This document shows positions 1 to 64,000 of a DNA stretch of 64,000 bases, piece after piece. The stretch is taken from contig NZ_JACHCG010000002.1 of assembly GCF_014200595.1 (NCBI RefSeq), positions 124,001 to 188,000 on the forward strand, written 5' to 3'. Origin of the DNA: Pedobacter cryoconitis (GTDB lineage Bacteria > Bacteroidota > Bacteroidia > Sphingobacteriales > Sphingobacteriaceae). Below the pieces are notes generated by a model. It ran no database searches and was not told the origin of the DNA. It worked only from the letters and a program-made list of their open reading frames with translations. The translations under genes were made by a program, and so were the position numbers. Within the stretch, counting starts at the first letter, position 1; each line of letters opens with the position of its first letter.

Positions 1-1
1 C

Positions 2-223
2 TTATATTATAAAGTATTGGATACTTCAGCTTTAAATCATTCTGTTGATGTCGCTCTTGAAAAAGCTGGTGACGATCCTAAAGCAATAAAGGGAGTAGAA
101 ATGATGAGACCTTATCTTGCTATATTTATAGGATTTGGTGCTGCCATTACTTATACCCTTTTTGGCTTGATATTAAGCCTTATTGGTGCTGCGGTATTGA
201 AAAAAGATAACCCCGCTGTTTAG
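2..223 (+). CDS. DUF4199 family membrane protein, 3' part
   Basis: This reading frame is open to the left edge (it reads LYYKVLDTSAL from base 2), so only about the last 73 residues are present and the start lies outside the window. The visible part has a soluble stretch and then one clear hydrophobic segment (about 25 residues, rich in I, G, F and L), ending in a charged tail KKDNPAV. The pattern matches the C-terminus of DUF4199 proteins, Bacteroidota integral membrane proteins of about 170 residues and unknown function that are often encoded beside family 2 glycosyltransferases, as here. The family call is from memory of the pattern and moderately sure. A strong terminator follows. Confidence 0.6.
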   Translation, partial: LYYKVLDTSALNHSVDVALEKAGDDPKAIKGVEMMRPYLAIFIGFGAAITYTLFGLILSLIGAAVLKKDNPAV

Positions 224-280
224 TAGATTGTCGCAACAATTTCCTGGCTGATCATCGCCCGAAACAGAAGATAAATAGCA

Positions 281-323
281 AACGTGCAGGTTTTATCATT
301 TTAATTGATAAAATTTGCACGTT
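281..323 (+). terminator. Rho-independent terminator after the DUF4199 gene
   Basis: An 18-bp stem (281-298 with 306-323, two G-U wobbles) closes a 7-nt loop and is followed by ATTTTTAC. It ends only 23 nt before the glycosyltransferase ATG, so the next gene must start from a promoter inside or beyond the hairpin, or depend on read-through. Confidence 0.8.
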
Positions 324-346
324 ATTTTTACTTGAATTTATACTGC

Positions 347-1300
347 ATGGACATATCTGTTGTCATTCCCCTGTTTAACGAAGACGAATCATTGCCCGAA
401 CTGACTGCCTGGATCGCCAGGGTAATGTCTGACAATAATTTTTCTTACGAAATCCTTTTTGTTGATGATGGCAGTACGGATACCTCATGGCAAGTAATTG
501 AGGAATTGAAAAAGACTTATCCAGCTGTCAAAGCAATTAAGTTCAGACGTAACTATGGAAAATCTGCTGCACTGAATGTAGCTTTTGAAGCTTCACAGGG
601 CGATGTGATTATTACCATGGATGCGGATTTGCAGGATAGTCCGGATGAGATCCCAGAATTATACCGCAGATTAAGGGAAGAGAAATTTGACATCATTTCC
701 GGATGGAAAAAGAAACGTTACGACCCCATTACCAAAACTATTCCTACGAAATTATTCAATGCTGCAACCCGTAAAATGTCCGGCATACAGTTAAACGATT
801 TCAACTGTGGCTTAAAGGCATACCGTTCTGATGTTGTGAAAACAATAGAGGTTTATGGTGAAATGCACCGTTATATCCCTGTAATTGCTAAATGGGCGGG
901 ATTCAAGAATATAGGAGAGCAGGTTGTAGAACACCGTGCACGTAAATACGGGGTAACCAAATTTGGTTTCAGCCGTTTTATCAATGGTTTCCTGGATCTG
1001 TTATCTATCTTTTTTGTTGGAAAATTTGGTAAAAGACCGATGCACTTTTTTGGTTCGCTGGGTGTACTGAGTTTTATGGTCGGTACAATTATGGCTTTAT
1101 GGATTATCGGTGAGAAATTATATCACATCTCGATGAACCTGCCAATCAAAAGAGAAGTTACCGATCAACCTGGATTTTATATTGCGTTAGTAGCTATTAT
1201 TGTAGGTTCACAACTCTTCCTTACTGGATTTGTCGCTGAACTGGTTACCCGTAATGCACCAGAACGCAATGACTATCTGATAGAAAAAGAAATACTTTAA
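347..1300 (+). CDS. Family 2 glycosyltransferase, membrane-anchored (GtrB/DPM1-like)
   Basis: A glycosyltransferase that probably moves a sugar from a nucleotide donor to a polyprenyl-phosphate or lipid carrier at the inner face of the cytoplasmic membrane. The N-terminus has the GT-A opening SVVIPLFNEDESLPEL, then VDDGSTD near residue 40 and the metal-binding DADLQD near residue 93. Two hydrophobic segments near residues 225-250 and 285-305 are typical of the GtrB/dolichol-phosphate-mannose synthase type. The ATG at 347 is chosen over an upstream in-frame start at 305, because that one lies within the terminator hairpin and adds residues the family lacks. It heads a compact same-strand run, and the next gene starts 2 nt later. 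The sugar and acceptor cannot be read from sequence. Confidence 0.9.
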   Translation: MDISVVIPLFNEDESLPELTAWIARVMSDNNFSYEILFVDDGSTDTSWQVIEELKKTYPAVKAIKFRRNYGKSAALNVAFEASQGDVIITMDADLQDSPDEIPELYRRLREEKFDIISGWKKKRYDPITKTIPTKLFNAATRKMSGIQLNDFNCGLKAYRSDVVKTIEVYGEMHRYIPVIAKWAGFKNIGEQVVEHRARKYGVTKFGFSRFINGFLDLLSIFFVGKFGKRPMHFFGSLGVLSFMVGTIMALWIIGEKLYHISMNLPIKREVTDQPGFYIALVAIIVGSQLFLTGFVAELVTRNAPERNDYLIEKEIL

Positions 1301-1302
1301 GC

Positions 1303-2271
1303 ATGTTTTTTTCGATCATTATCCCTTTATATAACCGGCCACAGGAGATAGACGAACTGCTGGCCACACTTTGCCTGCAAACTTATATGCAATTCGAAGT
1401 GGTAGTGATTGAAGACGGATCTTCGCTCACTGCAAAGGAAATTGTAAACAGGTACGCGGATAAACTGGATATTAAATACTTCTTCAAGCCAAATGAAGGA
1501 CAGGGTTTTGCCCGGAATTATGGTTTTGAAAGAGCAAAAGGCGATTATTTCATCATTTTTGATTCAGATTGCCTTATTCCGCATGACTACCTGGAGACCG
1601 TAAAAGACTATTTATATGACCATCATCTGGATGCTTATGGTGGCCCGGATGCGGCACATGATAGTTTTACCCCGGTACAAAAAGCAATCAGTTATGGAAT
1701 GACTTCAGTTTTTACTACTGGCGGAATCCGGGGAAACAAAAAACATGTAGGCCAATTCCATCCAAGGAGCTTTAATATGGGGGTTTCCAGAGAAGTATGG
1801 GAGAAAGTTGGTGGATTTAAGCTGACCAGGCTCGGAGAGGATATTGAATACAGTATCCGTATCCATCAGCATGGATTTAAGATTGGTCTGATTCCCGGAG
1901 CTAAGGTTTTTCATAAAAGAAGAACAAGTATGTTCCAGTTTTATAAACAAATTCACTTTTTTGGCCGTGCAAGGATCAATATCTATAAACATTTTCCTGC
2001 TGAGCTGAAATTGGTACATTTTTTTCCGGCAGTATTCACTTTAGGCGTCATTGCTGTTTTATTACTGAACATTTTTTATCCGCCTCTGGCTTATTTGGGG
2101 AATATATTTCTTCTGGTATACTTTATGCTGATATTTTTTCATTCCCTGTTGCTAAATAAATCGTTGAAAGTTGCATTTTTGAGTATTATTTCCTCATTCA
2201 TACAATTGACAGCTTATGGATTAGGATTTATACAAGATTTTTTCAAAAGAATAGTACTTAAAAAACAATGA
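1303..2271 (+). CDS. Family 2 glycosyltransferase with C-terminal membrane segments
   Basis: A second GT-A fold transferase of 322 residues. It begins SIIIPLYNRPQEIDELL, has VVIEDGSS near residue 37, a FDSDCLIP metal site near residue 85, and GEDIEYSIR in the acceptor/catalytic-base region near residue 178. Two or three hydrophobic segments near residues 240-300 anchor it in the membrane. It lies 2 nt after the previous glycosyltransferase and overlaps the next gene by 4 nt (ATGA), so the three are almost certainly co-transcribed and may build one surface glycan or glycolipid. The substrate is unknown. Confidence 0.88.
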   Translation: MFFSIIIPLYNRPQEIDELLATLCLQTYMQFEVVVIEDGSSLTAKEIVNRYADKLDIKYFFKPNEGQGFARNYGFERAKGDYFIIFDSDCLIPHDYLETVKDYLYDHHLDAYGGPDAAHDSFTPVQKAISYGMTSVFTTGGIRGNKKHVGQFHPRSFNMGVSREVWEKVGGFKLTRLGEDIEYSIRIHQHGFKIGLIPGAKVFHKRRTSMFQFYKQIHFFGRARINIYKHFPAELKLVHFFPAVFTLGVIAVLLLNIFYPPLAYLGNIFLLVYFMLIFFHSLLLNKSLKVAFLSIISSFIQLTAYGLGFIQDFFKRIVLKKQ

Positions 2272-3053
2272 TAAATTTTTTAAAGGAGAGCACATTTATA
2301 GTGAATGTAGTGATCCGCAAAGCCTGGGAAGTAACCAAAAGGAATTATTTTTCCATTGCTACTTTATGCTTTCTGATGTTCATTACATCGAATGCATCAA
2401 GTTTAATGGCATTTTTTCTGAAAGACGTAAACAAGGGTTTAAGTATATTGATGGCTTTCTTTTTCGCCTTATTGTACTTTACCATCAATCTTTCGCTGCT
2501 GAAATACATTTTTCACCTCCTGGATAATGAGGAGATTGATGTCAGTATTGTCAGTACGCTGCCTACCCGCCAGCAAATTATCCGGTTTATTGTAGGGATG
2601 CTTTATTTTATGCTGGTTATTATCGGCGTTTATGCAGTGGTGATTTTTGTTGCGTTTCCTTTTATTTATACGGGGATAAAAATGAATGTTATTACCAATA
2701 TCGCTGTATCCGTAGGTATTGTGGCCATATTTATTACCTGGGTTAGAATTTCTTTTTTCCCTTTCTTTATTATTGATAAAAACCAGCCTCCTTTTGGTTC
2801 CTTAAAATTCAGTTTGGCAATCACTAAAGGTAATTTTACAAAAATATTAATGTTATTGCTGGTACTGGGTGGATTTCATGTGCTGTATCTATTCCTGAAT
2901 TACCTGCAATGGCCAGTAATTGCATTTTTTGTCAATATATTGAGTTCATTTATTATTGTTCCTTTATCAAGTGTGGCCTTAACCATCGCTTATAGAATGA
3001 TGATGGGCGCTTATAAAGGAGACGAAAATGATATTATTCACAACATAGTTTAA
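2268..3053 (+). CDS. Polytopic membrane protein of unknown function
   Basis: A 261-residue protein with about six hydrophobic segments (roughly residues 28-50, 58-80, 107-133, 145-167, 195-215 and 220-245) and no catalytic motif that I recognise. The start codon overlaps the stop of the preceding glycosyltransferase (ATGA), showing translational coupling. Its place between two glycosyltransferases and a GH3-type acyl-adenylating protein suggests a role in making or moving an envelope lipid or glycan, but that is inference from neighbours only. The ATG at 2268 is the first available and fits the overlap. Confidence 0.75.
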   Translation: MINFLKESTFIVNVVIRKAWEVTKRNYFSIATLCFLMFITSNASSLMAFFLKDVNKGLSILMAFFFALLYFTINLSLLKYIFHLLDNEEIDVSIVSTLPTRQQIIRFIVGMLYFMLVIIGVYAVVIFVAFPFIYTGIKMNVITNIAVSVGIVAIFITWVRISFFPFFIIDKNQPPFGSLKFSLAITKGNFTKILMLLLVLGGFHVLYLFLNYLQWPVIAFFVNILSSFIIVPLSSVALTIAYRMMMGAYKGDENDIIHNIV

Positions 3054-3062
3054 AACCAGTTT

Positions 3063-4568
3063 ATGGGATTAAAAGCGGCATTAAGTAAACCGTTTGCGGC
3101 CTTTATTGTAAAAGGGGTAACTCGATGGAAAAAAGATGCGGTAGCTGCACAAAAGGAAACTTTCCATCAGCTGATCGATGCTGCTAAGGATACTGCTTTT
3201 GGCAAAGACCATCAATTCTCGTCCATTAAGAACTACGAAGATTTTAAAAAGCAGGTTCCTGTCAGGGATTACGAAGAGCTGCGGCCTTATATTGACCGGG
3301 TAGTAGCCGGGGAGAAAGATGTAATGTGGAAGGGGAAACCTGCTTATTTTGCAAAAACATCTGGTACAACTTCTGGTGCAAAGTACATTCCGATTTCCAA
3401 AGAATCGATGCCTGAACATTTAAAAGCAGCACGTAATGCTTTGCTGACTTATATCCATGAAACAGGCAATGCTGATTTTGTAAACGGTAAAATGATCTTT
3501 TTACAGGGAAGTCCTGTTATGACCGAGAAGAATGGTATCAAAGTAGGCCGTTTATCAGGTATTGTTGCAAACCTTGTACCTGCTTATTTACAAAAAAACA
3601 GGCTGCCCTCTTATCAAACCAATTGTATTGAAGATTGGGAAGAGAAAGTTGATGCGATAGTCAAAGAAACTTTTCATCAGGATATGACTTTGATTTCGGG
3701 GATACCACCCTGGGTACAGATGTATTTTGACCGGTTAATCGAAAAATCGGGCGGTAAACAGATCAAGGATATCTTTAAAAACTTCCAGCTGTTTGTTTAC
3801 GGAGGGGTAAATTACGAACCTTACCGGTCGAAAATTGAAACCAGTATTGGCAGAAAGATTGATTCAATAGAAACTTATCCAGCTTCAGAAGGATTTATAG
3901 CCTATCAGGATAGTCAGCAGGATAAAAGTTTATTATTGCTGGCTAAAGCAGGGATGTTTTATGAATTTATTCCTGCGGATGAATACTATAATGATAATCC
4001 TGCCCGTTTGAGTCTGGAAGAAATAGAACTGGATAAAAACTATGCTTTGATATTGAATACGAATGCGGGACTTTGGGGTTACAGCATTGGTGATACTGTC
4101 AAGTTTGTCTCTAAAAACCCCTATAAGATTTTTGTGACCGGCAGGATTAAACACTTTATCTCAGCTTTTGGAGAACATGTGATCGGTGAAGAGGTGGAAC
4201 AGGCCTTATTGACTGTGGCGAATGAGCAGGGTGTTGGAATTACAGAATTTACAGTTGCCCCTCAAGTGAACCCCGGAGCTGGTGAACTACCTTACCACGA
4301 ATGGTTTATTGAGTTTTCCAAAGCTCCTGAAGACCTGATTGCTTTTAGTAAAAAAGTAGATAAGGCTTTACAAGAAAAAAATATTTACTACTTTGACCTT
4401 ATTGAAGGCAAAATTTTGCAGCCGCTGGTTATTCGGACCTTACAAAAAGACGCATTTGTTACCTATATGCGATCAGAAGGTAAGCTGGGGGGGCAGAATA
4501 AAGTTCCCCGTCTGTCTAATGATAGAAAGATTGCAGACAGCCTGATTAATTTGATAAATACGATTTGA
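3063..4568 (+). CDS. GH3 auxin-responsive-promoter family acyl-adenylating protein
   Basis: A 501-residue member of the GH3 family, which in plants conjugates hormones to amino acids through acyl-adenylate intermediates. Bacterial members have no settled substrate. Visible motifs are the phosphate loop AKTSGTTSGAKYIP near residue 98, the YPASEGF adenine-binding motif near residue 275, and YSIGDTVKFV followed by TGRIKHFIS, the hinge to the mobile C-terminal domain. Length is usual for the family. It overlaps dxr by 4 nt, linking it to isoprenoid synthesis and the upstream glycosyltransferases. A role in acyl transfer to a lipid is plausible but unproven. Confidence 0.88.
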   Translation: MGLKAALSKPFAAFIVKGVTRWKKDAVAAQKETFHQLIDAAKDTAFGKDHQFSSIKNYEDFKKQVPVRDYEELRPYIDRVVAGEKDVMWKGKPAYFAKTSGTTSGAKYIPISKESMPEHLKAARNALLTYIHETGNADFVNGKMIFLQGSPVMTEKNGIKVGRLSGIVANLVPAYLQKNRLPSYQTNCIEDWEEKVDAIVKETFHQDMTLISGIPPWVQMYFDRLIEKSGGKQIKDIFKNFQLFVYGGVNYEPYRSKIETSIGRKIDSIETYPASEGFIAYQDSQQDKSLLLLAKAGMFYEFIPADEYYNDNPARLSLEEIELDKNYALILNTNAGLWGYSIGDTVKFVSKNPYKIFVTGRIKHFISAFGEHVIGEEVEQALLTVANEQGVGITEFTVAPQVNPGAGELPYHEWFIEFSKAPEDLIAFSKKVDKALQEKNIYYFDLIEGKILQPLVIRTLQKDAFVTYMRSEGKLGGQNKVPRLSNDRKIADSLINLINTI

Positions 4569-5731
4569 AAAATATAGCTATACTGGGGTCCACTGGATCT
4601 GTAGGCACCCAAGCCCTTGACGTGATTCGTGCGAATCCTGAATTATACCGGGTTTGTGCATTGACGGCAAACGCAAATGCTGCCTTACTGATTCAGCAGG
4701 CAATGGAATTTAAGCCTCAATTGGTTGTTATTGGTGATGAAAGCCAATATGCGGAGGTGAAAAATGCACTTTCTGGTCAGGGAATGAACATTCTTTGCGG
4801 GGAAGATGCTTTATGCGAAGCGGCTTCTTTAACAGCTGCCGACTTTGTACTCACTGCAATTATGGGCTCTGTTGGTTTAAGGCCAACTATCGCAGCTATT
4901 AAAGCAAAGAAAAAGATTGGCCTGGCTAATAAGGAAACTTTAGTAGTTGCAGGAGAGTTGATTACGCAACTGGCTGCTGAAAATGGGGTAACCATTATTC
5001 CTGTAGACTCTGAACATTCTGCGATTTTCCAGTGCCTGGTAGGCGAGGAACTGAACTCGATTGAAAAAATATATATCACAGCTTCTGGCGGGCCTTTCAG
5101 AGGCAAAGACCGTGATTTTGTGGCTAAAGTCAAAAAAGAACAAGCTTTAAAACATCCAAACTGGGTGATGGGGGCGAAGATCACTATAGATTCTGCTTCC
5201 TTAATGAACAAAGGGCTTGAAGTGATTGAAGCTAAGTGGTTGTTCGATCTGGACATCAGTCAGATAGATGTTATTGTACACCCGCAATCTGTAGTACATT
5301 CTATCGTACAGTTTAACGATGGCTCAATGAAAGCACAGATGGGCGTACCAGATATGAAATTGCCTATTCATTATGCAATGGCCTATCCAAAGAGAATACA
5401 AAGCCAGTTTCCGCGTTTTAACTTCATGGATTATCCTGAGTTGACTTTTTACAAGCCTGATATGGATACTTTCCGTAACCTTCAGCTGGCTTATACTGCA
5501 TTGGAAAAAGGTGGTAATATGCCATGTATCATCAATGCAGCTAATGAAATCGTGGTGGAGGCCTTTTTAAATGATCGTATCGGATTCCTCGAAATGAGCG
5601 ACGTTATTGAGCAATGCATGGCTGATCTGACCTTTATTCAAGCACCCAGCCTGAATAATTATTTAGAAACTGATCAGCATACGCGTATATTTGCCCGTCA
5701 GTTAGTAACAAAAAAACATTTAGCGATCTAA
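4565..5731 (+). CDS. dxr: 1-deoxy-D-xylulose-5-phosphate reductoisomerase
   Basis: Converts 1-deoxy-D-xylulose 5-phosphate to 2-C-methyl-D-erythritol 4-phosphate with NADPH, the committed step of the MEP isoprenoid pathway in the cytosol. The 388 residues carry the NADPH loop GSTGSVG (7-13), VDSEHSAIFQCL with the metal-binding acids, the ASGGPFRG loop, DSASLMNKGLEVIEA, and HPQSVVHSIV, all hallmarks of Dxr. The start is TTG at 4565, overlapping the previous stop (TTGA). It is preferred because the peptide KNIAILGSTGSVG begins exactly as the family does and no ATG is near. The rseP gene follows 29 nt later, an arrangement common in bacteria. Confidence 0.96.
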   Translation: MKNIAILGSTGSVGTQALDVIRANPELYRVCALTANANAALLIQQAMEFKPQLVVIGDESQYAEVKNALSGQGMNILCGEDALCEAASLTAADFVLTAIMGSVGLRPTIAAIKAKKKIGLANKETLVVAGELITQLAAENGVTIIPVDSEHSAIFQCLVGEELNSIEKIYITASGGPFRGKDRDFVAKVKKEQALKHPNWVMGAKITIDSASLMNKGLEVIEAKWLFDLDISQIDVIVHPQSVVHSIVQFNDGSMKAQMGVPDMKLPIHYAMAYPKRIQSQFPRFNFMDYPELTFYKPDMDTFRNLQLAYTALEKGGNMPCIINAANEIVVEAFLNDRIGFLEMSDVIEQCMADLTFIQAPSLNNYLETDQHTRIFARQLVTKKHLAI

Positions 5732-5760
5732 TATTCAAAAGTAAAAACACTATATAAAAT

Positions 5761-7092
5761 ATGAACGGATTAATTATGGTTGCCCAATTGTTATTGGGAT
5801 TATCAATATTAGTAATCTTGCACGAATTGGGACATTTTCTTGCGGCACGTGCCTTCGGTATTAAAGTTGAGAAATTCTATCTGTTTTTTGACGCATGGGG
5901 TGTAAAATTATTCAGTATCAAACGTGGAGATGTAGAGTATGGTATTGGCTGGCTGCCTTTAGGTGGTTATGTTAAAATTGCCGGAATGATTGATGAGTCT
6001 ATGGATAAAGAAGCAATGGCCTTGCCTCCTCAGCCCTGGGAATTCAGATCTAAACCAGCATGGCAGCGTTTAATTGTTATGCTTGCAGGTATTTTTGTGA
6101 ACATCGTTGTAGGTATCTTTATTTTCTGGATGCTTACGTTTAAATTCGGTGAGACTTTTATTCCAAACAGTTCTGTTAAAAACGGGATCAATCCCGGAAG
6201 TATCGGAAGAGAAATCGGTTTGAAACAAGGTGACCATGTGATTGCTGTAAACGGTAAAAAAGTGATCCGTTTTGATGAATTGACAAGCTCAAAAGTATTA
6301 TTGGATAACACCAACCTGACTATTGTGCGTGATGGCAAAACTTTAGATATCAAAGTTCCTGATAACCTTTTAAACAAGGTTGCAGATCTTGGTCTGGAAG
6401 AATTCATCAGCCGTACACCATTGTTAAGCACTGTTGTAGATACAGTGGTTGCCGGTCGTTCTGCATTTAAAGTGGGTATGAAGAAAGGTGACCGTATTGT
6501 TGCTGTTAACGGAGTACCTGTAAAGTTTGATGCTGATATCCGCAGAGAACTGAAGAAAGAGAAAAATAAAAAATTGATTGTTGAAGCTTACCGTGGAACT
6601 GAGAAACTTAATTTTGAGGTGAGTACAGATAGTGTGGGTACTATCGGAATGGGCTTCAATCCAAATGAAATCAAATTGGAAACAATTAACTATGGTTTCT
6701 TTGAGGCTTTACCTATTGGTGCAAACCAGGCCTGGATTACTTTTACTGATAATGGTAAAGGGATCTGGAAAGTATTAACTGGTAAGATTAAAGCAAATAA
6801 AGCCTTTGCCGGCCCTGTTGCGTTAGCACAGAAGGTTTATGGCGGGGTTTGGATCTGGTCACATTTCTGGGCTTCTACAGCTTTAATTTCGATCGCTCTG
6901 GCATTTATGAACCTATTGCCAATACCAGCACTTGATGGCGGGCATGTCGTGTTCCTGATTGTGGAAATGATTAAAGGCAAGCCTGTAAGTGATAAGTTTT
7001 TAGAGGGTGCCCAGATGGTAGGTTTCGTAATCTTATTAAGTTTGATGGTCTTTGTGCTCGGTAACGATATTTTCAAAGCCTTTATTCAATAG
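5761..7092 (+). CDS. rseP: Site-2 protease RseP, M50 zinc metalloprotease
   Basis: A membrane-embedded protease that cuts anti-sigma factors and signal-peptide remnants within the inner membrane. The zinc motif HELGH is at residues 21-25 in the first membrane segment, and the third zinc ligand is in the LDGGH motif (Asp392) in the third segment. Two PDZ-like regions lie between (around residues 140-200 and 215-290; note GLKQGDHVIAVNGK and GMKKGDRIVAVNG), and a last hydrophobic segment is at the C-terminus. The length of 443 fits the family. It is directly downstream of dxr on the same strand. Confidence 0.95.
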   Translation: MNGLIMVAQLLLGLSILVILHELGHFLAARAFGIKVEKFYLFFDAWGVKLFSIKRGDVEYGIGWLPLGGYVKIAGMIDESMDKEAMALPPQPWEFRSKPAWQRLIVMLAGIFVNIVVGIFIFWMLTFKFGETFIPNSSVKNGINPGSIGREIGLKQGDHVIAVNGKKVIRFDELTSSKVLLDNTNLTIVRDGKTLDIKVPDNLLNKVADLGLEEFISRTPLLSTVVDTVVAGRSAFKVGMKKGDRIVAVNGVPVKFDADIRRELKKEKNKKLIVEAYRGTEKLNFEVSTDSVGTIGMGFNPNEIKLETINYGFFEALPIGANQAWITFTDNGKGIWKVLTGKIKANKAFAGPVALAQKVYGGVWIWSHFWASTALISIALAFMNLLPIPALDGGHVVFLIVEMIKGKPVSDKFLEGAQMVGFVILLSLMVFVLGNDIFKAFIQ

Positions 7093-7096
7093 TTAT

Positions 7097-7621
7097 ATGG
7101 ACTATTTTGAGTTTTATAAGCTGCCTGTATCTTTTAATCCGGATGCACAGCTGGTGAAACAGCAGTTTTATGCGCTGAGTAAAAAGTATCATCCTGATTT
7201 TTATATCAATGAGTCTGCTGAAAAGCAAGAGGAGGTTTTAGAATTATCAACGCTGAACAACAAGGCTTACCAGGTATTAAGTGATCCGCAGAAGCGTCTT
7301 CATTATATCCTTGAATTAAAGGGGATACTGGCAGAAGGAGAGAATTATTCTCTTCCTCAGGGTTTCCTGATGGAAATGATGGATGTGAATGAAGCTTTGA
7401 TGGAATTACAATTTGAACCGGATACGGTGAAGCTGGAAGAGATCAAAAAAGAGATTGATAGTATTGCTGATAGCATGCAACAGGAACTGGACAGACTGAT
7501 CGTTGTATTTGATACGCAGAATAAGGACACTGAAGCGATTACTTTAGCAGCGATTAAGGATTTGTACTATAGAAAGAAATACTTGAACAGGATCAACGAT
7601 AGCTTGCTTAAGCTGGGATAG
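7097..7621 (+). CDS. hscB: Fe-S cluster co-chaperone HscB
   Basis: A J-domain co-chaperone that delivers the scaffold protein IscU to an Hsp70 (HscA) during iron-sulfur cluster assembly. The 174 residues begin MDYFEFYKLPVSFNPD, have the J-domain HPD triad at residues 32-34 and the STLNNKAYQVLSDP segment, and end in an acidic three-helix C-terminal domain (FLMEMMDVNEAL onward), as in HscB. The ATG at 7097 is preferred to an upstream in-frame start at 7052 because that one lies inside rseP and the family begins exactly at MDYF. It starts 4 nt after rseP. Confidence 0.92.
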   Translation: MDYFEFYKLPVSFNPDAQLVKQQFYALSKKYHPDFYINESAEKQEEVLELSTLNNKAYQVLSDPQKRLHYILELKGILAEGENYSLPQGFLMEMMDVNEALMELQFEPDTVKLEEIKKEIDSIADSMQQELDRLIVVFDTQNKDTEAITLAAIKDLYYRKKYLNRINDSLLKLG

Positions 7622-7650
7622 GTGTCCCGCCAATGTAAAAAATAAAGATA

Positions 7651-7675
7651 ACCGGGCATTGCTGTCCCGGTTTTT
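7651..7675 (+). terminator. Terminator after hscB
   Basis: A 6-bp GC-rich stem, ACCGGG (7651-7656) with CCCGGT (7666-7671), has a 9-nt loop and a run of T, so the dxr-rseP-hscB run probably ends here. Confidence 0.65.
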
Positions 7676-7676
7676 C

Positions 7677-7684
7677 TATTTTTG
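7677..7684 (+). promoter_or_regulatory. Candidate -7 promoter element (TATTTTTG)
   Basis: TATTTTTG matches the Bacteroidota -7 consensus TAnnTTTG. A TTG at 7659-7661 could be the -33 element, but the 15-nt spacing is short. It lies 15 nt before the DUF3817 ATG at 7700 and argues against the in-frame TTG at 7682 as a start, since that TTG is inside the element. Confidence 0.5.
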
Positions 7685-7699
7685 GACAAATCTGAATTT

Positions 7700-8002
7700 A
7701 TGAGCACTTTATCCCTTTTTAGAAAAGTAGCAGTTGCTGAAGGTATTTCTTACATCGCACTGATTTTTATCGCTATGCCATTGAAGTACTTTGCGAACAT
7801 GCCCTTGGCTGTAAAATATACTGGATGGGCGCACGGTGTATTGTTTATGTTTTATTTAGTAATGGTCATCATGTGCTGGATGGAGTATAAATGGAAAATT
7901 GGAAAGACGATTTTAGTGTTTTTAGCTTCATTATTGCCTTTTGCACCGTTTTATGTAGATAAAAAGTTAAAGGAAGAGCCTGTAGGTCAGGTTAAAGCAT
8001 AA
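7700..8002 (+). CDS. DUF3817 family small membrane protein
   Basis: A 100-residue protein with three hydrophobic segments and the family pattern FRKVAVAEGISYIAL, MPLKY and GWAHGVLF. DUF3817 proteins are integral membrane proteins of unknown function that are frequent in Bacteroidota and Actinobacteria. The ATG at 7700 fits the usual N-terminus and the promoter just upstream. A second member of the family is encoded in this window at 35329-35661 (shared pattern EGIS, PLKY, HG.LF, FYxDxK). It stands alone between the hscB terminator and tRNA-Leu. Confidence 0.85.
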   Translation: MSTLSLFRKVAVAEGISYIALIFIAMPLKYFANMPLAVKYTGWAHGVLFMFYLVMVIMCWMEYKWKIGKTILVFLASLLPFAPFYVDKKLKEEPVGQVKA

Positions 8003-8029
8003 TATAAGGGATTATTTTGAAAATAAGTC

Positions 8030-8060
8030 TTGGATATATTGACTTGAATATATAGATTTG
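8030..8060 (+). promoter_or_regulatory. Promoter of tRNA-Leu
   Basis: A TTG at 8030-8032, 20 nt of spacing, and TAGATTTG at 8053-8060 fit the Bacteroidota housekeeping promoter (TTTG/TTG, 19-21 nt, TAnnTTTG). The predicted transcript would begin a few bases on, 12-16 nt ahead of the mature tRNA. It is the best promoter match in the window. Confidence 0.75.
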
Positions 8061-8079
8061 CATCCCGCTTAATAGCAAT

Positions 8080-8159
8080 GCCCAGTTGGCGGAATTGGTA
8101 GACGCGCTGGTCTCAAACACCTGTGGGAAACCGTGCCGGTTCGACTCCGGCACTGGGTA
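8080..8159 (+). tRNA. tRNA-Leu (anticodon CAA)
   Basis: A full cloverleaf can be drawn. The acceptor stem is GCCCAGT with ACTGGGT. The D-arm is GCG/CGC, and the anticodon loop CTCAAAC carries CAA, which reads TTG codons. There is a short class II variable arm (TGGGAAACCGT). The T-arm is GCCGG/CCGGC with loop TTCGACT, and A8159 is the discriminator. No CCA is encoded. One U-U mismatch sits in the anticodon stem. A terminator follows at once, and accessory DNA headed by a serine recombinase begins within 130 nt, so this is a likely border of an inserted region. Confidence 0.95.
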
Positions 8160-8163
8160 CTTA

Positions 8164-8193
8164 AGGAAACAACCCTAATAGGTTGTTTCCTTT
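8164..8193 (+). terminator. Terminator of tRNA-Leu
   Basis: A perfect 10-bp stem GGAAACAACC/GGTTGTTTCC around a CTAATA loop, followed by TTTTG. Confidence 0.85.
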
Positions 8194-8245
8194 TGTTATG
8201 GCAATAAATATCTGATAGACAGATTATTATATTCTAGTTATTCTT

Positions 8246-8260
8246 AGTTCGATCTTTACT
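8246..8260. other. Candidate recombination core resembling repeats A and B
   Basis: AGTTCGATCTTTACT shares the core GTTCGAYCTT with the two long repeats at 14743-14804 and 17541-17602. It lies between tRNA-Leu and the serine recombinase gene, where an attachment site would be expected. A second copy of the short core (8334-8348) lies in the 3' end of the recombinase gene. The match is short, so this is only a suggestion. Confidence 0.25.
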
Positions 8261-8285
8261 AAAAAGCCTCTCAGACCTTTTTGAA

Positions 8286-10007
8286 TTATGGTCTAAAATA
8301 TCGCTTTGGGGTAGTCTTTACGACGTTTTTTTTGGTTCGACCTTTACTTAAGGTCGCGCTCTTGTTAATCTTATAAAGATTATAGGTTTTTGCGATACGA
8401 TATAGAAGGTCTAAAATTACTGCTGCTTCATCTTCGTTTATCTGGATATTGTTTTTTGCCATTATTGCAATCGCTCTTCTAACTGGAACTTTTCTGTCTG
8501 TAAAATTCTTCATTCCATTATTTGAACTTAACTCTTCAAATGTTTCCGGAGATCTTTTGAAAGAAAAAATGCTTGACAAAACTTTGTTGAATTTTATCGA
8601 TATAGTGCCTTTCGTGGCATCTTTAATAACTGGTGTAATTAGGCTGACAATGTGTTTTTTGTCGATTATGTCTAGTTCCGAATAACTGTAAAAGATATTA
8701 GTGAGGGATCTATCTGCTTCTTTGAATTGTTTCTCAAGTAATTTTAGTTTCGCAGTATTATTGTTTAATTCCATTCCGACATTATTGCAAATTGTCTGAC
8801 ATTCTGTTTTAAGTTCCTTGAAGTCATCAAATTTCAACTTCTCTTGCACAAATAATTTCCTGGCCTTTGAAAGCATCAACTGTTGTTCTTCGATCTGCTT
8901 TATCAATAGTCTCCTATCCTGTAAGTATTCGGTCTTCTGTATCCTAATGTTTAGATCTTCTAAAACAAGCCTAAGTAATTCTGTTGCTCCATTTGAAAGG
9001 GATAATTCTTGCAATTTCTCACTATAGTCATTATTTATTATGTCTGCTTTTATTCTTGTTTTACAGCCCCTTGAACAATGATAATAAGGATATGTTTTTG
9101 TTGAACCTCGGGAAAAACTGCCACGGAGTTTTCTTTCACAAACGGGACAGATTAAAAAACCTTTAAGGAAGAAAAAATTGTTTAGTCCATCTGATTTGCT
9201 TGTGGTTCTTCTCTTAGTATTAATGATAGCTTGGACTTCATTAAATAGTGATTCCGAAATTAGAGGTTGATGAACCGCTTTTATCAACTCGGATGCCTGC
9301 CCTTTTAAGGTTAAAGGAATTAGTCCACAGTACATCGGATTTCGTATAAGCTTCCAGAATGCTGATCTTGAAGATTTTAGTCCTTTGGTGCAAGCCATTT
9401 TTCTCACAGTTTCTATCTTAAACGAATTTTTTGCAAGTTGTTTAAATGCCCATTTAATGATATCTGCTGTAGGTTGAACAGGTACAATCTGTTTCCTGCC
9501 ATCTAACCCCGTACAATTGAGAAAACCCAATGGCGCCTTATTTGGACATCTTCCAAGCATTTTCGCCCTTCGGATGCCATTTGATACGTTTAACGCTCTC
9601 CTGGTATTTTCAGCTTCAGGAATAGATAAATATACGGCTAGCATTACAGTACTTTCAGGAACAGTGAAATCTATGGGTTGATCAATTGCCATTGCAGTGG
9701 CATTAAGATTTCGAAGTATGCCAATCATTTCATAGGCATATTCAATATTGCGGCTAAACCGATCCCATTTTATGAAAAGAATATTATTTTTTGTTTTTCC
9801 TGAGTTCTTTTTGATTGTTGTTATTAATTTCTTCCATTCTGGGCGGTTGAAGTTCTTCGCTGAAAAGTCTTCTCGATAAATATCCACAACCTCTATGTTA
9901 TTGAACTCGCAATATTTTAACAAATGATCCTCCTGTTCAGGGAGAGAATAGCCTTTTCTTTTTTGTTCGTCTGTGCTTACACGGACATATAAATAAGCTG
10001 TTGTCAT
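8286..10007 (-). CDS. Large serine recombinase (phage/ICE-type integrase)
   Basis: A site-specific DNA recombinase of 573 residues that would insert or excise a mobile element by a serine-linked double-strand exchange. The resolvase domain opens YLYVRVSTDEQ with the nucleophile Ser11, followed by the conserved IKWDRFSRN. A recombinase domain covers about residues 150-270, a zinc ribbon (CPVC...CSRGC) lies around 290-325, and a coiled coil spans about 360-430. The last 75 residues after about 498, containing RAIAIMAKNNIQINEDEAA and LLYRIAK, look like an added module not usual for the family. The gene lies just behind tRNA-Leu and points towards it, so it is the likely mover of the accessory DNA that follows. 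Confidence 0.92.
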   Translation of the reverse strand: MTTAYLYVRVSTDEQKRKGYSLPEQEDHLLKYCEFNNIEVVDIYREDFSAKNFNRPEWKKLITTIKKNSGKTKNNILFIKWDRFSRNIEYAYEMIGILRNLNATAMAIDQPIDFTVPESTVMLAVYLSIPEAENTRRALNVSNGIRRAKMLGRCPNKAPLGFLNCTGLDGRKQIVPVQPTADIIKWAFKQLAKNSFKIETVRKMACTKGLKSSRSAFWKLIRNPMYCGLIPLTLKGQASELIKAVHQPLISESLFNEVQAIINTKRRTTSKSDGLNNFFFLKGFLICPVCERKLRGSFSRGSTKTYPYYHCSRGCKTRIKADIINNDYSEKLQELSLSNGATELLRLVLEDLNIRIQKTEYLQDRRLLIKQIEEQQLMLSKARKLFVQEKLKFDDFKELKTECQTICNNVGMELNNNTAKLKLLEKQFKEADRSLTNIFYSYSELDIIDKKHIVSLITPVIKDATKGTISIKFNKVLSSIFSFKRSPETFEELSSNNGMKNFTDRKVPVRRAIAIMAKNNIQINEDEAAVILDLLYRIAKTYNLYKINKSATLSKGRTKKNVVKTTPKRYFRP

Positions 10008-10088
10008 TGGGTTGATTCACTTACTTCTTTAACCATTAAGAGTTTAATCATATATTCAACGTTCTTTTGGTCAAAAAAATATCCTTAA

Positions 10089-10244
10089 ATTGATTCAATC
10101 GAGGTTGATGCTGTTAAGTTGTACAAAAAGAATAATACCGCTACTGATACCTATTTTCGAAAGGGCCTACAGGACTTAAAAGTTCTCGCTACAAATGTCC
10201 ACAAAGAATTAACAGAGCACAAGAATGCAAAATATTACCTATAG
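10089..10244 (+). pseudogene. Short coding remnant in the recombinase/HEPN-operon gap
   Basis: The 378-nt gap between the recombinase and the next gene holds a 51-codon open frame without ATG (a TTG is at 10119). Its product has protein-like composition, including TYFRKGLQDLKVLATNVHKE and ending EHKNAKYYL. It may be the tail of a lost gene or a small TTG-started gene. I recognise no family. Otherwise the gap holds only AT-rich sequence and the regulatory region of the following operon. Confidence 0.25.
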
Positions 10245-10385
10245 TATGTTGTGAGTAAAATGCCCACTAGAAGCAGTCAGGTGTTTTTTTAGCCTTACGG
10301 TTTTCCGTATTAAGTGTAGTGTAAAAGTTAGGTATATTAGAAAAATAGTTTATTAATAAATCTACTAGTTTAAATTACTTTCAAT

Positions 10386-10703
10386 ATGACCATTACCATA
10401 CCTACTACCAAGGGCGAGGCTCTGAAGAAGAAAATATTTGATGCTGTCGAGGATGGAATACTGGAAACCTGGGCGACCCGCACTGGCGAAAAAGCGGTGT
10501 ACCTCACCCATAAACCTGCTCAATGGTATGACCTCGTAATCCTTAAATTTACCCCGAATGATAAAGCGCTTGTTATTGAAACAGATTGGTGGACAGGTAA
10601 TGTGCCTGATGAGGATACAAAGGGTTATTATATAGGTCGCTTTTGTGAAGTGCTTCTGGTGCACTTCCGTATCGATTTTTCAACCTTTACTGTAAGTAAA
10701 TAG
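10386..10703 (+). CDS. Hypothetical protein, first gene of the HEPN operon
   Basis: A 105-residue soluble protein (MTITIPTTKGEALKKKIFD start) that I cannot assign. It has no signal peptide or membrane segment. The centre is rich in W, Y and T (WTGNV, ETDWW), followed by a mixed hydrophobic C-terminus (FCEVLLVHFR). The ATG at 10386 is the natural start. It is followed after 4 nt by a 68-codon gene and then by the 562-codon HEPN gene, on the same strand and almost gapless, so the three are likely expressed as a unit. Confidence 0.65.
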   Translation: MTITIPTTKGEALKKKIFDAVEDGILETWATRTGEKAVYLTHKPAQWYDLVILKFTPNDKALVIETDWWTGNVPDEDTKGYYIGRFCEVLLVHFRIDFSTFTVSK

Positions 10704-10707
10704 GTAA

Positions 10708-10914
10708 ATGAACATTTCCGTAGAATATAAAGACACACCAGGTGTAATGCACAACCAGACCCACCATATTACGCAAGTGGCGTTTGCAAAACATTTAGCC
10801 CTTTCTGGACAGGGCTACGCACCACGCATCAGAAAACTGATCCGATCAATGTCCAATCAAAATAGTGGAATAATGCAGACACCTAAAAGGGATTTTAATC
10901 AAAACCAAAAATGA
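10708..10914 (+). CDS. Small hypothetical protein, second gene of the HEPN operon
   Basis: A 68-residue basic protein with no family that I recognise. It is rich in His, Gln, Asn and Arg (MHNQTHHITQVAFAKH, then APRIRKLIR) with no membrane segment. It sits 4 nt after the first gene and 1 nt before the next. Its size, charge and place would fit a small partner or antitoxin for the following HEPN protein, but no sequence motif proves that. Confidence 0.5.
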   Translation: MNISVEYKDTPGVMHNQTHHITQVAFAKHLALSGQGYAPRIRKLIRSMSNQNSGIMQTPKRDFNQNQK

Positions 10915-10915
10915 T

Positions 10916-12604
10916 ATGACAGGTGTTTCAAATGAAATCATCAATAAATACTTCACGGCAGGAGACCGTCTAGGGCATATCTTGGCAAAAACTGAGTCGT
11001 TATTGGCGGATCTGGAATTGCCGGAACTCGAAAGGGTGGTATTTACCTATCTGGAGGTTGTTTTAAAACTGGCATTACTCAACCCTAACTCTAAAGCCAA
11101 AGATATTAACGACTACAAACCGGGTCGGGAAACACTCGCGGTTTTAGAGGCGATTGCTCCGCGTATAAACAACCATTACATCAAGGCGTTCTTCCTGGAT
11201 GTTCTCCAAGTGAACAAATGCAACAAGTTTGTTCATGTGAAACTTGCGATCCAGAGTTACTGGCTAATTTGCGAGCATCGCGAGACCCTAAACGACAAAC
11301 GTGATTATTATATCAGGGTACTTAGGATCTTAGTAGGATTAGGGAAAGGCAGGAAACAAACTGCTGAGTTCTACTTTGAGACTATCAAAAATGCCGTACT
11401 GGCAGCAGATATGAGCAAGGATTGCTATTCGGTCACCAAACTGACTGAGGAAATGATTCCTATACAGGAAGAACCAAATCAATATCTTCCGCTAATCGAT
11501 AAAATTAAAGCTGCGGTCCAGCCTTTTCTGGATAGTGGGGAATTTAAACATTATCGGGAATGCAACCACGTTTTGGCTTTATTGTTGCCCGATGATTCAG
11601 TTCTCTACGGAATAGAAGTGGCCCGGTCTTACATTATGGATGTGAACGATTGGGACAGCCGCACCAACGCGTTGCAATACATGGTCGCCGAAGGGTATAA
11701 AAAGGGACTTCGAGTATTTCAAAATCTAGGAATCAAAAATCAGGAGACCGAGGGCTACCGGCAAAAGTTGGTTGTGATCCTTAAAAAAGCTGCTGCGCAA
11801 CAGCAGCTCATAGGAGCTCTGCCACCGGTTCCATTAGAGCAACTGGAATTTGACATGCCTGAATTTGAAAATTTTATCCAGGGCGTTTACTGGTTGATCA
11901 GCTGGGAGCTTCCACCCAAATCAGCCTTCTTGTCCGATCTGGAGAGTAAAAAGATGGAGTACTTTCATTTGAAGCATATGGGGTCAACCATAACGGATAC
12001 CTACGGGAACACCGTGGATGTCAGTCCGGATAATGCCAAGTTGATTTATAAGGATGCTGCTTTGACTCGGGAAGTGATTTGTAAGAAAATCTTGAAGCCT
12101 TCGTTTGATAAGTTCTCGGAAAAGTTCTCCATTTCTGAGATAGAAGTGTATTGGCTGATCTCAGATAGCGCGTTTGTTCCCCAAGAACGAAAGGACCTGT
12201 ACGCCCATGGACTATACCATGGCTTTTGCGGAAATTTTGCCGTTGCAGTGCACCTGCTATTGCCACAGATTGAAAACGGGTTAAAGGTACTGCTTGAAAG
12301 CCATGATAAAATTACCCACAAGATTGTCGAAGAAATTCAAACCGCCAATGGCCTCACCACTTACTTTAACCATTTGCAGGGCGTTTTGGATGATGATCTC
12401 ATTTTTGATCTGGAAGGCTTGTTAAATGAATCTTTTGGTGAAAACATCCGTAACCTGGTTGCCCATGGCCTGTACTCAACAGGTAGGTTTTTTATGTATC
12501 CGGGATTTTATACCTGGTGGATCGCCCTCAAATTAGCGCTCCATCTGGAACGCTATTTGTTGTCGATCCAGCAGGGAGGCGTTGATCAAACTACTGCGCT
12601 TTAG
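10916..12604 (+). CDS. DUF4209-like protein with C-terminal HEPN motif
   Basis: A 562-residue, mostly helical soluble protein. The C-terminal part (about residues 430-545) matches the DUF4209 pattern: LLLPQIENGLKVLLES, a region ending in LLNESFGENIRNLVAHGL, then aromatic YPGFYTWW and a final helix. Arg512 and His517 form an Rx4H signature as in HEPN proteins, many of which are RNases in toxin-antitoxin and anti-phage systems. The N-terminal 400 residues are long helical repeats without a motif that I know. It is the last gene of a tight three-gene operon next to a serine recombinase, and it is followed by a toxin-antitoxin pair. A defence role is inferred, not shown. Confidence 0.7.
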   Translation: MTGVSNEIINKYFTAGDRLGHILAKTESLLADLELPELERVVFTYLEVVLKLALLNPNSKAKDINDYKPGRETLAVLEAIAPRINNHYIKAFFLDVLQVNKCNKFVHVKLAIQSYWLICEHRETLNDKRDYYIRVLRILVGLGKGRKQTAEFYFETIKNAVLAADMSKDCYSVTKLTEEMIPIQEEPNQYLPLIDKIKAAVQPFLDSGEFKHYRECNHVLALLLPDDSVLYGIEVARSYIMDVNDWDSRTNALQYMVAEGYKKGLRVFQNLGIKNQETEGYRQKLVVILKKAAAQQQLIGALPPVPLEQLEFDMPEFENFIQGVYWLISWELPPKSAFLSDLESKKMEYFHLKHMGSTITDTYGNTVDVSPDNAKLIYKDAALTREVICKKILKPSFDKFSEKFSISEIEVYWLISDSAFVPQERKDLYAHGLYHGFCGNFAVAVHLLLPQIENGLKVLLESHDKITHKIVEEIQTANGLTTYFNHLQGVLDDDLIFDLEGLLNESFGENIRNLVAHGLYSTGRFFMYPGFYTWWIALKLALHLERYLLSIQQGGVDQTTAL

Positions 12605-12759
12605 GTTGTTTTTTTTCCGACTTCGCATGGTGGCAGGCTGTTAAATTTCATTTAAAAATAGCAAACCATTTTAAAGTTTCACGGTGGCTCTCGCTGTAGA
12701 CTTTAACAAATTGGGCACACACCAAATAATTTTGCATACTTATTGTCCTGAAATATTTG

Positions 12760-12767
12760 TAAATTTG
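12760..12767 (+). promoter_or_regulatory. Candidate -7 element of the toxin-antitoxin operon (TAAATTTG)
   Basis: TAAATTTG fits TAnnTTTG and ends only 3 nt before the antitoxin ATG at 12771, so the transcript could be leaderless or nearly so. No well-spaced -33 TTG is seen (TTG at 12743 is 14 nt away). Confidence 0.4.
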
Positions 12768-12770
12768 AAT

Positions 12771-12986
12771 ATGGAAAGGTTGACCATCAATATCCCCGAA
12801 ACAAAAAGCTCACTGGTAAAACAGATTCTCAAAGAGCTTGGCGTTGTTATACAGCCAGAAAAACAAGCTAATATATCAGACTTTAGAAAAAAGTTAGCGA
12901 ATGTCTCTGTTTGGTCTGATGCTGATCTTAAGGTTTTTGAAGAAAGTAAAACAGCTTTTGAAAACTTAAAGCCCCAACGATGGTAG
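12771..12986 (+). CDS. Antitoxin of a VapBC-type pair
   Basis: A 71-residue acidic-basic protein beginning MERLTINIPETKSSLVKQIL. This resembles small Bacteroidota antitoxins whose N-terminal strand-helix unit binds DNA and whose tail (KVFEESKTAFENLKPQRW) blocks the toxin. The ATG at 12771 is favoured over an in-frame upstream start at 12684 because the family begins here and a promoter -7 element lies just before it. Its stop overlaps the toxin start by 7 nt, the usual coupled layout. It probably represses its own promoter, as is known for such pairs. Confidence 0.75.
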   Translation: MERLTINIPETKSSLVKQILKELGVVIQPEKQANISDFRKKLANVSVWSDADLKVFEESKTAFENLKPQRW

Positions 12987-13354
12987 CGGATACTGGAATT
13001 TTTATTGAACACCTTCGTGCCAAAGACAAACTTTCAACTACCCTTTACAAGATTTCAGAAAGCACCGACATTTATGTTTCTGCTGTAACCGTGTATGAGC
13101 TTTATATGGGAGCTACTAATAAAGACAAAGAAAAGGATGTCATGGTTATAACTGAAAATTTTACTGTACTTCCTTTCACGGATAGTGTGGCACAAAAAGC
13201 CGCAGAGCTGTACCATAAACTTAGATTAAGCAATCAAATGATCGAATTTAGAGATATTTTTATCGCAGCAACCTGCATAGTTCACGAACTTCCCATTGTT
13301 ACCCTCAACAAAAAGCATTTTAAACGTATTGATGGATTAAAAATCCTACGCTAA
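12980..13354 (+). CDS. VapC-type PIN-domain ribonuclease toxin
   Basis: A 124-residue PIN-domain protein. Known VapC toxins cut RNA (often initiator tRNA or rRNA) with Mg2+. The acidic catalytic residues are in place: Asp4 (VADTGIFIE), Glu40 (VTVYELYMGA) and Asp92 (FRDIFIAATC). The fourth position is Asn110 in TLNKKHF, a common replacement. Length is standard. It overlaps the antitoxin gene by 7 nt. The pair may stabilise the accessory region on which it lies. Confidence 0.88.
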   Translation: MVADTGIFIEHLRAKDKLSTTLYKISESTDIYVSAVTVYELYMGATNKDKEKDVMVITENFTVLPFTDSVAQKAAELYHKLRLSNQMIEFRDIFIAATCIVHELPIVTLNKKHFKRIDGLKILR

Positions 13355-13423
13355 GATATTTAGCAACTGCCTGGATTTTGTCGGGATTAATCGTATTTTT
13401 TGGATACCAAATCTCGTTAAATT

Positions 13424-14524
13424 ATGGCTTTTAATTCTTTCAATCGGCCCGGCACAAATTCAACTTCACTCGCCGTCTTTCTTTCAAGCACTTTTTCCAA
13501 TGATTGGAACTATTTTGAGGCGCTCAATCTCAGATCTAACGATGTATTGGAAGCAACACATGAGCAGATTTTAAGCAACCCAAGTGATGTAGCTGATGGG
13601 GTAATCAAAGTGGAGATGAAATTTGGTATGTTGTTTTTTAATCTGTTCGATTCTTTGATAGTAAAGTACCGGGATGATAATTCTATTCAGCTAATGTTTT
13701 ATACTGAAATACATAAGGTGGGGCCCATCCAATCATTATATAATCAACTCAAAACCAATTTAGGTGGAGGTTTTGTGATGGACCATAAATTTTCCTCTTT
13801 CAATGACGAGGAAAAGATCAAAAGTCTAGCTACAGGAATATACAAATCAGAAAACGATGAGCTTATTCACGTATGGAATACAGGTAGATTTGGTTTTACC
13901 CTGAACTATAGGATCGAACCGTTAAGACAGCTTTTGTTTATTGTAAAGATGTCTCCTGAAAAAGCAATAGACTTGACACCACGAAACAACGGCACAATCT
14001 TAAATATATTAACGCACGAGATCGATAACATATTAGATCAGCAGGAAATAAAGGCAGAACCCCGCCTTGAAAATAAAGAGGTTAAATTTATTGACTATAC
14101 CTTTCAACTTGACCCGCCTGAACTGGACATTTTTGAAGAAGTACGAATAAGAATATTTGACAAATCTAGAACTATTGATGAAAACATCCAGACACATATT
14201 ACATATTACAGTAAGTTTGAAGTTGATACATCGAGGACTATAATATTATGCGACAAGATTGCATCCATATATGGAAAGGATAATTATGGTGACAGCGAGC
14301 TACAGCCCCATGAACTTGACTTTTTAGATGACAGTGATTTTTGGACGGGAAGAAGTTGGCTGTTCAATTATGTGCATGGAATACAAGATTTAAAAGATAA
14401 TACACAATCAACTTTATATGGAGTTACCTTAACGGCAGACCCAAAAGCAGATGGATTGTCACTGCATATACTTGCCTATAATAAAATGAAGGATTATCAA
14501 ACCTTAATGGCCCCTAAAAATTAA
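13424..14524 (+). CDS. Hypothetical protein in the accessory region
   Basis: A 366-residue soluble protein starting MAFNSFNRPGTNSTSLAVFLSS. I recognise no family. It is rich in D, E, I and F, with no membrane segment, signal peptide or obvious nucleotide-binding loop. The composition suggests a mixed alpha/beta protein. It stands alone, 69 nt after the toxin-antitoxin pair and before the repeat-flanked cassette, so it is likely cargo of the same insertion. The ATG at 13424 is the first in frame. Confidence 0.65.
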   Translation: MAFNSFNRPGTNSTSLAVFLSSTFSNDWNYFEALNLRSNDVLEATHEQILSNPSDVADGVIKVEMKFGMLFFNLFDSLIVKYRDDNSIQLMFYTEIHKVGPIQSLYNQLKTNLGGGFVMDHKFSSFNDEEKIKSLATGIYKSENDELIHVWNTGRFGFTLNYRIEPLRQLLFIVKMSPEKAIDLTPRNNGTILNILTHEIDNILDQQEIKAEPRLENKEVKFIDYTFQLDPPELDIFEEVRIRIFDKSRTIDENIQTHITYYSKFEVDTSRTIILCDKIASIYGKDNYGDSELQPHELDFLDDSDFWTGRSWLFNYVHGIQDLKDNTQSTLYGVTLTADPKADGLSLHILAYNKMKDYQTLMAPKN

Positions 14525-14742
14525 TGAGAAAAACCGTAACAAATACGTAACGGAGCAAAATTTTTCGGTTTCAAAAATAGTTCTTAAATAGCTTCTGTAA
14601 TTCAGAAAAGCACATTTTGCCTAATATAAGGGCGGTTAGCTAGAAGACTCATAATCTTTTACCCTAGTGTATAGTTTAAGATACCTAAGCTTTTCCATAA
14701 TTATCTTATCACTTCCGATGTCATATTTCTACGTCATATAGT

Positions 14743-14804
14743 GGTATATGGGCGATTTTCATCAGATCTTCTATAAACTGGTTCGACCTTAGTACGTCCG
14801 GGGG
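14743..14804 (+). repeat. Imperfect 62-bp direct repeat, copy A
   Basis: This copy matches 17541-17602 in the same orientation at about 50 of 62 positions without gaps. The strongest block is GGTTCGACCTTAGTACGTCC followed by a G run. The heptamer TTCGACC, flanked by ACTGG and TTAGT that can pair with wobbles, resembles a tRNA T-arm, as in tRNA-derived attachment sites. The two copies bracket the regulator/SDR/reductase cassette. Confidence 0.7.
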
Positions 14805-14805
14805 G

Positions 14806-14837
14806 TGCATAACACCTTGATAGGAAGGTATTATGCA
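14806..14837. repeat. Hairpin next to repeat A
   Basis: A 13-bp stem with one C-A mismatch (TGCATAACACCTT with AAGGTATTATGCA) and a 6-nt loop begins 1 nt after repeat A. There is no T run, so it is not a typical terminator. It may be part of a recombination site. Confidence 0.5.
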
Positions 14838-14890
14838 ATGCAATTAATTTTGTCAGGACATTTGGCTTTATCAAATCCCATTAGCTATTA

Positions 14891-15862
14891 TCAAAATAAG
14901 ATCACTGGACGACCACGTAATCCTCCGGCTGCAAGTGACTCTTGTGCTTCGAAAACCCGCTCTGGCGGATATTCACCGCCAACCTTAAGTTTAATTTCTC
15001 CGCTTTCAACCATTTCGCTCAGTAATTCGAGTCCCCTGGTGTTTTCCAATACATCCGGTACCCAAACCATATTTATTTGGATATTCCGTTCAGTGGGAAC
15101 ATCACCCAATCGGCGTACAGCAATATATGTACCTCCATCACGAATAGCCGGAAAACTCTTCTGCACCAATACTGCCGTATCAACAAGCGCATCAACGCCA
15201 TGCGGAAATTGTTGCCGGATTAGATCTGTGAAATTATCTCCGCGTTTAATAACAAAGTCCGCCCCGTAGTTGCGTACCAGGTCGTGTTCTTCAGGTTTTG
15301 CATCAGCGATCACAATAAGGCCGAGTCTTTTAGCAGCGGCGATTGTATAGTGCGCCAGGACACCTGCGCCACCAGTAATAGCCAGTGTTTGTCCTGCCCT
15401 GAGTTGAGTTAGCTCAAGCGCTCGCAGGGCAGTTAGCCCGTTCATAGGCAATCCCGCCGCCTGACCAAAAGTGGCATTCTTTGGTTTAAGGACTACTGAT
15501 GCCGCTGGTACAACTAAGTACCCAATTTGTGCACCGCCATCCGGTCGGAACGCTGTGAGCACAGCCATTACTTCATCACCAATCTTAAGCCTTGACACCC
15601 CTGATCCGACTGATTCAATAACACCTGCTGCATCTGCACCAGGAATAACGGGAAAACGCACCATAGGATTATCCATTTTGCGTAGGAGTGCGTCAGTTGG
15701 ATTGACACCCGCGGCTTTTACACGAATGCGCACTTCTCCCGCTTCCGGTATCCGAACAGTCCGATCAACTATTTTTATGATTTCTGCTCCGCCTAAACTT
15801 TCATAGGTAACTGCCTTTGCAGATAATGTGCCCGGATTTACTTCAATGATTTCTATCATCAT
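14891..15862 (-). CDS. Zinc-free MDR-family NADPH:quinone/enone oxidoreductase
   Basis: A 323-residue medium-chain dehydrogenase/reductase that probably reduces quinones or enones with NADPH. Seen are the GroES-like N-terminal domain (AAGVNPTDALLR, then GADAAGVIESVGSGV) and the Rossmann nucleotide site AITGGAGVLAHY, a variant of the family AxxGxGG pattern. The C-terminus is GGLRGRPVILF, as in quinone reductases. No cysteine cluster for zinc is present. It is the last gene of a same-strand run, after a Crp-like regulator and an SDR, with a 39-nt gap to the SDR. Its base composition is visibly richer in G+C than the neighbours, in line with transfer. Confidence 0.87.
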   Translation of the reverse strand: MMIEIIEVNPGTLSAKAVTYESLGGAEIIKIVDRTVRIPEAGEVRIRVKAAGVNPTDALLRKMDNPMVRFPVIPGADAAGVIESVGSGVSRLKIGDEVMAVLTAFRPDGGAQIGYLVVPAASVVLKPKNATFGQAAGLPMNGLTALRALELTQLRAGQTLAITGGAGVLAHYTIAAAKRLGLIVIADAKPEEHDLVRNYGADFVIKRGDNFTDLIRQQFPHGVDALVDTAVLVQKSFPAIRDGGTYIAVRRLGDVPTERNIQINMVWVPDVLENTRGLELLSEMVESGEIKLKVGGEYPPERVFEAQESLAAGGLRGRPVILF

Positions 15863-15901
15863 ATCTAATTCTAAATGGATTATAATTTTACAAATTGATT
15901 T

Positions 15902-16654
15902 TTACCATGGATTATTAACTACATGGTTGTCTACGTGGGTGAAAAAGCAGCCGGTAGGACCATCGTCACCCACACAGGCTAACCATACTGCTGGTCGTGC
16001 ACCTTGCTCCACGGTGTATGGTGCATTCGGTCCGCCTGCGTCTGTTTGGGTTAATCCTGGATCTGCACTGTTTACCTTTATTCCCTCCTGTCTCAATTCT
16101 TTGGCCAGTAGTACGGTGAACATATTGAATGCAGCTTTTGAAACTGCATAGGGAATGCGTGGCGGTTTAGGTCCGTTTTGATGTAAATGTTCACTAGAGA
16201 TAGTTACTGAGCCAATTGTGGACGACATATTTACAATTCTCCCGGCGGTGCTTTGCCTGATCAACGGCAGAAAAGATTGGGTTAAGTTTACCTGTGCCAG
16301 AAAGTTGGTCTCCAGAAAATCGAGTAATAATTGTTTCCCTACCTGGCTCGGCGAGCCTACATCTGTCGCTTTGGGTAAGCAGGCTGCATTGTTAACTAAA
16401 ATATCCAGGTATCCGAATTTTTCAGTAACAAGTGTTACAGCATTAGATATACCAGCGGGCTGGGTAATATCTAACAAAATGAATATAGCATCAATTCCTT
16501 CGGCAATCAGCCTATTGGTGGCGGCCTCTCCGGCGGCAGCATTCCTGGCACCTATCAAAACTTTGATTTGCCTTTTCCCTAACTGACGCGCGATCTCAAA
16601 GCCTAATCCCCTGTTAGCACCTGTAATTAGAGCTATTTTTTTCCGTGTTTCCAT
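15902..16654 (-). CDS. Short-chain dehydrogenase/reductase (SDR)
   Basis: A 250-residue classical SDR using NAD(P)H. It has the cofactor loop TGANRGLG near residue 13, NNAA near residue 87, the catalytic Ser in MSSTIG near residue 144, and YAVSK with Tyr and Lys near residues 169-173, followed by DPGLTQTDAGG. The substrate cannot be read. It lies between the Crp-like regulator and the quinone-reductase-like gene, all read leftwards, and a 16-bp perfect palindrome sits in its upstream gap. G+C is higher than in the surrounding genes. Confidence 0.88.
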   Translation of the reverse strand: METRKKIALITGANRGLGFEIARQLGKRQIKVLIGARNAAAGEAATNRLIAEGIDAIFILLDITQPAGISNAVTLVTEKFGYLDILVNNAACLPKATDVGSPSQVGKQLLLDFLETNFLAQVNLTQSFLPLIRQSTAGRIVNMSSTIGSVTISSEHLHQNGPKPPRIPYAVSKAAFNMFTVLLAKELRQEGIKVNSADPGLTQTDAGGPNAPYTVEQGARPAVWLACVGDDGPTGCFFTHVDNHVVNNPW

Positions 16655-16697
16655 CTTGTGTTTTTTTGCAAGATAGAACGCTTCGAAGAGCTTTGCG

Positions 16698-16713
16698 CTT
16701 GTCTTTAGACAAG
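16698..16713. promoter_or_regulatory. Palindromic operator candidate upstream of the SDR gene
   Basis: A perfect inverted repeat CTTGTCT-TT-AGACAAG lies in the 62-nt gap between the Crp-like gene and the SDR. It lacks a T run on the transcribed strand and resembles a dimer-binding site. The adjacent Crp-like regulator is the obvious candidate ligand. Confidence 0.45.
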
Positions 16714-16716
16714 AAA

Positions 16717-17316
16717 TCAGTCAACTAACCGTTGCAGCTTTCGTCTGATACGGCTTAGACTGGTATCGGTTACATTAAGATATGAGGCAATATATTTTAA
16801 GGGAACTCTTTGGATCAGTTCAGGCTCATGGGTAAGAAAATGAAGATAGCGTTCATGTGCGTTTAGTCTTACCCTAAAAAGATTGCGCTGTTTGTATTCA
16901 ATAAGAATCTTTTCATATAATAACCTTCCAAACCTTTCAAAATCGGGATAATTTCTAAATAACCTATCTAAGGTTGGTTTATTTACACAAAGTATATGAG
17001 AATCCTCTATTGCTATCACATTGGTCTGACTTACCGCTGCACCGGAAAAGCTTACCAATTCGCAAGTAAACGAGCCTTCTCTAAAAAAAGCATTCGTATA
17101 TTCAATATTATTAGCATCACACGAATAGGACCGTAATAAACCCTGGTAAACAAATCCCCACCAATCCCCGTATTGACCTTCTTTAAGCAGGTAACCACCC
17201 TTGGATACTGTACGAAATTTAAACAAAGAAGCAATTTGAGCGGCGTCGTTATCTTTTATTGGGATAAAAAGACGAAGTTGTTTAGTTAGCCAAATAGTAA
17301 TTTCCTTTTCAGACAT
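16717..17316 (-). CDS. Crp/Fnr-family transcriptional regulator
   Basis: A 199-residue regulator with a cyclic-nucleotide-binding-like beta barrel (GGYLLKEGQYGDWWGFVYQG) and a short C-terminal helix-turn-helix (VPLKYIASYLNVTDTSLSRIRRKL). This matches the common Bacteroidota Crp/Fnr type whose ligand is usually unknown. The start MSEKEITIW at 17316 is chosen because a promoter (-7 at 17324-17331) lies just upstream and the longer reading includes an unlikely hydrophobic leader. It heads the SDR and reductase genes on the same strand and probably controls them. Confidence 0.87.
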   Translation of the reverse strand: MSEKEITIWLTKQLRLFIPIKDNDAAQIASLFKFRTVSKGGYLLKEGQYGDWWGFVYQGLLRSYSCDANNIEYTNAFFREGSFTCELVSFSGAAVSQTNVIAIEDSHILCVNKPTLDRLFRNYPDFERFGRLLYEKILIEYKQRNLFRVRLNAHERYLHFLTHEPELIQRVPLKYIASYLNVTDTSLSRIRRKLQRLVD

Positions 17317-17323
17317 GGTGATG

Positions 17324-17351
17324 CAAAGGTAAAAAAAACATTTGAGGACAA
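17324..17351 (-). promoter_or_regulatory. Promoter of the Crp-like gene
   Basis: On the minus strand, TTG (17351-17349), a 17-nt spacer and TACCTTTG (17331-17324) fit the Bacteroidota promoter, ending 7 nt before the ATG at 17316. The short leader supports the 199-residue reading. Confidence 0.6.
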
Positions 17352-17540
17352 TTATGGGGAAGTCATAGGTGCAAATCCTTAGATATCTGTGATATGCAAC
17401 CACATTGAGTTTTATCAACAATTTGGTTGCTGGCAGTTTTTAAGTTTAAATTAATGATAGACAGTAGATTAATCGTAAGTGTCCTTTATACAACTTCAAT
17501 AAAAAAACTTGTAGCAATTCCCATTTGTACTCTTTAGATA

Positions 17541-17602
17541 GGTATTAGTGCGATTTTAAGAAGATCATCTTTAAATTGGTTCGATCTTATTACGTCCGGG
17601 GG
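17541..17602 (+). repeat. Imperfect 62-bp direct repeat, copy B
   Basis: Second copy of the repeat at 14743-14804, same orientation, about 80% identical by eye. The best block is GGTTCGATCTTATTACGTCC plus a G run. It is followed after 8 nt by a strong hairpin, as copy A is followed by one. The 17317-17647 gap otherwise holds only the Crp-like gene's promoter. Confidence 0.7.
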
Positions 17603-17610
17603 TACGACTC

Positions 17611-17642
17611 AAAAGCCTTCGATGAAAATCGGAGGCTTTTTT
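17611..17642. terminator. Bidirectional terminator
   Basis: A 13-bp stem (17611-17623 with 17628-17640, one G-T wobble) is closed by a GAAA tetraloop, with A runs on one side and T runs on the other. It serves the AraC gene on the minus strand. Its stem is almost the same as that of the terminator at 25697-25743. Confidence 0.8.
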
Positions 17643-17647
17643 GTGTC

Positions 17648-18520
17648 TTAGCATATTTTCAATAATTGTCCATTTTTCCGAAATGACGAAGGACTCATTC
17701 CTTTATATTTTTTAAATACCCTGTTCAAGTGACTCTCATCAGAAAATTTCAACTCACTAACAATTTCATTGATCCTCATATCACTGCTCAATAATCTTGT
17801 TTCAACGATTTTTATCTTAGATTTCAATATGTAATCCTGTAAAGTTTCACCAGTATGCCTTTTAAAAAACTTACCAAAATAGTTAGGGGATATATTGAAC
17901 TGAATACATATAACTGACACTTTCAGTTTATCAGGAAAATAAATATGGTCCTGTATATACTGAAACACGCTTAAAAGTTTCTGATCAGTAACCGGGGAGA
18001 TTTTTTCTGGTAAACTTTCCGCAATAGACCTCGCAACCAATAAGATCAGACTATTCATCAATTGCTGAATCAACTCTTTACTATAAAGTTGTCTATACCG
18101 CTGTTCTTCTACAATGCTTGCGGCCAACGATTTCACTAATGCCTTATCAATCTCCTCTTTTAAAATGCATCCTGGTAAATGGCTGGCATGATGAAGTATA
18201 AAATTCAGTCTTTTTACCCACTGTGCCCGCTCTTTCTCATGCACACCAACGGGGGCAGACTTGAGATAAATATCACTAAAACAAATAAACAAAATCTTCG
18301 TCGTTGTGATCACCTCAAACGAGTTATGATCCTCCGGAGTGATTAGCAACAAATGACCAGCAGCATAATTAAAGGTATTCTTATTAATATGTTGTATCCC
18401 GGTACCCTCCACTATATAAACCAGTTCGAAGAAATTCTGGCTATAACCAGATTTCAAACATTCATTAATCTCCTTATAGAGGATTTCAAATGGGTAATAA
18501 AGATTTTGTTTCACGTCCAA
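17648..18520 (-). CDS. AraC-family transcriptional regulator
   Basis: A 290-residue regulator with an N-terminal cupin-like sensing region (YIVEGTGIQHIN, LLLITPEDHNSFEV) and two C-terminal helix-turn-helix motifs (CIQFNISPNYFGKFFKRHTGE, then IVSELKFSDESHLNRVFKKY). It is divergent from the amidase gene, with about 80 nt between, and so a likely regulator of it. No ATG is near; the TTG at 18520 or a GTG at 18514 could start it, and a -7-like CAAATTTA (18518-18525, minus strand TAAATTTG) overlaps the TTG, so the exact start is unsure. Confidence 0.86.
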   Translation of the reverse strand: MDVKQNLYYPFEILYKEINECLKSGYSQNFFELVYIVEGTGIQHINKNTFNYAAGHLLLITPEDHNSFEVITTTKILFICFSDIYLKSAPVGVHEKERAQWVKRLNFILHHASHLPGCILKEEIDKALVKSLAASIVEEQRYRQLYSKELIQQLMNSLILLVARSIAESLPEKISPVTDQKLLSVFQYIQDHIYFPDKLKVSVICIQFNISPNYFGKFFKRHTGETLQDYILKSKIKIVETRLLSSDMRINEIVSELKFSDESHLNRVFKKYKGMSPSSFRKNGQLLKIC

Positions 18521-18572
18521 ATTTACCTTTTTTATGGCAAATTAATACAGATGTAAAGGTGTATTACCAGCA

Positions 18573-18580
18573 TAAATTTG
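18573..18580 (+). promoter_or_regulatory. Candidate -7 element for the amidase gene
   Basis: TAAATTTG fits TAnnTTTG and lies 21 nt before the amidase ATG at 18602. It covers a competing in-frame TTG (18578), so the ATG is the better start. No clear -33 TTG is visible. Confidence 0.4.
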
Positions 18581-18601
18581 CTATTACAAAAAATAAAAAA
18601 G

Positions 18602-20044
18602 ATGAATTTACAAGAATATAGCTCCTTTGATGGCCTGGGGCTGGCAGAGCTGATTAGAAAAAAAGAAGTAACTAAATCTGAAGTTGCAGCATGTGCAATA
18701 AAGGCTATTCAAACGATCAATCCGAAATTAAATGCCATAGTTGAATATTACGAAGAGCGGGCAGTGGTCTCTAATGGGCTTTTAGCAAATCATGAACCTT
18801 ACGATGGTGTTCCAATGTTATTGAAAGATCTGGGTTCCTATGAGGCAAATAAAAATGCAGAGATGGGTAGCAGAATAGCCCGTGGATTAAAGTTTGATCA
18901 TGACAGCGAACTGGTAAAACGATATAAAATTGCAGGATTCAATATTTTAGGCCGCACTACTACCCCAGAATTTGGCAGTGCAGCATTTACCGGGTCCCTG
19001 GCCTGTGGTATCACCCGCAACCCCTGGAACTTAGATTTATCCCCGGGCGGCTCTTCAGGAGGCTCTGCCGCAGCAGTTGCCGCAGGCATAGTTCCTGTCG
19101 CTCATGGAACAGATCTTGGCGGTTCGATCCGGACGCCCTCAGGATTCAACGGCCTGGTTGGTCTAAAACCCAGCAGAAACCTTAATCCAGTAGGTCCGGG
19201 TGCCGGTCAGTTTTTCCTGGGCCTGGCTACTGAACATGTTTTAACCAGAACGGTAAGAGATTCTGCTGCTGTACTGGATGCAACTGCCGGACCAGCAGCG
19301 GGTGAATTTTATTACACGCCCAAAAATGGGACATCATATCTGTCGGCTATGTTAGAAAATCCAGCACCACTTAGAATTGCTGTAAATGTAGAGCCATGGA
19401 TTAGTGCAAATGTAGATACTGAAGTACTTGAAGCCACTATGCTGGCCGCAAAACTATGTGAATCAATGGGCCATCTGGTAGATATGAATCGCTTTGACCT
19501 CGATGAAGGACAGTTGCTGAATTGTATAGAAACCATATGGGCTTCTTATACTACTTATGGCATCAACAATCTGCAAGTTATAACAGGAAGAGAAATCTCA
19601 GCAAAAACACTTGAACAAAGTACCCTTAAAGGGTATTACGATGGAATGACTTATACTGCACAGCATCTGATAGCCGCCGTGGAGTATTCTAATACCGTAG
19701 CCCGTGCCGTGGGTAATTTTTTTGAAAAGTATGATATTATGATTACGCCTACAAATGCGGTTCAGGCTCCTTTGGCAGATCGTTCGAAAATTCAGGAACA
19801 TGATTTTACCTGGCACAATTGGGTACTCGAAGCCTGTAAAGTTGCCCCTTTTGGACAGGTATTCAATATTTCAGGTGCCCCTGCCATTACACTGCCTTTA
19901 GGATGGAGCAGTACCGGAATGCCTATCGGTATAACATTTTCAACAAAAATCGGAAATGAGGCCATGTTATTTAACCTGGCGGCACAATTAGAGCTTGCTG
20001 AGCCATGGAATAACCGTAAACCTGAAAATCATGTTGGCATATAG
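18602..20044 (+). CDS. Amidase-signature family amidase
   Basis: A 480-residue enzyme of the amidase-signature family, which hydrolyses carboxamides through a Ser-cisSer-Lys triad. The catalytic Lys is in MLLKDLGSYE near residue 80. The signature PGGSSGGSAAAVAAG holds the cis-Ser, and the nucleophile Ser lies in DLGGSIRTPSGFNGLVGLKPS. Length is normal. GatA is excluded because no gatB or gatC is adjacent and the C-terminal pattern differs (LPLGWSSTGMPIGI). It faces an AraC regulator, which suggests induction by a substrate. Confidence 0.9.
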   Translation: MNLQEYSSFDGLGLAELIRKKEVTKSEVAACAIKAIQTINPKLNAIVEYYEERAVVSNGLLANHEPYDGVPMLLKDLGSYEANKNAEMGSRIARGLKFDHDSELVKRYKIAGFNILGRTTTPEFGSAAFTGSLACGITRNPWNLDLSPGGSSGGSAAAVAAGIVPVAHGTDLGGSIRTPSGFNGLVGLKPSRNLNPVGPGAGQFFLGLATEHVLTRTVRDSAAVLDATAGPAAGEFYYTPKNGTSYLSAMLENPAPLRIAVNVEPWISANVDTEVLEATMLAAKLCESMGHLVDMNRFDLDEGQLLNCIETIWASYTTYGINNLQVITGREISAKTLEQSTLKGYYDGMTYTAQHLIAAVEYSNTVARAVGNFFEKYDIMITPTNAVQAPLADRSKIQEHDFTWHNWVLEACKVAPFGQVFNISGAPAITLPLGWSSTGMPIGITFSTKIGNEAMLFNLAAQLELAEPWNNRKPENHVGI

Positions 20045-20184
20045 CTTCTTCGTAGACTTGGGTTAATTTCCTGGATGCTTCTATATCATGAAAAAGAACC
20101 TTGAAGGTAGCTGGTCTTATTTTTTTATTGAAACGGATACCTCCACATTCAGTCCTGACCATATTATTTCTTATACTAATATAT

Positions 20185-20192
20185 TAACTTTG
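20185..20192 (+). promoter_or_regulatory. Candidate -7 element of the GlxA-like gene
   Basis: TAACTTTG fits TAnnTTTG and ends 4 nt before the ATG at 20197, again suggesting a very short leader. A -33 element is not clear. Confidence 0.35.
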
Positions 20193-20196
20193 AAAA

Positions 20197-21114
20197 ATGC
20201 GCCCCAATCGTGTTATATTTTTCATATTTAATAGCGTTCACCTTCTGGATCTGGCTGGTGCAGTAACCGTTTTTTATGAATCCGGATGCTGCGGAAAGAA
20301 ATACAATATGCATTATGTTTCGCCATATGACAATCCGGGCACCTCATCAGGTCTTGGGTTTACAAATGTTGAGCCCCTAAGTTCAGTAACAGTTAGTATG
20401 GATGATATTGTCATCGTAGCCGGAATGGAAATTAAAAAATGGAATAGAGCAGATGATCACCTCTGGATACCCTGGTTACAGGCTGCTGCTGCAACTGGCG
20501 CTACGATATCTTCAATTTGTACAGCAGCTTTTGCTCTTGCGGCTGCCGGACTCTTAAATGGGCAAAATTGTACTACGCATTGGGCATGGACTACAGCTTT
20601 ACAACAGAAATACCCTCTGCTTAAGGTAATAGAGAATAAACTATTTGTGCAAAGTGGCAGGATCTTCACCAGCGCGGGAATTGCTACAGGTATTGATCTC
20701 GCACTCTACCTTGTTGAAGAGCAGCACGGAGCAGCTTTTGCATGTCTTGTGGCAAAAGATATGGTTGTTTACATACGCAGGGATGGAATGGAAGCACAAA
20801 ATAGCATTTATCTGCAAAACAGGCAGCATATTAACCATCGTATACATCAGGTACAGGATTATATTACTAAGCATTTAAATCATAAAATAACAATAGAAGA
20901 ATTGGCTGAATTAGCCTTTATTAGTCCGCGGAATCTTACACGGTTGTTCAAATCTGCCACAGGAGTTACTATCGGTCAATATATTCAATCGTTAAGACAG
21001 GAAAAAGCAAAACATCTGCTTAAAACCAGGCAAAAAGTGACTTGGGTAGCGAAAGAATGTGGTTATAATAACACTGCTCAGCTGAGGAAGTTAATTAAGG
21101 AAGCAAAAGTATAG
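20197..21114 (+). CDS. GlxA-family regulator (DJ-1/PfpI plus AraC HTH)
   Basis: A 305-residue regulator. The N-terminal DJ-1/PfpI domain (IFNSVHLLDLAGAVTVF, then ISSICTAAFALAAAGLL with the nucleophile-elbow Cys) is followed by a double AraC-type helix-turn-helix (ITIEELAELAFISPRNLTRLF and the shorter-than-usual VAKECGYNNTAQLRK). Such proteins usually sense a small metabolite. It is 80 nt upstream of a gene for a secreted DJ-1/PfpI protein on the same strand, so the two may act in one response. The ATG at 20197 fits the family start. Confidence 0.88.
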   Translation: MRPNRVIFFIFNSVHLLDLAGAVTVFYESGCCGKKYNMHYVSPYDNPGTSSGLGFTNVEPLSSVTVSMDDIVIVAGMEIKKWNRADDHLWIPWLQAAAATGATISSICTAAFALAAAGLLNGQNCTTHWAWTTALQQKYPLLKVIENKLFVQSGRIFTSAGIATGIDLALYLVEEQHGAAFACLVAKDMVVYIRRDGMEAQNSIYLQNRQHINHRIHQVQDYITKHLNHKITIEELAELAFISPRNLTRLFKSATGVTIGQYIQSLRQEKAKHLLKTRQKVTWVAKECGYNNTAQLRKLIKEAKV

Positions 21115-21194
21115 ATATAATGGCCGGATTGTTACTATGGCTGTCCTGATTTATGAACTGTATTCAATTAATTTTGAATTTAAATAATACATTT

Positions 21195-22004
21195 ATGAAG
21201 CAGTTATTACTCTTAATCTTTTTTATTCCATGCTTTGCGTTTACGCATGTAAATGCAACCACATATGTATGTCCGCCTTGCAGCCATTCATGTGATACTG
21301 CTACTTATCGGCAACCCGGGGTTTGTGCGCATTGTGGGATGACATTAGCCGGGGAAAATCAACGGATGTCAAAGGATCAAAAAATATCAGTTTGCTTTTA
21401 CTTATATGATGGAGTAGAAATACTTGACTTTGCGGGGCCTATGGAAGTCTTTTCTTATGCAGGATTCAAAATCATCACAGTCGCAAAAACTAAAGCTCCT
21501 CTTTTATCACAGGGAATTTTAAAGATCACTCCTGATTACAGCATTAAAGACGCCCCGCAAACAGATATTTTTGCAGTATTTGGTGGTTCAGATGAAGTGG
21601 CAACAGATGATCCTGAAGTTATTTCCTGGATAAAATCCAGAGACAGTACTACTAAAAGCTATTTTTCTGTTTGTACTGGAGCATTTATTCTTGGGAAAGC
21701 GGGGTTGCTTGATCAGCTTACAGTGACCACTTTTCATAAAAGCATAACAAATCTTCAAAAAGCTGTACCGAAAGCTATAGTACGTCAAAATGTCCGCTAT
21801 ATTGATAATGGCAGAGTAATCACCACAGCAGGGATATCAGCTGGTATAGATGGTGCTTTGCACCTGGTTTCAAAATTAAGAGGTAAAGACGTGGCAGAAG
21901 AAGTTGCAAAACAAATGGAATATGATAAATATGTGCCTGAACAAGGTATGGATCTATCGCACCAGGAGTTGTCAAAAACTAAAATTTCCAACAATCAGCG
22001 TTAA
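21195..22004 (+). CDS. Secreted DJ-1/PfpI protein with N-terminal metal-binding module
   Basis: A 269-residue protein with a signal peptide (MKQLLLLIFFIPCFAF) and then a cysteine-rich module YVCPPCSHSCDT...CAHCGM. The module resembles the heavy-metal-binding domain found on copper-handling proteins. A DJ-1/PfpI domain (CFYLYDGVEILDFAGPMEVF, YFSVCTGAFILGKAGLLD) completes it. The nucleophile Cys is kept. The ATG at 21195 is chosen because the signal peptide starts there and the in-frame start at 21153 would bury it. It would work in the periplasm. The role is unknown, but the domain pairing suggests metal or redox sensing. Confidence 0.82.
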   Translation: MKQLLLLIFFIPCFAFTHVNATTYVCPPCSHSCDTATYRQPGVCAHCGMTLAGENQRMSKDQKISVCFYLYDGVEILDFAGPMEVFSYAGFKIITVAKTKAPLLSQGILKITPDYSIKDAPQTDIFAVFGGSDEVATDDPEVISWIKSRDSTTKSYFSVCTGAFILGKAGLLDQLTVTTFHKSITNLQKAVPKAIVRQNVRYIDNGRVITTAGISAGIDGALHLVSKLRGKDVAEEVAKQMEYDKYVPEQGMDLSHQELSKTKISNNQR

Positions 22005-22109
22005 AAGTTGAGTTGTTAATAGGATATCATTGATAAATTGAGCTATACAGACAAACTATTTGAGCCGTGGAAACAAGTGTAATGTATTTTGAAGCATGAT
22101 CTTTATAGC

Positions 22110-23081
22110 ATGAAAAACATCACCAAAATTCAGTTGGGTCAAAATGGCCCGTTCGTTTCCAAACTTGGCTTAGGTTGTATGCGTATGTCTTCTATCTGGG
22201 GCGGTTCTACACCTGAGGAAGCAGAAAGTATCGCTACAATTCATGAGGCAATGGATAATGATATTAATTTTTTGAACACCGGAGACTTTTACGGTGCTGG
22301 TCATAATGAGATGCTGATAGGTAAAGCTATCAAAGGAAGGCGCGACGATGCCTTCATCAGTGTAAAATTCGGTGCCATCTTTCACAACGGCCGGTGGGTG
22401 GGAATGGATCTGAGGCCCATCGCTATCAAGAATTTTATAAACTACTCTCTGACCCGTTTGGGTATTGAAACAATTGACCTCTACCAGCCCAGCCGAATGG
22501 ACAACAGTGTACCAGTGGAAGATATCATTGGAACGATCGCCGACCTGATTAAAGAAGGTAAAGTTCGTCACATTGGCCTATCTGAAATTACAACTGATCA
22601 ACTTCGTAAAGCTAACAGCATCCACCCCATAAGCGCGCTGGAGATCGGTTATTCTCTGGCCGACCGCCAAATAGAAAGAGACCTGCTGCCAACAGCAAAA
22701 GAATTGGGTATTGGCATAGTGGCCTTTGCTAATACTGCGGAGGGCTTATTGACGGGTGAAATGAAAGCGCCGCTTGAAGAAAAAGATTACCGTAACCATT
22801 TTTCTCGTTTTCAAGGTGAAAACCTAATTAATAACCTGGAAAAAGTAGAAGTCTTAAAGCAATTAGCCAGCAATAAAGGTTGTACGCCAACACAGGTTGC
22901 GATCGCCTGGGTGAAAGAGCAAGGAGATCATATCATGTCTTTAGTAAGCATGAGCCGCAGATCGCGTTTGCCAGAAAATATTGCAGCGATGGATATTGTA
23001 TTTACGCCGGAAGAAATGAACACTTTAAACACTACATTTACAATAGGCGCTATATCTGGCGGCACTTACTTACAACGCTAA
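22110..23081 (+). CDS. Aldo/keto reductase
   Basis: A 323-residue NADPH-dependent (beta/alpha)8 reductase. Its pattern includes VSKLGLGCMRMS, FLNTGDFYGAGHNE (Asp and Tyr of the catalytic tetrad), SVKFG (Lys) and RHIGLSE. The usual histidine of the tetrad is replaced: the motif reads DLYQPSRMD instead of the more common YQHR. That occurs in one branch of the family. The ATG at 22110 is preferred to a TTG at 22089. The AraC gene follows with no gap (stop TAA, then ATG), so they form an operon. Confidence 0.88.
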   Translation: MKNITKIQLGQNGPFVSKLGLGCMRMSSIWGGSTPEEAESIATIHEAMDNDINFLNTGDFYGAGHNEMLIGKAIKGRRDDAFISVKFGAIFHNGRWVGMDLRPIAIKNFINYSLTRLGIETIDLYQPSRMDNSVPVEDIIGTIADLIKEGKVRHIGLSEITTDQLRKANSIHPISALEIGYSLADRQIERDLLPTAKELGIGIVAFANTAEGLLTGEMKAPLEEKDYRNHFSRFQGENLINNLEKVEVLKQLASNKGCTPTQVAIAWVKEQGDHIMSLVSMSRRSRLPENIAAMDIVFTPEEMNTLNTTFTIGAISGGTYLQR

Positions 23082-23897
23082 ATGACAAGTCCAGCTGAAA
23101 TTCTTCCCGGCGTGATCTTCTATTCTTACCTATCTGCTGAACGGAAAGAGAAAGTATGTTTATGGAATCACCATACCTTAGTATTGCAGGTTTCAGGGCA
23201 GTTTATCTTAGAGACGTCTATGCAAAATATTTCGATGAACGGAGGAGAAATGCTGCTGATCGGCAAAAATCAGCTGGGTTCAATCATTAAAACACCAAAA
23301 CCAGGGGGAAACTATGAAACAATCGTAATATCCCTGCAGGAAGAACTTTTACGCAAGATTGTGTTAGAAGAAAAGCTCGAAGCAGATCGGAAATATATAG
23401 GTCCTCCAAATATTCTAATTCCATGTAACGAATTTCTGCAAGGGTATTTTCAATCTATTGTTCCGTACGCGCGAAGCTCAGGAGCGACCATGACAGATAC
23501 CATGGGCATTCTGAAAGTGAAAGAAGCAGTTAAGTTGTTGCTACTTGCCCTTCCGGGACTTCGCAACTTTTTATTCGACTTTTCAGAACCTCATAAGATC
23601 AATTTAGAAAGGTTTATGCTCAGCAACTTTCATTTCAACGTCCCTGTCGAAAAATTTGCACAGCTGACTGGTCGCAGCCTGGCAACTTTCAAACGTGATT
23701 TCCAAAAAACTTTTAGTTTACCGCCACGTCAATGGCTGCTGGACAAAAGGCTGACCGAAGCAAAACATCTTATCGCGAACAAACACCAAAAGCCTTCAGC
23801 CATCTATCTTGATCTGGGTTTTGAGAGCCTGTCACACTTCTCTCATTCCTTCAAGAAAAAGTTTGGCGTGACGCCTACTGAGCTTAATTATGGTTGA
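23082..23897 (+). CDS. AraC-family regulator partner of the aldo/keto reductase
   Basis: A 271-residue regulator. The N-terminus is a cupin-like region (QVSGQFILETSMQNISMNGG). The C-terminus holds the helix-turn-helix pair (VPVEKFAQLTGRSLATFKRDF and AIYLDLGFESLSHFSHSFKK, ending GVTPTEL). It begins directly at the stop of the aldo/keto reductase gene, so it is translated with it and probably regulates it. Confidence 0.88.
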   Translation: MTSPAEILPGVIFYSYLSAERKEKVCLWNHHTLVLQVSGQFILETSMQNISMNGGEMLLIGKNQLGSIIKTPKPGGNYETIVISLQEELLRKIVLEEKLEADRKYIGPPNILIPCNEFLQGYFQSIVPYARSSGATMTDTMGILKVKEAVKLLLLALPGLRNFLFDFSEPHKINLERFMLSNFHFNVPVEKFAQLTGRSLATFKRDFQKTFSLPPRQWLLDKRLTEAKHLIANKHQKPSAIYLDLGFESLSHFSHSFKKKFGVTPTELNYG

Positions 23898-24001
23898 TCT
23901 TTATTGTGTGCAGAAAAGCAGGGTTTGTATATTTTCTGCTGTATACAGTGTTTTATCTTTTACAAATAACTTTGGATCTCTGTAATCCAATCTCTTTCCC
24001 T

Positions 24002-24009
24002 TATCTTTG
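24002..24009 (+). promoter_or_regulatory. Candidate -7 element of the ABC-F gene
   Basis: TATCTTTG fits TAnnTTTG. It covers the possible TTG start at 24007, which points to the GTG at 24034 as the real start. The nearest TTTG upstream is 27 nt away, longer than usual. Confidence 0.4.
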
Positions 24010-24033
24010 CCGGTAATTCAATATTCTCATACT

Positions 24034-25668
24034 GTGATTAATGTAAACAACATCTCCGTTTCATTTGGCGGAACCACCCTGTTTAGCGACGTAACCTTTT
24101 CGATAAACGAGAACGATAAAATAGCCCTGATGGGTAAAAATGGTGCAGGTAAGTCGACCATTCTAAAGATTATTGCTGATGTGACCAAACCTACTTCTGG
24201 TAACGTCACAGGTCCAAAGGACGCAGTAATCGCATACTTGCCACAGCATTTGCTTACCGATGATAAGGTTACCGTTTTTGAAGAAACCATGAAAGCTTTT
24301 GAAGAGGTAAACCAGATGCAAAAAGAGCTTGATGAGCTGAATGAGCAACTTACTATTCGTACCGATTACGAAAGTGATGACTACATGAAGCTGATCGAAC
24401 GCGTGTCGGAACTGAGCGAGAAATTTTATTCGATCGAAGAGACTAATTATGATGCAGAGGTAGAAAAAGTGCTCAAAGGCTTAGGTTTTGAGCGCAAGGA
24501 CTTTACCCGTCAAACTTCTGAGTTTTCGGGCGGATGGCGCATGCGTATCGAGCTGGCCAAAATTTTGTTAAAGAAACCTGACCTCATCTTATTGGATGAG
24601 CCTACCAACCACATGGATATCGAGAGTATACAATGGTTGGAAGATTTCCTGATCAACTCTGCAAAAGCAGTTATAGTAATCTCACATGACCGTGCATTTG
24701 TAGATAACATTACCAGTCGTACCATTGAGGTGACTATGGGTAGAATATATGATTACAAAGCCAAATACACTCATTATCTACAGCTGCGCGCTGACCGTCG
24801 CGTACATCAGTTGAAAGCTTACGAAGAACAACAACGTTTTATTGCAGATAACCAGGAATTTATAGACCGTTTCAGAGGAACCTATTCCAAAACCTTGCAG
24901 GTGCAATCGCGTGTAAAGATGCTTGAAAAACTTGAAGTTATTGAGATCGATGAAGTAGATACTTCGGCACTACGATTAAAATTCCCACCATCGCCGCGTT
25001 CTGGTCAGTATCCGGTAATTGTAGAAGAACTCACTAAAACTTACGGCGATCATGTAGTGTTTGAAAAGGCATCCATGGTAATCGAACGGGGAGAAAAATT
25101 GGCTTTTGTCGGTAAAAATGGTGAAGGTAAGTCAACTATGATCAAAGCCATTATGAGCGAGATCGATTTTGAAGGAAGTTTAAAAGTAGGTCACAATGCC
25201 AAGATTGGATACTTTGCCCAAAACCAGGCCTCATTACTTGATGAGAATTTAACAGTATTCGAAACCATTAACCAGATTCCATTAAGCGACGGGAGTATAA
25301 AAGTTAAAGACCTTTTGGGCGCCTTTATGTTCAGTGGCGATGATACCACGAAAAAAGTTAAGGTACTTTCCGGAGGAGAGAAAACCCGTCTGGCCATGAT
25401 CAAATTACTTTTAGAACCTGTAAATGTGTTAATACTGGATGAGCCAACCAATCACCTGGACATGAAGACCAAAGATATTATCAAGGATGCCCTTAAGGAT
25501 TTTGATGGTACTTTGATCCTGGTATCCCATGATCGGGATTTCCTGGATGGACTGGTAACAAAAGTATTCGAGTTTGGTAATAAACGTGTCAGAGAGCATT
25601 TTGAAGATATCAAAGGGTTTCTGGCTTACAAGAAAATGAATAGTTTAAAAGAAATCGAGCAAGGTTAA
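24034..25668 (+). CDS. ABC-F family ATPase (ribosome-associated)
   Basis: A 544-residue soluble protein with two ABC ATPase domains and no membrane part. The first has Walker A GKNGAGKS and signature FSGGWRMR, with Walker B LILLDEPTNHMD. The second has GKNGEGKS, LSGGEKTR and LILDEPTNHLD. Between them is the linker characteristic of ABC-F proteins (YTHYLQLRADRRVHQLKAYEEQ). ABC-F factors act at the ribosomal E site in translation or antibiotic protection. The GTG start at 24034 (INVNNISVSFGG) fits the family and the promoter element upstream. Confidence 0.9.
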   Translation: MINVNNISVSFGGTTLFSDVTFSINENDKIALMGKNGAGKSTILKIIADVTKPTSGNVTGPKDAVIAYLPQHLLTDDKVTVFEETMKAFEEVNQMQKELDELNEQLTIRTDYESDDYMKLIERVSELSEKFYSIEETNYDAEVEKVLKGLGFERKDFTRQTSEFSGGWRMRIELAKILLKKPDLILLDEPTNHMDIESIQWLEDFLINSAKAVIVISHDRAFVDNITSRTIEVTMGRIYDYKAKYTHYLQLRADRRVHQLKAYEEQQRFIADNQEFIDRFRGTYSKTLQVQSRVKMLEKLEVIEIDEVDTSALRLKFPPSPRSGQYPVIVEELTKTYGDHVVFEKASMVIERGEKLAFVGKNGEGKSTMIKAIMSEIDFEGSLKVGHNAKIGYFAQNQASLLDENLTVFETINQIPLSDGSIKVKDLLGAFMFSGDDTTKKVKVLSGGEKTRLAMIKLLLEPVNVLILDEPTNHLDMKTKDIIKDALKDFDGTLILVSHDRDFLDGLVTKVFEFGNKRVREHFEDIKGFLAYKKMNSLKEIEQG

Positions 25669-25696
25669 ACCTTTCAATTTAACCCTTGATAATTAA

Positions 25697-25743
25697 AATA
25701 CGTAAAAAGCCTGCGATGTAAAATCGGAGGCTTTTTACGTATT
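25697..25743. terminator. Bidirectional terminator after the ABC-F gene
   Basis: A long stem (AATACGTAAAAAGCCT.CGAT with ATCGGAGGCTTTTTACGTATT, one internal mismatch) has a short loop. The inner part is the same as in the terminator at 17611-17642. Confidence 0.8.
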
Positions 25744-25798
25744 AATTTATCTGAGTTTCTCCAACAGAATAAATATCTTTAAGTATTAAACAGGTAAA

Positions 25799-26149
25799 AT
25801 GAATAATACTAGAGTGTATAAAATGTCTTTTGCATCCGTTTATCCACATTACATTCAAAAAGCAGAGAAAAAAGGCCGTACAAAAGATGAAGTGGATGAA
25901 ATCATATTTTGGTTGACAGGATACGATCAGCAAATGTTGCAGCAGCATCTGGACAACAAAACCGATTTTGAAACTTTTTTTGTTCAGGCACCGCAAATAA
26001 ATTCAAATGTTTCAAAAATTACCGGTGTAATTTGCGGTTACCGTGTAGAAGAAATCAAGGAAGAACTCATGCAAAAAATACGTTATTTAGATAAGCTGAT
26101 TGATGAACTGGCAAAAGGGAAGGCAATGGATAAGGTTCTGAGAAAGTAA
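25799..26149 (+). CDS. DUF2200 family protein
   Basis: A 116-residue soluble protein that matches the DUF2200 pattern ([59 protein letters not shown]). The function is unknown. It lies between the ABC-F terminator and a convergent PhzF gene. The ATG at 25799 gives the usual start. Confidence 0.85.
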
Positions 26150-26168
26150 ACAATCACTGTTTGAAAGA

Positions 26169-27071
26169 TTAGATTTCGATCTCAGTTTTAAAGACCACTG
26201 TAGCGTTACCTTTTATTTTAATCAGTACAGGTAAATCGTTTTCAATTTTAACGCTGACATTAATTACCCCGGGCCTGTTTATTTTCTCTCCTTGTTTACC
26301 GTTGAATTCAAATAGATTACCCTTAAAATCAACAATTTTATGCTGTATCAGGTATCCGCCTAATGGCCCGTTTGCATTACCTGTAACCGGATCTTCATTT
26401 ATTCCGATTGCAGGGGCAAACATTCTTCCATGAGTTAACAGGTCGTCATTATCCGAGTCAAATGTGAATACGAAATATCCATTGCAATTAATCTGTTTAC
26501 TCAGCGCAATCAAACTACTATAATCTGGATTTAAATCGTTGAGCTTTTCCTTGCTTTTTATCCCAATCATAACTTTTGAATGTCCTGTAGAAGCAATCTG
26601 AACCGGGCATCTTTCATCAGTATCAGCATAATCAAGTCCTAATGCAGCTAATATTTGTTCAGTTGTTATCGTGTCAAATGCAGGACTAAGCTCAAATTTA
26701 CCCTGGGTCATGATGACCTGGTAATCCCCATTTTCCTTAATGATCTCGAAAGGAAGCGTACCAACCTTGGTTTTAAATTTTAAAATACAAGAATTCAAAT
26801 TATATTCAATCGCTTTTGCATACATCGCGGCAATTGTAGCGTGCCCACAAATTGGAACCTCAGCTGTTGGCGTAAAATATCTGATTGAGCCATCAGAATC
26901 ATTGTCCTCAGGAGAGAAAAGAAAAGCTGTCTCAGAATTATTTAGTTCTCTTGCAATCTGTTGCATTTGAGCCTCATTCAATCCGTCCGCATTTACAACA
27001 ACTCCTGCCGGATTTCCACTAAATCTCTCTTTCGTGAAAGCATCTATTTGATATATTTTAAAAGTCTTCAT
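26169..27071 (-). CDS. PhzF-family isomerase/epimerase
   Basis: A 300-residue member of the PhzF family (two hot-dog-like halves of the diaminopimelate-epimerase fold). It has YQIDAFTKERFSGNPAGVV at the N-terminus, then ELNNSETAFLF with the catalytic Glu, YFTPTAEVPICGHATIA, and NEDPVTGNANGPLGGYL. Physiological substrates of most members are unknown. The ATG at 27071 is preferred to the longer reading from 27143, since MKTFKIYQIDAFT is the standard beginning. It converges on the DUF2200 gene. Confidence 0.88.
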   Translation of the reverse strand: MKTFKIYQIDAFTKERFSGNPAGVVVNADGLNEAQMQQIARELNNSETAFLFSPEDNDSDGSIRYFTPTAEVPICGHATIAAMYAKAIEYNLNSCILKFKTKVGTLPFEIIKENGDYQVIMTQGKFELSPAFDTITTEQILAALGLDYADTDERCPVQIASTGHSKVMIGIKSKEKLNDLNPDYSSLIALSKQINCNGYFVFTFDSDNDDLLTHGRMFAPAIGINEDPVTGNANGPLGGYLIQHKIVDFKGNLFEFNGKQGEKINRPGVINVSVKIENDLPVLIKIKGNATVVFKTEIEI

Positions 27072-27227
27072 AACCGTTTCGGTTTGTTGTGAGTTTTGCC
27101 TCCGTAAATTTTCGTTTATGGCATGAATTGAATATAATTTCAAATATATTCAAATTTACAATCAGGACAGCGATGTGTCAATTGATAACAGTAGCAGGAT
27201 GTTATTCCGGTAATCTTCAGATCAATG

Positions 27228-28358
27228 CTAGTTTACAGCTTCCCACCACTTTGTAAATACCTGTGCATGATCATTCAGGTATACAACTTCTCCTATCATA
27301 GGCGTAGCCAGACGATATGGTTTATGGTTCGAAAACCCAGTTATTTTATTCAGCGGCTCATTCCATGCATGATTTGCCAGTGTAAATTTAGAATGATGAA
27401 CCGGCAGCATGTTCTTTGCTTGTAATTGTACCGTTGCCTGTGCCACTTCTTCAGGTAATTCGTGTACAGATTGCCAGGCTTCATTGTATTGTCCGCATTC
27501 CATAATTGCCCAGTCTATTGCTCCATATTTCTTGCCAATTTCTGCAAAACGATTATCATGGCCACCATCACCGCTATAATAGACTTTCATAGTTGGAGAT
27601 TGAATTAAAAAAGATAACCACAATGCTTTGCTTCGTGTAAACCCGCGGCCACCGTCGTGATGTGTTGATTCCGTAAAGATGGTATAACCCGGAGCCACTT
27701 CCACTTTTTCAGACCAGTCTTTTTCTATGATCTGTTCGGGCGAATAACCCCAGAGTTCAAAATGTGCACCGACACCTAATCCGCAGACCACCCGTTTTAC
27801 CTTGTTTTTTAAGGCGAGTATAGTTTCATAGTCTAAATGATCATAATGGTCATGGGAGATCAGCAGATAGTCAATTTCAGGCATCTCCTGAGCTGTGTAA
27901 ATATCGCTTCCCTTATAAGCCTTGACTGAACCCGGAATGGGGGAGGCTGATCCACTGAATACCGGGTCTGCTAAAAATCTCTTTCCATCAAGCTGCATGT
28001 AAAAAGAAGAATGTCCAAACCAGACAATCAGGTTACTATCAATTGGTAAATTCTTTAAATCAGTTTTTACCGAAGGCAGGGAATCAACAGGGCTGCGGTT
28101 AGGATATTTGATGAAAAGTGTTTTATACAATTCACCCAATATAGAATGTCCTGCTGTAAGCGTAGGCTTTTCAATCAGATTTCGAAAACTGCCATCTTTA
28201 TAATGTGCTGATTTTTCAATTCTTGCTAAGCGTTCTCCGACTGGTAATTTTCCGAATCTGGCCTGGCGCATATAGAAAAATGTAAGGATTGCTGTCAATA
28301 CGACCAGCACTAAAAGTATCTGCATGGTTCGTTTTAGAATTTTAAAGAATTTTTTCAT
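27228..28358 (-). CDS. MBL-fold metallo-hydrolase, membrane-anchored
   Basis: A 376-residue protein with one N-terminal membrane segment (about residues 12-28) and a metallo-beta-lactamase fold. It has WFGHSSFYMQLDG, the zinc motif SHDHYDHLDY, and a later YYSGDGGHD with metal ligands, resembling UlaG/NAPE-PLD-type enzymes. The catalytic domain probably faces the periplasm. It begins 4 nt after the stop of the NAD(P)-binding gene upstream and is co-transcribed with it. Confidence 0.85.
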   Translation of the reverse strand: MKKFFKILKRTMQILLVLVVLTAILTFFYMRQARFGKLPVGERLARIEKSAHYKDGSFRNLIEKPTLTAGHSILGELYKTLFIKYPNRSPVDSLPSVKTDLKNLPIDSNLIVWFGHSSFYMQLDGKRFLADPVFSGSASPIPGSVKAYKGSDIYTAQEMPEIDYLLISHDHYDHLDYETILALKNKVKRVVCGLGVGAHFELWGYSPEQIIEKDWSEKVEVAPGYTIFTESTHHDGGRGFTRSKALWLSFLIQSPTMKVYYSGDGGHDNRFAEIGKKYGAIDWAIMECGQYNEAWQSVHELPEEVAQATVQLQAKNMLPVHHSKFTLANHAWNEPLNKITGFSNHKPYRLATPMIGEVVYLNDHAQVFTKWWEAVN

Positions 28359-28362
28359 TCAT

Positions 28363-29010
28363 CTATTCTTTGGCCAGTTTTTTTATATCACTGATTTCCA
28401 GCGCTTGTTTAGGATATCCATATCGTACTGCATTAATCATGGCCTGTCCCAACTCATTCAGACTGAGAACGCTCTCAGGTGAAAAAACGCTGATGATTTT
28501 TACAATAATCACATAGAGCACTTTAGCATTTTTCTGTCCTTTTACAGGCGACATGCCCCCCGGGCGAAAATTATATTGTCCTTTAAAGGGCAACTTCATC
28601 AAGTCGTTTTCAGTTTTGCCTTTAACCCTGGCCCACATTGTTTTGCTTTTCTCTGTGCTGTCTGTACTTGTCCCTGTGATGTAATTGAAAACCATAGCTG
28701 GGTTAATCGCAACCAGTGTTTTTGCAAATTGCATCGTTGTATCGTAGGTAATGACGGTGTATTTTTCTTCGTTCATCCCTAAAGAACTGATACCAGCACA
28801 GAAAAAGCAGGCATCATAACCCTTTAACGCATCACTATAATCTCCTATCTTCAGGAAATCCGGAACCAGTAATTCCTTTAATTTAGGATGTATAATGTCC
28901 AGATGTTTTCTATTCACCATTAATACTGCTGTAATGGCATTATTTTGCAGGCATTCTAATAGAACACCCTGACCAGCCATCCCTGTGGCTCCTGTTAATA
29001 TTATTTTCAT
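28363..29010 (-). CDS. NAD(P)-binding epimerase/atypical SDR
   Basis: A 215-residue Rossmann protein with the cofactor loop TGATGMAGQGVLLE near residue 5 and a short C-terminal domain, as in the atypical-SDR NAD(P)H-binding group. The tail PGGMSPVKGQ is typical of that group. Its ATG overlaps the stop of a truncated SDR reading frame (ATGA) and it is followed by the metallo-hydrolase gene after 4 nt. The substrate is unknown. Confidence 0.83.
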   Translation of the reverse strand: MKIILTGATGMAGQGVLLECLQNNAITAVLMVNRKHLDIIHPKLKELLVPDFLKIGDYSDALKGYDACFFCAGISSLGMNEEKYTVITYDTTMQFAKTLVAINPAMVFNYITGTSTDSTEKSKTMWARVKGKTENDLMKLPFKGQYNFRPGGMSPVKGQKNAKVLYVIIVKIISVFSPESVLSLNELGQAMINAVRYGYPKQALEISDIKKLAKE

Positions 29011-29180
29011 AGGTTACATTTTAATAAACTTTCTGGTAGGGGCATGGTGCCGCCTGCTAATGCAATAAAGCATACCTGATAACCTTTTTGCAAAAGTTGA
29101 TGGAATGCATGAATACCTGCAAAGCCCGTACCACCTGTTACTAAAATTAATATTTGATTATTTTCCTTCAGCATATTCAT
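29007..29180 (-). pseudogene. Truncated SDR/epimerase remnant
   Basis: Only about 57 residues remain of what looks like the start of an NAD-dependent epimerase (LILVTGGTGFAGIHAFHQLLQ, then KGYQV). The Rossmann opening then runs into an unrelated short tail and a stop overlapping the next gene. The rest of the enzyme (about 270 residues in relatives) is missing. This is most simply a deletion that fused the remnant's end to the next gene's start. The translational coupling may still be used. Confidence 0.6.
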
Positions 29181-29264
29181 GAAATCAGGATACAAAGATG
29201 AAAGCTAATCTGATATCATGCTTTGTTGAAAAGTCCAAACTTCAATTGTTGGGAAGCTCAGGGA

Positions 29265-30278
29265 CTAGCTGTTTATCGGGGAGTTGTTCATCTGCTGCTG
29301 TTCTTCAATAAATGATTGCCTGGTAATTTTAGCAGTTTTATGGTCTCCTGTATGGCTCCATCCCGGTGGCATCACGATATACAAGAACTTGTTTTTTAAA
29401 CCAGGTGCTGCAACAATGTCTTTTCCTAAACAAATAAATTCGCCAAAATAAACATCCCACAGACTATTGGGATTCATCTCCCTGGTAATGCCATACTCTA
29501 TTTTGATATCTTTTCTTTCATCCTGATAAGTATTGAAAATCCGGTCCCAGATATTCAGCAGGTTGCAGAAATTGGTGTCCATATACAATGGGTTTTTTGC
29601 ATGATGTACCCGGTGATGTGAAGGCGTAAGCAAAATCCTGTTCAGGAAGCCCAATCTTCCGTCCTTAATGACGTTTTCCCCTATATGAATAAAAGATCCC
29701 CAGAATCCATCGATGAACATAATGAAAAATAACAAAGCTGGATTAACGCCAAGAAGTATACAAATTGAGGTTCTGATTACATCTGCATAAGGTGCCTCTA
29801 AAAAGAAGTGGGCAAAATTAACAGAGAGGTTCATTTGCTGCGGCGCATGATGGGTAGAATGAAGGCACCATAAAATCCTGACTTTATGCGCTAAAGCGTG
29901 GTAAACAAAATGAGAAAACTCCCAGATAATATAACCGTAAATTAGCCAGTACCAGGTAAAGGTTGTCGTGAAAATAGCATGTTTTTCAAGTATTCCAATA
30001 CAGAACGCTACCGCAGCAATGGATATAAATCTGGATATAAACCGGTTGACCACAAACACGAAAAATGGGATGCGGTATTCATCTATTTTAAAGCGTTTAT
30101 AAAAAAATGCCCTTATTATTTCTAACAATAACAGCAAAGGTATAATCGGGGCAATAATATGCTGTATACCTTCAAAAGTTGAAAGCGATCCGTAATTTCC
30201 GGTTTGTACCATTTTTACAATACCGCCGATACCGAAGAAACCAGTGAGTTCGTTGTAGAATGTTTGAAAGATATTCAT
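29265..30278 (-). CDS. Sterol desaturase / fatty acid hydroxylase superfamily protein
   Basis: A 337-residue integral membrane di-iron enzyme. It has several hydrophobic segments and the family's histidine clusters: HFVYHALAH, HSTHHAPQQMN and SHHRVHHAKN. Such enzymes hydroxylate or desaturate lipids at the membrane surface; the substrate is unknown. The ATG at 30278 opens MNIFQTFYN. It lies 12 nt after the TIM-barrel gene on the same strand. A second, unrelated-size member is at 46339-47061. Confidence 0.85.
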   Translation of the reverse strand: MNIFQTFYNELTGFFGIGGIVKMVQTGNYGSLSTFEGIQHIIAPIIPLLLLLEIIRAFFYKRFKIDEYRIPFFVFVVNRFISRFISIAAVAFCIGILEKHAIFTTTFTWYWLIYGYIIWEFSHFVYHALAHKVRILWCLHSTHHAPQQMNLSVNFAHFFLEAPYADVIRTSICILLGVNPALLFFIMFIDGFWGSFIHIGENVIKDGRLGFLNRILLTPSHHRVHHAKNPLYMDTNFCNLLNIWDRIFNTYQDERKDIKIEYGITREMNPNSLWDVYFGEFICLGKDIVAAPGLKNKFLYIVMPPGWSHTGDHKTAKITRQSFIEEQQQMNNSPINS

Positions 30279-30290
30279 GAGCTAAGTTAT

Positions 30291-31223
30291 TTACAGGTAC
30301 CTTTTTTTCCAGGCATTCATCATATACACATTTATTTCCCACTGATCAGCAACAGGACGATTCGTAAAAGGAATGGTTGGCATATAAGAAGGAGGGCCAA
30401 ATTCGGTTAACATCGTAAGCATTTTACCTTGTTTCTTTTTGAGGGCAACAACTTTGTCCCACCAGGCAAAATGAGCAGCCACTTCCGCTTTCCACTCCGG
30501 GGCACGGGGATCACTTACCTGCGGGCCTTCCGCGTGCCCAACGCGGGAGTGGACATGATCAGTTCTGGAAATAGCCAGTTCAACGGTGGCCGGCTGATCT
30601 TCCAGTAAGCTTTCGCTAACATTACACCAGTGTGAAATATCCAGTGTAAGCCTCAGTTCAGGGTTTCTTTGTAAATAAGGCAAAGCCGCAGGGGCTGAAT
30701 AAAGCATGCGTGACCTGTGCGTTTCATGATAAACAGGAACACCTGTCTTTTTTGAATACTGAACAGTAAAATCTATAAACTGCTTATTCTGTTCATAAGT
30801 GAAAAAATCCCTTCCTGAATGGACATTGATATATAATGGCTGCTGGTATTTATTCGCAGTTGCTTCGGCGATTACCTTTTTGAAAGTCATAAAATTATGC
30901 TCCGGGATTGGTTCGTCTCCCCGGCAAAGAAATCCCGCAGCTAACTGATATTCTTTTAATGCGGTGAATAACTCTTTTTGCCTGATATGATCAGACGGCC
31001 ATAAGATCTCTATCCCATCATATCCGTCATTTTTTGCTTTTTTACAGAAGTCAGTTATTGAGCCATCGAATCCCCAGTAGGGAGCCATGATTTTTAATGC
31101 AAAGCCTTTTTCCGGCTGATCGGAGACGGGGCCGGACGATCCGAATAAGTTCAATGCAGGTAAAAGTAATGCAGTGGTTACCGCAAGGCTGTTTCCTATA
31201 AAATGTCGTCGGTTATATCCCAT
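30291..31223 (-). CDS. Exported TIM-barrel (xylose-isomerase-like) protein
   Basis: A 310-residue protein with a twin-arginine-like signal (NRRHFIGNSLAVTTALLLPAL) and a xylose-isomerase-like TIM barrel of the sugar phosphate isomerase/epimerase group (YDGIEILWPSD, YINVHSGRDFF, LTLDISHWCNVSES, with acidic and His metal ligands). The signal suggests folding in the cytosol and export to the periplasm. It heads a two-gene run with the sterol-desaturase-like gene. The substrate is unknown. Confidence 0.83.
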   Translation of the reverse strand: MGYNRRHFIGNSLAVTTALLLPALNLFGSSGPVSDQPEKGFALKIMAPYWGFDGSITDFCKKAKNDGYDGIEILWPSDHIRQKELFTALKEYQLAAGFLCRGDEPIPEHNFMTFKKVIAEATANKYQQPLYINVHSGRDFFTYEQNKQFIDFTVQYSKKTGVPVYHETHRSRMLYSAPAALPYLQRNPELRLTLDISHWCNVSESLLEDQPATVELAISRTDHVHSRVGHAEGPQVSDPRAPEWKAEVAAHFAWWDKVVALKKKQGKMLTMLTEFGPPSYMPTIPFTNRPVADQWEINVYMMNAWKKRYL

Positions 31224-31380
31224 AAGCAGTTTAGGTTTAAAAACTTAAATTACATATTTTAAAGTGCAGCGGTAAGCATTCTATGTAACATACTGATGGG
31301 AATAGGCATACAAATTCATAAGAATGCAAACAAGTAGGACTCCTGAATTGTCTTAAATACAAATATTAAAATCAAAAGAA

Positions 31381-32202
31381 ATGGGTAAGATTACAGTAAA
31401 AGACGGAACTGAAATTTATTACAAAGACTGGGGAACCGGACAACCACTTTTTTTTCATCACGGATGGCCTTTATCCGGAGATGATTGGGATGGACAACTC
31501 ATGTTTTTCCTGAAACATGGATACAGAGTGATCGCACATGACCGCAGAGGGCATGGAAGATCCAGTCAGGCTTCTGGCGGACACGATATGGATACTTATG
31601 CGGCAGACGTTGCTGAACTTACAAAGGCACTCGATCTGAAAGATGCCATACATATAGGTCACTCAACAGGTGGCGGTGAAGTTATCCGGTATGTAGCAAA
31701 GTATGGACAGGGACGCGTTGCCAAAGCAGTATTGATCAGTGCCGTTACCCCAATAATGATACAATCTGTAAGTAACCCGGATGGCGTTCCTTCAACTGTA
31801 TTCGATGAGATACGTGAAGGTACTGCAACAAACAGGGCACAATATTTTCAGGATTTTACGATCCCATTTTATGGATATAACCGGGAAGGAGCAAAAATAT
31901 CACAAGGTGTCAGAGATAACTGGTGGCGTCAGGGAATGATGGGGGGAGTAAAAGCACATCATGACGGTATCAAAGCTTTTTCAGAAACAGATTTTACTGA
32001 AGACCTTAAAAGCGTAGACATTCCTGTATTGGTTTTACATGGCGAAGATGATCAGATTGTTCCATTTCCTATTTCAGGAGCGAAAGCCGTGAAGCTTTTA
32101 AAAAACGGAAAGCTTATTTCATATCCGGGCTTTCCTCATGGAATGCCAACTACTGAAGCTGCAACTATCAATGCAGATCTTTTAGCCTTTATTAAAAGTT
32201 AA
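31381..32202 (+). CDS. Alpha/beta hydrolase, non-heme chloroperoxidase type
   Basis: A 273-residue alpha/beta hydrolase. The nucleophile elbow is GHSTGGGE, the oxyanion region is FHHGWPLSGDDWD, and the acid and His are in HGEDDQIVP and GFPHGM. This matches the cofactor-free haloperoxidase/esterase group common in bacteria. No signal peptide is seen. The true substrate is probably an ester. It stands alone and ends in a strong terminator shared with the next gene. Confidence 0.88.
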   Translation: MGKITVKDGTEIYYKDWGTGQPLFFHHGWPLSGDDWDGQLMFFLKHGYRVIAHDRRGHGRSSQASGGHDMDTYAADVAELTKALDLKDAIHIGHSTGGGEVIRYVAKYGQGRVAKAVLISAVTPIMIQSVSNPDGVPSTVFDEIREGTATNRAQYFQDFTIPFYGYNREGAKISQGVRDNWWRQGMMGGVKAHHDGIKAFSETDFTEDLKSVDIPVLVLHGEDDQIVPFPISGAKAVKLLKNGKLISYPGFPHGMPTTEAATINADLLAFIKS

Positions 32203-32227
32203 AATATTAGTTTATTTAATGCAATAG

Positions 32228-32270
32228 AAACACGGGCTGTCAACACTAGTAATGGCAGTTCGTGTTTTAA
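32228..32270. terminator. Convergent terminator between hydrolase and HTH-anchor genes
   Basis: A 15-bp stem (32228-32242 with 32253-32267, three G-T wobbles), a 10-nt loop and flanking A and T runs serve both convergent genes. The minus-strand gene stops inside the stem. Confidence 0.7.
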
Positions 32271-33547
32271 AAATTAATAATGCGTTCATCTTTAATAAAC
32301 CGCGTGTCTTTCACGGCGCCAGTACCATTGAAGCGATATTGCAATCCAACTATAGCCGCAGGCTTACTGGAAAAATTAAGTGAATAGGCCTCTTCACCAT
32401 TGATAAAGAAACGCATGTGCCGGTTTTTACTTTCCACCCGCACTTTGACCCATTCATCCAGATTACAACCAAACTTTGAAAGATCTGTATTTTTGCTTTC
32501 TACCGTGGTACCGGCCACATATAGCGAAAGATCACCTACGCATCCTTTAGAACACAGCGGAATAATAATCGTTTCATCTTTACAAAGAATCAATACTTCA
32601 ACACGCTGGCAAGCTGCATTGCCCTGGTGAAAATCACTTTTCAGTGTAGTTTCCAAAATAAAGTGATCATTCCTGATATCTCCCATATCCCGTACATTAT
32701 AAAAACGCAATTCCGGCAATGCTGGCTGTAAAGGAATATTATACTTTGACAATACCTCTTCATTAACTTCTATCTTATTGTTTTTCAGTACCTCATTTTT
32801 TTTAAAATATAGCGGAACACCCCCATCTTTATGGACCATAGCAAGCCATCCATCAGATGAGATCATCAAATCATGTTCTTTTACGATTTGCTGGCCAACA
32901 ATTAACTTTGCCCGGTAATAGCCAGGAGTGTAGTAGATCGAAGAATAAGTATGCTGCTGCGCTGGCACCACTACTTTACGGGTTATATCCCATGACTGGC
33001 TGATAAATACAGAGTCTTTATCAGTAGCTGTGGCATCGTAATTAAAAATAACAGAATTTGGTAAGCCTGCTGTTTTGATTTTATTACTGCTGAATTTATA
33101 GACGGTATGCTCAACGGAGGCTTTGGTTTTAGTAGACAATAAAAGTATAACATAGCTTGTAATCAGTAATAGTGATAAGCCTGATAACCAATATTTCCAT
33201 TTTCCATCTGCTTTCTTTACACCTGTTTCTAATGGTAAGTTTTCTGCGATGGGCATTGGCAAATGATCCAAAGGCAGCTTGTGCTTAAACTCCCGCCAAT
33301 CGTTATATCCCGCAAATTTCGCTAATGTATTCAATGTGGTAGTGGTAGGTGTGCTGCCATATTTCAGCCTTCCCCACAATCGTTTTAAGGTGGTGACACT
33401 CAATATTACACCAGTGGCTGTTTGGATATCATTACTCAGCATTTCAAAATCGTAGCTTGTCCATTCACTGCCTGCACCCCGGTTTAGTTTATTCTCTATT
33501 AACTCCAAACACTTTTTGATAGGTACTATTTCCGGGTTGTTATTCAT
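32267..33547 (-). CDS. Membrane-anchored HTH protein with LamG-like outer domain
   Basis: A 426-residue protein with three parts. A cytoplasmic N-terminus (about 1-90) has a helix-turn-helix-like unit (GVILSVTTLKRLWGRLKYGS, then LAKFAGYNDWREFK). One membrane segment is near residues 110-130 (LSGLSLLLITSYVILLL). The C-terminal half is outside the membrane, with a PKD-like and a LamG/concanavalin-like beta-sandwich (VKVRVESKNRHMRFFINGEE, near the end). This type is frequent in Bacteroidota. It may sense a ligand outside and act on DNA within. The ATG at 33547 is preferred to a TTG at 33562. It is divergent from a secreted LamG-like gene, with only 122 nt between. Confidence 0.75.
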   Translation of the reverse strand: MNNNPEIVPIKKCLELIENKLNRGAGSEWTSYDFEMLSNDIQTATGVILSVTTLKRLWGRLKYGSTPTTTTLNTLAKFAGYNDWREFKHKLPLDHLPMPIAENLPLETGVKKADGKWKYWLSGLSLLLITSYVILLLSTKTKASVEHTVYKFSSNKIKTAGLPNSVIFNYDATATDKDSVFISQSWDITRKVVVPAQQHTYSSIYYTPGYYRAKLIVGQQIVKEHDLMISSDGWLAMVHKDGGVPLYFKKNEVLKNNKIEVNEEVLSKYNIPLQPALPELRFYNVRDMGDIRNDHFILETTLKSDFHQGNAACQRVEVLILCKDETIIIPLCSKGCVGDLSLYVAGTTVESKNTDLSKFGCNLDEWVKVRVESKNRHMRFFINGEEAYSLNFSSKPAAIVGLQYRFNGTGAVKDTRFIKDERIINF

Positions 33548-33669
33548 TTTAATCTCAATCAATTACAGACTTGCATACGTTTGCACGAATTTGGCGCAGC
33601 ATTGAATATGCTCTGTTATAGTTATTATTCACATTTGCTGAACTTATTCATTTAAAAGTATAACAATTT

Positions 33670-34356
33670 ATGACAAAAATAGTAACCAGTCTTTTAAGGC
33701 TTATTCATTGCTCAAAAAATGGAGTATTCAAAACTACTGTTTCATTACTGATCATGAGCAGCATTATTGGGGGTACTGAAGTCACCCGGGCCCAGAATTT
33801 AAAGGAGAAATACAAAGTGGTTAACCGCGTGATCAATCTGGATAAAAAATCCGGAGCCATACAACTCAACGAAGCGGAAGGCGCTGGTATTGCCTGGATC
33901 AACAATAAGGAATTTACCGAAGGGACAATTGAATTTGAGGTGAAGGGAAAGGACAAGTTTCAAGGCAGCTTTCTCGGTATTGCCTTTCATGGACTAAATG
34001 ACAGTATTTATGAGTCTATTTATTTCAGACCTTTTAATTTCCGTGCAAGTGATCCCGACAGGAAGTCTCACGCAGTACAATATATTGCTAATCCAGCATA
34101 TGACTGGCCAAAGCTCCGGGCCAGTTTTCCCAATCAATATGAACAGCCTATTTCACCTGCCCCTGATCCAAATCAATGGTTTCATGTGAAAATAATCGTA
34201 GCTGGAGAATTCGTCAGTGTTTATGTAAATAGCAGTAAACAGCCGGTTCTTAAAGTAAAATCATTGTCTCATACCCATGGAAAAATGATTGGTTATTGGG
34301 CAGGGAATGGCTCTGGTGGGGATTGGAAGAATTTAAAGCTCATTAATTCAGACTGA
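33670..34356 (+). CDS. Secreted LamG/DUF1080-like beta-sandwich protein
   Basis: A 228-residue protein with a hydrophobic N-terminal export signal (TTVSLLIMSSIIGG) and a concanavalin-like beta-sandwich: GTIEFEVKGKDKFQGSFLGIAFHG, WFHVKIIVAGEFVSVYVN and a GSGGDWKNLKL end. These resemble the family with DUF1080/LamG folds, which bind or act on carbohydrate. It is divergent from the HTH-anchor gene, whose outer domain has a similar fold. Its end overlaps the convergent cytochrome gene by 14 nt. Confidence 0.72.
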   Translation: MTKIVTSLLRLIHCSKNGVFKTTVSLLIMSSIIGGTEVTRAQNLKEKYKVVNRVINLDKKSGAIQLNEAEGAGIAWINNKEFTEGTIEFEVKGKDKFQGSFLGIAFHGLNDSIYESIYFRPFNFRASDPDRKSHAVQYIANPAYDWPKLRASFPNQYEQPISPAPDPNQWFHVKIIVAGEFVSVYVNSSKQPVLKVKSLSHTHGKMIGYWAGNGSGGDWKNLKLINSD

Positions 34357-35332
34357 TCATATATTTTCTGATCAGCTCTACACCCTCCTTGTCCAAAATT
34401 GTTGTTCCCAACTTTGGCATATGGAATTGTCCCATATTGCCCATACGATCAACGATATTGTTTTTCTGGAACGCTATTCCTGACTCTTTAACTGGTACCT
34501 TGTAATTGAGCATGATCGATTGCCTGTAAGCAATACCATCCGGATTATGGCAATGTGCACAGTTAATTTCCATATAAGCTCTGGCACGGTGTTCCAAATC
34601 AATGTTCTTATTCTCATAATCCGGTAATGCTGATAACTTGCCGGCACTCTTTTCCAATATCAATTTTCCCTTTGCCTGCATATGAATCAGTTGGTTTATT
34701 TTTTTCTTCCCGACCATGATTTCTCTATTTAAGTTCATCCCTTTAGGGCCGATCGGGATAATTTCATCAGCAGATTGATGACAACTTACGCATTCCTTTG
34801 CAGATGGAATATGATATTTTACCTGGTGAGGCGCGTTGCTTTTGTCCAGCCAGGTCACCTTAACTTCGGCGCTTAAAGGATCATATACTGCACGATCCTG
34901 GTTTTGATTCCACTTGTAAGTACCTGCTGACCACTTACCGTTTTTTAATATCAAAAGCCGGGTTTCTAAGATCTGACGCTTTATATTTTTCCCTGTCTTT
35001 GCGCGGGAATAGAAAAAAGTTTTAGCCAGAATAGTGCCTTCAGGGAATTCCGGTAATCCGTCACCATTTAACCTGAGCTTTTTACCCGCAGGGATCTTCA
35101 TTAAACGCTGTTTCTCTGCATAATCGGTAAACAGGGTTGAAGATAACTGATAAACCTCTACACCATCGGCTGGTAAAAGACTGTCTAATTTTCCCTTAAA
35201 AAGCCCTGTTGAAGCAAGAGATTCGGGGAAAACCTGCTGATTATTTTCTACTGCTTTGTTTGTTCTATTGCAGGAGAAAACATAACAAACAGGCAGGGCA
35301 AGCGTAAGAACGACAATGATCTTTGACCTCAT
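34343..35332 (-). CDS. Diheme c-type cytochrome, lipoprotein-like
   Basis: A 329-residue exported protein with a lipobox-like signal (VCYVFSC at about residues 15-21) and two haem-c motifs, CVSCH near residue 182 and CAHCH near residue 260. The spacing and the MPKLGTTILD end resemble the SO2930-type diheme cytochromes. It is the last gene of a minus-strand run with a DUF3817 protein and a four-helix membrane protein, beginning 4 nt within the DUF3817 stop region (ATGA-type overlap), so the three are likely one electron-transfer unit. Confidence 0.82.
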   Translation of the reverse strand: MRSKIIVVLTLALPVCYVFSCNRTNKAVENNQQVFPESLASTGLFKGKLDSLLPADGVEVYQLSSTLFTDYAEKQRLMKIPAGKKLRLNGDGLPEFPEGTILAKTFFYSRAKTGKNIKRQILETRLLILKNGKWSAGTYKWNQNQDRAVYDPLSAEVKVTWLDKSNAPHQVKYHIPSAKECVSCHQSADEIIPIGPKGMNLNREIMVGKKKINQLIHMQAKGKLILEKSAGKLSALPDYENKNIDLEHRARAYMEINCAHCHNPDGIAYRQSIMLNYKVPVKESGIAFQKNNIVDRMGNMGQFHMPKLGTTILDKEGVELIRKYMISLN

Positions 35333-35661
35333 AAACCTTTATTAAGCTTAATATCCTGTTCATAGGATGGTCTGAGAATTTTATAATCTATATAAAAGGT
35401 GCCAAAAGGAATGAAGCAGGAGAGGAGTATTTTAACTGTAGTGGCTTTGTCCCACTTCTGCTGTATAGCAACACTGAAGGTATTGAAGACAAATAACAGA
35501 AAAAGTGTACCATGTACAGGGCCCATCTTGCTGACAAGAGCGGGTTGATGAAGTCCATATTTTAATGGTACGGCGATTCCTGCCAGGATTAAAAGGGATA
35601 TACCCTCTAATAGTCCAATCAGTCTTAAACGACCGATGTTTGTTTTGAATAGTTTAAGCAT
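35329..35661 (-). CDS. DUF3817 family membrane protein
   Basis: A 110-residue membrane protein with three hydrophobic segments and the family pattern LRLIGLLEGISLLIL, PLKYG, HGTLFLLF and FYIDYK. It is a relative of the DUF3817 protein at 7700-8002. It lies between the four-helix membrane protein (12 nt) and the diheme cytochrome (4-nt overlap). Confidence 0.83.
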   Translation of the reverse strand: MLKLFKTNIGRLRLIGLLEGISLLILAGIAVPLKYGLHQPALVSKMGPVHGTLFLLFVFNTFSVAIQQKWDKATTVKILLSCFIPFGTFYIDYKILRPSYEQDIKLNKGL

Positions 35662-35673
35662 GTTATATGTTTA

Positions 35674-36162
35674 TTAAGGTCTTAAGAATGGACGTTGAGC
35701 CATCGGTGAAAATGGCCATGGAATCGCAGCCAGAATGATCAATAAGGCTATACTGAAACACAAGAGCATGATGCTGAATTTTTTCTTATCCTCTTGGTAC
35801 CGTTTGGCAAAGGCAGAACCTAAAGTCACAAGAATTACTGCCGTTATCATCATTGATATATGTATAACCCCGAAAAAAGTTGATTCAGTAATTCCTCTGG
35901 CCGTAGCTATGCCGATTGTTTTGAAACGGGCTACAGCGGGACTTTTAAAATACATGACCATGCCAAGCATAAACTGAATATGGATAATCGTTGCTGTCCA
36001 ATGCCTGTATTGGTCATCCTTTTTAGTAAATAGGCTCTTAGTCACCAGGCTGGTTGCTGAGTTGTAAATAGTGAGGCTAAGGCTGATTAAAACCAGCCAC
36101 CTGAAAATGGAGTGGAAGAAAAGCAGAATTGAAAACATAAGAATAATTGGATTGTATAACAT
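35674..36162 (-). CDS. Four-helix membrane protein (annotated cytochrome b-like)
   Basis: A 162-residue protein with four hydrophobic segments and His residues at helix ends (FFHSIFRWLVL, ATIIHIQFMLGM, GVIHISMMITAV). This arrangement is typical of small Bacteroidota proteins named cytochrome b, and the histidines could bind haem. The start codon lies inside the TetR operator at 36158-36177, so it is the first gene of the repressed operon with DUF3817 and the diheme cytochrome. Confidence 0.75.
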   Translation of the reverse strand: MLYNPIILMFSILLFFHSIFRWLVLISLSLTIYNSATSLVTKSLFTKKDDQYRHWTATIIHIQFMLGMVMYFKSPAVARFKTIGIATARGITESTFFGVIHISMMITAVILVTLGSAFAKRYQEDKKKFSIMLLCFSIALLIILAAIPWPFSPMAQRPFLRP

Positions 36163-36177
36163 ACTGGTTAGTATGTT
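36158..36177. promoter_or_regulatory. TetR operator at the cytochrome b-like gene start
   Basis: A perfect inverted repeat AACATACT-GGTT-AGTATGTT covers the start codon of the membrane protein gene (36160-36162). It shares ATACTnnTTAGTAT with the palindrome upstream of the tetR gene (36785-36798). The two sites and the TetR gene between them make a self-consistent circuit. Confidence 0.75.
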
Positions 36178-36193
36178 GAAAGGGCAAATTTTT

Positions 36194-36781
36194 TTAGTTT
36201 AAACTGTTAAGATATAATTTGAACTGTTTCAGATAAGCCTGGTAGACTGATGTACCTAACGTTTTGCCCATATTTCTAATCCCTGCATATCCTGATACAA
36301 TATAGGCAGCTGCATCTGCGGGGTTGATCATTAAGCCAATCTTACCATTTTCTTTTCCTGTAATCAGACATTTTTCTATTGCGCCAGTCCATTCGATTAC
36401 GATGTTCTTTAATTGTTTATGGAATGCAGTATTCAGCGGGCTCATTTCCTCGATCAGGTTAACTGCCGGACAGCCATATCTGACATCGAAATTCACTGTA
36501 TCTTTCAAAAGGTTTGCTATCATTTGATAGATGCTTTTTATCGGATCTGCTGAGGAATTCAGCGGATCTATCAAAAAGTGTTTCATCTGCGGATGGAGGA
36601 TATCAGCAATTAACGCCAAACCCATTTCTTCCTTATTTTTAAAGTGATAAAAAAAAGCACCCTTAGTTACTTCCATAGAAGAAAGAATATCATCAATGCT
36701 GGTTGACTGATAGCCTTTGACATAAATCAATTCAAATGATTTTTCCAATATGCTGAAACGTGTTTGCGCTGCCTTCTTCAT
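36194..36781 (-). CDS. TetR-family transcriptional repressor
   Basis: A 195-residue regulator. The N-terminal helix-turn-helix unit is RFSILEKSFELIYVKGYQSTSIDDILSS, where helix 3 and the following MEVTKGAFFYHFKNKEEM match the TetR pattern. The C-terminal helices form a ligand pocket of unknown specificity. It is encoded 31 nt upstream of the membrane protein gene on the same strand, and a palindromic operator sits just upstream of its own start, so it should repress itself and the downstream cytochrome operon. Confidence 0.9.
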   Translation of the reverse strand: MKKAAQTRFSILEKSFELIYVKGYQSTSIDDILSSMEVTKGAFFYHFKNKEEMGLALIADILHPQMKHFLIDPLNSSADPIKSIYQMIANLLKDTVNFDVRYGCPAVNLIEEMSPLNTAFHKQLKNIVIEWTGAIEKCLITGKENGKIGLMINPADAAAYIVSGYAGIRNMGKTLGTSVYQAYLKQFKLYLNSLN

Positions 36782-36784
36782 AAG

Positions 36785-36798
36785 ATACTAATTAGTAT
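36785..36798. promoter_or_regulatory. TetR operator upstream of tetR
   Basis: A perfect 14-bp palindrome ATACTAATTAGTAT lies 3 nt upstream of the tetR start and shares its arms with the site at 36158-36177. Confidence 0.75.
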
Positions 36799-36944
36799 GT
36801 TTTCAAATGTATTTGTTTTCCCTATGATCAGTACTATAACTCCCTGCTTTTATAATTATTTGACTATTTCCTGACAACGCTTGCTGATACACGTTCAGGT
36901 TGCAGATCAGCTGTTCTGTGAAACATCAGCTGCATTGTTTTACA

Positions 36945-36974
36945 AAATGTAATTACATTTGACTTGATGTCAAT
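36945..36974. promoter_or_regulatory. Promoter and palindromes before an AraC gene
   Basis: A perfect 16-bp palindrome AAATGTAATTACATTT (36945-36960) overlaps a -7 element TACATTTG (36954-36961, TTG at 36935-36937 with 16-nt spacing). A second inverted repeat TTGAC-TTGAT-GTCAA is at 36959-36973. The layout suggests an operator at the promoter of the AraC gene that starts at 36984. Confidence 0.5.
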
Positions 36975-36983
36975 TACCTTAAA

Positions 36984-37841
36984 ATGGAAACTATACCGAT
37001 CAGACATATAAATGAAGCAAGAAAAGAACCGGATTTATACGGGAACCTCAGTATCCGGGATATCAGTGATGTGCTTGCTGGAAAAGATATGCTACAGGAA
37101 CTTCACCGGCATGACTTCTTTTATGTTCTCATTTTAAAAAAAGGAATTGGTCATCATGAAATTGATTTCACAGCTTATCCTGTTTGTGATCATTCTGTTT
37201 TCTTCATGCGTCCGGGGCAGGTACACCAACTCCGGTTAAAAGCAGAAAGTACAGGGTATCTGATACAATTTGGAAATGAATTCTGTTTCTCCAATGAAAA
37301 AGTATCAGAACAGCTATTACGCAAAGCAGGCAGCCTCAATTATTATCAATTTAATCCGGATAAATTTCAAAAAATACAAATCATACTAAATGATATCTTT
37401 CAGGAATATATCAGCAAAGAACAGCAGTATCAGGAAGTTATTAAAGCAAACCTGGACATTTTCTTAATTGAGCTTATCAGACAGCAAACCAGTGGTATTT
37501 CTGAACATCACAACCTTTATTCCCAGGAAATAATGGAGAAGTTTTCAGCATTATTAGAAAAACATGTTTTTGAACATAAGCAGGTAGCTCAATATGCAGC
37601 GCTATTAAATCTTTCTATGTATCAGCTGAATTCAATCGCCAAGTCAATGCTGGGCAAAACCTGTTCAGCGCTTATTAACGCACATATGATCCTGGAAGCT
37701 AAAAGAAATCTTTTGGCAACAGCGAATCAAATCAATCAGATAGCCTCTCATTTAGGCTATGAAGATGTTTCCTACTTTATCAGGTTCTTTAAAAAACATA
37801 CAGGGTATTCACCTGAACAATTCAGACAGAAGCTGAAATAA
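36984..37841 (+). CDS. AraC-family transcriptional regulator
   Basis: A 285-residue regulator. The N-terminal cupin region has ELHRHDFFYVLILKKGIGHHEI and MRPGQVHQLR. The C-terminal pair of helix-turn-helix motifs is VAQYAALLNLSMYQLNSIAKS and IASHLGYEDVSYFIRFFKKHTG, ending YSPEQFR. It is followed after about 100 nt by a methyltransferase gene, which may be its target. Its own promoter region holds two palindromes. Confidence 0.87.
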   Translation: METIPIRHINEARKEPDLYGNLSIRDISDVLAGKDMLQELHRHDFFYVLILKKGIGHHEIDFTAYPVCDHSVFFMRPGQVHQLRLKAESTGYLIQFGNEFCFSNEKVSEQLLRKAGSLNYYQFNPDKFQKIQIILNDIFQEYISKEQQYQEVIKANLDIFLIELIRQQTSGISEHHNLYSQEIMEKFSALLEKHVFEHKQVAQYAALLNLSMYQLNSIAKSMLGKTCSALINAHMILEAKRNLLATANQINQIASHLGYEDVSYFIRFFKKHTGYSPEQFRQKLK

Positions 37842-37890
37842 ATCCTATAATACTAATTTTTTGTCCTGCTATGCATTTAACCCGTGATGG

Positions 37891-37898
37891 TACTTTTG
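37891..37898 (+). promoter_or_regulatory. Candidate -7 element of the methyltransferase gene
   Basis: TACTTTTG fits TAnnTTTG and lies 39 nt before the ATG at 37938. No well-spaced -33 element is seen. Confidence 0.35.
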
Positions 37899-37937
37899 TA
37901 GCAAGGAAAGGAATTGTTTCCAGGAAATTTTAAACCA

Positions 37938-38576
37938 ATGTATATGAATAAGTCTGTAGAAGAAGAAAATAAATGGAATAACCGCTATCAGGAAGCGCAT
38001 TATGCTTACGGGAAAGGGCCTAATCTGTTTTTTAAAGAATGGCTTTATAAATTTAAACCAGGATCTATATTAATGCCTGCCGACGGAGAAGGACGTAACG
38101 GCGTATTTGCTGCGCAGCTAGGGTGGGAAGTCACTTCATTGGATCTGAGTACAGCAGGAAAATCAAAGGCATTACAACTTGCTAAAGAGAATCAGGTTAC
38201 CATGGAATACATTGTTGGAGACCTGGAACAACTTGAATTTGAAAAAGAATCATTTGATGCGATTGGGCTTGTGTATGCACATTTTGCAGCAGATAGAAAA
38301 TCTTTACTTCATCAGAAATTAGCTGGTTACCTCAAACCAGGAGGTATCATTATCCTGGAAGCTTTCAGTAAAAAGCATTTGCACCTGAATAACCTTGATC
38401 CTAAAGTTGGCGGGCCAAAAGATATTGATATGTTGTTCTCTAAAGCAGAAATAGCTGCTGACTTTGAAAATTATGATCCGCTGATTCTGGAGGAAGAGGA
38501 AGCCTTTTTAAATGAAGGAGAATATCATATTGGAAAAAGCGCCGTAATCAGATTTGTTGGCAGGAAGTCTTCTTAA
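37938..38576 (+). CDS. Class I SAM-dependent methyltransferase
   Basis: A 213-residue methyltransferase of the TehB-like/small-molecule type. The start is NKWNNRYQEAHYAYGKGPN and the SAM-binding loop is PADGEGRNGVFAAQLG, followed by VTSLDLS (acidic motif), VGDLEQLEF, and a PGGIIILEAF segment. The substrate is unknown. Start at 37938 or 37944 (both ATG) is possible; the TTG at 37914 is not favoured. Confidence 0.85.
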   Translation: MYMNKSVEEENKWNNRYQEAHYAYGKGPNLFFKEWLYKFKPGSILMPADGEGRNGVFAAQLGWEVTSLDLSTAGKSKALQLAKENQVTMEYIVGDLEQLEFEKESFDAIGLVYAHFAADRKSLLHQKLAGYLKPGGIIILEAFSKKHLHLNNLDPKVGGPKDIDMLFSKAEIAADFENYDPLILEEEEAFLNEGEYHIGKSAVIRFVGRKSS

Positions 38577-38611
38577 TGTGAATCAAATACAATTAAGTTG
38601 AAAAGCGTTTT

Positions 38612-39379
38612 TTATTGCGATTCAGTAGTGCCTTTAGCACTTAATTCCTTTTGTTTCTCTATATTAAACTTGAAAAGTTCTTCAGTGGAGACTAACTTTC
38701 GTTTGCATTTTTCTATATCTGTCCCTTCTTCCGACCATAAATAGGGGCGGAAACTATAAGATTTACTTCCGTCCAGATTTGCGATGAACTGATTCCATGT
38801 TGACCACCTTAACCCTTTATAAAAAGCAGAAAGGTCGCTGTCAAAACAGAAACGAATAAATTCACTGTAACCAAGACCAAGCGGTTCCCATTTTAAACTG
38901 TTAGGCGCCAGGTAATAAACGTTCTTTAAGTCCTCTCCAAATGCACCATAATTTATAGCAAAAAAGCCACCGGCAGCATCATCAGCTACTAAAAGATAAG
39001 CTGGCTTATCACCATATTCCTGAATTGTTTTTCCTTTGTTCCACTCTGAAACAGAACGGTTTAATTTTTTGCTGCCTGAGCCTAAAATTCTTAACCAGCC
39101 ATCATCTACCATAATGCCGCCGCTATTGTAAATCACTGCACCCAAAGTGGAATAAGTAGAAACCTGGGTATTGAATAATACATTTTTAGCTTCGGCTGAA
39201 TCAAATTCAAGTACCTGAACTTTATTTTTTGCAGAATCAACCCACTTCTGAACCAATGGCCAGGCCGGATCTGTCTGGTTAATTAACTCATTCAGACTTT
39301 GCATTTTGTTTTGTGCAAAAGTCACTGATGACAATAGGGTAAAACCCAGCAGGAAGAAATTTTTAATTGCGCTTTTCAT
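38612..39379 (-). CDS. DUF2625 family exported protein
   Basis: A 255-residue protein with a signal peptide (MKSAIKNFFLLGFTLLSSVTFA) and the DUF2625 pattern (NQTDPAWPLVQKWV, YSTLGAVIYNSGGIMVDDGWLRILGSG, AFYKGLRWSTW). The function is unknown. The ATG at 39379 is chosen because the signal peptide starts there. It is convergent with the methyltransferase gene. Confidence 0.83.
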   Translation of the reverse strand: MKSAIKNFFLLGFTLLSSVTFAQNKMQSLNELINQTDPAWPLVQKWVDSAKNKVQVLEFDSAEAKNVLFNTQVSTYSTLGAVIYNSGGIMVDDGWLRILGSGSKKLNRSVSEWNKGKTIQEYGDKPAYLLVADDAAGGFFAINYGAFGEDLKNVYYLAPNSLKWEPLGLGYSEFIRFCFDSDLSAFYKGLRWSTWNQFIANLDGSKSYSFRPYLWSEEGTDIEKCKRKLVSTEELFKFNIEKQKELSAKGTTESQ

Positions 39380-39470
39380 CGAAACAGAACTTATCTTTTC
39401 CAAATATAGGATGATTTTAATAACCAACGGTCTGAAAATCTTTTTATAGATTCTCAGACCGGGTTAATAC

Positions 39471-40298
39471 TTATAAAGTAGCCGTAGCATATGGACTTTC
39501 AAGATTAAGGTAAGTCGTCAGGTTTTTCCTGTAAGCCTCAGTGCCCTCTTCAAGTCTTTTAGTATAAATTCTTACTGCATCATTTCCAGCAAGGTATCTG
39601 AGTTGATCTTTTCCATCAGTAGCGGCCTGGTATACTACATCAGCTATCAACTTTGTTTCAGAAAACTCCATTAATGTTCCATCGCTAAATCCTTCGGTCA
39701 TTCTTTGCATCAATGGATCATAGCTCTTATCTTCTGCAACTTTCATAACATTCATATAATTACTTTTAATACCTCCGGGAGCCACAGTTTTGATACCGAT
39801 GCTGAATTGTGCGAGGTCATAAGACATACTCTCGCTCCAGCCCTCCAATGCCCATTTGGAAGCATTGTATATGGAACTAAGCGGATAAGAGGCCAGTCCG
39901 CATAAGGAAGTCGTGGTTATAAAAAGTCCTTTTCTTCTTGCTTTGAAATAAGGAATAAATGCCTTCGTAATCCAGACTACCCCAAAGAAATTCGTTTCAA
40001 ACTGACTCCTGATTTCGGTTGTTGTATAGGATTCCAAAGGCCCTATTAATCCGTAACCAGCGTTATTAAATACGACATCAATATCGCCCAGTTCAATGGC
40101 CGCTTTTACCGCCGTTTCAATTTGCTTATCATCCGTTACATCAAGCTTCAATAACGTCACGTTTTCTAAATGATTGAGTTCGGTTTCTTTTTCCGGAGCG
40201 CGCATGGTTGCAATTACTTTCCAGCCTTTTGCCTGAAATAACTGAGCAGTAGTTTTACCTAATCCGGCTGATGCGCCAGTAATAAAGATTGTTTTCAT
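39471..40298 (-). CDS. Short-chain dehydrogenase/reductase
   Basis: A 275-residue classical SDR. The cofactor loop is TGASAGLGKTT, NNAGYG lies near residue 85, and the catalytic residues are in the TTSLCG (Ser) and YNASK (Tyr, Lys) motifs. It is not in an operon with the flanking genes and has no adjacent regulator. The substrate cannot be inferred. Confidence 0.88.
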   Translation of the reverse strand: MKTIFITGASAGLGKTTAQLFQAKGWKVIATMRAPEKETELNHLENVTLLKLDVTDDKQIETAVKAAIELGDIDVVFNNAGYGLIGPLESYTTTEIRSQFETNFFGVVWITKAFIPYFKARRKGLFITTTSLCGLASYPLSSIYNASKWALEGWSESMSYDLAQFSIGIKTVAPGGIKSNYMNVMKVAEDKSYDPLMQRMTEGFSDGTLMEFSETKLIADVVYQAATDGKDQLRYLAGNDAVRIYTKRLEEGTEAYRKNLTTYLNLESPYATATL

Positions 40299-40500
40299 CT
40301 TGAATCGTATTTATTGTGTATGTATAAACTATTACAAAAGTCAGTACTAACTGAAAGAAGACTGTAACCGAAATGGTAAATGTTGTAGCTGAAAAAGAAA
40401 TAGCTGTTAAGCTTATGGAAAGCCAGAACGATTAGCATCCATATTATAAATGGGTAAGAAGTATTTTATAGTCTGGTGCTAACCTCTAAATTTTAAAGCA

Positions 40501-41325
40501 ATGTTAGGTTCAAAAATCGATTTATTTGGCAATGAGTGGCTTGATGTAGTATTTGATCAGAAAAACAAAAATTATGGCGCTTATATGCTCCGCAGACAAA
40601 GTTCTTCCGATACAGTTAAAGCTCTTTTTATTGCAGGAACACTGTTTATCCTGCTATTTTTATCCCCTAAAATTATTAGCCTGATCAAAGGCAGTAGTTC
40701 ATTGGACGAACATCAGGAAACGACAAGAGTAGTCACAGTTCAGGCTATTCCTCCGGTGGTTGAACATAAAACTCCGCCACCTGCTGCGGTTGTACCACCC
40801 CGTGCAAAAGTACCAAATGTTAAATTTACAACGCCGATTGTTGTGGACAGAGAGGTGGAAACAGATCCGGTGCAGATTAAAGATCTGGTGAATGCAACTC
40901 CGGGACAAAAGAACATCGTTGGTGATCCGGATGGACAAGTTGTAGTTACGGGGCCAACCGGTGACGGGCCTGCAAAACAAGCGGCGGCAGTAGAAGACAC
41001 GAAGGTTTATGAGTTTGTAACTCTGGAAGTTCAGCCTGCTTTTCCCGGAGGAATAGCTCAATTTTATGCTTACCTGTCAAAGGCAATAAGATTTCCTGAA
41101 GCAGCTCAGGAAGCTAATGTGCAGGGTAAGGTTTTTGTATCTTTCATCATAGAAACAGATGGTAAACTGACGGGTATCAAGGTAGAAAGGAAACTGGGCT
41201 ATGGTACGGATGAAGAAGCTATCCGTGTATTAAAAGCAAGTCCGGCATGGACTCCTGGTATTCAGAATGGAAGAAAGGTCCGGGTAAAGTATAATATTCC
41301 GATCAGTTTTTCTCTTGGTCAATAA
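40501..41325 (+). CDS. Energy transducer TonB
   Basis: A 274-residue TonB-like protein. One membrane segment near residues 42-62 (FIAGTLFILLFLSP) is followed by a proline/valine-rich periplasmic spacer (PPVVEHKTPPPAAVVPPRAK) and the C-terminal TonB domain (QPAFPGGIAQFYAYLSKAIRFPE, ANVQGKVFVSFIIETDG, GYGTDEEAIRVLKASPAWTPG). It couples the proton motive force to outer-membrane transporters. No TonB-dependent receptor lies beside it, which is common in this phylum. Confidence 0.9.
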   Translation: MLGSKIDLFGNEWLDVVFDQKNKNYGAYMLRRQSSSDTVKALFIAGTLFILLFLSPKIISLIKGSSSLDEHQETTRVVTVQAIPPVVEHKTPPPAAVVPPRAKVPNVKFTTPIVVDREVETDPVQIKDLVNATPGQKNIVGDPDGQVVVTGPTGDGPAKQAAAVEDTKVYEFVTLEVQPAFPGGIAQFYAYLSKAIRFPEAAQEANVQGKVFVSFIIETDGKLTGIKVERKLGYGTDEEAIRVLKASPAWTPGIQNGRKVRVKYNIPISFSLGQ

Positions 41326-41330
41326 AATAA

Positions 41331-41372
41331 CAAACAGGACATGCCGATAAACCTGCACGTCCTGTTTGCTTT
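41331..41372. terminator. Convergent terminator after tonB
   Basis: A 14-bp stem with one mismatch (41331-41344 with 41355-41368), a 10-nt loop and a T run. It lies between the tonB and acetyltransferase genes. Confidence 0.75.
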
Positions 41373-41374
41373 TA

Positions 41375-41881
41375 TTAAGCTGAGATTCTTTTTCCTAAGA
41401 TCTTAAGGCTTTTTTCTTCACCATCAAGTATGGCTACGTCAGGTAAAGTACCCCAATCTTCAAAGCCAAAATGCCTGAATAATCCTAAACTAGGCTCATT
41501 ATGAGCAAATATAAATCCCAGAACAGTGGTTATGCCCAATGCAGCACATTTGCTTAATGAATCAGCCAGTGTTCTTTTACCCATTCCTTTACCGCGTTGA
41601 TTTTCATCCAGATAAATACTTATTTCTGCGGTACCGTTATAGGCAGGCCTGCCATAAAAAGCCTGTAAGCTTACCCAGCCAATAATCTCATTATTTTTGT
41701 TTTCAATGACCCAAAGTGGATGTTTTTCTGCTGTATGTTGCTCAAACCACTTTATTTTACTCTCTACGGTAACCGGTTCAGTGTCTGCGGTCACCATTCT
41801 TGAGGCAATTGTTGAATTATAAATGGATACTATAGTTTTTAAGTCGGATATTGTGGCATTTCTGTAGTTTATTTCTTCCAT
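41375..41881 (-). CDS. GNAT N-acetyltransferase (phosphinothricin-acetyltransferase-like)
   Basis: A 168-residue acetyl-CoA-dependent transferase. It has RNATISDLKTIVSIYN at the start, EISIYLDENQRGKGMGKRTL with the acetyl-CoA loop, and GFIFAHNEPSLGLFRHFGFEDWG. These match the Pat/bar-like subfamily. The natural substrate may be an amino acid analogue. Confidence 0.87.
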   Translation of the reverse strand: MEEINYRNATISDLKTIVSIYNSTIASRMVTADTEPVTVESKIKWFEQHTAEKHPLWVIENKNNEIIGWVSLQAFYGRPAYNGTAEISIYLDENQRGKGMGKRTLADSLSKCAALGITTVLGFIFAHNEPSLGLFRHFGFEDWGTLPDVAILDGEEKSLKILGKRISA

Positions 41882-41975
41882 TTATTTAAATATGTAATTA
41901 ATATTGGTCTGAATCGGTGTTTTTATTGCTTTGGACCCGTAAAAATAGAAATGTTATCTGTGAAATTGAAAATTA

Positions 41976-44204
41976 TTAATAAGTTATTGTAATTCCGCCG
42001 CCGTAACCCATATCACTATCATAATGTGTAGACAAGGAGAAATATTTAGTCATCGCATATCTGAAACCTGCCATATACTCCCTGTCTGTGTTTCCGGAAA
42101 GGTTTAACCTTAGCCTGTTCGTGATCGGGATATCTTCACGCTTTAACTGAAAACGTAATTTTCCTTTGCTATCCAGTCTGGCTTCTGCGGTTACCAGCAT
42201 CGGTAAAGTATACTGCATACCCATCACAAATGCTTTTCTGTTAGACTGGTTGGTCAATTGTCCAAACATATTTTTCTCACTATCATTATCTCTGCTGTTA
42301 TAATGATAGTCGAAACCGATGAAAGGCATGAACCACTGCATTTTGCCTATATATCTCCCGAAGTAAGTTTCACTTTCAAATCCATGACGTGCCTGTAATC
42401 CCAATCTCCATTCCGTAGAAATACTGTAACGGGTATTTGCTAACCGTGCAATACCATCACTACCATTGCTTTCTAATCCTATATTGGTCATCAGGTGCAT
42501 TTTTCTGTCATCGGCATACAGTTTCTGAATTGCAGCTTTAGGATCAGGGATCAGCATATTAGGAGGAGAATCCTCATAACTAAAGATTCTGCCCATACCG
42601 CTCATCATGTGGTATAAAATATGGCAATGGAAAAACCAGTCTCCGCTTTCTGTCGCTGCAAACTCGATTGTATCGGTTTCCATCGGCATAATGTCAAGAA
42701 CATTCTTTAAAGGAGCATATTCACCCTGGCCATTCAACACACGGAAATCATGCCCATGCAAATGCATAGGGTGACGCATCATTGAATTATTGTATAATAT
42801 AATTTTTACATTTTCTCCTTTTTTAATCAGGATTTTATCAGACTCTGAGACTGTTTTATTATCAATCGTCCAGACATAACGGTTCATATTTCCAGTCAGC
42901 TCAAAACGTAATAATTTCTCAGGGCCCTTTCTTAAAGTCGTTTTTTCAGTGGCCTTTAACATGCCATAATTAAGCGTAACCAAGTCTGCCTTTTCACCCA
43001 TATCCATCCCTTTCATTTCCGGCATATTCATTTTAGGTTCAGCAGCAGCTTTTTTCTTTCCGTAATTATCTCCGGTTACTTCCGGGTACATAACCGCGTT
43101 CATGTCCATTTGCTGATTGCTCATTTCCATACCCATCGGCTCCATGTCACCATTCATCTTCATCATGCCGTTCATCATCTTCATCCCTTCAAAGTATTTT
43201 AACTTCCCTAAAGGTTTGGCAGGTACTTTGGTTCCACTGCCCAACCACAAAGAAGTAGAGCCAGTGCGGTCTTCGGCTGTAGATAAGAACTCATAACTTT
43301 TATCCTCAGCGAGCGTGACAATCACATCATAAGTCTCAGAAGGAGCGATAATCAGCCGGTCAACTTCAACAGGCTGCACATCGTTACCATCATTAGCCAC
43401 CACAGTAATTTGACCACCAGCATAAGTTAACCAGAAATAAGTAGACGAACTGCCGCCAACAATCCGGAGTTTTACCTTGTCGCCAGCTTTAAACTGAGGC
43501 TGTTCATTGATATGTTTCCCATTCGTTAGAAATTTCTCATAGTACACATCACTCACATCCATCGCATTCATCCGCTTCCATTCGTTAATGACTTTAGTTT
43601 TAAAATAACCCTTTTGTATCGCCTCGGCATAACCTTGTGTTGTACCTTTACGAATGGCAAACCAATCATTGGCATTGTGGAGCGAGCGGTCCACTTCTTC
43701 TGGTTTCATATCAGTCCAGTCACTTAATACAACCGGAATTGCAGGGATAGCAGGCTCATTTTTCTTGTTGAAAATTAACGCTCCGTACATTCCGCTTTGT
43801 TCTTGCAGCATAGTGTGACTATGGTACCAGTAAGTACCGTTCTGAATAACCGGAAATTTATACAAGAAAGTAGCATGCGCTTTAATTGGCATTTGAGTTA
43901 AATAAGGAACACCATCCATGTTATTAGGCAGGAATACACCATGCCAGTGAATAGAAGTTTCCATATCCATCAGGTTATGCACATAGATTTCTGCGGTATC
44001 ACCTTCTGTAAAAACCAGTGCAGGGCCGGGAATACTTCCGTTAACAGCCATTGCCATTTTTGGTTTCCCGGAATAATTAACGGTCGTGTCATTGACATAA
44101 AGGTCATAACGAACAACTTTTGACCGGTGATTTTTCTCCTGGGCCTGCGTTAAAGTTAAACCGAAGAGCCCGGTGAACAGGATATATATAATTAATGATT
44201 TCAT
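41976..44204 (-). CDS. Multicopper oxidase (CopA-like) with barrel-like C-terminal domain
   Basis: A 742-residue exported copper oxidase. Signal peptide (MKSLIIYILFTGLFGLTL); three cupredoxin regions with copper ligands HWHGVF, WYHSH, HPMHLHGHDF and HCHILYHMMSGMG. A methionine-rich stretch around residues 340-400 (MMNGMMKMNGDM and related) could store or guide copper. After residue about 580 the sequence changes to alternating strands with aromatic girdles (WRLGLQARHGFESETYFGRY, ITNRLRLNLSG), resembling CopB-type outer-membrane beta-barrels. Such an oxidase-barrel fusion is unusual. The ATG at 44204 overlaps the haem-binding gene's stop. It oxidises Cu(I) to less toxic Cu(II). Confidence 0.87.
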   Translation of the reverse strand: MKSLIIYILFTGLFGLTLTQAQEKNHRSKVVRYDLYVNDTTVNYSGKPKMAMAVNGSIPGPALVFTEGDTAEIYVHNLMDMETSIHWHGVFLPNNMDGVPYLTQMPIKAHATFLYKFPVIQNGTYWYHSHTMLQEQSGMYGALIFNKKNEPAIPAIPVVLSDWTDMKPEEVDRSLHNANDWFAIRKGTTQGYAEAIQKGYFKTKVINEWKRMNAMDVSDVYYEKFLTNGKHINEQPQFKAGDKVKLRIVGGSSSTYFWLTYAGGQITVVANDGNDVQPVEVDRLIIAPSETYDVIVTLAEDKSYEFLSTAEDRTGSTSLWLGSGTKVPAKPLGKLKYFEGMKMMNGMMKMNGDMEPMGMEMSNQQMDMNAVMYPEVTGDNYGKKKAAAEPKMNMPEMKGMDMGEKADLVTLNYGMLKATEKTTLRKGPEKLLRFELTGNMNRYVWTIDNKTVSESDKILIKKGENVKIILYNNSMMRHPMHLHGHDFRVLNGQGEYAPLKNVLDIMPMETDTIEFAATESGDWFFHCHILYHMMSGMGRIFSYEDSPPNMLIPDPKAAIQKLYADDRKMHLMTNIGLESNGSDGIARLANTRYSISTEWRLGLQARHGFESETYFGRYIGKMQWFMPFIGFDYHYNSRDNDSEKNMFGQLTNQSNRKAFVMGMQYTLPMLVTAEARLDSKGKLRFQLKREDIPITNRLRLNLSGNTDREYMAGFRYAMTKYFSLSTHYDSDMGYGGGITITY

Positions 44205-44671
44205 TGCTGATTTGTTAAGGAAAGACTGTCTTTCGTTTTCTCCATCCAATTGAGAACTAATGTCTGCGCTGCCGGGACAAGTTTAGCCTTTCTATGAATG
44301 AAGGTATAAGAAGCTATAGGCATAGTTCCATCCTGGATACTATTAATAATAGCCTTTAATTTACTTTGTTGTTTATACTTTGAATAACTGCCGAATTCAC
44401 TAAAGTTCAGTTCTTTTTTTCCGTTGCTGATATGTGCAGCCATCCATCCGCTTACAGGCTGCAATTTAGCATACCAGGGATATTGCGTATGGTTACTATG
44501 GCAATCATAACATGACTTTTTTAAGATTGCCTGTACCTTTGCAGGTACAGGATAAATCTTTGTGATATCCGTGTTTTTAAACTGGTTATCCTGATTATTG
44601 ATAACCGGTACGAATTGTATAGCGATTAAGAAAATCAGCATAACAATCAATATGACTTTAACCCGGTCCAC
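44201..44671 (-). CDS. Haem-binding domain protein
   Basis: A 156-residue protein with one N-terminal membrane anchor and a single CYDCH haem-c motif near residue 54. The surrounding CHSNHTQYPWYAKLQPVSGW matches the Bacteroidota haem-binding domain family. It stands 4 nt downstream of a DUF3347 gene and overlaps the multicopper oxidase start by 4 nt, so it is part of the copper operon and may pass electrons to or from the oxidase. Confidence 0.82.
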   Translation of the reverse strand: MDRVKVILIVMLIFLIAIQFVPVINNQDNQFKNTDITKIYPVPAKVQAILKKSCYDCHSNHTQYPWYAKLQPVSGWMAAHISNGKKELNFSEFGSYSKYKQQSKLKAIINSIQDGTMPIASYTFIHRKAKLVPAAQTLVLNWMEKTKDSLSLTNQQ

Positions 44672-44675
44672 CGGC

Positions 44676-45230
44676 TTAATTTAATTCTTCTTTGATACTT
44701 CCGCAGGTGACCATTTCTTTGCCCAGATACGGGTTTTTGATCACTTTAGTTTCGCTGATCCAGTTCCCGCCTTTTTTATTATTGTACATCGGACAATGCT
44801 CATAATATAACTTCTGACCAGATTTCCCATCAGCTTTAGCCAGTTCATAAATCTCCTGACTTAACATTTCGAAATGTTCCCGCTGATGTTTGATGTTGCC
44901 GGCGTTAGCCCCAATATGCTCCCCATGCTCTTTAACATCATCTGCAATCTCACTAAAGACTTTTGACTGAGCTGGATTAAGTGCAGCAATTGTGACTTTT
45001 CCTGCTGCCAGTTTTAAGGTATTGCCAGCCGCTGCTGCCCCCTGATCATCATCAGCTGCCAATGCATTTTTAAGCTGTAAATAAGCCATGATGACCTCTT
45101 TGATTGGAGAAGAGGAAGTTTGAGCTGCTGGTTTTGTAGCAATAGCAGGATGCTGTGCCGGTTTTTGATTGCTGGTACAGGCACTTAAAAAAATAGTGGC
45201 TATAGCGATGCTTAACAAGAAAGTTTTCAT
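44676..45230 (-). CDS. DUF3347 lipoprotein
   Basis: A 184-residue lipoprotein (lipobox-like LSACTS near residue 17) with a DUF3347 domain: VIMAYLQLKNALAADDDQGA, then HCPMYNNKKGG and NPYLGKEMVTCGSIKEEL. The domain binds copper through His, Cys and Met and is often attached to CusB-type proteins. It is a paralogue of the next gene upstream. ATG at 45230 is used since the lipoprotein signal begins there. Confidence 0.8.
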   Translation of the reverse strand: MKTFLLSIAIATIFLSACTSNQKPAQHPAIATKPAAQTSSSPIKEVIMAYLQLKNALAADDDQGAAAAGNTLKLAAGKVTIAALNPAQSKVFSEIADDVKEHGEHIGANAGNIKHQREHFEMLSQEIYELAKADGKSGQKLYYEHCPMYNNKKGGNWISETKVIKNPYLGKEMVTCGSIKEELN

Positions 45231-45287
45231 GTTTGTGTTTTTATAAACCATTGATCTACAGGAGATCAATGGTTATTTAAAGATAAG

Positions 45288-45761
45288 TTATTTTATAGTT
45301 TCCGTTACTTTACCACAAGTTAGCATAGTACTTCCATAATAAGGGTTCTTAATGGCTTGTTTACTACTTAACCAGCTGCTCTTCTTCATTGGGCAGTAAA
45401 GTTCATAGATCGGCTCAGCTGATAATTTCGAAGTTTTGGCTGTCGAAATCAGGTGCGCAGACAAAACGGAAAAATAGTCGCGCTGACTACTCAGCGCATT
45501 GCTGGCGTTAATTTTAGCTGCATCTGCTGCTAAGGCTTTTTGTTGAGCTGCATCAATTGTCTGAAGATCTCCTTTAGCCAGGATTTTGACGAATTCAGCT
45601 GCTTTGGTAGCGGCTAATTTGGAATTGTCTGCTACAAGTGCATCTTTAATTTCGTAATAAGAGGATAACAAACCGGTAGATTGACTCGTGTTTTGTTGTG
45701 CAAATCCAGGTTGCACGAAGATGACGGCTATAAGCGCAATCATATAAAATATCTTTTTCAT
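45288..45761 (-). CDS. DUF3347 exported protein
   Basis: A 157-residue protein with a signal peptide (MKKIFYMIALIAVIFVQPGFA) and the DUF3347 pattern (SSYYEIKDALVADNSKLAA, YCPMKKSSW, NPYYGSTMLTCGKVTET). It is a shorter paralogue of the 44676-45230 protein (shared NPYxG, TCGxxxE, CPM). It lies second in the copper operon. Confidence 0.8.
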   Translation of the reverse strand: MKKIFYMIALIAVIFVQPGFAQQNTSQSTGLLSSYYEIKDALVADNSKLAATKAAEFVKILAKGDLQTIDAAQQKALAADAAKINASNALSSQRDYFSVLSAHLISTAKTSKLSAEPIYELYCPMKKSSWLSSKQAIKNPYYGSTMLTCGKVTETIK

Positions 45762-45829
45762 TTTTATTGATTTTAATGGTGAATTATTACAACAACAGGA
45801 CAGGCCCATGTAAAAATTAAACCCTTAAA

Positions 45830-46246
45830 TCAAATCTGAAAACTTTGTATGGCAATGCGTACATCCGGGATAGGGGCACGGCAATGCCTTGCAAAATAAG
45901 TATTGGGAATATTCGCAGGAATAGCAATTATACTATCCTGAATATAAACAGGCGCAGGTAAAACGGCTAAACAGGAGAGCTGAAAACTAAAAGAAGGAAC
46001 AGACTGTGCTTCTTTATCAGCTGTTGTCAACTTCGTAACCTCATCTTTACAGCAATTATCTTTTTGCCCGGCATCGTGATGATCGGCACCGGTTTTTTCA
46101 GCATGATGTGATACATCCTGATGATGCTGCATCATATTAAATCCCATATCAGCTCCGAGAACACAAGCAAAACCTACCACCGTATTCAAAAAGAATACAA
46201 TAATAAGAAAGGCTGTTTTAAGCATAGTGGAACGCTGGATTTTCAT
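45830..46246 (-). CDS. HYC_CC_PP-type small metal-operon protein
   Basis: A 138-residue protein with an N-terminal membrane segment, a histidine-rich stretch (MMQHHQDVSHHAEKTGADHH) and the DNCCKDE motif. This combination matches the HYC_CC_PP group that often begins copper operons in Bacteroidota. It is the first gene of the copper operon. ATG at 46246 is supported by the -7 element TATATTTG at 46253-46260. Confidence 0.72.
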   Translation of the reverse strand: MKIQRSTMLKTAFLIIVFFLNTVVGFACVLGADMGFNMMQHHQDVSHHAEKTGADHHDAGQKDNCCKDEVTKLTTADKEAQSVPSFSFQLSCLAVLPAPVYIQDSIIAIPANIPNTYFARHCRAPIPDVRIAIQSFQI

Positions 46247-46252
46247 GTTAAA

Positions 46253-46260
46253 CAAATATA
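46253..46260 (-). promoter_or_regulatory. Candidate -7 element of the copper operon
   Basis: TATATTTG on the minus strand, 6 nt upstream of the ATG at 46246. No clear -33 TTG is visible. Confidence 0.45.
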
Positions 46261-46338
46261 CTCCATAACTGCTTTGATGGATTTACATAATTTGAATAAA
46301 AACATTCAAAATTTAACTTAATTCACTATACTGCACTT

Positions 46339-47061
46339 ATGCCGGATGTTTCTTATCTCAATAACGTAATGCATTATTTATCGCGGTTACCAGCACTGTC
46401 AGCAGGACTGATATTTCTGATAGAAAATGGGTTGATTACACTTTTGGTCTTGGTTTTTGGAAAAATAATACAGCAAAAATTTGCAACAGCCCCTTTCGTC
46501 CCTTATACTTATACACGAAGGGAATGGCAAATCTGCATCCTGACCAATTTCCTGAATACGCTTATTACCTACGCTGGATTCTGGCTTTGGAAACATGGGA
46601 TTATCAGGATGACGACAAATATTTCACTGACTATTTTCAAAGATTTTTTACTCCTGTTTTTTGCGATGGATTTGCTGATGTTCATTTTCCATTACCTGAT
46701 CCACAAATCATTACTCTATAAATTTGTCCATCAATTACATCACCAGGCTATTAATCCAAAACCAATTGATTTATTTATCCTGCATCCAATAGAGACAATC
46801 TCTTTTGGTGCATTATGGCTGATATTGCTGCTTATTTATCCTTTTAATATTTACGCTGTTATCATTTATTTGATTATTAATGTTTTATTTGGAATGACTG
46901 GTCATCTTGGTATAGAGCCATTACCTGCGAAAACCCGGAATTTACCGTTGATCAAGTACTTGGGAACATCCTCTTTTCATCATAACCATCACTTAAAAGA
47001 GGATTATAATTACGGTTTTTATACAAGTATATGGGACAGGCTGTTTGGAACATTTAAATAA
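46339..47061 (+). CDS. Sterol desaturase / fatty acid hydroxylase superfamily protein
   Basis: A 240-residue membrane di-iron enzyme with about five hydrophobic segments and the His clusters HYLIH, HQLHH and FHHNHH. It is shorter than the 29265-30278 relative and divergent from the copper operon. The substrate is unknown; carotenoid and lipid hydroxylases share this pattern. Confidence 0.83.
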   Translation: MPDVSYLNNVMHYLSRLPALSAGLIFLIENGLITLLVLVFGKIIQQKFATAPFVPYTYTRREWQICILTNFLNTLITYAGFWLWKHGIIRMTTNISLTIFKDFLLLFFAMDLLMFIFHYLIHKSLLYKFVHQLHHQAINPKPIDLFILHPIETISFGALWLILLLIYPFNIYAVIIYLIINVLFGMTGHLGIEPLPAKTRNLPLIKYLGTSSFHHNHHLKEDYNYGFYTSIWDRLFGTFK

Positions 47062-47062
47062 T

Positions 47063-47098
47063 TATAGGGCTATAATTAATTGATAGCCCTATATATTA
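47063..47098. terminator. Convergent terminator
   Basis: An 11-bp stem (TATAGGGCTAT 47063-47073 with ATAGCCCTATA 47083-47093) has a 9-nt loop. It lies between the fatty acid hydroxylase gene and the RND operon. Confidence 0.7.
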
Positions 47099-47100
47099 CT

Positions 47101-48183
47101 TTATTCCAACCTGACCTCAGTTCCATCAGCCAGCTCTTCTGTTCCCTTTACTAAAATCTGATCGTCTTCCCTGACCGGGCCAAAAATCTCCTGAAGCTCT
47201 CCTTTACGGGTGCCAGCCGTTACGCTGACCCTTTTACTCTTACCCTGCACTATCTTCACAATAAATATACCCGATTGCGCAACGACAATGCTGCTTACAG
47301 GCACCCATAAAGTAGCATGGGGTCTTTGCAGTGTTAACTTTACCTGGGCATACTCACCACCATTCAAAACATGCTGCGTATTGGATATATCAAATTCTGC
47401 GGTGACAGCGCGGGATTCCTGTTGTAATAAATCACTTTTCCGGGAGAGGACAGAAAAAAAGAGCTGCCCCGGATGATCACTAACCGTAAAAGATACTTTC
47501 GTGTCTTTACCCACAGCTTGTACATGCTTTTCTGGTATAGCTACAGTTAGTCTCAGGCGGCTCGTCTGTGCAATTGAAAACAAAGGGACCTGATCACCAA
47601 CCAAAGCTCCCGCAGATATATTTTTATGGATGACCGTTCCATCAAAAGGTGCTATAATCCGTAAATACTGCTGTAATTGTGCAGAAGCACCTGTGGTTGC
47701 TTTTACAGCTGCATAGGCAGCGCTATCGCTTCTGAACTTGCTTCTTGCCTTATCCAGCTCTATTGCAGCAACAGCTCCGGCTCTGGTTGCCGCTTTCATT
47801 AAGCGCTCATAAGCCTGGAGACTATAAAGATAATCTTCATGAAATTTATTCTCATCAGCCCGGGCTGACAGATAATGCTGGCTGATCTCGGGTGCTTCCA
47901 AAATGGCCAGCAGCTGTCCCTTTTTCACTTTGCTGCCTCTGTCAACAAATATCTTTTTGACAAACCCTTTCACTTTTGGATAAATGATAACTTCCTCATA
48001 AGGTTTAAGCTCTCCGGGCAGAGAAAGAGCATAAGAAGGCTGATCAGAAACTGGATGAATAAACTGAACCACTCCGGTCTTTTGATTTTGTGGTTGTTTC
48101 TTCCTGACCTGATCAGCAGAACAACCGGCAAAAATTAAAGTAGATAGGATAGAAATTTTTAAGATATAACTGTTAAGTTTCAT
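47101..48183 (-). CDS. Efflux RND periplasmic adaptor (membrane fusion protein)
   Basis: A 360-residue lipoprotein adaptor (signal ending IFAGC) that joins the RND pump to TolC. It has the lipoyl half-motifs (VDRGSKVKKGQLLAILEAPE and RIIAPFDGTVIHKNISAGALV), an alpha-hairpin between, and the beta-barrel region after residue about 200. It is the last gene of the minus-strand order TolC, RND, adaptor. Confidence 0.9.
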   Translation of the reverse strand: MKLNSYILKISILSTLIFAGCSADQVRKKQPQNQKTGVVQFIHPVSDQPSYALSLPGELKPYEEVIIYPKVKGFVKKIFVDRGSKVKKGQLLAILEAPEISQHYLSARADENKFHEDYLYSLQAYERLMKAATRAGAVAAIELDKARSKFRSDSAAYAAVKATTGASAQLQQYLRIIAPFDGTVIHKNISAGALVGDQVPLFSIAQTSRLRLTVAIPEKHVQAVGKDTKVSFTVSDHPGQLFFSVLSRKSDLLQQESRAVTAEFDISNTQHVLNGGEYAQVKLTLQRPHATLWVPVSSIVVAQSGIFIVKIVQGKSKRVSVTAGTRKGELQEIFGPVREDDQILVKGTEELADGTEVRLE

Positions 48184-48196
48184 ATATAATAGCTGT

Positions 48197-51100
48197 TTAT
48201 GCCTGGGTAGGAGCAGGGTGAATCAATAAGTTTTTATTTGCCGGATCATCAGGATCCAATGTCAGGCTCTCTCTGGTTTTATTTTTCATGATCAGGGTAT
48301 ATACCTGTGGTAAAATCAACAAGGCAGTCAAAGTTGACAAGATCAGACCGCCAATAACTGCCTGACCCAGCGGAGCAACCTGTTCAGAACCTTCCCCCAT
48401 ACCAATAGCCATCGGAATCATTCCCGCAATCATGGCCATGGTGGTCATTGTAATTGGTCGTAACCGGGAAGAAGCAGCAAGAAAAATAGCCTGCTTAGCC
48501 TGCATACTACGTTTTAACCGGTTAATTTCTGCCTGATTGATCATTAAAACCGCATTTGAAACGGAAACCCCAACAGACATAATAATCCCCATATAAGACT
48601 GAAGGTTTAAGGTGCTCCCTGATAAAAGTAAGAGCATCAAACTACCGCCAATAACTGCCGGCACAACAGATAATATTAATCCTGAAACTGCAAATGACTG
48701 ATAATAAGCAGTGAGCATTAAAAAGATAACCACGATTGCTACCAACAAACCAGTTTGTAAACCAGCAAGCGTTTCTTCCAGCAGTTCGACCTGCCCTTCA
48801 GTAGAAACAAGCGTACCTCTGGGTGGGGGACCTGCCTCTTTAATCACCTGATGTGCTGCTTTTGAAGCTGCTCCCATATCTTTCTGGTGAATATTTGCCA
48901 GTACAGTCACATACCTGTTTGGCCCCTGACGATTCACCTGACCGGGAAGTTTAACCAGGCTGATTTCGGCTACATCTTCTAATACAGGTCTTGGCTGACC
49001 TGATTTTAAAGGTAAGGAGCGAAGTTTATCCAGTGAATGCATATCCGCCTCCGGAATCTGTACCTGTACCTGGAAAACCAATCCTGATTTGGGGTCTGCC
49101 CAGAGATTCTTGTTGGTAAACCGTGAGGAAGAAGTTGCGATTGTCAAAGTCCGGGTGACGTCATCCATAGTTAAACCAAACTGAGCGGCCATTGCCCGGT
49201 TTACATTGATTTCAACACCAGGGTAGTTAACCGGTTCTGCTATCCGTACATCCCTGAAAAAAGGGACTTTCAGTAAACCCTGTTCCAGTTTTTTTGCAAA
49301 TTTCTCTGCGCCCTTTATTTGTCCTGCGGCCACTTTAATCTGTACCTGGTTCATGGCTCCCTGGCTCATTATTTTCTCCACAAGTTCCATCGGTTCAAAA
49401 CCAATCTTCAGCACAGGGATTTCCTGCTGAATAACCTTTCTTATTTTTTCCTTTAATTCAGCAATTGAACCTTTGAATAACTGCTGATCAACTGACAATT
49501 GCAGTACAGCCTCATGAGAGCCACTGGTGAACAGAAAAATGGGATTAATGGCGGTTGCAGAAGGTTGCAAACCCACAAAAGCAGAACTTATTTTAATGGC
49601 TTCAGGAGGCAGTTGTTCATGGATCAGCTGTGTCACTTTTTTCAGGTACCCTTCTGTGACTTCAAGCCTGCTGCCTTCAGGAGCCAGGATACGCAATTGC
49701 AGATCACCACTGTTGCTCACAGGCAGAATATCAGTCCCGATGTAAAACCCGCCTGCGCCAATCATCAGTAATACAATCAGTGTATAACCACCAATCACTA
49801 GTCCAATCTTGCTTTGACCATACCTGATCAATAACAAGTACCTGCGTTTAAATTTCTCAAACCTCGTTAACTTCTTTTGATGCAGGCTGATTTTATGGTG
49901 CTGGAATTGTTCAGGTTTCATCAGCCAGTTGGCTAAGATGGGAACGAATGTTTGCGAGGCAATAAAAGAAGCAATCATCGCAAAAGCAACCGCCAATGAA
50001 AGCGGCATAAACATATCCTTTGGGATCCCTGTCATTAAAAAAGAGGGGATAAGTACCGCCAGGATACAAAATAAGATCAGTATTTTCGGAACAGAAATTT
50101 CCAGCAAAGCATCCAGTACAGCCCTTTGTTTTGGCTTCTCCATTTCAAAATGCTGATGTATATTCTCAATGGTTACCGTCGCTTCATCAACCAGTATTCC
50201 TATCGCTAAAGCCAGGCCACTTAAAGTCATCACATTAATAGTCTGTCCGAACAAATAGAGCATAATTACCGCAGAAAGGATGGCGATCGGAATGGTAAGT
50301 ACCACAATTAATGCACCTCTGGAATCCCCTAAAAACAAGAAGACCATCAATCCGGTCAGCAGTGCGCCAAGCACCCCCTCATGCACAAGATTTTCTAAGG
50401 ACTTCTCTATATAACCAGACTGATCGAACACATACTTAATATCCACATCTTCTGGTAAAGCAGCCTTTAACATTGGAATAGATGCTTTTAAGTTTTCTAC
50501 CACTTTAAGAGTAGAAGCATCTGCTTTTTTGATCACCGGCAAGTACACCGACCGCTTTCCGTTAATCAGCCCATAACCGGTAGTTATATCAGCGGCATCC
50601 TCTACAACGGCAATATCTTTCACATAAATATTTGTTCCGGAACCAACTCTGACCGGGATGTTCAGGAATTCCTCCGGCCCTTTTGCAATGGAATTTACCG
50701 GGCTCATCAGGTTCTGATCCCCAATTCTGATATTTCCTGCCGGTGAAGGAAAGTTATTTTTAGCAATTGCCGTAGTCACCTCCTCAGCAGACAATCCGTA
50801 AGATTGCATCAGCTCAGGATTGACTTTAACAACCATAGTTCTTACATTTCCCCCAAAAGGAGCAGGGGCAGTTACCCCGGGAATAGTGACAAACATGGGT
50901 CTTATTTTTGTCAGTGCCAGCGTCTGAAGCTCAGTAATAGACTTTTCAGTACTTTCAAAAACTAACTGACCAATAGGGAGCGAGCTGCCATCAAACCTCA
51001 CCACCTGTGGAGGGACAGCGCCCGGTGGCAGAAAGCCCATTGCCCTGGAAACCTGGGCGGAGACTTCCCCCGACGCCTGTGCCATATCAGTTCCCGGATA

Positions 51101-51385
51101 AAAAGTGATCTTCATCAAGGTAAACCCTTGTATACTTTTAAAATCTATACCCTTCACACCACTCACAAAAATCAATACTTTCTGAAATTCATTGGCCATA
51201 AAACCATCCATATAAGCCGGACTAAGACCACCATAAGGCATAGCAATATAAATGACCGGTAATTCGACCCTGGGAAAGATGTCTACATTGATGTTTTTGA
51301 TTGCGGTGAAAGAGAAATAAGCGATGGCCAATACAGCGACCATAACAGTTAATGGCTTTTTTAATGCAAAACGGATCATATTCAT
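48197..51385 (-). CDS. Efflux RND transporter permease
   Basis: A 1,062-residue inner-membrane proton-driven exporter. It has twelve predicted membrane segments with two large periplasmic loops, the opening MIRFALKKPLTVMVAVLAI, and the ALAIGILVDEATVTIENI segment in TM4, where AcrB has two adjacent Asp residues and this protein has Asp-Glu. The TM10 segment SVGVSVSNAVLMINQAE lacks the Lys of AcrB. So it is not a typical HAE1 pump, and the export substrate is unclear. It lies 8 nt after the TolC gene and 13 nt before the adaptor. Confidence 0.9.
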   Translation of the reverse strand: MNMIRFALKKPLTVMVAVLAIAYFSFTAIKNINVDIFPRVELPVIYIAMPYGGLSPAYMDGFMANEFQKVLIFVSGVKGIDFKSIQGFTLMKITFYPGTDMAQASGEVSAQVSRAMGFLPPGAVPPQVVRFDGSSLPIGQLVFESTEKSITELQTLALTKIRPMFVTIPGVTAPAPFGGNVRTMVVKVNPELMQSYGLSAEEVTTAIAKNNFPSPAGNIRIGDQNLMSPVNSIAKGPEEFLNIPVRVGSGTNIYVKDIAVVEDAADITTGYGLINGKRSVYLPVIKKADASTLKVVENLKASIPMLKAALPEDVDIKYVFDQSGYIEKSLENLVHEGVLGALLTGLMVFLFLGDSRGALIVVLTIPIAILSAVIMLYLFGQTINVMTLSGLALAIGILVDEATVTIENIHQHFEMEKPKQRAVLDALLEISVPKILILFCILAVLIPSFLMTGIPKDMFMPLSLAVAFAMIASFIASQTFVPILANWLMKPEQFQHHKISLHQKKLTRFEKFKRRYLLLIRYGQSKIGLVIGGYTLIVLLMIGAGGFYIGTDILPVSNSGDLQLRILAPEGSRLEVTEGYLKKVTQLIHEQLPPEAIKISSAFVGLQPSATAINPIFLFTSGSHEAVLQLSVDQQLFKGSIAELKEKIRKVIQQEIPVLKIGFEPMELVEKIMSQGAMNQVQIKVAAGQIKGAEKFAKKLEQGLLKVPFFRDVRIAEPVNYPGVEINVNRAMAAQFGLTMDDVTRTLTIATSSSRFTNKNLWADPKSGLVFQVQVQIPEADMHSLDKLRSLPLKSGQPRPVLEDVAEISLVKLPGQVNRQGPNRYVTVLANIHQKDMGAASKAAHQVIKEAGPPPRGTLVSTEGQVELLEETLAGLQTGLLVAIVVIFLMLTAYYQSFAVSGLILSVVPAVIGGSLMLLLLSGSTLNLQSYMGIIMSVGVSVSNAVLMINQAEINRLKRSMQAKQAIFLAASSRLRPITMTTMAMIAGMIPMAIGMGEGSEQVAPLGQAVIGGLILSTLTALLILPQVYTLIMKNKTRESLTLDPDDPANKNLLIHPAPTQA

Positions 51386-51393
51386 TTGTATAA

Positions 51394-52764
51394 TTAAAAT
51401 TGACTGGACAGCTCACTAAAATCACCCGAGAGTTCGGCTCTTTTAATCAGCAGGTTCCAAAACTCCTGCTGAACTTCAATGGCATTTTTTTCCACCTGTT
51501 GTAATAAAGATTGAATTTGCAGCAGCTCTGTTAAATTAATCAGGCCACTTTCATACCTGGACAGGTATAAATTATAGGCCTGCTGTGCCTTTGCTAAAGC
51601 AAGCCGTGTATTGGCTACCTGTTTCAACTGCTGATTAACTCTGCTGCCAACCGCTTGTAAAGCAGTATTCATCTGCAATTTTTGCAAGTCATAACTGAAC
51701 TTTGAAGCCTGAACTGCCTGAGCTGTTCTTTTCTTTGCAAATGAACCAGTATAGATATCACTGAGGTTCCAGGTCAACCCTATACCCACCAGGTAATTAC
51801 GTGCGGTATTAGTATAGCCTGCTGATAAATCCCGGTTAACAGCTCCATTTGCCGATATGCCACTTCCACGAGCTGATAAACCACCTGAAAGAGAGAAAGA
51901 AGGCAGCATTTTTCTGGAAGAAAGCTCATTCTGGATTTCATTATACCTCACCTGTTTATCCAGTATTTGTAAATACGGATGGTCTGGTGAAATTGAATCT
52001 GAAGAAACCTGTAACGTTTGGTAACGCATAAAAGATTGCTGCGGCAATTGAATTTCTGCCAGCGGTACCACCTCTGAAAAGTTGATTTTTCCTGCATTGT
52101 ATTTACCAGTCCATTCATCCTTTGTGGCTTTTGCCAGTAAATACGAGGATGCAGCCAGTGCAGTATCTGCACCAGGCTTTAAACCGGCATCGGCAAGGCT
52201 TACCGACAGGTCAAGAATTTCTTTTACTCTTTTTACCTGCTGATCTGCCCATTCAAGATTTGAATTTGCATAAAGTATTCCTACATAAAGGGAGGTTACT
52301 TTTGCTTGTAAGGCCAGCTTTGCTGCATCATAACCACTTTTAGCCTCCTGAACTTTATAACCAGCGGCCTTTATTGTTTTGCGTTGTTTCCCGAATTCGA
52401 AAAACTTCCAGTCTGCTAAAACTGATCCGAATGTATTTGCTGCGGCTGTATTTTCCTGACCAGACTTTGTCCCGTTTACATTAAATACACCAGGAACGGG
52501 GAAAAAGGCACCATTACTACCTGCAAATGTCCCGTAAGAGTTTTGCAGCTGTAATTGCATTTGTGGTAAAGACCGGCTTTGAATCTCCTTTTGGGCATAT
52601 TGAGATTCTTCCAGCAGTGCATTTTTTGCGAGAAGGCCGGAATAGTTTTGATACGCTATTTCCCACGCATAGGTTAAAGAAAGCCCTGCTGGTTGTTGTG
52701 CGTAGGTGCTTACACTAATCAGCATAGAAAACATGCCAATCAGATAAAGATTGTACTTCATCAT
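51394..52764 (-). CDS. TolC-family outer-membrane efflux protein
   Basis: A 456-residue protein with a signal peptide (MMKYNLYLIGMFSMLISVSTYA) and long coiled-coil helices. Features include LALAKAQQAYNLYLSRYESGLINLTELLQIQ near the end, typical of TolC repeats. It is the first gene of the TolC-RND-adaptor operon. Confidence 0.88.
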   Translation of the reverse strand: MMKYNLYLIGMFSMLISVSTYAQQPAGLSLTYAWEIAYQNYSGLLAKNALLEESQYAQKEIQSRSLPQMQLQLQNSYGTFAGSNGAFFPVPGVFNVNGTKSGQENTAAANTFGSVLADWKFFEFGKQRKTIKAAGYKVQEAKSGYDAAKLALQAKVTSLYVGILYANSNLEWADQQVKRVKEILDLSVSLADAGLKPGADTALAASSYLLAKATKDEWTGKYNAGKINFSEVVPLAEIQLPQQSFMRYQTLQVSSDSISPDHPYLQILDKQVRYNEIQNELSSRKMLPSFSLSGGLSARGSGISANGAVNRDLSAGYTNTARNYLVGIGLTWNLSDIYTGSFAKKRTAQAVQASKFSYDLQKLQMNTALQAVGSRVNQQLKQVANTRLALAKAQQAYNLYLSRYESGLINLTELLQIQSLLQQVEKNAIEVQQEFWNLLIKRAELSGDFSELSSQF

Positions 52765-52847
52765 ATTTGAAAATTAGTTGAGGATATCAGAAAACCGTGT
52801 ATCCGTCTGATTACAGGCGGAGCGGTAAAAATTACAAATGTGTAATT

Positions 52848-53252
52848 CTATATCAGCAACAAGCTGTTTTGCAGAAACAGCGGGATTACAGACCAGCGCA
52901 GCTGAGATTCAGGTTCCGGCAGCTCAGTACGTTCTTTTAAAGAAATCAGGAGGGAAAGAATAAAGCCAGGCAGAATAAATGCAAACAGCACCAGTATACT
53001 GCTTTTAAAAATACCAGGCTTAACGTTCAGTTCATCAGCAGATGAGTTCATATGTCCAGCAAAACAATCCACTTTTTCAACAACCAACTGAACTGGTCTG
53101 ACCAATAAATTCTTCATTAATTTATTAGATCCTGCACGCTGAGAAACTGTGTCAGAGAAAAAAGACTGAATGCCTTTTCTTACTGTGCAGGAAGAAAGTA
53201 AACAAATCAATAACAACAGGAAAACTGCTAAAGATCTGATCCCTTTAACCAT
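52848..53252 (-). CDS. Small lipoprotein-like protein upstream of the RND operon
   Basis: A 134-residue protein with a lipobox-like signal (LAVFLLLLICLLSSC), a second hydrophobic segment near residues 88-107 (SILVLFAFILPGFILSLLI), and Cys and His in VDCFAGHMN. I do not recognise a family. It precedes the TolC gene by 83 nt on the same strand and may belong to the efflux operon. ATG at 53252 fits the signal. Confidence 0.6.
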   Translation of the reverse strand: MVKGIRSLAVFLLLLICLLSSCTVRKGIQSFFSDTVSQRAGSNKLMKNLLVRPVQLVVEKVDCFAGHMNSSADELNVKPGIFKSSILVLFAFILPGFILSLLISLKERTELPEPESQLRWSVIPLFLQNSLLLI

Positions 53253-53564
53253 TAATTTACCTGTTAAATATTTTATTTGCTGATACATTCCGGTCTAAAG
53301 TACTGATTTTTTTTTAGGGGTGGTAACATCATTGTGAACGTCACAACAAATTGACCTTAAAATTCATTGTCAGCAAAAACGATTTTAGAATATATAATAC
53401 CAATAAATTTTTTCTTTTTCAGTAATGAATAAATTGAACAATCTGATTGCGTCAATTAATGGGTAGTTTTCAGTTGAAAAAAAGAGCATTTGTAACTTTT
53501 TTATACACATTAAACCTTTATAAAAAAATAAAGTCTCACACGATATAAATAAAATAACAACCTT

Positions 53565-53726
53565 ATGACCAATTACTTACTATACATTGATCCAGGGACA
53601 GGCAGCCTGTTCTTTCAAGCTATTTTATCAGCTATCCTTACACTATCTGTTTTTGGAAGCAAATTGAAAATATTCGTTATGCACTTTATCAGAAGCATCA
53701 GATCAAGGAAAGGAAGTGAAGAATAA
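53565..53726 (+). CDS. 53-residue DPGTGS membrane protein
   Basis: A short gene translated as MTNYLLYIDPGTGSLFFQ followed by a hydrophobic segment (AILSAILTLSVF) and a basic tail with SRKGSEE. The motif YIDPGTGS next to a membrane segment is typical of small proteins found in surface-polysaccharide clusters. The stop TAA overlaps the next ATG (TAATG), showing translational coupling to the methyltransferase gene. The function is unknown. Confidence 0.75.
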   Translation: MTNYLLYIDPGTGSLFFQAILSAILTLSVFGSKLKIFVMHFIRSIRSRKGSEE

Positions 53727-55096
53727 TGAGTTTATTACAAGCGATTTCTTACAAAGACCCTGCTGGTTTTGTCGTTAAACTAGAAGATGGATATTATAGA
53801 TATATTGCTCCTGATTATGCATTGGAATTTGATCACCTGAGTGAATCGGGACTTTATCAGAATCTGGTAGATCAGGAGCTGATGATACCACATGCCGAGG
53901 TCTTATTAGATGATAAATTTCCAGGTTATTATAAGAAAATATTTCCACAGCAGTTAGCTTTTATATCCTATCCATTTGAGTGGTCTTATGCACAATGGCA
54001 GCAAATGTTATTAGCTTATACCAGGATTAATCAGCTTTCGTTAGCACATGGGATGATTTTAAAAGATGCTTCTCCCTATAACTTCACCTTTCACAATGAT
54101 AAATGTGTATTAATTGATACACTATCTTTCAGTTTCTATAAAGATGGAGATCCATGGATAGCCTACCGGCAATTTTGCGAAGAATCTCTTTCTCCATTTT
54201 TATTGATGCACTATAAAGATCCCTTGTGGTCAAAGTTATATAGAGGAAGTATTACCGGGTTGCCTCTTCCTTTTGTCAGCAGCCATTTGCCTTTCAGGAC
54301 TCGTTTTGATCCCTTCTGTTTGATACATATTCATTTGCACTCCCGATTTAGTAATGATAAAAAAGGTAAAAGCGAAGCTGCACGGCAGGGATTGAATAAG
54401 GAGAAACTGAAAGTTCTTTTTAGCAACATTGCCAAAAACGTTTTGACCAAAAAACAACCCTTGCTTAAAAATAGTATATGGGATCATTATTATGAGAATG
54501 ATATTGAAAGTGAAAGATATATTACAGCTAAAACAGAGGTGATTACCAAATGGCTGTCGGAAATAAGGCCTGATGTGACTATTGATTTGGGCGCGAATAC
54601 AGGCAAGTTCTCCCGCTTAGCTTCGCAGTTTTCGAAATCTGTTTATGCAGTAGAAAGTGATGCTTACTGTGTAGATGAGATTTATAAAAGTAATACACAG
54701 ATAAAAGATAATAATATCACTTCAATTTTGGCTGATCTTGCTGATCCATCCCCAGGATTAGGCTGGCATAACGAGGAGAAATCACCTCTTTTAAAACGTT
54801 TAAAAGGAGAAATGGTGATGGCTCTTGCTTTAATTCATCATTTATGTCTGAGCAGAAACTTGCCGATTCCTTTTGTTGCCCGGCTTTTCTCTGAAATGAC
54901 AACACGGTATGCAATTGTTGAATTCGTTCCAAAAGAAGATCCTAAATCCAGGTTGTTATTGCAGCATAAAGGAGATATTTTCGAATATTATACGGAAGAA
55001 GATTTTATCAATTCATTTGAACATCATTTTAGATTAGTTGCCTGTCATCCATTTGAAAAATCGTTAAGAAAATTGTTTTTATGGGAAAAACGATAA
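53726..55096 (+). CDS. NoeA-like SAM-dependent methyltransferase
   Basis: A 456-residue protein in two parts. The N-terminal half (about 1-235) has LIDTLSFSFYKDGDPWIAYRQF and other signs of the NoeA-like family. The C-terminal half has a class I methyltransferase fold with TIDLGANTGKFSRLASQFSK as the SAM loop and VYAVESD as the acidic motif. It may methylate an exported glycan or lipid. It is coupled to the DPGTGS gene before it and overlaps the phosphotransferase gene after it by 16 nt. Confidence 0.8.
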   Translation: MSLLQAISYKDPAGFVVKLEDGYYRYIAPDYALEFDHLSESGLYQNLVDQELMIPHAEVLLDDKFPGYYKKIFPQQLAFISYPFEWSYAQWQQMLLAYTRINQLSLAHGMILKDASPYNFTFHNDKCVLIDTLSFSFYKDGDPWIAYRQFCEESLSPFLLMHYKDPLWSKLYRGSITGLPLPFVSSHLPFRTRFDPFCLIHIHLHSRFSNDKKGKSEAARQGLNKEKLKVLFSNIAKNVLTKKQPLLKNSIWDHYYENDIESERYITAKTEVITKWLSEIRPDVTIDLGANTGKFSRLASQFSKSVYAVESDAYCVDEIYKSNTQIKDNNITSILADLADPSPGLGWHNEEKSPLLKRLKGEMVMALALIHHLCLSRNLPIPFVARLFSEMTTRYAIVEFVPKEDPKSRLLLQHKGDIFEYYTEEDFINSFEHHFRLVACHPFEKSLRKLFLWEKR

Positions 55097-56439
55097 ACGA
55101 CTGGCTGAGCAGGCCATTATACATTTATAGTTTCGGTCTTTTTTTTCTTATTTATAAGAGTTCTCAATATTTTCCATCATTTGATCTGTTACTCTTTATT
55201 TGCTTTTTTGTGGGTTATTGCCTAATTAACTGTGGTATAATACTTATTCAGAAAAAAGCAGGATTTTATAAATTTGGTTCGTGCTGGCTAATATTCACCT
55301 GGATATTATTTCTGTTTTCAGAACAGATTATTAATTATTTAAACGAATATATAGATCCGGCATTTGTTCGTTTCAGATATTTATTCCTGGTCATTATAAG
55401 TATATGTCTGGTTATATATTTAATATGTAGGAAAGTGGATAGGCAAAAGATTCTGATATTGAACTCTATAATTAATGTATTTGTTTTTATACTTACCGTA
55501 TTAACTATTACATCTGGAGTCAAACTTGTTTACTGGGAAAGAAATCATAATATTGCTTTAAATAATAGAAGGCTTCCTTCTTTAGATATCAAAAATAACA
55601 ATGATGTAATATGGATATTGCTTGATGAATATACTGATCCGGCTAGCTTAAAAAGTCAATTTAAATATCATGATTTTCTTGTTGATTCATTAGAAATGAA
55701 AGGGTTTTTTGTTTTTGATAAACTAAAATCTCAAAGTAGCACAACTGTTTATTCAATTAGTTCTTTGTTCAATCTTAATGATACTATTCCAATTGCAAAT
55801 TATAGTTACGCTACTCATTATTTAGATGAAAATATTTGGATAAATCATTTACATAGAATTGGTTATGATTTTGTTAATCTTGATTTTTTAAACATTGGAG
55901 GATACCCTAAATTTTCTTATCTGAGAATTTTTTCAGATAATTACTTTGATCAAATTATATCTGGATCTGTTTTTGCTTCATTGTTGGATAATTTAACTGA
56001 AGAAAAAAATGTTATTGATATTTATAATCAAAAAGTTATCAGAGTTTTTAAACAGAAAGTTAATGAAAAACGAAATAAACCAGTTTTTATCTGGACACAT
56101 TTAATGATACCTCATGAACCATTTTATAGAGATGCTAATGGGAATATGAACAAATTCCCTGTTCTTAATGTTAGTACATCTCCAGCTTCACTAATAATCA
56201 AGCAATACACGGAGTACCTTTCTTATGGAAATAATGTATTGCTGAAAATGTTAAATGAGATCCCAAACTGGAAAAATAAGACTATTATTATTTCCGGAGA
56301 CCATGGAGCGAGGATGCTTATACCTGATAACGACCCTAGAAGAAAGCAAACATTTGGTGCAATCTATTATCCCGGTATGGACAAAAAAGAACTGGGTAAA
56401 ATTGAGTATATGCAGCAGATTCCATTTCATCTTCATTAA
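55081..56439 (+). CDS. Membrane phosphotransferase/sulfatase-fold protein, possibly truncated
   Basis: A 452-residue protein with about four N-terminal membrane segments (residues 12-150) and a periplasmic alkaline-phosphatase-superfamily domain: VIWILLDEYTDP (metal site and nucleophile region), THLMIPHEPF and ISGDHGAR (metal ligands). This resembles LPS or teichoic-acid phosphoethanolamine/glycerol transferases. The DNA is clearly AT-richer than the neighbours, suggesting transfer. The C-terminus ends abruptly after QQIPFHLH, so the last helix may be missing. Confidence 0.78.
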   Translation: MGKTINDWLSRPLYIYSFGLFFLIYKSSQYFPSFDLLLFICFFVGYCLINCGIILIQKKAGFYKFGSCWLIFTWILFLFSEQIINYLNEYIDPAFVRFRYLFLVIISICLVIYLICRKVDRQKILILNSIINVFVFILTVLTITSGVKLVYWERNHNIALNNRRLPSLDIKNNNDVIWILLDEYTDPASLKSQFKYHDFLVDSLEMKGFFVFDKLKSQSSTTVYSISSLFNLNDTIPIANYSYATHYLDENIWINHLHRIGYDFVNLDFLNIGGYPKFSYLRIFSDNYFDQIISGSVFASLLDNLTEEKNVIDIYNQKVIRVFKQKVNEKRNKPVFIWTHLMIPHEPFYRDANGNMNKFPVLNVSTSPASLIIKQYTEYLSYGNNVLLKMLNEIPNWKNKTIIISGDHGARMLIPDNDPRRKQTFGAIYYPGMDKKELGKIEYMQQIPFHLH

Positions 56440-56547
56440 TAGGAGTAGTCATTTATAACGGTTATGTTTCTAAAAACTGTAAATGAGCTGACATAAAGCA
56501 AGCGCGGGAAACCGATATTTGTGGCAAGTATAAAATCAAATCATCAT

Positions 56548-57027
56548 ATGAAATTATTAATAACTTGTCTGACTGTTATCTTTTTCTCTCTTTCTGCTTC
56601 AGCGCAGGATATAGGTTCAAAAATTCCCACAGCGATCTTTTACAACAGAGATAATACACCCTTTTCTACCTACAATATTCCTGGCGGGAAAAAATCGCTG
56701 ATTATCTTTTTTGATGCAACCTGTGAACACTGTCAGAAAGTAGTGGCGCAAATGAGTAAAAGAACAAAGGAATTGAAAAATGTAAACGTTTATATGATTT
56801 CACAGGATGAATACAGATCTATTGATTACTTCATGACTAATTTTGGAAAACCATTTTTGCAGGAAAAAAATGTGAAGGTAGTTCAGGATCGTGACCATGT
56901 ATTTATTATGGCTTTCCATCCAAAACAATACCCGGCCATTTATTTGTATAATGCGGATAAAAGCCTCGCATTTACTTCAAGCAATCAAAATGATGTACCT
57001 AAGTTTTTTAAGCTGATTAATCCCTAG
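56548..57027 (+). CDS. Thioredoxin-fold thiol-disulfide protein
   Basis: A 159-residue exported protein with a signal peptide (MKLLITCLTVIFFSLSASA) and a TlpA/redoxin fold. The active-site motif is CEHC in FFDATCEHCQKVVAQM, and a cis-Pro lies in YPAIYLYN. The ATG at 56548 is used, because the signal peptide begins there rather than at the GTG at 56521. It probably reduces disulfides in the periplasm. Confidence 0.82.
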   Translation: MKLLITCLTVIFFSLSASAQDIGSKIPTAIFYNRDNTPFSTYNIPGGKKSLIIFFDATCEHCQKVVAQMSKRTKELKNVNVYMISQDEYRSIDYFMTNFGKPFLQEKNVKVVQDRDHVFIMAFHPKQYPAIYLYNADKSLAFTSSNQNDVPKFFKLINP

Positions 57028-57047
57028 TAAAATATAACAATGATAGT

Positions 57048-57090
57048 AACAGCCCTTTCTGCCAGAAAACAGAAAGGGCTGTTCTTTTTA
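57048..57090. terminator. Strong convergent terminator
   Basis: A perfect 14-bp stem (57048-57061 with 57070-57083), an 8-nt loop and TTCTTTTTAG. It serves the thiol-disulfide gene and the convergent membrane protein gene. Confidence 0.85.
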
Positions 57091-58092
57091 GTCAACCGTA
57101 TGTACAATAACAGCTTCGCGTTTACGCGCAGCAGCACCCGCACCTAAACTGGCACTTACCGCGCCCAATAATAAACCGAAGAAAGAGAAAATAGCAAATT
57201 TAGAAAGGCCTGATGCTACATCATCACCCACCTCTTTTGCTTTTTCTATAGCCTGGTCCTTCGCTTGTTTCACCTTCTCTTTTGTTGTTTTGATAGTACT
57301 TATCCAATTGTCAACAATTTGTTCAGACTCCACTTTAGACTTTCCTGTTCTGTTCATCACTATATTAACCAGCGCATCACGATCTGCCGCCTCAAATGTA
57401 GCATCACCAGTACTAAATAGCTTAGAAACCAGTGAATCTAACTTCTGCTGGGCCAGTTGTGGATTCTCTAATACTGATTTACCAGTGTTTTCTGCCTGAC
57501 CAGTTGCCTGCTTTGCCTTATTTTTTAGCTGCTCAGGTTGTAAATCTTTTTTACCTGTCTGTTTGAGCAGCAATTCTGCTTCCTTTTTCATTTTCTCTAT
57601 AGAACCACCATCTATATTCAGCTGATCCTTAATCGCATCACCAGCTTCTGGCGCAACGCTCTTAATTCCTTCGCCAGCCATAGATAATCCTTTAGTGATT
57701 ACAGAACCTGCTCCACCAACAATCTTGCTGACCGAAGAAGTCACTAAGTAAATATTTAAGAAAGTGAGCAGGCACCAGGTAATCAGGCCATGTAAAATAA
57801 GATCTGTCTTTTGTACCTGGTTAGAGAACCAGCCAGCTACCCAGCCCCCGGCAAATAAAGAGATCAGCATCGTGACGATCCACCAGATCAATGCACCTGT
57901 GCCTAAACCACTGAATGGTTTGGCATCTTCTACAGGATTAATACTTCCAAAGCCAATACTTAAGCCCAGTAAGCTTAATAATAATTGAATGGCGATTGCA
58001 ATAAATACGCCGGCAAATACTGCGCTCCAGGATAAACGACTGATAAACCCCATAGGGGATTTTTCAGTTAACGTGTGAACTGATTTAATCAT
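57088..58092 (-). CDS. PhnA-like membrane protein of unknown function
   Basis: A 334-residue protein. Three N-terminal hydrophobic segments occupy residues 20-45, 65-90 and 98-118 (SWSAVFAGVFIAIAIQLLLSLLGL), resembling the PhnA-like membrane proteins of many Proteobacteria. A long charged, Lys/Glu/Ala-rich coiled-coil-like region (about 165-295) follows, and a last glycine/alanine-rich membrane segment (GLLLGAVSASLGAGAAAR) ends the protein. The function is unknown. Confidence 0.7.
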   Translation of the reverse strand: MIKSVHTLTEKSPMGFISRLSWSAVFAGVFIAIAIQLLLSLLGLSIGFGSINPVEDAKPFSGLGTGALIWWIVTMLISLFAGGWVAGWFSNQVQKTDLILHGLITWCLLTFLNIYLVTSSVSKIVGGAGSVITKGLSMAGEGIKSVAPEAGDAIKDQLNIDGGSIEKMKKEAELLLKQTGKKDLQPEQLKNKAKQATGQAENTGKSVLENPQLAQQKLDSLVSKLFSTGDATFEAADRDALVNIVMNRTGKSKVESEQIVDNWISTIKTTKEKVKQAKDQAIEKAKEVGDDVASGLSKFAIFSFFGLLLGAVSASLGAGAAARKREAVIVHTVD

Positions 58093-58261
58093 AATGTTTG
58101 TTTTTAAATAGGTAGATAAATAAATATTTACAAATCAGGGGATGAGATAAACTTAAATACCTCATTTCTTTAGATGCTGACAGACAACAAGATAATTTTC
58201 AGAATGTTTGAACAGGCTTAAACCTGTAGGGAATGTCAGCACAAGTTTATATGTTTACAGG

Positions 58262-58453
58262 ATGGAAGTTAAACTTGACAAAACCACGCTGCCACAACAC
58301 GGCCAGCAGGTGCTATTTCAAACTGTCATTGATGAGGAATATGAAACCTGGCAAGAAGGCATTTATAATGCAAAAGCTGAATATATAAAAATCTCAAAAG
58401 GTGATATTTACGACATGTGGGGAGACGTAGTGAGATGGGAGCCTTCAGTTTAA
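58262..58453 (+). CDS. Small hypothetical protein
   Basis: A 63-residue acidic protein, MEVKLDKTTLPQHGQQVLFQ at the start and DMWGDVVRWEPSV at the end, with no membrane segment. I do not recognise a family. Start ATG at 58262 is chosen over an upstream in-frame reading from 58208, whose extra residues look non-coding. It is isolated. Confidence 0.5.
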   Translation: MEVKLDKTTLPQHGQQVLFQTVIDEEYETWQEGIYNAKAEYIKISKGDIYDMWGDVVRWEPSV

Positions 58454-59078
58454 GACCTTATGCTCCGAAAGCTTGTTCATTATTCTGAAGAAGCCAGAAT
58501 TAACTCAAAATAAAAGATGAAATCATCTTAAAATACGGGTTTCTTTACCCAGCTGTGGGTTGCATTCCCTGTTGCTTAAATTATATTGAACATAAAAAAA
58601 TAGCTTCCATAGCCCTATGGTAGCTATTTTTGTTTAAAACTATCTCATTATTAACGATTTAAGTTTAATTTCTAAGCTTAGATGAAATTTGGGTATTCTT
58701 CCTGAAACCGCACGCAAAATCTTTCCTGCCACTTTAATCACCGGCTATCTGCTTTATTTCATTTCATTTTGTTTTACCGGGTTCCCTGTTTTTATTTCTT
58801 TCATGTTATTATATTGTGAATAAATAATACCTGTTTTATTCTTTTTGTTCATTCCTCTTTCTGAGGCAGAAACCAATAATCAGAGTCGTAAATTTGTTCT
58901 ATTGAAAGAATTAAGACTCACCTTGATTATAGTTTTTTCGATTTAGCTAATTTATTAGCTTAATTGTCACTATTAGGGCGACGGGCGGGACGGATTCTTT
59001 GACATGCTGAACCAATTTGTAATCGAAGTTTTTGACAGAATAATATCTATAAAGTTTAATATTTATCTACCTACTAAT
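58454..59078. other. Intergenic region upstream of the polyketide synthase
   Basis: These 625 nt hold no gene that I can support. They contain a hairpin terminator (58596-58631), AT-rich DNA, a short GC patch (about 58977-58992) and the leader of the polyketide synthase gene. No clean TTG-N19-TAnnTTTG promoter is visible by eye. Confidence 0.5.
58596..58634. terminator. Hairpin terminator in the polyketide synthase leader region
   Basis: Stems AAAAATAGCT/AGCTATTTTT and CCATA/TATGG are separated by one T-T mismatch, with a GCCC loop and flanking A and T runs. It could end transcription from either side. Confidence 0.65.
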
Positions 59079-62000
59079 ATGATGGAAAATCTTAAGATAA
59101 TCGGAATAACCCCATTTGAGAAGCCAGATACCGAACTTGCAATCGCTTTAAATCAATCAGGAATATTTCCTGTATTAAATCTTGGTTATCAATTACCTGA
59201 AGCAATTCAGGCATTGAATAAATTAGTGCAAAATGGTGTGACAGATTTTGGAGTATGTATTCCGTCTTCTGATTTGACAACTATCGAACTCCCTGTACAG
59301 GTAAGCCTGATTATTATTCCTGATGGCGTAGAATTTCAGCGTAAAGCAGGAGTGAAGCTTATTCGCCAGGTTTATGACCTCAGCTCGGCAAGACAAGCTA
59401 AAGCTGCGGCTGCCGATGGGATTATTGTGAAAGGAAATGAAGGAGCAGGAAGAGTTGGACATGAATCGTCCTTTGTCCTGTTTCAACGCATAATACAAGA
59501 AATTAAAGACATTCCTGTTTGGGTACAGGGCGGCGTTGGTATACATACCGCTGCTGCTTTAATTGCCCAGGGAGCTGCCGGGATTATACTGGACAGTCAA
59601 CTGGTTTTATTTCCAGAATGCAGTGCACCTAAAGCCATCAAAGATATCTGTGCTAAATTAAGCGGTACAGAAACCAGGCTATTTGGTGATTACCGGGTAT
59701 TATCCCGTCCAAACTCACCTGTTATCCAGCAGGATATCAGTCCAAAAGAATTGACTACCTATTTTACTGACTTCAATCTGGAGAAAAGCTACCTTCCCTT
59801 AGGACAGGATATTGCGCTTTCTCCAGATCTTTTTAGCAGGTATAAAAAATTAAGCAAACTCGTATTTGGTATCAGAGAAGCTATTTACGGCCATTTAAAC
59901 CAGGCGAAATCACTGAATGTAATTAGCCCGGAGAATCCGTTGGCCAAAGAACTGAACCTGACTTACCCGATCGCACAAGGCCCGATGACCAGGGTAAGCG
60001 ACGTTGCACAATTTGCAGATGCCGTATCTGGTGCCGGTGCTTTATCATTTATAGCTTTATCCTTACTCAAAGGAGAAACCGCAAAGAACCTCATCAAAGA
60101 AACCAAAAGGCTTGCAGGTAAAAAGACCTGGGGAGTAGGTATTCTTGGTTTTGCCCCGCAAGAACTGCGTGATGAGCAAATGCAATATATTCTGGAAGAA
60201 AAGCCACCAGTAGTGCTGATTGCCGGAGGGCGCCCATCACAAGCCAAACCACTGGAAAAAGCAGGAATCAAAACATTTCTTCACGTGCCGTCAGCATCAC
60301 TGTTAGAGATGTTCCTGAAAGAAGGCGCCCGGAGATTTGTTTTTGAAGGCCGCGAATGCGGAGGCCACGTTGGCCCGCTATCCAGTATGGTACTTTGGGA
60401 AAAACAAATTGAACGTTTACTGAAAGAAGATAATCCGGAACAAATCAGCGTATTTTTTGCCGGAGGTATTCACGATGCCTTCTCCACCGCATTCATCTCT
60501 ATTATGGCAGCCCCGCTTGCTGCAAGAGGTGTAAAAGTCGGTGTATTGATGGGAACAGCTTATTTGTATACCAAAGAAGCCGTAAGTACCGGAGCCATTC
60601 AGGAGAAATTTCAGCAGCAGGCTGTACAAGCCAGTGATACCATATTACTGGAAACCGCTCCTGGACATGAAACAAGATGTCTTAAATCTCCATTTTCTGA
60701 TTTCTTTAGTGAAGAGAAGATCAAACTTCAGCAATCAGGGATTGATAAAAAAGAAATATGGGCAAAACTGGAAACGCTGAATGTAGGGCGTTTAAGAATT
60801 GCAGCCAAAGGAATAGAACGCAGAGGAGACGAGCTGGTTACGATCAATGAAGCCGAGCAGCTTACCCTGGGTATGTATATGATCGGCCAGATTGCCGCGT
60901 TGCAAAATAAAGTAGTTTCCTTACTGGAACTGCATCAGGATGTAGCAGAAGGTAACTATCAGCATGTGCTGAATGCAGTACTTGCTGCTGCTCCGGAAAA
61001 AACAGGTAAATCTCTGGATGTTGCGATCGTAGGGATGGCATGTATCTTCCCTGGAGCAAAAGATCTGGAAGAGTACTGGAGCAATATTATTTTAGGGAAA
61101 GACAGTGTAACTGAAGTTCCGGACGAACGCTGGAACAAAGAATTATATTATGATCCGGAATCTACAGCAGGTGATATGTCACACTCTAAATGGGGTGGCT
61201 TTATCCCTAAAATAGATTTCGATCCGGTTGAATTTGGTATTCCGCCACAATCACTCGCAGCAATAGAGCCTACCCAGTTGTTAACCCTGATGGTTGCTAA
61301 ACAAGCCATGGAAAACGCAGGTTATCTGGATGGCGGGTATGACCAGGAAAATGTATCTGTAATTATTGGTGCCGAAGGTGGTAATGATCTGGCAAACAGC
61401 TACGGATTCAGATGTTTCTATAAACAGGTATTCGGAGATATGCCGGCCGAGATTGATCAGGCTTTGCCTAAAATGACAGAAGATTCCTTTCCCGGTATCC
61501 TGGCTAACGTAATTTCAGGAAGAGTAGCCAACAGGCTAAACTTAGGCGGACGTAACTTTACCGTAGACGCAGCCTGCGCATCCTCTCTGGCAGCAGTTGA
61601 CCTGGCTTGTCAGGAATTATTTTTAGGCAAATCTGATATGGTACTGGCAGGCGGAGCCGATTTACACAATGGGATCAATGATTACCTGATGTTTTCAAGC
61701 ACGCACGCATTATCCCGTAAAGGCAGGTGCGCTACTTTTGATGCAGAAGCAGATGGAATTGCATTGGGTGAAGGGATAGCCATGGTGGTTTTAAAAAGAC
61801 ACGAAGATGCGCTGAGAGACGGAGACCGGATTTATTCAGTCATCAAAGGTGTTGGCGGTTCAAGTGACGGTAAAAGTTTAGGCCTGACTGCACCGCGTAA
61901 AAACGGGCAGGTACAAGCGCTGGAACGTGCTTACGATCAGGCAGGAATTACCCCTTCGGTAGTTGGGCTGGTAGAAGCTCATGGAACAGGAACTGTAGTG

Positions 62001-64000
62001 GGTGACCGCACAGAATTAAGTGCATTGACAGATAAATTTATTCAATCTGGTGCAATAGCCGGACAAGCGCACCTTGGTTCTGTGAAAACTCAGATCGGAC
62101 ACACTAAATGTGCCGCTGGTCTTGCAGGTTTGATTAAAGCATCCCTGTCCGTTTATCATGGAATCAAACCGCCAACCATCAATCTGAAAAACCCGAATAG
62201 CTATTACAATGCAAAAACCAGTCCTTTTGCTTTTCATACCGAAGCAGGATTGTGGACGGAAGAAAAACGTTATGCAGGTGTGAGTGCATTTGGCTTTGGA
62301 GGAACTAATTTTCATGCCGTAATTGAGAATAAAAATCCCGTAAATACTTCGGTACCGACCTTGAAAACATGGCCATCAGAGCTTTTTGTTTTCAGAGGTG
62401 ACACTTATGAAGAAGCAAAAATTAAATTAACAGCAGTCAAAACATTGTTAGACAGCAACGCACAGGTTGATTTAAAAGATATTGCCTACAGTCTGGCTAT
62501 GGCCGATAGTAAACCCATCCAGCTGTGTATTGTTGCAGACCGTCAGGAAGACCTGAATATGAAGGTCGAACTTACCCTTTCCGGTATTGAAAGTAAAGAC
62601 ACTTATGCCACTAAAAAAAGAGACGGTAAAGTGGCCTTTATGTTCCCCGGACAAGGTAGTCAGCGTATTAATATGGCAAGAGATCTTTTTGTCATCTTCC
62701 CGGCAATGCGCGGTTTATTAAAAGACTTACCAGAATACGAAAAAGTACTGTTTCCAAATGCAGTATTTGATACAGCCTTGCTCAAAGGACAAAAAGAAGC
62801 CATCAAAGATACCCGTATGGCCCAGCCTGTATTGGGAATTGTCAACCTGGCTATCGCCAGCTTCCTGAGAGAATTGGGGATTGTACCCGATATGGTTGCC
62901 GGACATAGTTACGGAGAATTGCCAGCATTATGTTTTGCTGGTGCATTTGCTGAAGATCAATTGGTACAATTAAGTTCGGCAAGAGCAAAATCTATTCTGG
63001 ATGCCGTGGAAGGTGAAGATACAGGGGCAATGATTGCGGTCAACGCCAAACAGGAAGAGCTGCAAAAAATCATTTCAGGCTTAACTGATATCTATGCAGT
63101 GAATTATAACTCACCGCTGCAATGTGTGCTGGCAGGAACCACACCTGCAATTCAGCAGCTGATGGAAACCCTTAAAGCAGCTAAAATATCTTTCAGAGCA
63201 TTAGAAGTTGCCTGTGCATTCCATAGCCCGCTGGTTGCCAAATCAAAAGAGCTTTATCAGCAGGTATTAGCAGGCGTTCAGTTCAATGATCTGAATTTAC
63301 CAGTATGGTCTAATACTACGGCCAGAGAATATCCTGAGCAAGCCGCACAGATTAAAGAAAGATTGACAGATCATCTGATCAAACCCGTAAAATTTGTAGA
63401 TCAGGTACAGGAAATGTATGCTGCCGGAGCAAGGATCTTCATCGAAGTGGGCCCGGGTAAAGTATTGTCAGGACTGACCAGGGCTTGTTTAGGTAAAGAC
63501 GAAATGCTGCTGCATGCAGAAGATAAAGGTTTGAACAAGCTGACCCATCTTTTAGGTATGCTGGCCAGTTACCTCTCTACCGGACGTACCATCCACATCG
63601 AAAAATTATTTGAAGGCCGCGGCGCGAGATTATTAAATCTCAATGAACCGGCATTGTATAAAAAAAGCCCTACAGTCTGGTTCGTTAACGGCCAGCACGC
63701 AATTCCGTCAAACGGGAAATTACCAGCTAACGGGGCGTTACCTATCATACAACCTATCCAAATGAAAAACAGAGAATTAAGATCAGAATCCTCACAAAAC
63801 GCTCACTCTGCCAGTGATTTGATGATGCAGGAATATCTGAACAGTATGAAATTATTAATTCAGGCACAGCGGGATGTGATGCTTACCTTTTTAGGGCAGA
63901 ATGTTTCTTTTAACCAGGGATTATCTAATCCTGTAGCTTTACCGCAGCCTGTTTTCGCACAACCAGTACCGCAGGCAGCCGCTTACGAAGCAGCGCCGCA
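59079..64000 (+). CDS. Polyketide synthase with N-terminal reductase domain, 5' part
   Basis: One frame is open from ATG 59079 (a second ATG follows at 59082) through the right edge, 1,640 codons without a stop. Residues 1-215 and about 290-640 form nitronate-monooxygenase/PfaD-like FMN domains (AGRVGHESSF, VWVQGGVGIHTAAALI; then YPIAQGPMTRVSD and GRECGGHVGP). A ketosynthase follows (about 646-1075) with Cys833 in VDAACASSL, His968 in HGTGT and His1008 in GHTKCAAG. An acyltransferase follows (about 1185-1500) with Ser1277 in GHSYGE and His1382 in CAFHSP, the latter fitting malonyl-CoA. A docking-like helix (YLNSMKLLIQAQRDVML) then leads to what should be carrier domains. It is cytosolic and modular, probably making a polyunsaturated or reduced chain. 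Confidence 0.93.
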   Translation, partial: MMENLKIIGITPFEKPDTELAIALNQSGIFPVLNLGYQLPEAIQALNKLVQNGVTDFGVCIPSSDLTTIELPVQVSLIIIPDGVEFQRKAGVKLIRQVYDLSSARQAKAAAADGIIVKGNEGAGRVGHESSFVLFQRIIQEIKDIPVWVQGGVGIHTAAALIAQGAAGIILDSQLVLFPECSAPKAIKDICAKLSGTETRLFGDYRVLSRPNSPVIQQDISPKELTTYFTDFNLEKSYLPLGQDIALSPDLFSRYKKLSKLVFGIREAIYGHLNQAKSLNVISPENPLAKELNLTYPIAQGPMTRVSDVAQFADAVSGAGALSFIALSLLKGETAKNLIKETKRLAGKKTWGVGILGFAPQELRDEQMQYILEEKPPVVLIAGGRPSQAKPLEKAGIKTFLHVPSASLLEMFLKEGARRFVFEGRECGGHVGPLSSMVLWEKQIERLLKEDNPEQISVFFAGGIHDAFSTAFISIMAAPLAARGVKVGVLMGTAYLYTKEAVSTGAIQEKFQQQAVQASDTILLETAPGHETRCLKSPFSDFFSEEKIKLQQSGIDKKEIWAKLETLNVGRLRIAAKGIERRGDELVTINEAEQLTLGMYMIGQIAALQNKVVSLLELHQDVAEGNYQHVLNAVLAAAPEKTGKSLDVAIVGMACIFPGAKDLEEYWSNIILGKDSVTEVPDERWNKELYYDPESTAGDMSHSKWGGFIPKIDFDPVEFGIPPQSLAAIEPTQLLTLMVAKQAMENAGYLDGGYDQENVSVIIGAEGGNDLANSYGFRCFYKQVFGDMPAEIDQALPKMTEDSFPGILANVISGRVANRLNLGGRNFTVDAACASSLAAVDLACQELFLGKSDMVLAGGADLHNGINDYLMFSSTHALSRKGRCATFDAEADGIALGEGIAMVVLKRHEDALRDGDRIYSVIKGVGGSSDGKSLGLTAPRKNGQVQALERAYDQAGITPSVVGLVEAHGTGTVVGDRTELSALTDKFIQSGAIAGQAHLGSVKTQIGHTKCAAGLAGLIKASLSVYHGIKPPTINLKNPNSYYNAKTSPFAFHTEAGLWTEEKRYAGVSAFGFGGTNFHAVIENKNPVNTSVPTLKTWPSELFVFRGDTYEEAKIKLTAVKTLLDSNAQVDLKDIAYSLAMADSKPIQLCIVADRQEDLNMKVELTLSGIESKDTYATKKRDGKVAFMFPGQGSQRINMARDLFVIFPAMRGLLKDLPEYEKVLFPNAVFDTALLKGQKEAIKDTRMAQPVLGIVNLAIASFLRELGIVPDMVAGHSYGELPALCFAGAFAEDQLVQLSSARAKSILDAVEGEDTGAMIAVNAKQEELQKIISGLTDIYAVNYNSPLQCVLAGTTPAIQQLMETLKAAKISFRALEVACAFHSPLVAKSKELYQQVLAGVQFNDLNLPVWSNTTAREYPEQAAQIKERLTDHLIKPVKFVDQVQEMYAAGARIFIEVGPGKVLSGLTRACLGKDEMLLHAEDKGLNKLTHLLGMLASYLSTGRTIHIEKLFEGRGARLLNLNEPALYKKSPTVWFVNGQHAIPSNGKLPANGALPIIQPIQMKNRELRSESSQNAHSASDLMMQEYLNSMKLLIQAQRDVMLTFLGQNVSFNQGLSNPVALPQPVFAQPVPQAAAYEAAP

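Follow-up and report, generated by a model that had tools for sequence, protein, structure and literature searches.

Pfa-like synthases were divided into Types A–T by Shulse and Allen in 2011. In their account, Types M–T are marked by the PPTase motif P1b' hShxH, Type N comprises Chitinophaga pinensis and Chryseobacterium gleum and is without a known product, and some Bacteroidota make PUFA via Pfa synthases (PMC3098273). Few secondary lipids, a handful, are described as known chemically (PMC13291983). In the ars-type (Type P) of Azotobacter, ArsA is reported to make C23–C25 fatty acids, with ArsD as the PPTase (PMC4824345). Fusions of a reductase with a synthase have also been published. A fused pfaDA accompanied by a PPTase-bearing pfaBC was described in Aquimarina sp. 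TRL1 and Flavobacterium sp. N502540, where it is likened to Renibacterium salmoninarum and termed unusual, and a pfaD–pfaA fusion was described in Ottowia (PMC13291983, JACS Au 2026).

The window analyzed here, i.e., the whole stretch of 64,000 nucleotides, comes from Pedobacter cryoconitis (G000:C2:124001-188000; source genome of 6.35 Mb in 17 contigs). At its right edge begins FAS1, the first gene of a nine-gene operon with intergenic gaps of −19 to 103 bp. Together with the second large subunit, FAS2, it belongs to the published kind of Pfa-like secondary lipid synthases: KS, ACP, and KR are each present at least once, tandem ACPs (typical of the kind, not required) occur as a pair in FAS1, and the PPTase motif of FAS2, identified by eye as VSLAH, fits the hShxH pattern of Types M–T. 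Tandem ACPs, KS, KR, and PPTase agree with the definition given in PMC3098273. Species of Chitinophaga and Chryseobacterium other than the Type N pair C. pinensis and C. gleum carry the same fused protein as FAS1, and on the basis of genus the operon may therefore represent Type N. Unlike the Type N text of that paper, which mentions no such neighbors, the FAS1 operon is accompanied by glycosyl- and acyltransferase genes.

By description, the locus shares with Aquimarina, Flavobacterium, and Renibacterium a reductase placed ahead of a PfaA-like synthase and a PPTase at the end of the second protein. However, the Aquimarina and Flavobacterium genes are reported from hybrid PKS–NRPS clusters (PMC13291983), whereas FAS1 and FAS2 are followed by glycosyl- and acyltransferases. 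The likeness to the ars-type concerns Azotobacter ArsA by description only (PMC4824345) and the plasmid pBIND02 of Beijerinckia indica by sequence. The Beijerinckia synthase aligns with 40.9% identity over query residues 7–1842 (70% coverage), both barrels included, and its locus contains the synthase, two genes annotated as 3-oxoacyl-ACP synthase III C-terminal, which we read as type III PKS genes, and a PPTase protein that aligns to the DH–PPTase part of FAS2. Barrels ahead of KS–AT–ACP–KR and a DH–PPTase partner are therefore common to both. In contrast, no 3-oxoacyl-ACP synthase III genes lie between the Pedobacter subunits, none of the nine genes is a type III PKS, and FAS2 has an extra KS–AT part.

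FAS1 and its tandem barrels

The FAS1 frame is located on the forward strand; its first ATG is at 59004, and no stop interrupts it up to the window end. The start at 59079 is favored over this first ATG because the resulting protein of 2344 aa, with 1,640 codons inside the window, fits the lengths of the homologues, which among the matches listed are about 2310–2380 aa for most and 2346–2347 for the closest two. Past the window the frame proceeds in the host genome without a stop and ends at G000:C2:190113. Positions 59079..64000 (+) thus hold the first 1,640 of 2,344 codons, and matches at E<1e-200 occur in 15 other genomes. The two-barrel region finds its closest named matches, at 82–95% identity, in strains of Pedobacter cryoconitis and in Pedobacter sp. 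PAMC26386. We rejected a frameshift or an artefact of assembly, as the frame is open both in the host genome and in the homologues; in particular, the N-terminal domains are not split off by a frameshift, a point the earlier note had raised.

The full-length domain order is barrel1–barrel2–KS–AT–ACP–ACP–KR. For the part inside the window, Pfam returns two NMO stretches, ketoacyl-synt N and C, and Acyl_transf_1 (E 5.5e-71 to 6.1e-23), in agreement with the single frame of two NMO-type barrels followed by KS and AT that the earlier note had described. The five catalytic residues proposed there also lie exactly at their positions (numbered from 59079). The ketosynthase (61020..62321, +; Pfam ketoacyl-synt N E 5.5e-71, C E 4.2e-34) carries Cys833 in DAACASS, His968 in EAHGTG, and His1008 in IGHTK, and the acyltransferase (62637..63467, +; Pfam Acyl_transf_1 E 7.1e-31) carries Ser1277 in GHSYG and His1382 in CAFHSP. 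We take the CAFHSP and GHSYG motifs of the AT to predict a preference for malonyl. According to frame, Pfam, and alignment, the last segment (63468..64000, +) is the start of the linker toward two ACPs and a KR, both past the window. Extension to the right, as proposed earlier, indeed revealed two PP-binding domains with LSIDSI twice and then the KR, all in the same frame. A script pattern for LSIDSI-type ACP sites, applied to the 120 listed homologues, found two sites in 116, one in 3, and none in 1.

Full-length FAS1 reaches 1047.5 bits against the PfaA model TIGR02813 and passes its cut-off of 1010.1; the window part alone gives 704.2 bits. FAS1 is therefore a PfaA-type synthase in the broad sense, consistent with the initial assignment to type I synthases related to PUFA synthases.

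The barrels themselves tell a different story from that assignment, in which they were called PfaD-like. Barrel 1 (D1; 59082..59903, +) is NMO/FabK-like by Pfam NMO (33.3 bits, cut-off 28) and the FabK model, and has Arg125 (codon at 59451) where the motif-III His would stand. Barrel 2 (D2; 59937..60956, +) is a FabK-like enoyl reductase by the FabK model and a PDB match, and bears ECGGHVG with His430 (codon at 60366). The FabK model TIGR03151 is the sole NCBIfam model matched by each barrel alone (E<=0.01), at E 4.4e-10 and 39.3 bits for barrel 1 and E 8.6e-35 and 120.5 bits for barrel 2, both far below the equivalog cut-off of 453.1. PDB sequence matches at E<=0.001 comprise FabK and NMO types and no PfaD. 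The best relatives are the FabK enzymes of C. difficile and Fusobacterium, with barrel 2 matching C. difficile FabK 7l00 at E 4e-24. A structure model built from 22 sequences shows two successive alpha/beta barrels with moderate confidence (pLDDT 72.7, pTM 0.58), which drops to low values at the loop bearing the barrel-2 His and beyond residue 566. In a Foldseek search with this model, FabK ranks first (1.5e-13) and PfaD first appears at rank 44 (6e-7). Since NCBIfam, PDB sequence, and fold search all point to FabK, a PfaD identity was rejected, and the barrels do not resemble the PfaD-type enoyl reductase of pfaABCD PUFA synthases.

The two barrels are homologous to each other (hhalign probability 96.5, E 9.3e-10). 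They differ in their active sites, as judged from 184 aligned FAS1-type proteins (the best-scoring relatives and four plasmid proteins, close kin weighing heavily). The histidine at the proposed catalytic position is found in 184/184 for barrel 2 and in 2/184 for barrel 1, where GGH is retained in P0112 and P0168 only. The former picture of two working reductases is therefore not upheld: in 182 of the 184 proteins the proposed catalytic His is missing from barrel 1, and in FAS1 itself only barrel 2 has this motif-III His. At the lost-His site, barrel 1 shows K, Q, L, R, N, S, I, M, W, A, T, or P. The four plasmid proteins likewise have ECGGH in barrel 2, and their barrel-1 His is replaced by Q, R, R, or W. 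The domains, the motifs, and this loss, along with gene order and conservation, can be read directly from the sequence.

The His in question has been proposed as catalytic in FabK and PfaD, and a dimeric state has been reported for such enoyl reductases (PMC13311796). Given these reported dimers, barrels 1 and 2 may pair within one chain, and barrel 1 would most likely be a conserved non-reducing barrel that serves as a built-in partner of barrel 2. A parallel described in the same source is the thraustochytrid PUFA synthase with ERb and ERc, which also has two FMN barrels per synthase and a motif III His. There, however, the barrels are PfaD-type, belong to two proteins, and both keep their His, whereas those of FAS1 are FabK-like and in tandem, one without His. 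No account of a His-less first barrel was met in the open-licence papers searched, which is not a claim of absence.

FAS2 and the conserved operon

Operon coordinates are given below in L011 numbering, in which base 1 equals window position 59004. FAS2 (7137-11441; 1434 aa) contains KS, AT-like, DH, and PPTase domains, assigned by Pfam and, for the DH, by a structure model. Pfam barely detects the DH (PS-DH, E 0.034). When modeled in the homologue from P. cryoconitis DSM 14825 (pLDDT 79.3, pTM 0.81), it resembles solved PKS dehydratases, with the MlnB DH first (E 1.6e-10), and its His and Asp motifs, YLxDH and LLDNxGQ, do not vary among 25 sequences. The Pfam result for FAS2 contains no FabA-type dehydratase. 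The second KS, in FAS2, retains its Cys and thus does not look like a CLF. Accordingly, the PfaC-type KS–CLF with FabA-like DH/isomerase of PUFA synthases was not found in FAS2 and its own operon. It is in the ER, the DH, and the second KS that FAS1 and FAS2 depart from a PUFA synthase.

FAS2 is followed by a free-standing ACP (11429-11737), an alpha/beta hydrolase (11719-12480), two UDPGT/EryCIII-type glycosyltransferases (12501-13703 and 13714-14919), and two condensation/PapA-type acyltransferases (15023-16300 and 16304-17578), all assigned by Pfam. Against the model MGT for macrolide glycosyltransferases, the two glycosyltransferases score 199.5 and 171.2 bits (E 8.4e-59 and 3.4e-50), below its cut-off of 260. 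The acyltransferases carry HHCLIDG and PHCICDG. The ninth gene (17571-18128; 185 aa) has no Pfam match and is called a membrane protein by sequence reading alone. An AsnC-type regulator lies downstream of the operon on the opposite strand.

This arrangement is conserved. All eight genes from FAS1 to the second acyltransferase are present in 15/15 other loci with a full-length match, several of these loci coming from genomes also matched in the two-barrel search; the ninth gene is found in 13/15. Within this set, one acyltransferase is cut by a contig end, the alignment of acyltransferase 1 stops at residue 331 in one relative, and that of glycosyltransferase 2 begins at residue 74 in another. 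One locus (L094, G408) has three acyltransferase-like matches, not two, after the glycosyltransferases, and its ninth gene is unmatched. Separately, Pedobacter panaciterrae O48 has two copies of the synthase region (L043, L044) on a single contig, separated by about 110 kb. Their FAS2 proteins show the same identity to the query, as would arise from duplication or from an assembly repeat.

Proposed function and alternatives

FAS1 and FAS2 probably form an iterative, fully reducing Pfa-like 'secondary lipid' synthase whose operon leads to an acylated glycolipid. The AT would load malonyl onto the tandem ACPs, activated by the PPTase at the end of FAS2, and the KS domains would perform the condensations. 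Each cycle would be finished by the KR of FAS1, the DH of FAS2, and the FabK-like barrel 2 of FAS1, with the His-less barrel 1 as built-in non-reducing partner of the latter. Release or transfer of the long acyl chain could then fall to the free-standing ACP and the alpha/beta hydrolase, with sugar added by the two glycosyltransferases and esterification carried out by the two condensation/PapA-type acyltransferases. We infer that the synthase works iteratively, and likewise how long the chain is, what barrel 1 does, in which order the steps occur, and to which class the product belongs. An acylated glycolipid is our best guess for the product. No product was met in the open-licence papers searched for the glycosyl-/acyltransferase-linked form, without any claim of absence.

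The same genes might instead produce a glycosylated, antibiotic-like polyketide, with selective use of the reductive domains and a hydroxylated polyketide as the substrate of the glycosyltransferases. The sub-threshold MGT matches of both glycosyltransferases, a DH of the PKS double-hotdog kind, and the two condensation-superfamily acyltransferases are consistent with such a product. We nevertheless regard it as unlikely, as FAS1 passes the PfaA model, the ACPs are of the tandem LSIDSI form, and the operon spreads a full reductive set over two chains while lacking a modular series of KS domains.

A different alternative concerns barrel 1, which could be a second flavin enzyme, e.g., a FabX-like dehydrogenase/isomerase placing double bonds. 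Near the lost His, barrel 1 has Glu in 184/184 proteins (4 residues before the position) and Lys in 182/184 (7 residues before). Since both are kept and 2/184 proteins retain GGH, barrel 1 might still do some chemistry, and FabX is indeed among the fold neighbors of the two-barrel model. On the other hand, the lost-His position varies freely, unlike a new catalytic residue, and many FabK and NMO chains come ahead of FabX in a fold search that pooled both barrels. A FabX-like role thus appears improbable compared with that of a non-reducing partner.

A true PUFA synthase for polyunsaturated membrane fatty acids, suggested by the PfaA score of full-length FAS1 and by the Pfa-derived PUFA of some Bacteroidota (PMC3098273), is very improbable and was set aside as first choice on the FAS2 domains, the Cys-bearing second KS (unlike a CLF), and the PKS-type DH, which is not of the FabA type by Pfam, together with a FabK-like rather than PfaD-like ER and the linked glycosyl- and acyltransferases in 15/15 relatives.

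In a wider and more tentative reading, a widespread class of bacterial type I lipid synthases would carry a fused pair of FabK-type barrels, the first of them a conserved pseudo-enzyme that does not reduce but gates the second or pairs with it. In Pedobacter, Chryseobacterium-like, and related Bacteroidota, this synthase would make the core of an undescribed acylated glycolipid. If true, the tandem barrel with its His-less site would represent a pseudo-enzyme occurring naturally within a megasynthase. With the operon in 12/24 other same-genus genomes sampled and the transferases in 15/15 loci, the preferred acylated-glycolipid reading can be tested in easily grown soil bacteria.

Occurrence, homologues and neighboring genes

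The FAS1 gene is patchy and accessory, yet widespread. The two-barrel region matches 5,011 of 7,986 scored proteins at E<=0.001, in a search that took candidates of 0.55–1.75 times the query length and therefore covered long proteins only, to the exclusion of stand-alone reductases. All 120 listed of these 5,011 matches have NMO, KS, and AT domains, with KS/AT motifs in 120/120. The same search from a Chitinophaga homologue gave 5,246 of 7,993 and added Filimonas, Dyadobacter, and Puia. Among the matches listed, named hosts of the fused protein are Pedobacter, Mucilaginibacter, Chryseobacterium, Chitinophaga, Dyadobacter, and Filimonas. Chryseobacterium sp. ERMR1:04 has two different proteins of the family (P0118, P0119), perhaps paralogues in one genome. 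In Chryseobacterium herbae, an antiSMASH region of the hglE-KS/T1PKS/terpene kind with no known match has been reported (PMC10459008); it is not equated here with the FAS1 locus.

At E<=1e-200, full FAS1 was found in 13/41 relatives' genomes, own included, namely in 12/24 other genomes of the same genus and 0/16 of other genera. Across the phylum, the two-barrel region reaches E<=1e-200 in 4/392 genomes, own included. A further 113 phylum genomes have some two-barrel match, with a best E of 2e-17 or weaker, and among the matches listed these are mostly open frames of about 310–380 aa.

Outside Bacteroidota, 1,369 plasmid records have a match, of which 4 cover >=80% of FAS1: two Streptomyces plasmids (about 40% identity over 98%), Methylosinus C49, and one Rhodobacteraceae strain. 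The locus of Streptomyces NBC_00984 retains FAS1, FAS2, ACP, hydrolase, and one glycosyltransferase. A KS tree of 29 rows, hand-picked from tblastn matches over 380 columns and with no gammaproteobacterial PfaA, groups the FAS1 KS with the Streptomyces KS (support 99/99). The join of this group to Beijerinckia/Methylosinus is weak (81/20), and two long rows, the C-1027 enediyne KS and one Persicobacter KS, are unplaced.

The domain order was originally regarded as uncommon. This is not supported, given the fused order in all 120 listed of the 5,011 proteins, its presence in Streptomyces and on alphaproteobacterial plasmids, and the published fusions. In favor of the earlier view, PMC13291983 terms fused pfaDA unusual; by protein count, the order is common. 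The refuting observation named in the earlier note, the same order in many CHARACTERISED synthases, is borne out in part, as the order is common but no characterised example was directly met; the Beijerinckia homologue lies in a locus of the ars type, which has been characterised in Azotobacter. Being published and common by count, the order is not new as an oddity. Considered in that way the locus is ordinary, and its modest interest lies in two points, a first barrel that is conserved in its degenerate state and an acylated glycolipid as the predicted product.

Operon membership was considered for the genes that lie upstream of 59079 and rejected: only 4/39 related loci (L015-L018) keep any of the eight, several of the 39 holding little upstream DNA. 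By sequence reading, an efflux set at window 47101-52764 (−), about 6 kb upstream of the synthase, encodes a membrane-fusion protein, an RND pump, and a TolC-like outer membrane protein; pump and TolC parts stand beside the synthase in 2/39 loci. At window 53726-56439 (+), a methyltransferase-like protein overlaps a sulfatase-like membrane protein, again by sequence reading, and this pair lies upstream of the synthase in four close relatives. Elsewhere in the same genome, further PKS-type loci are located at G000:C1:2759815-2811258, G000:C3:492075-536080, and G000:C2:248058-250493, and include frames of about 6,900 and 4,750 aa.
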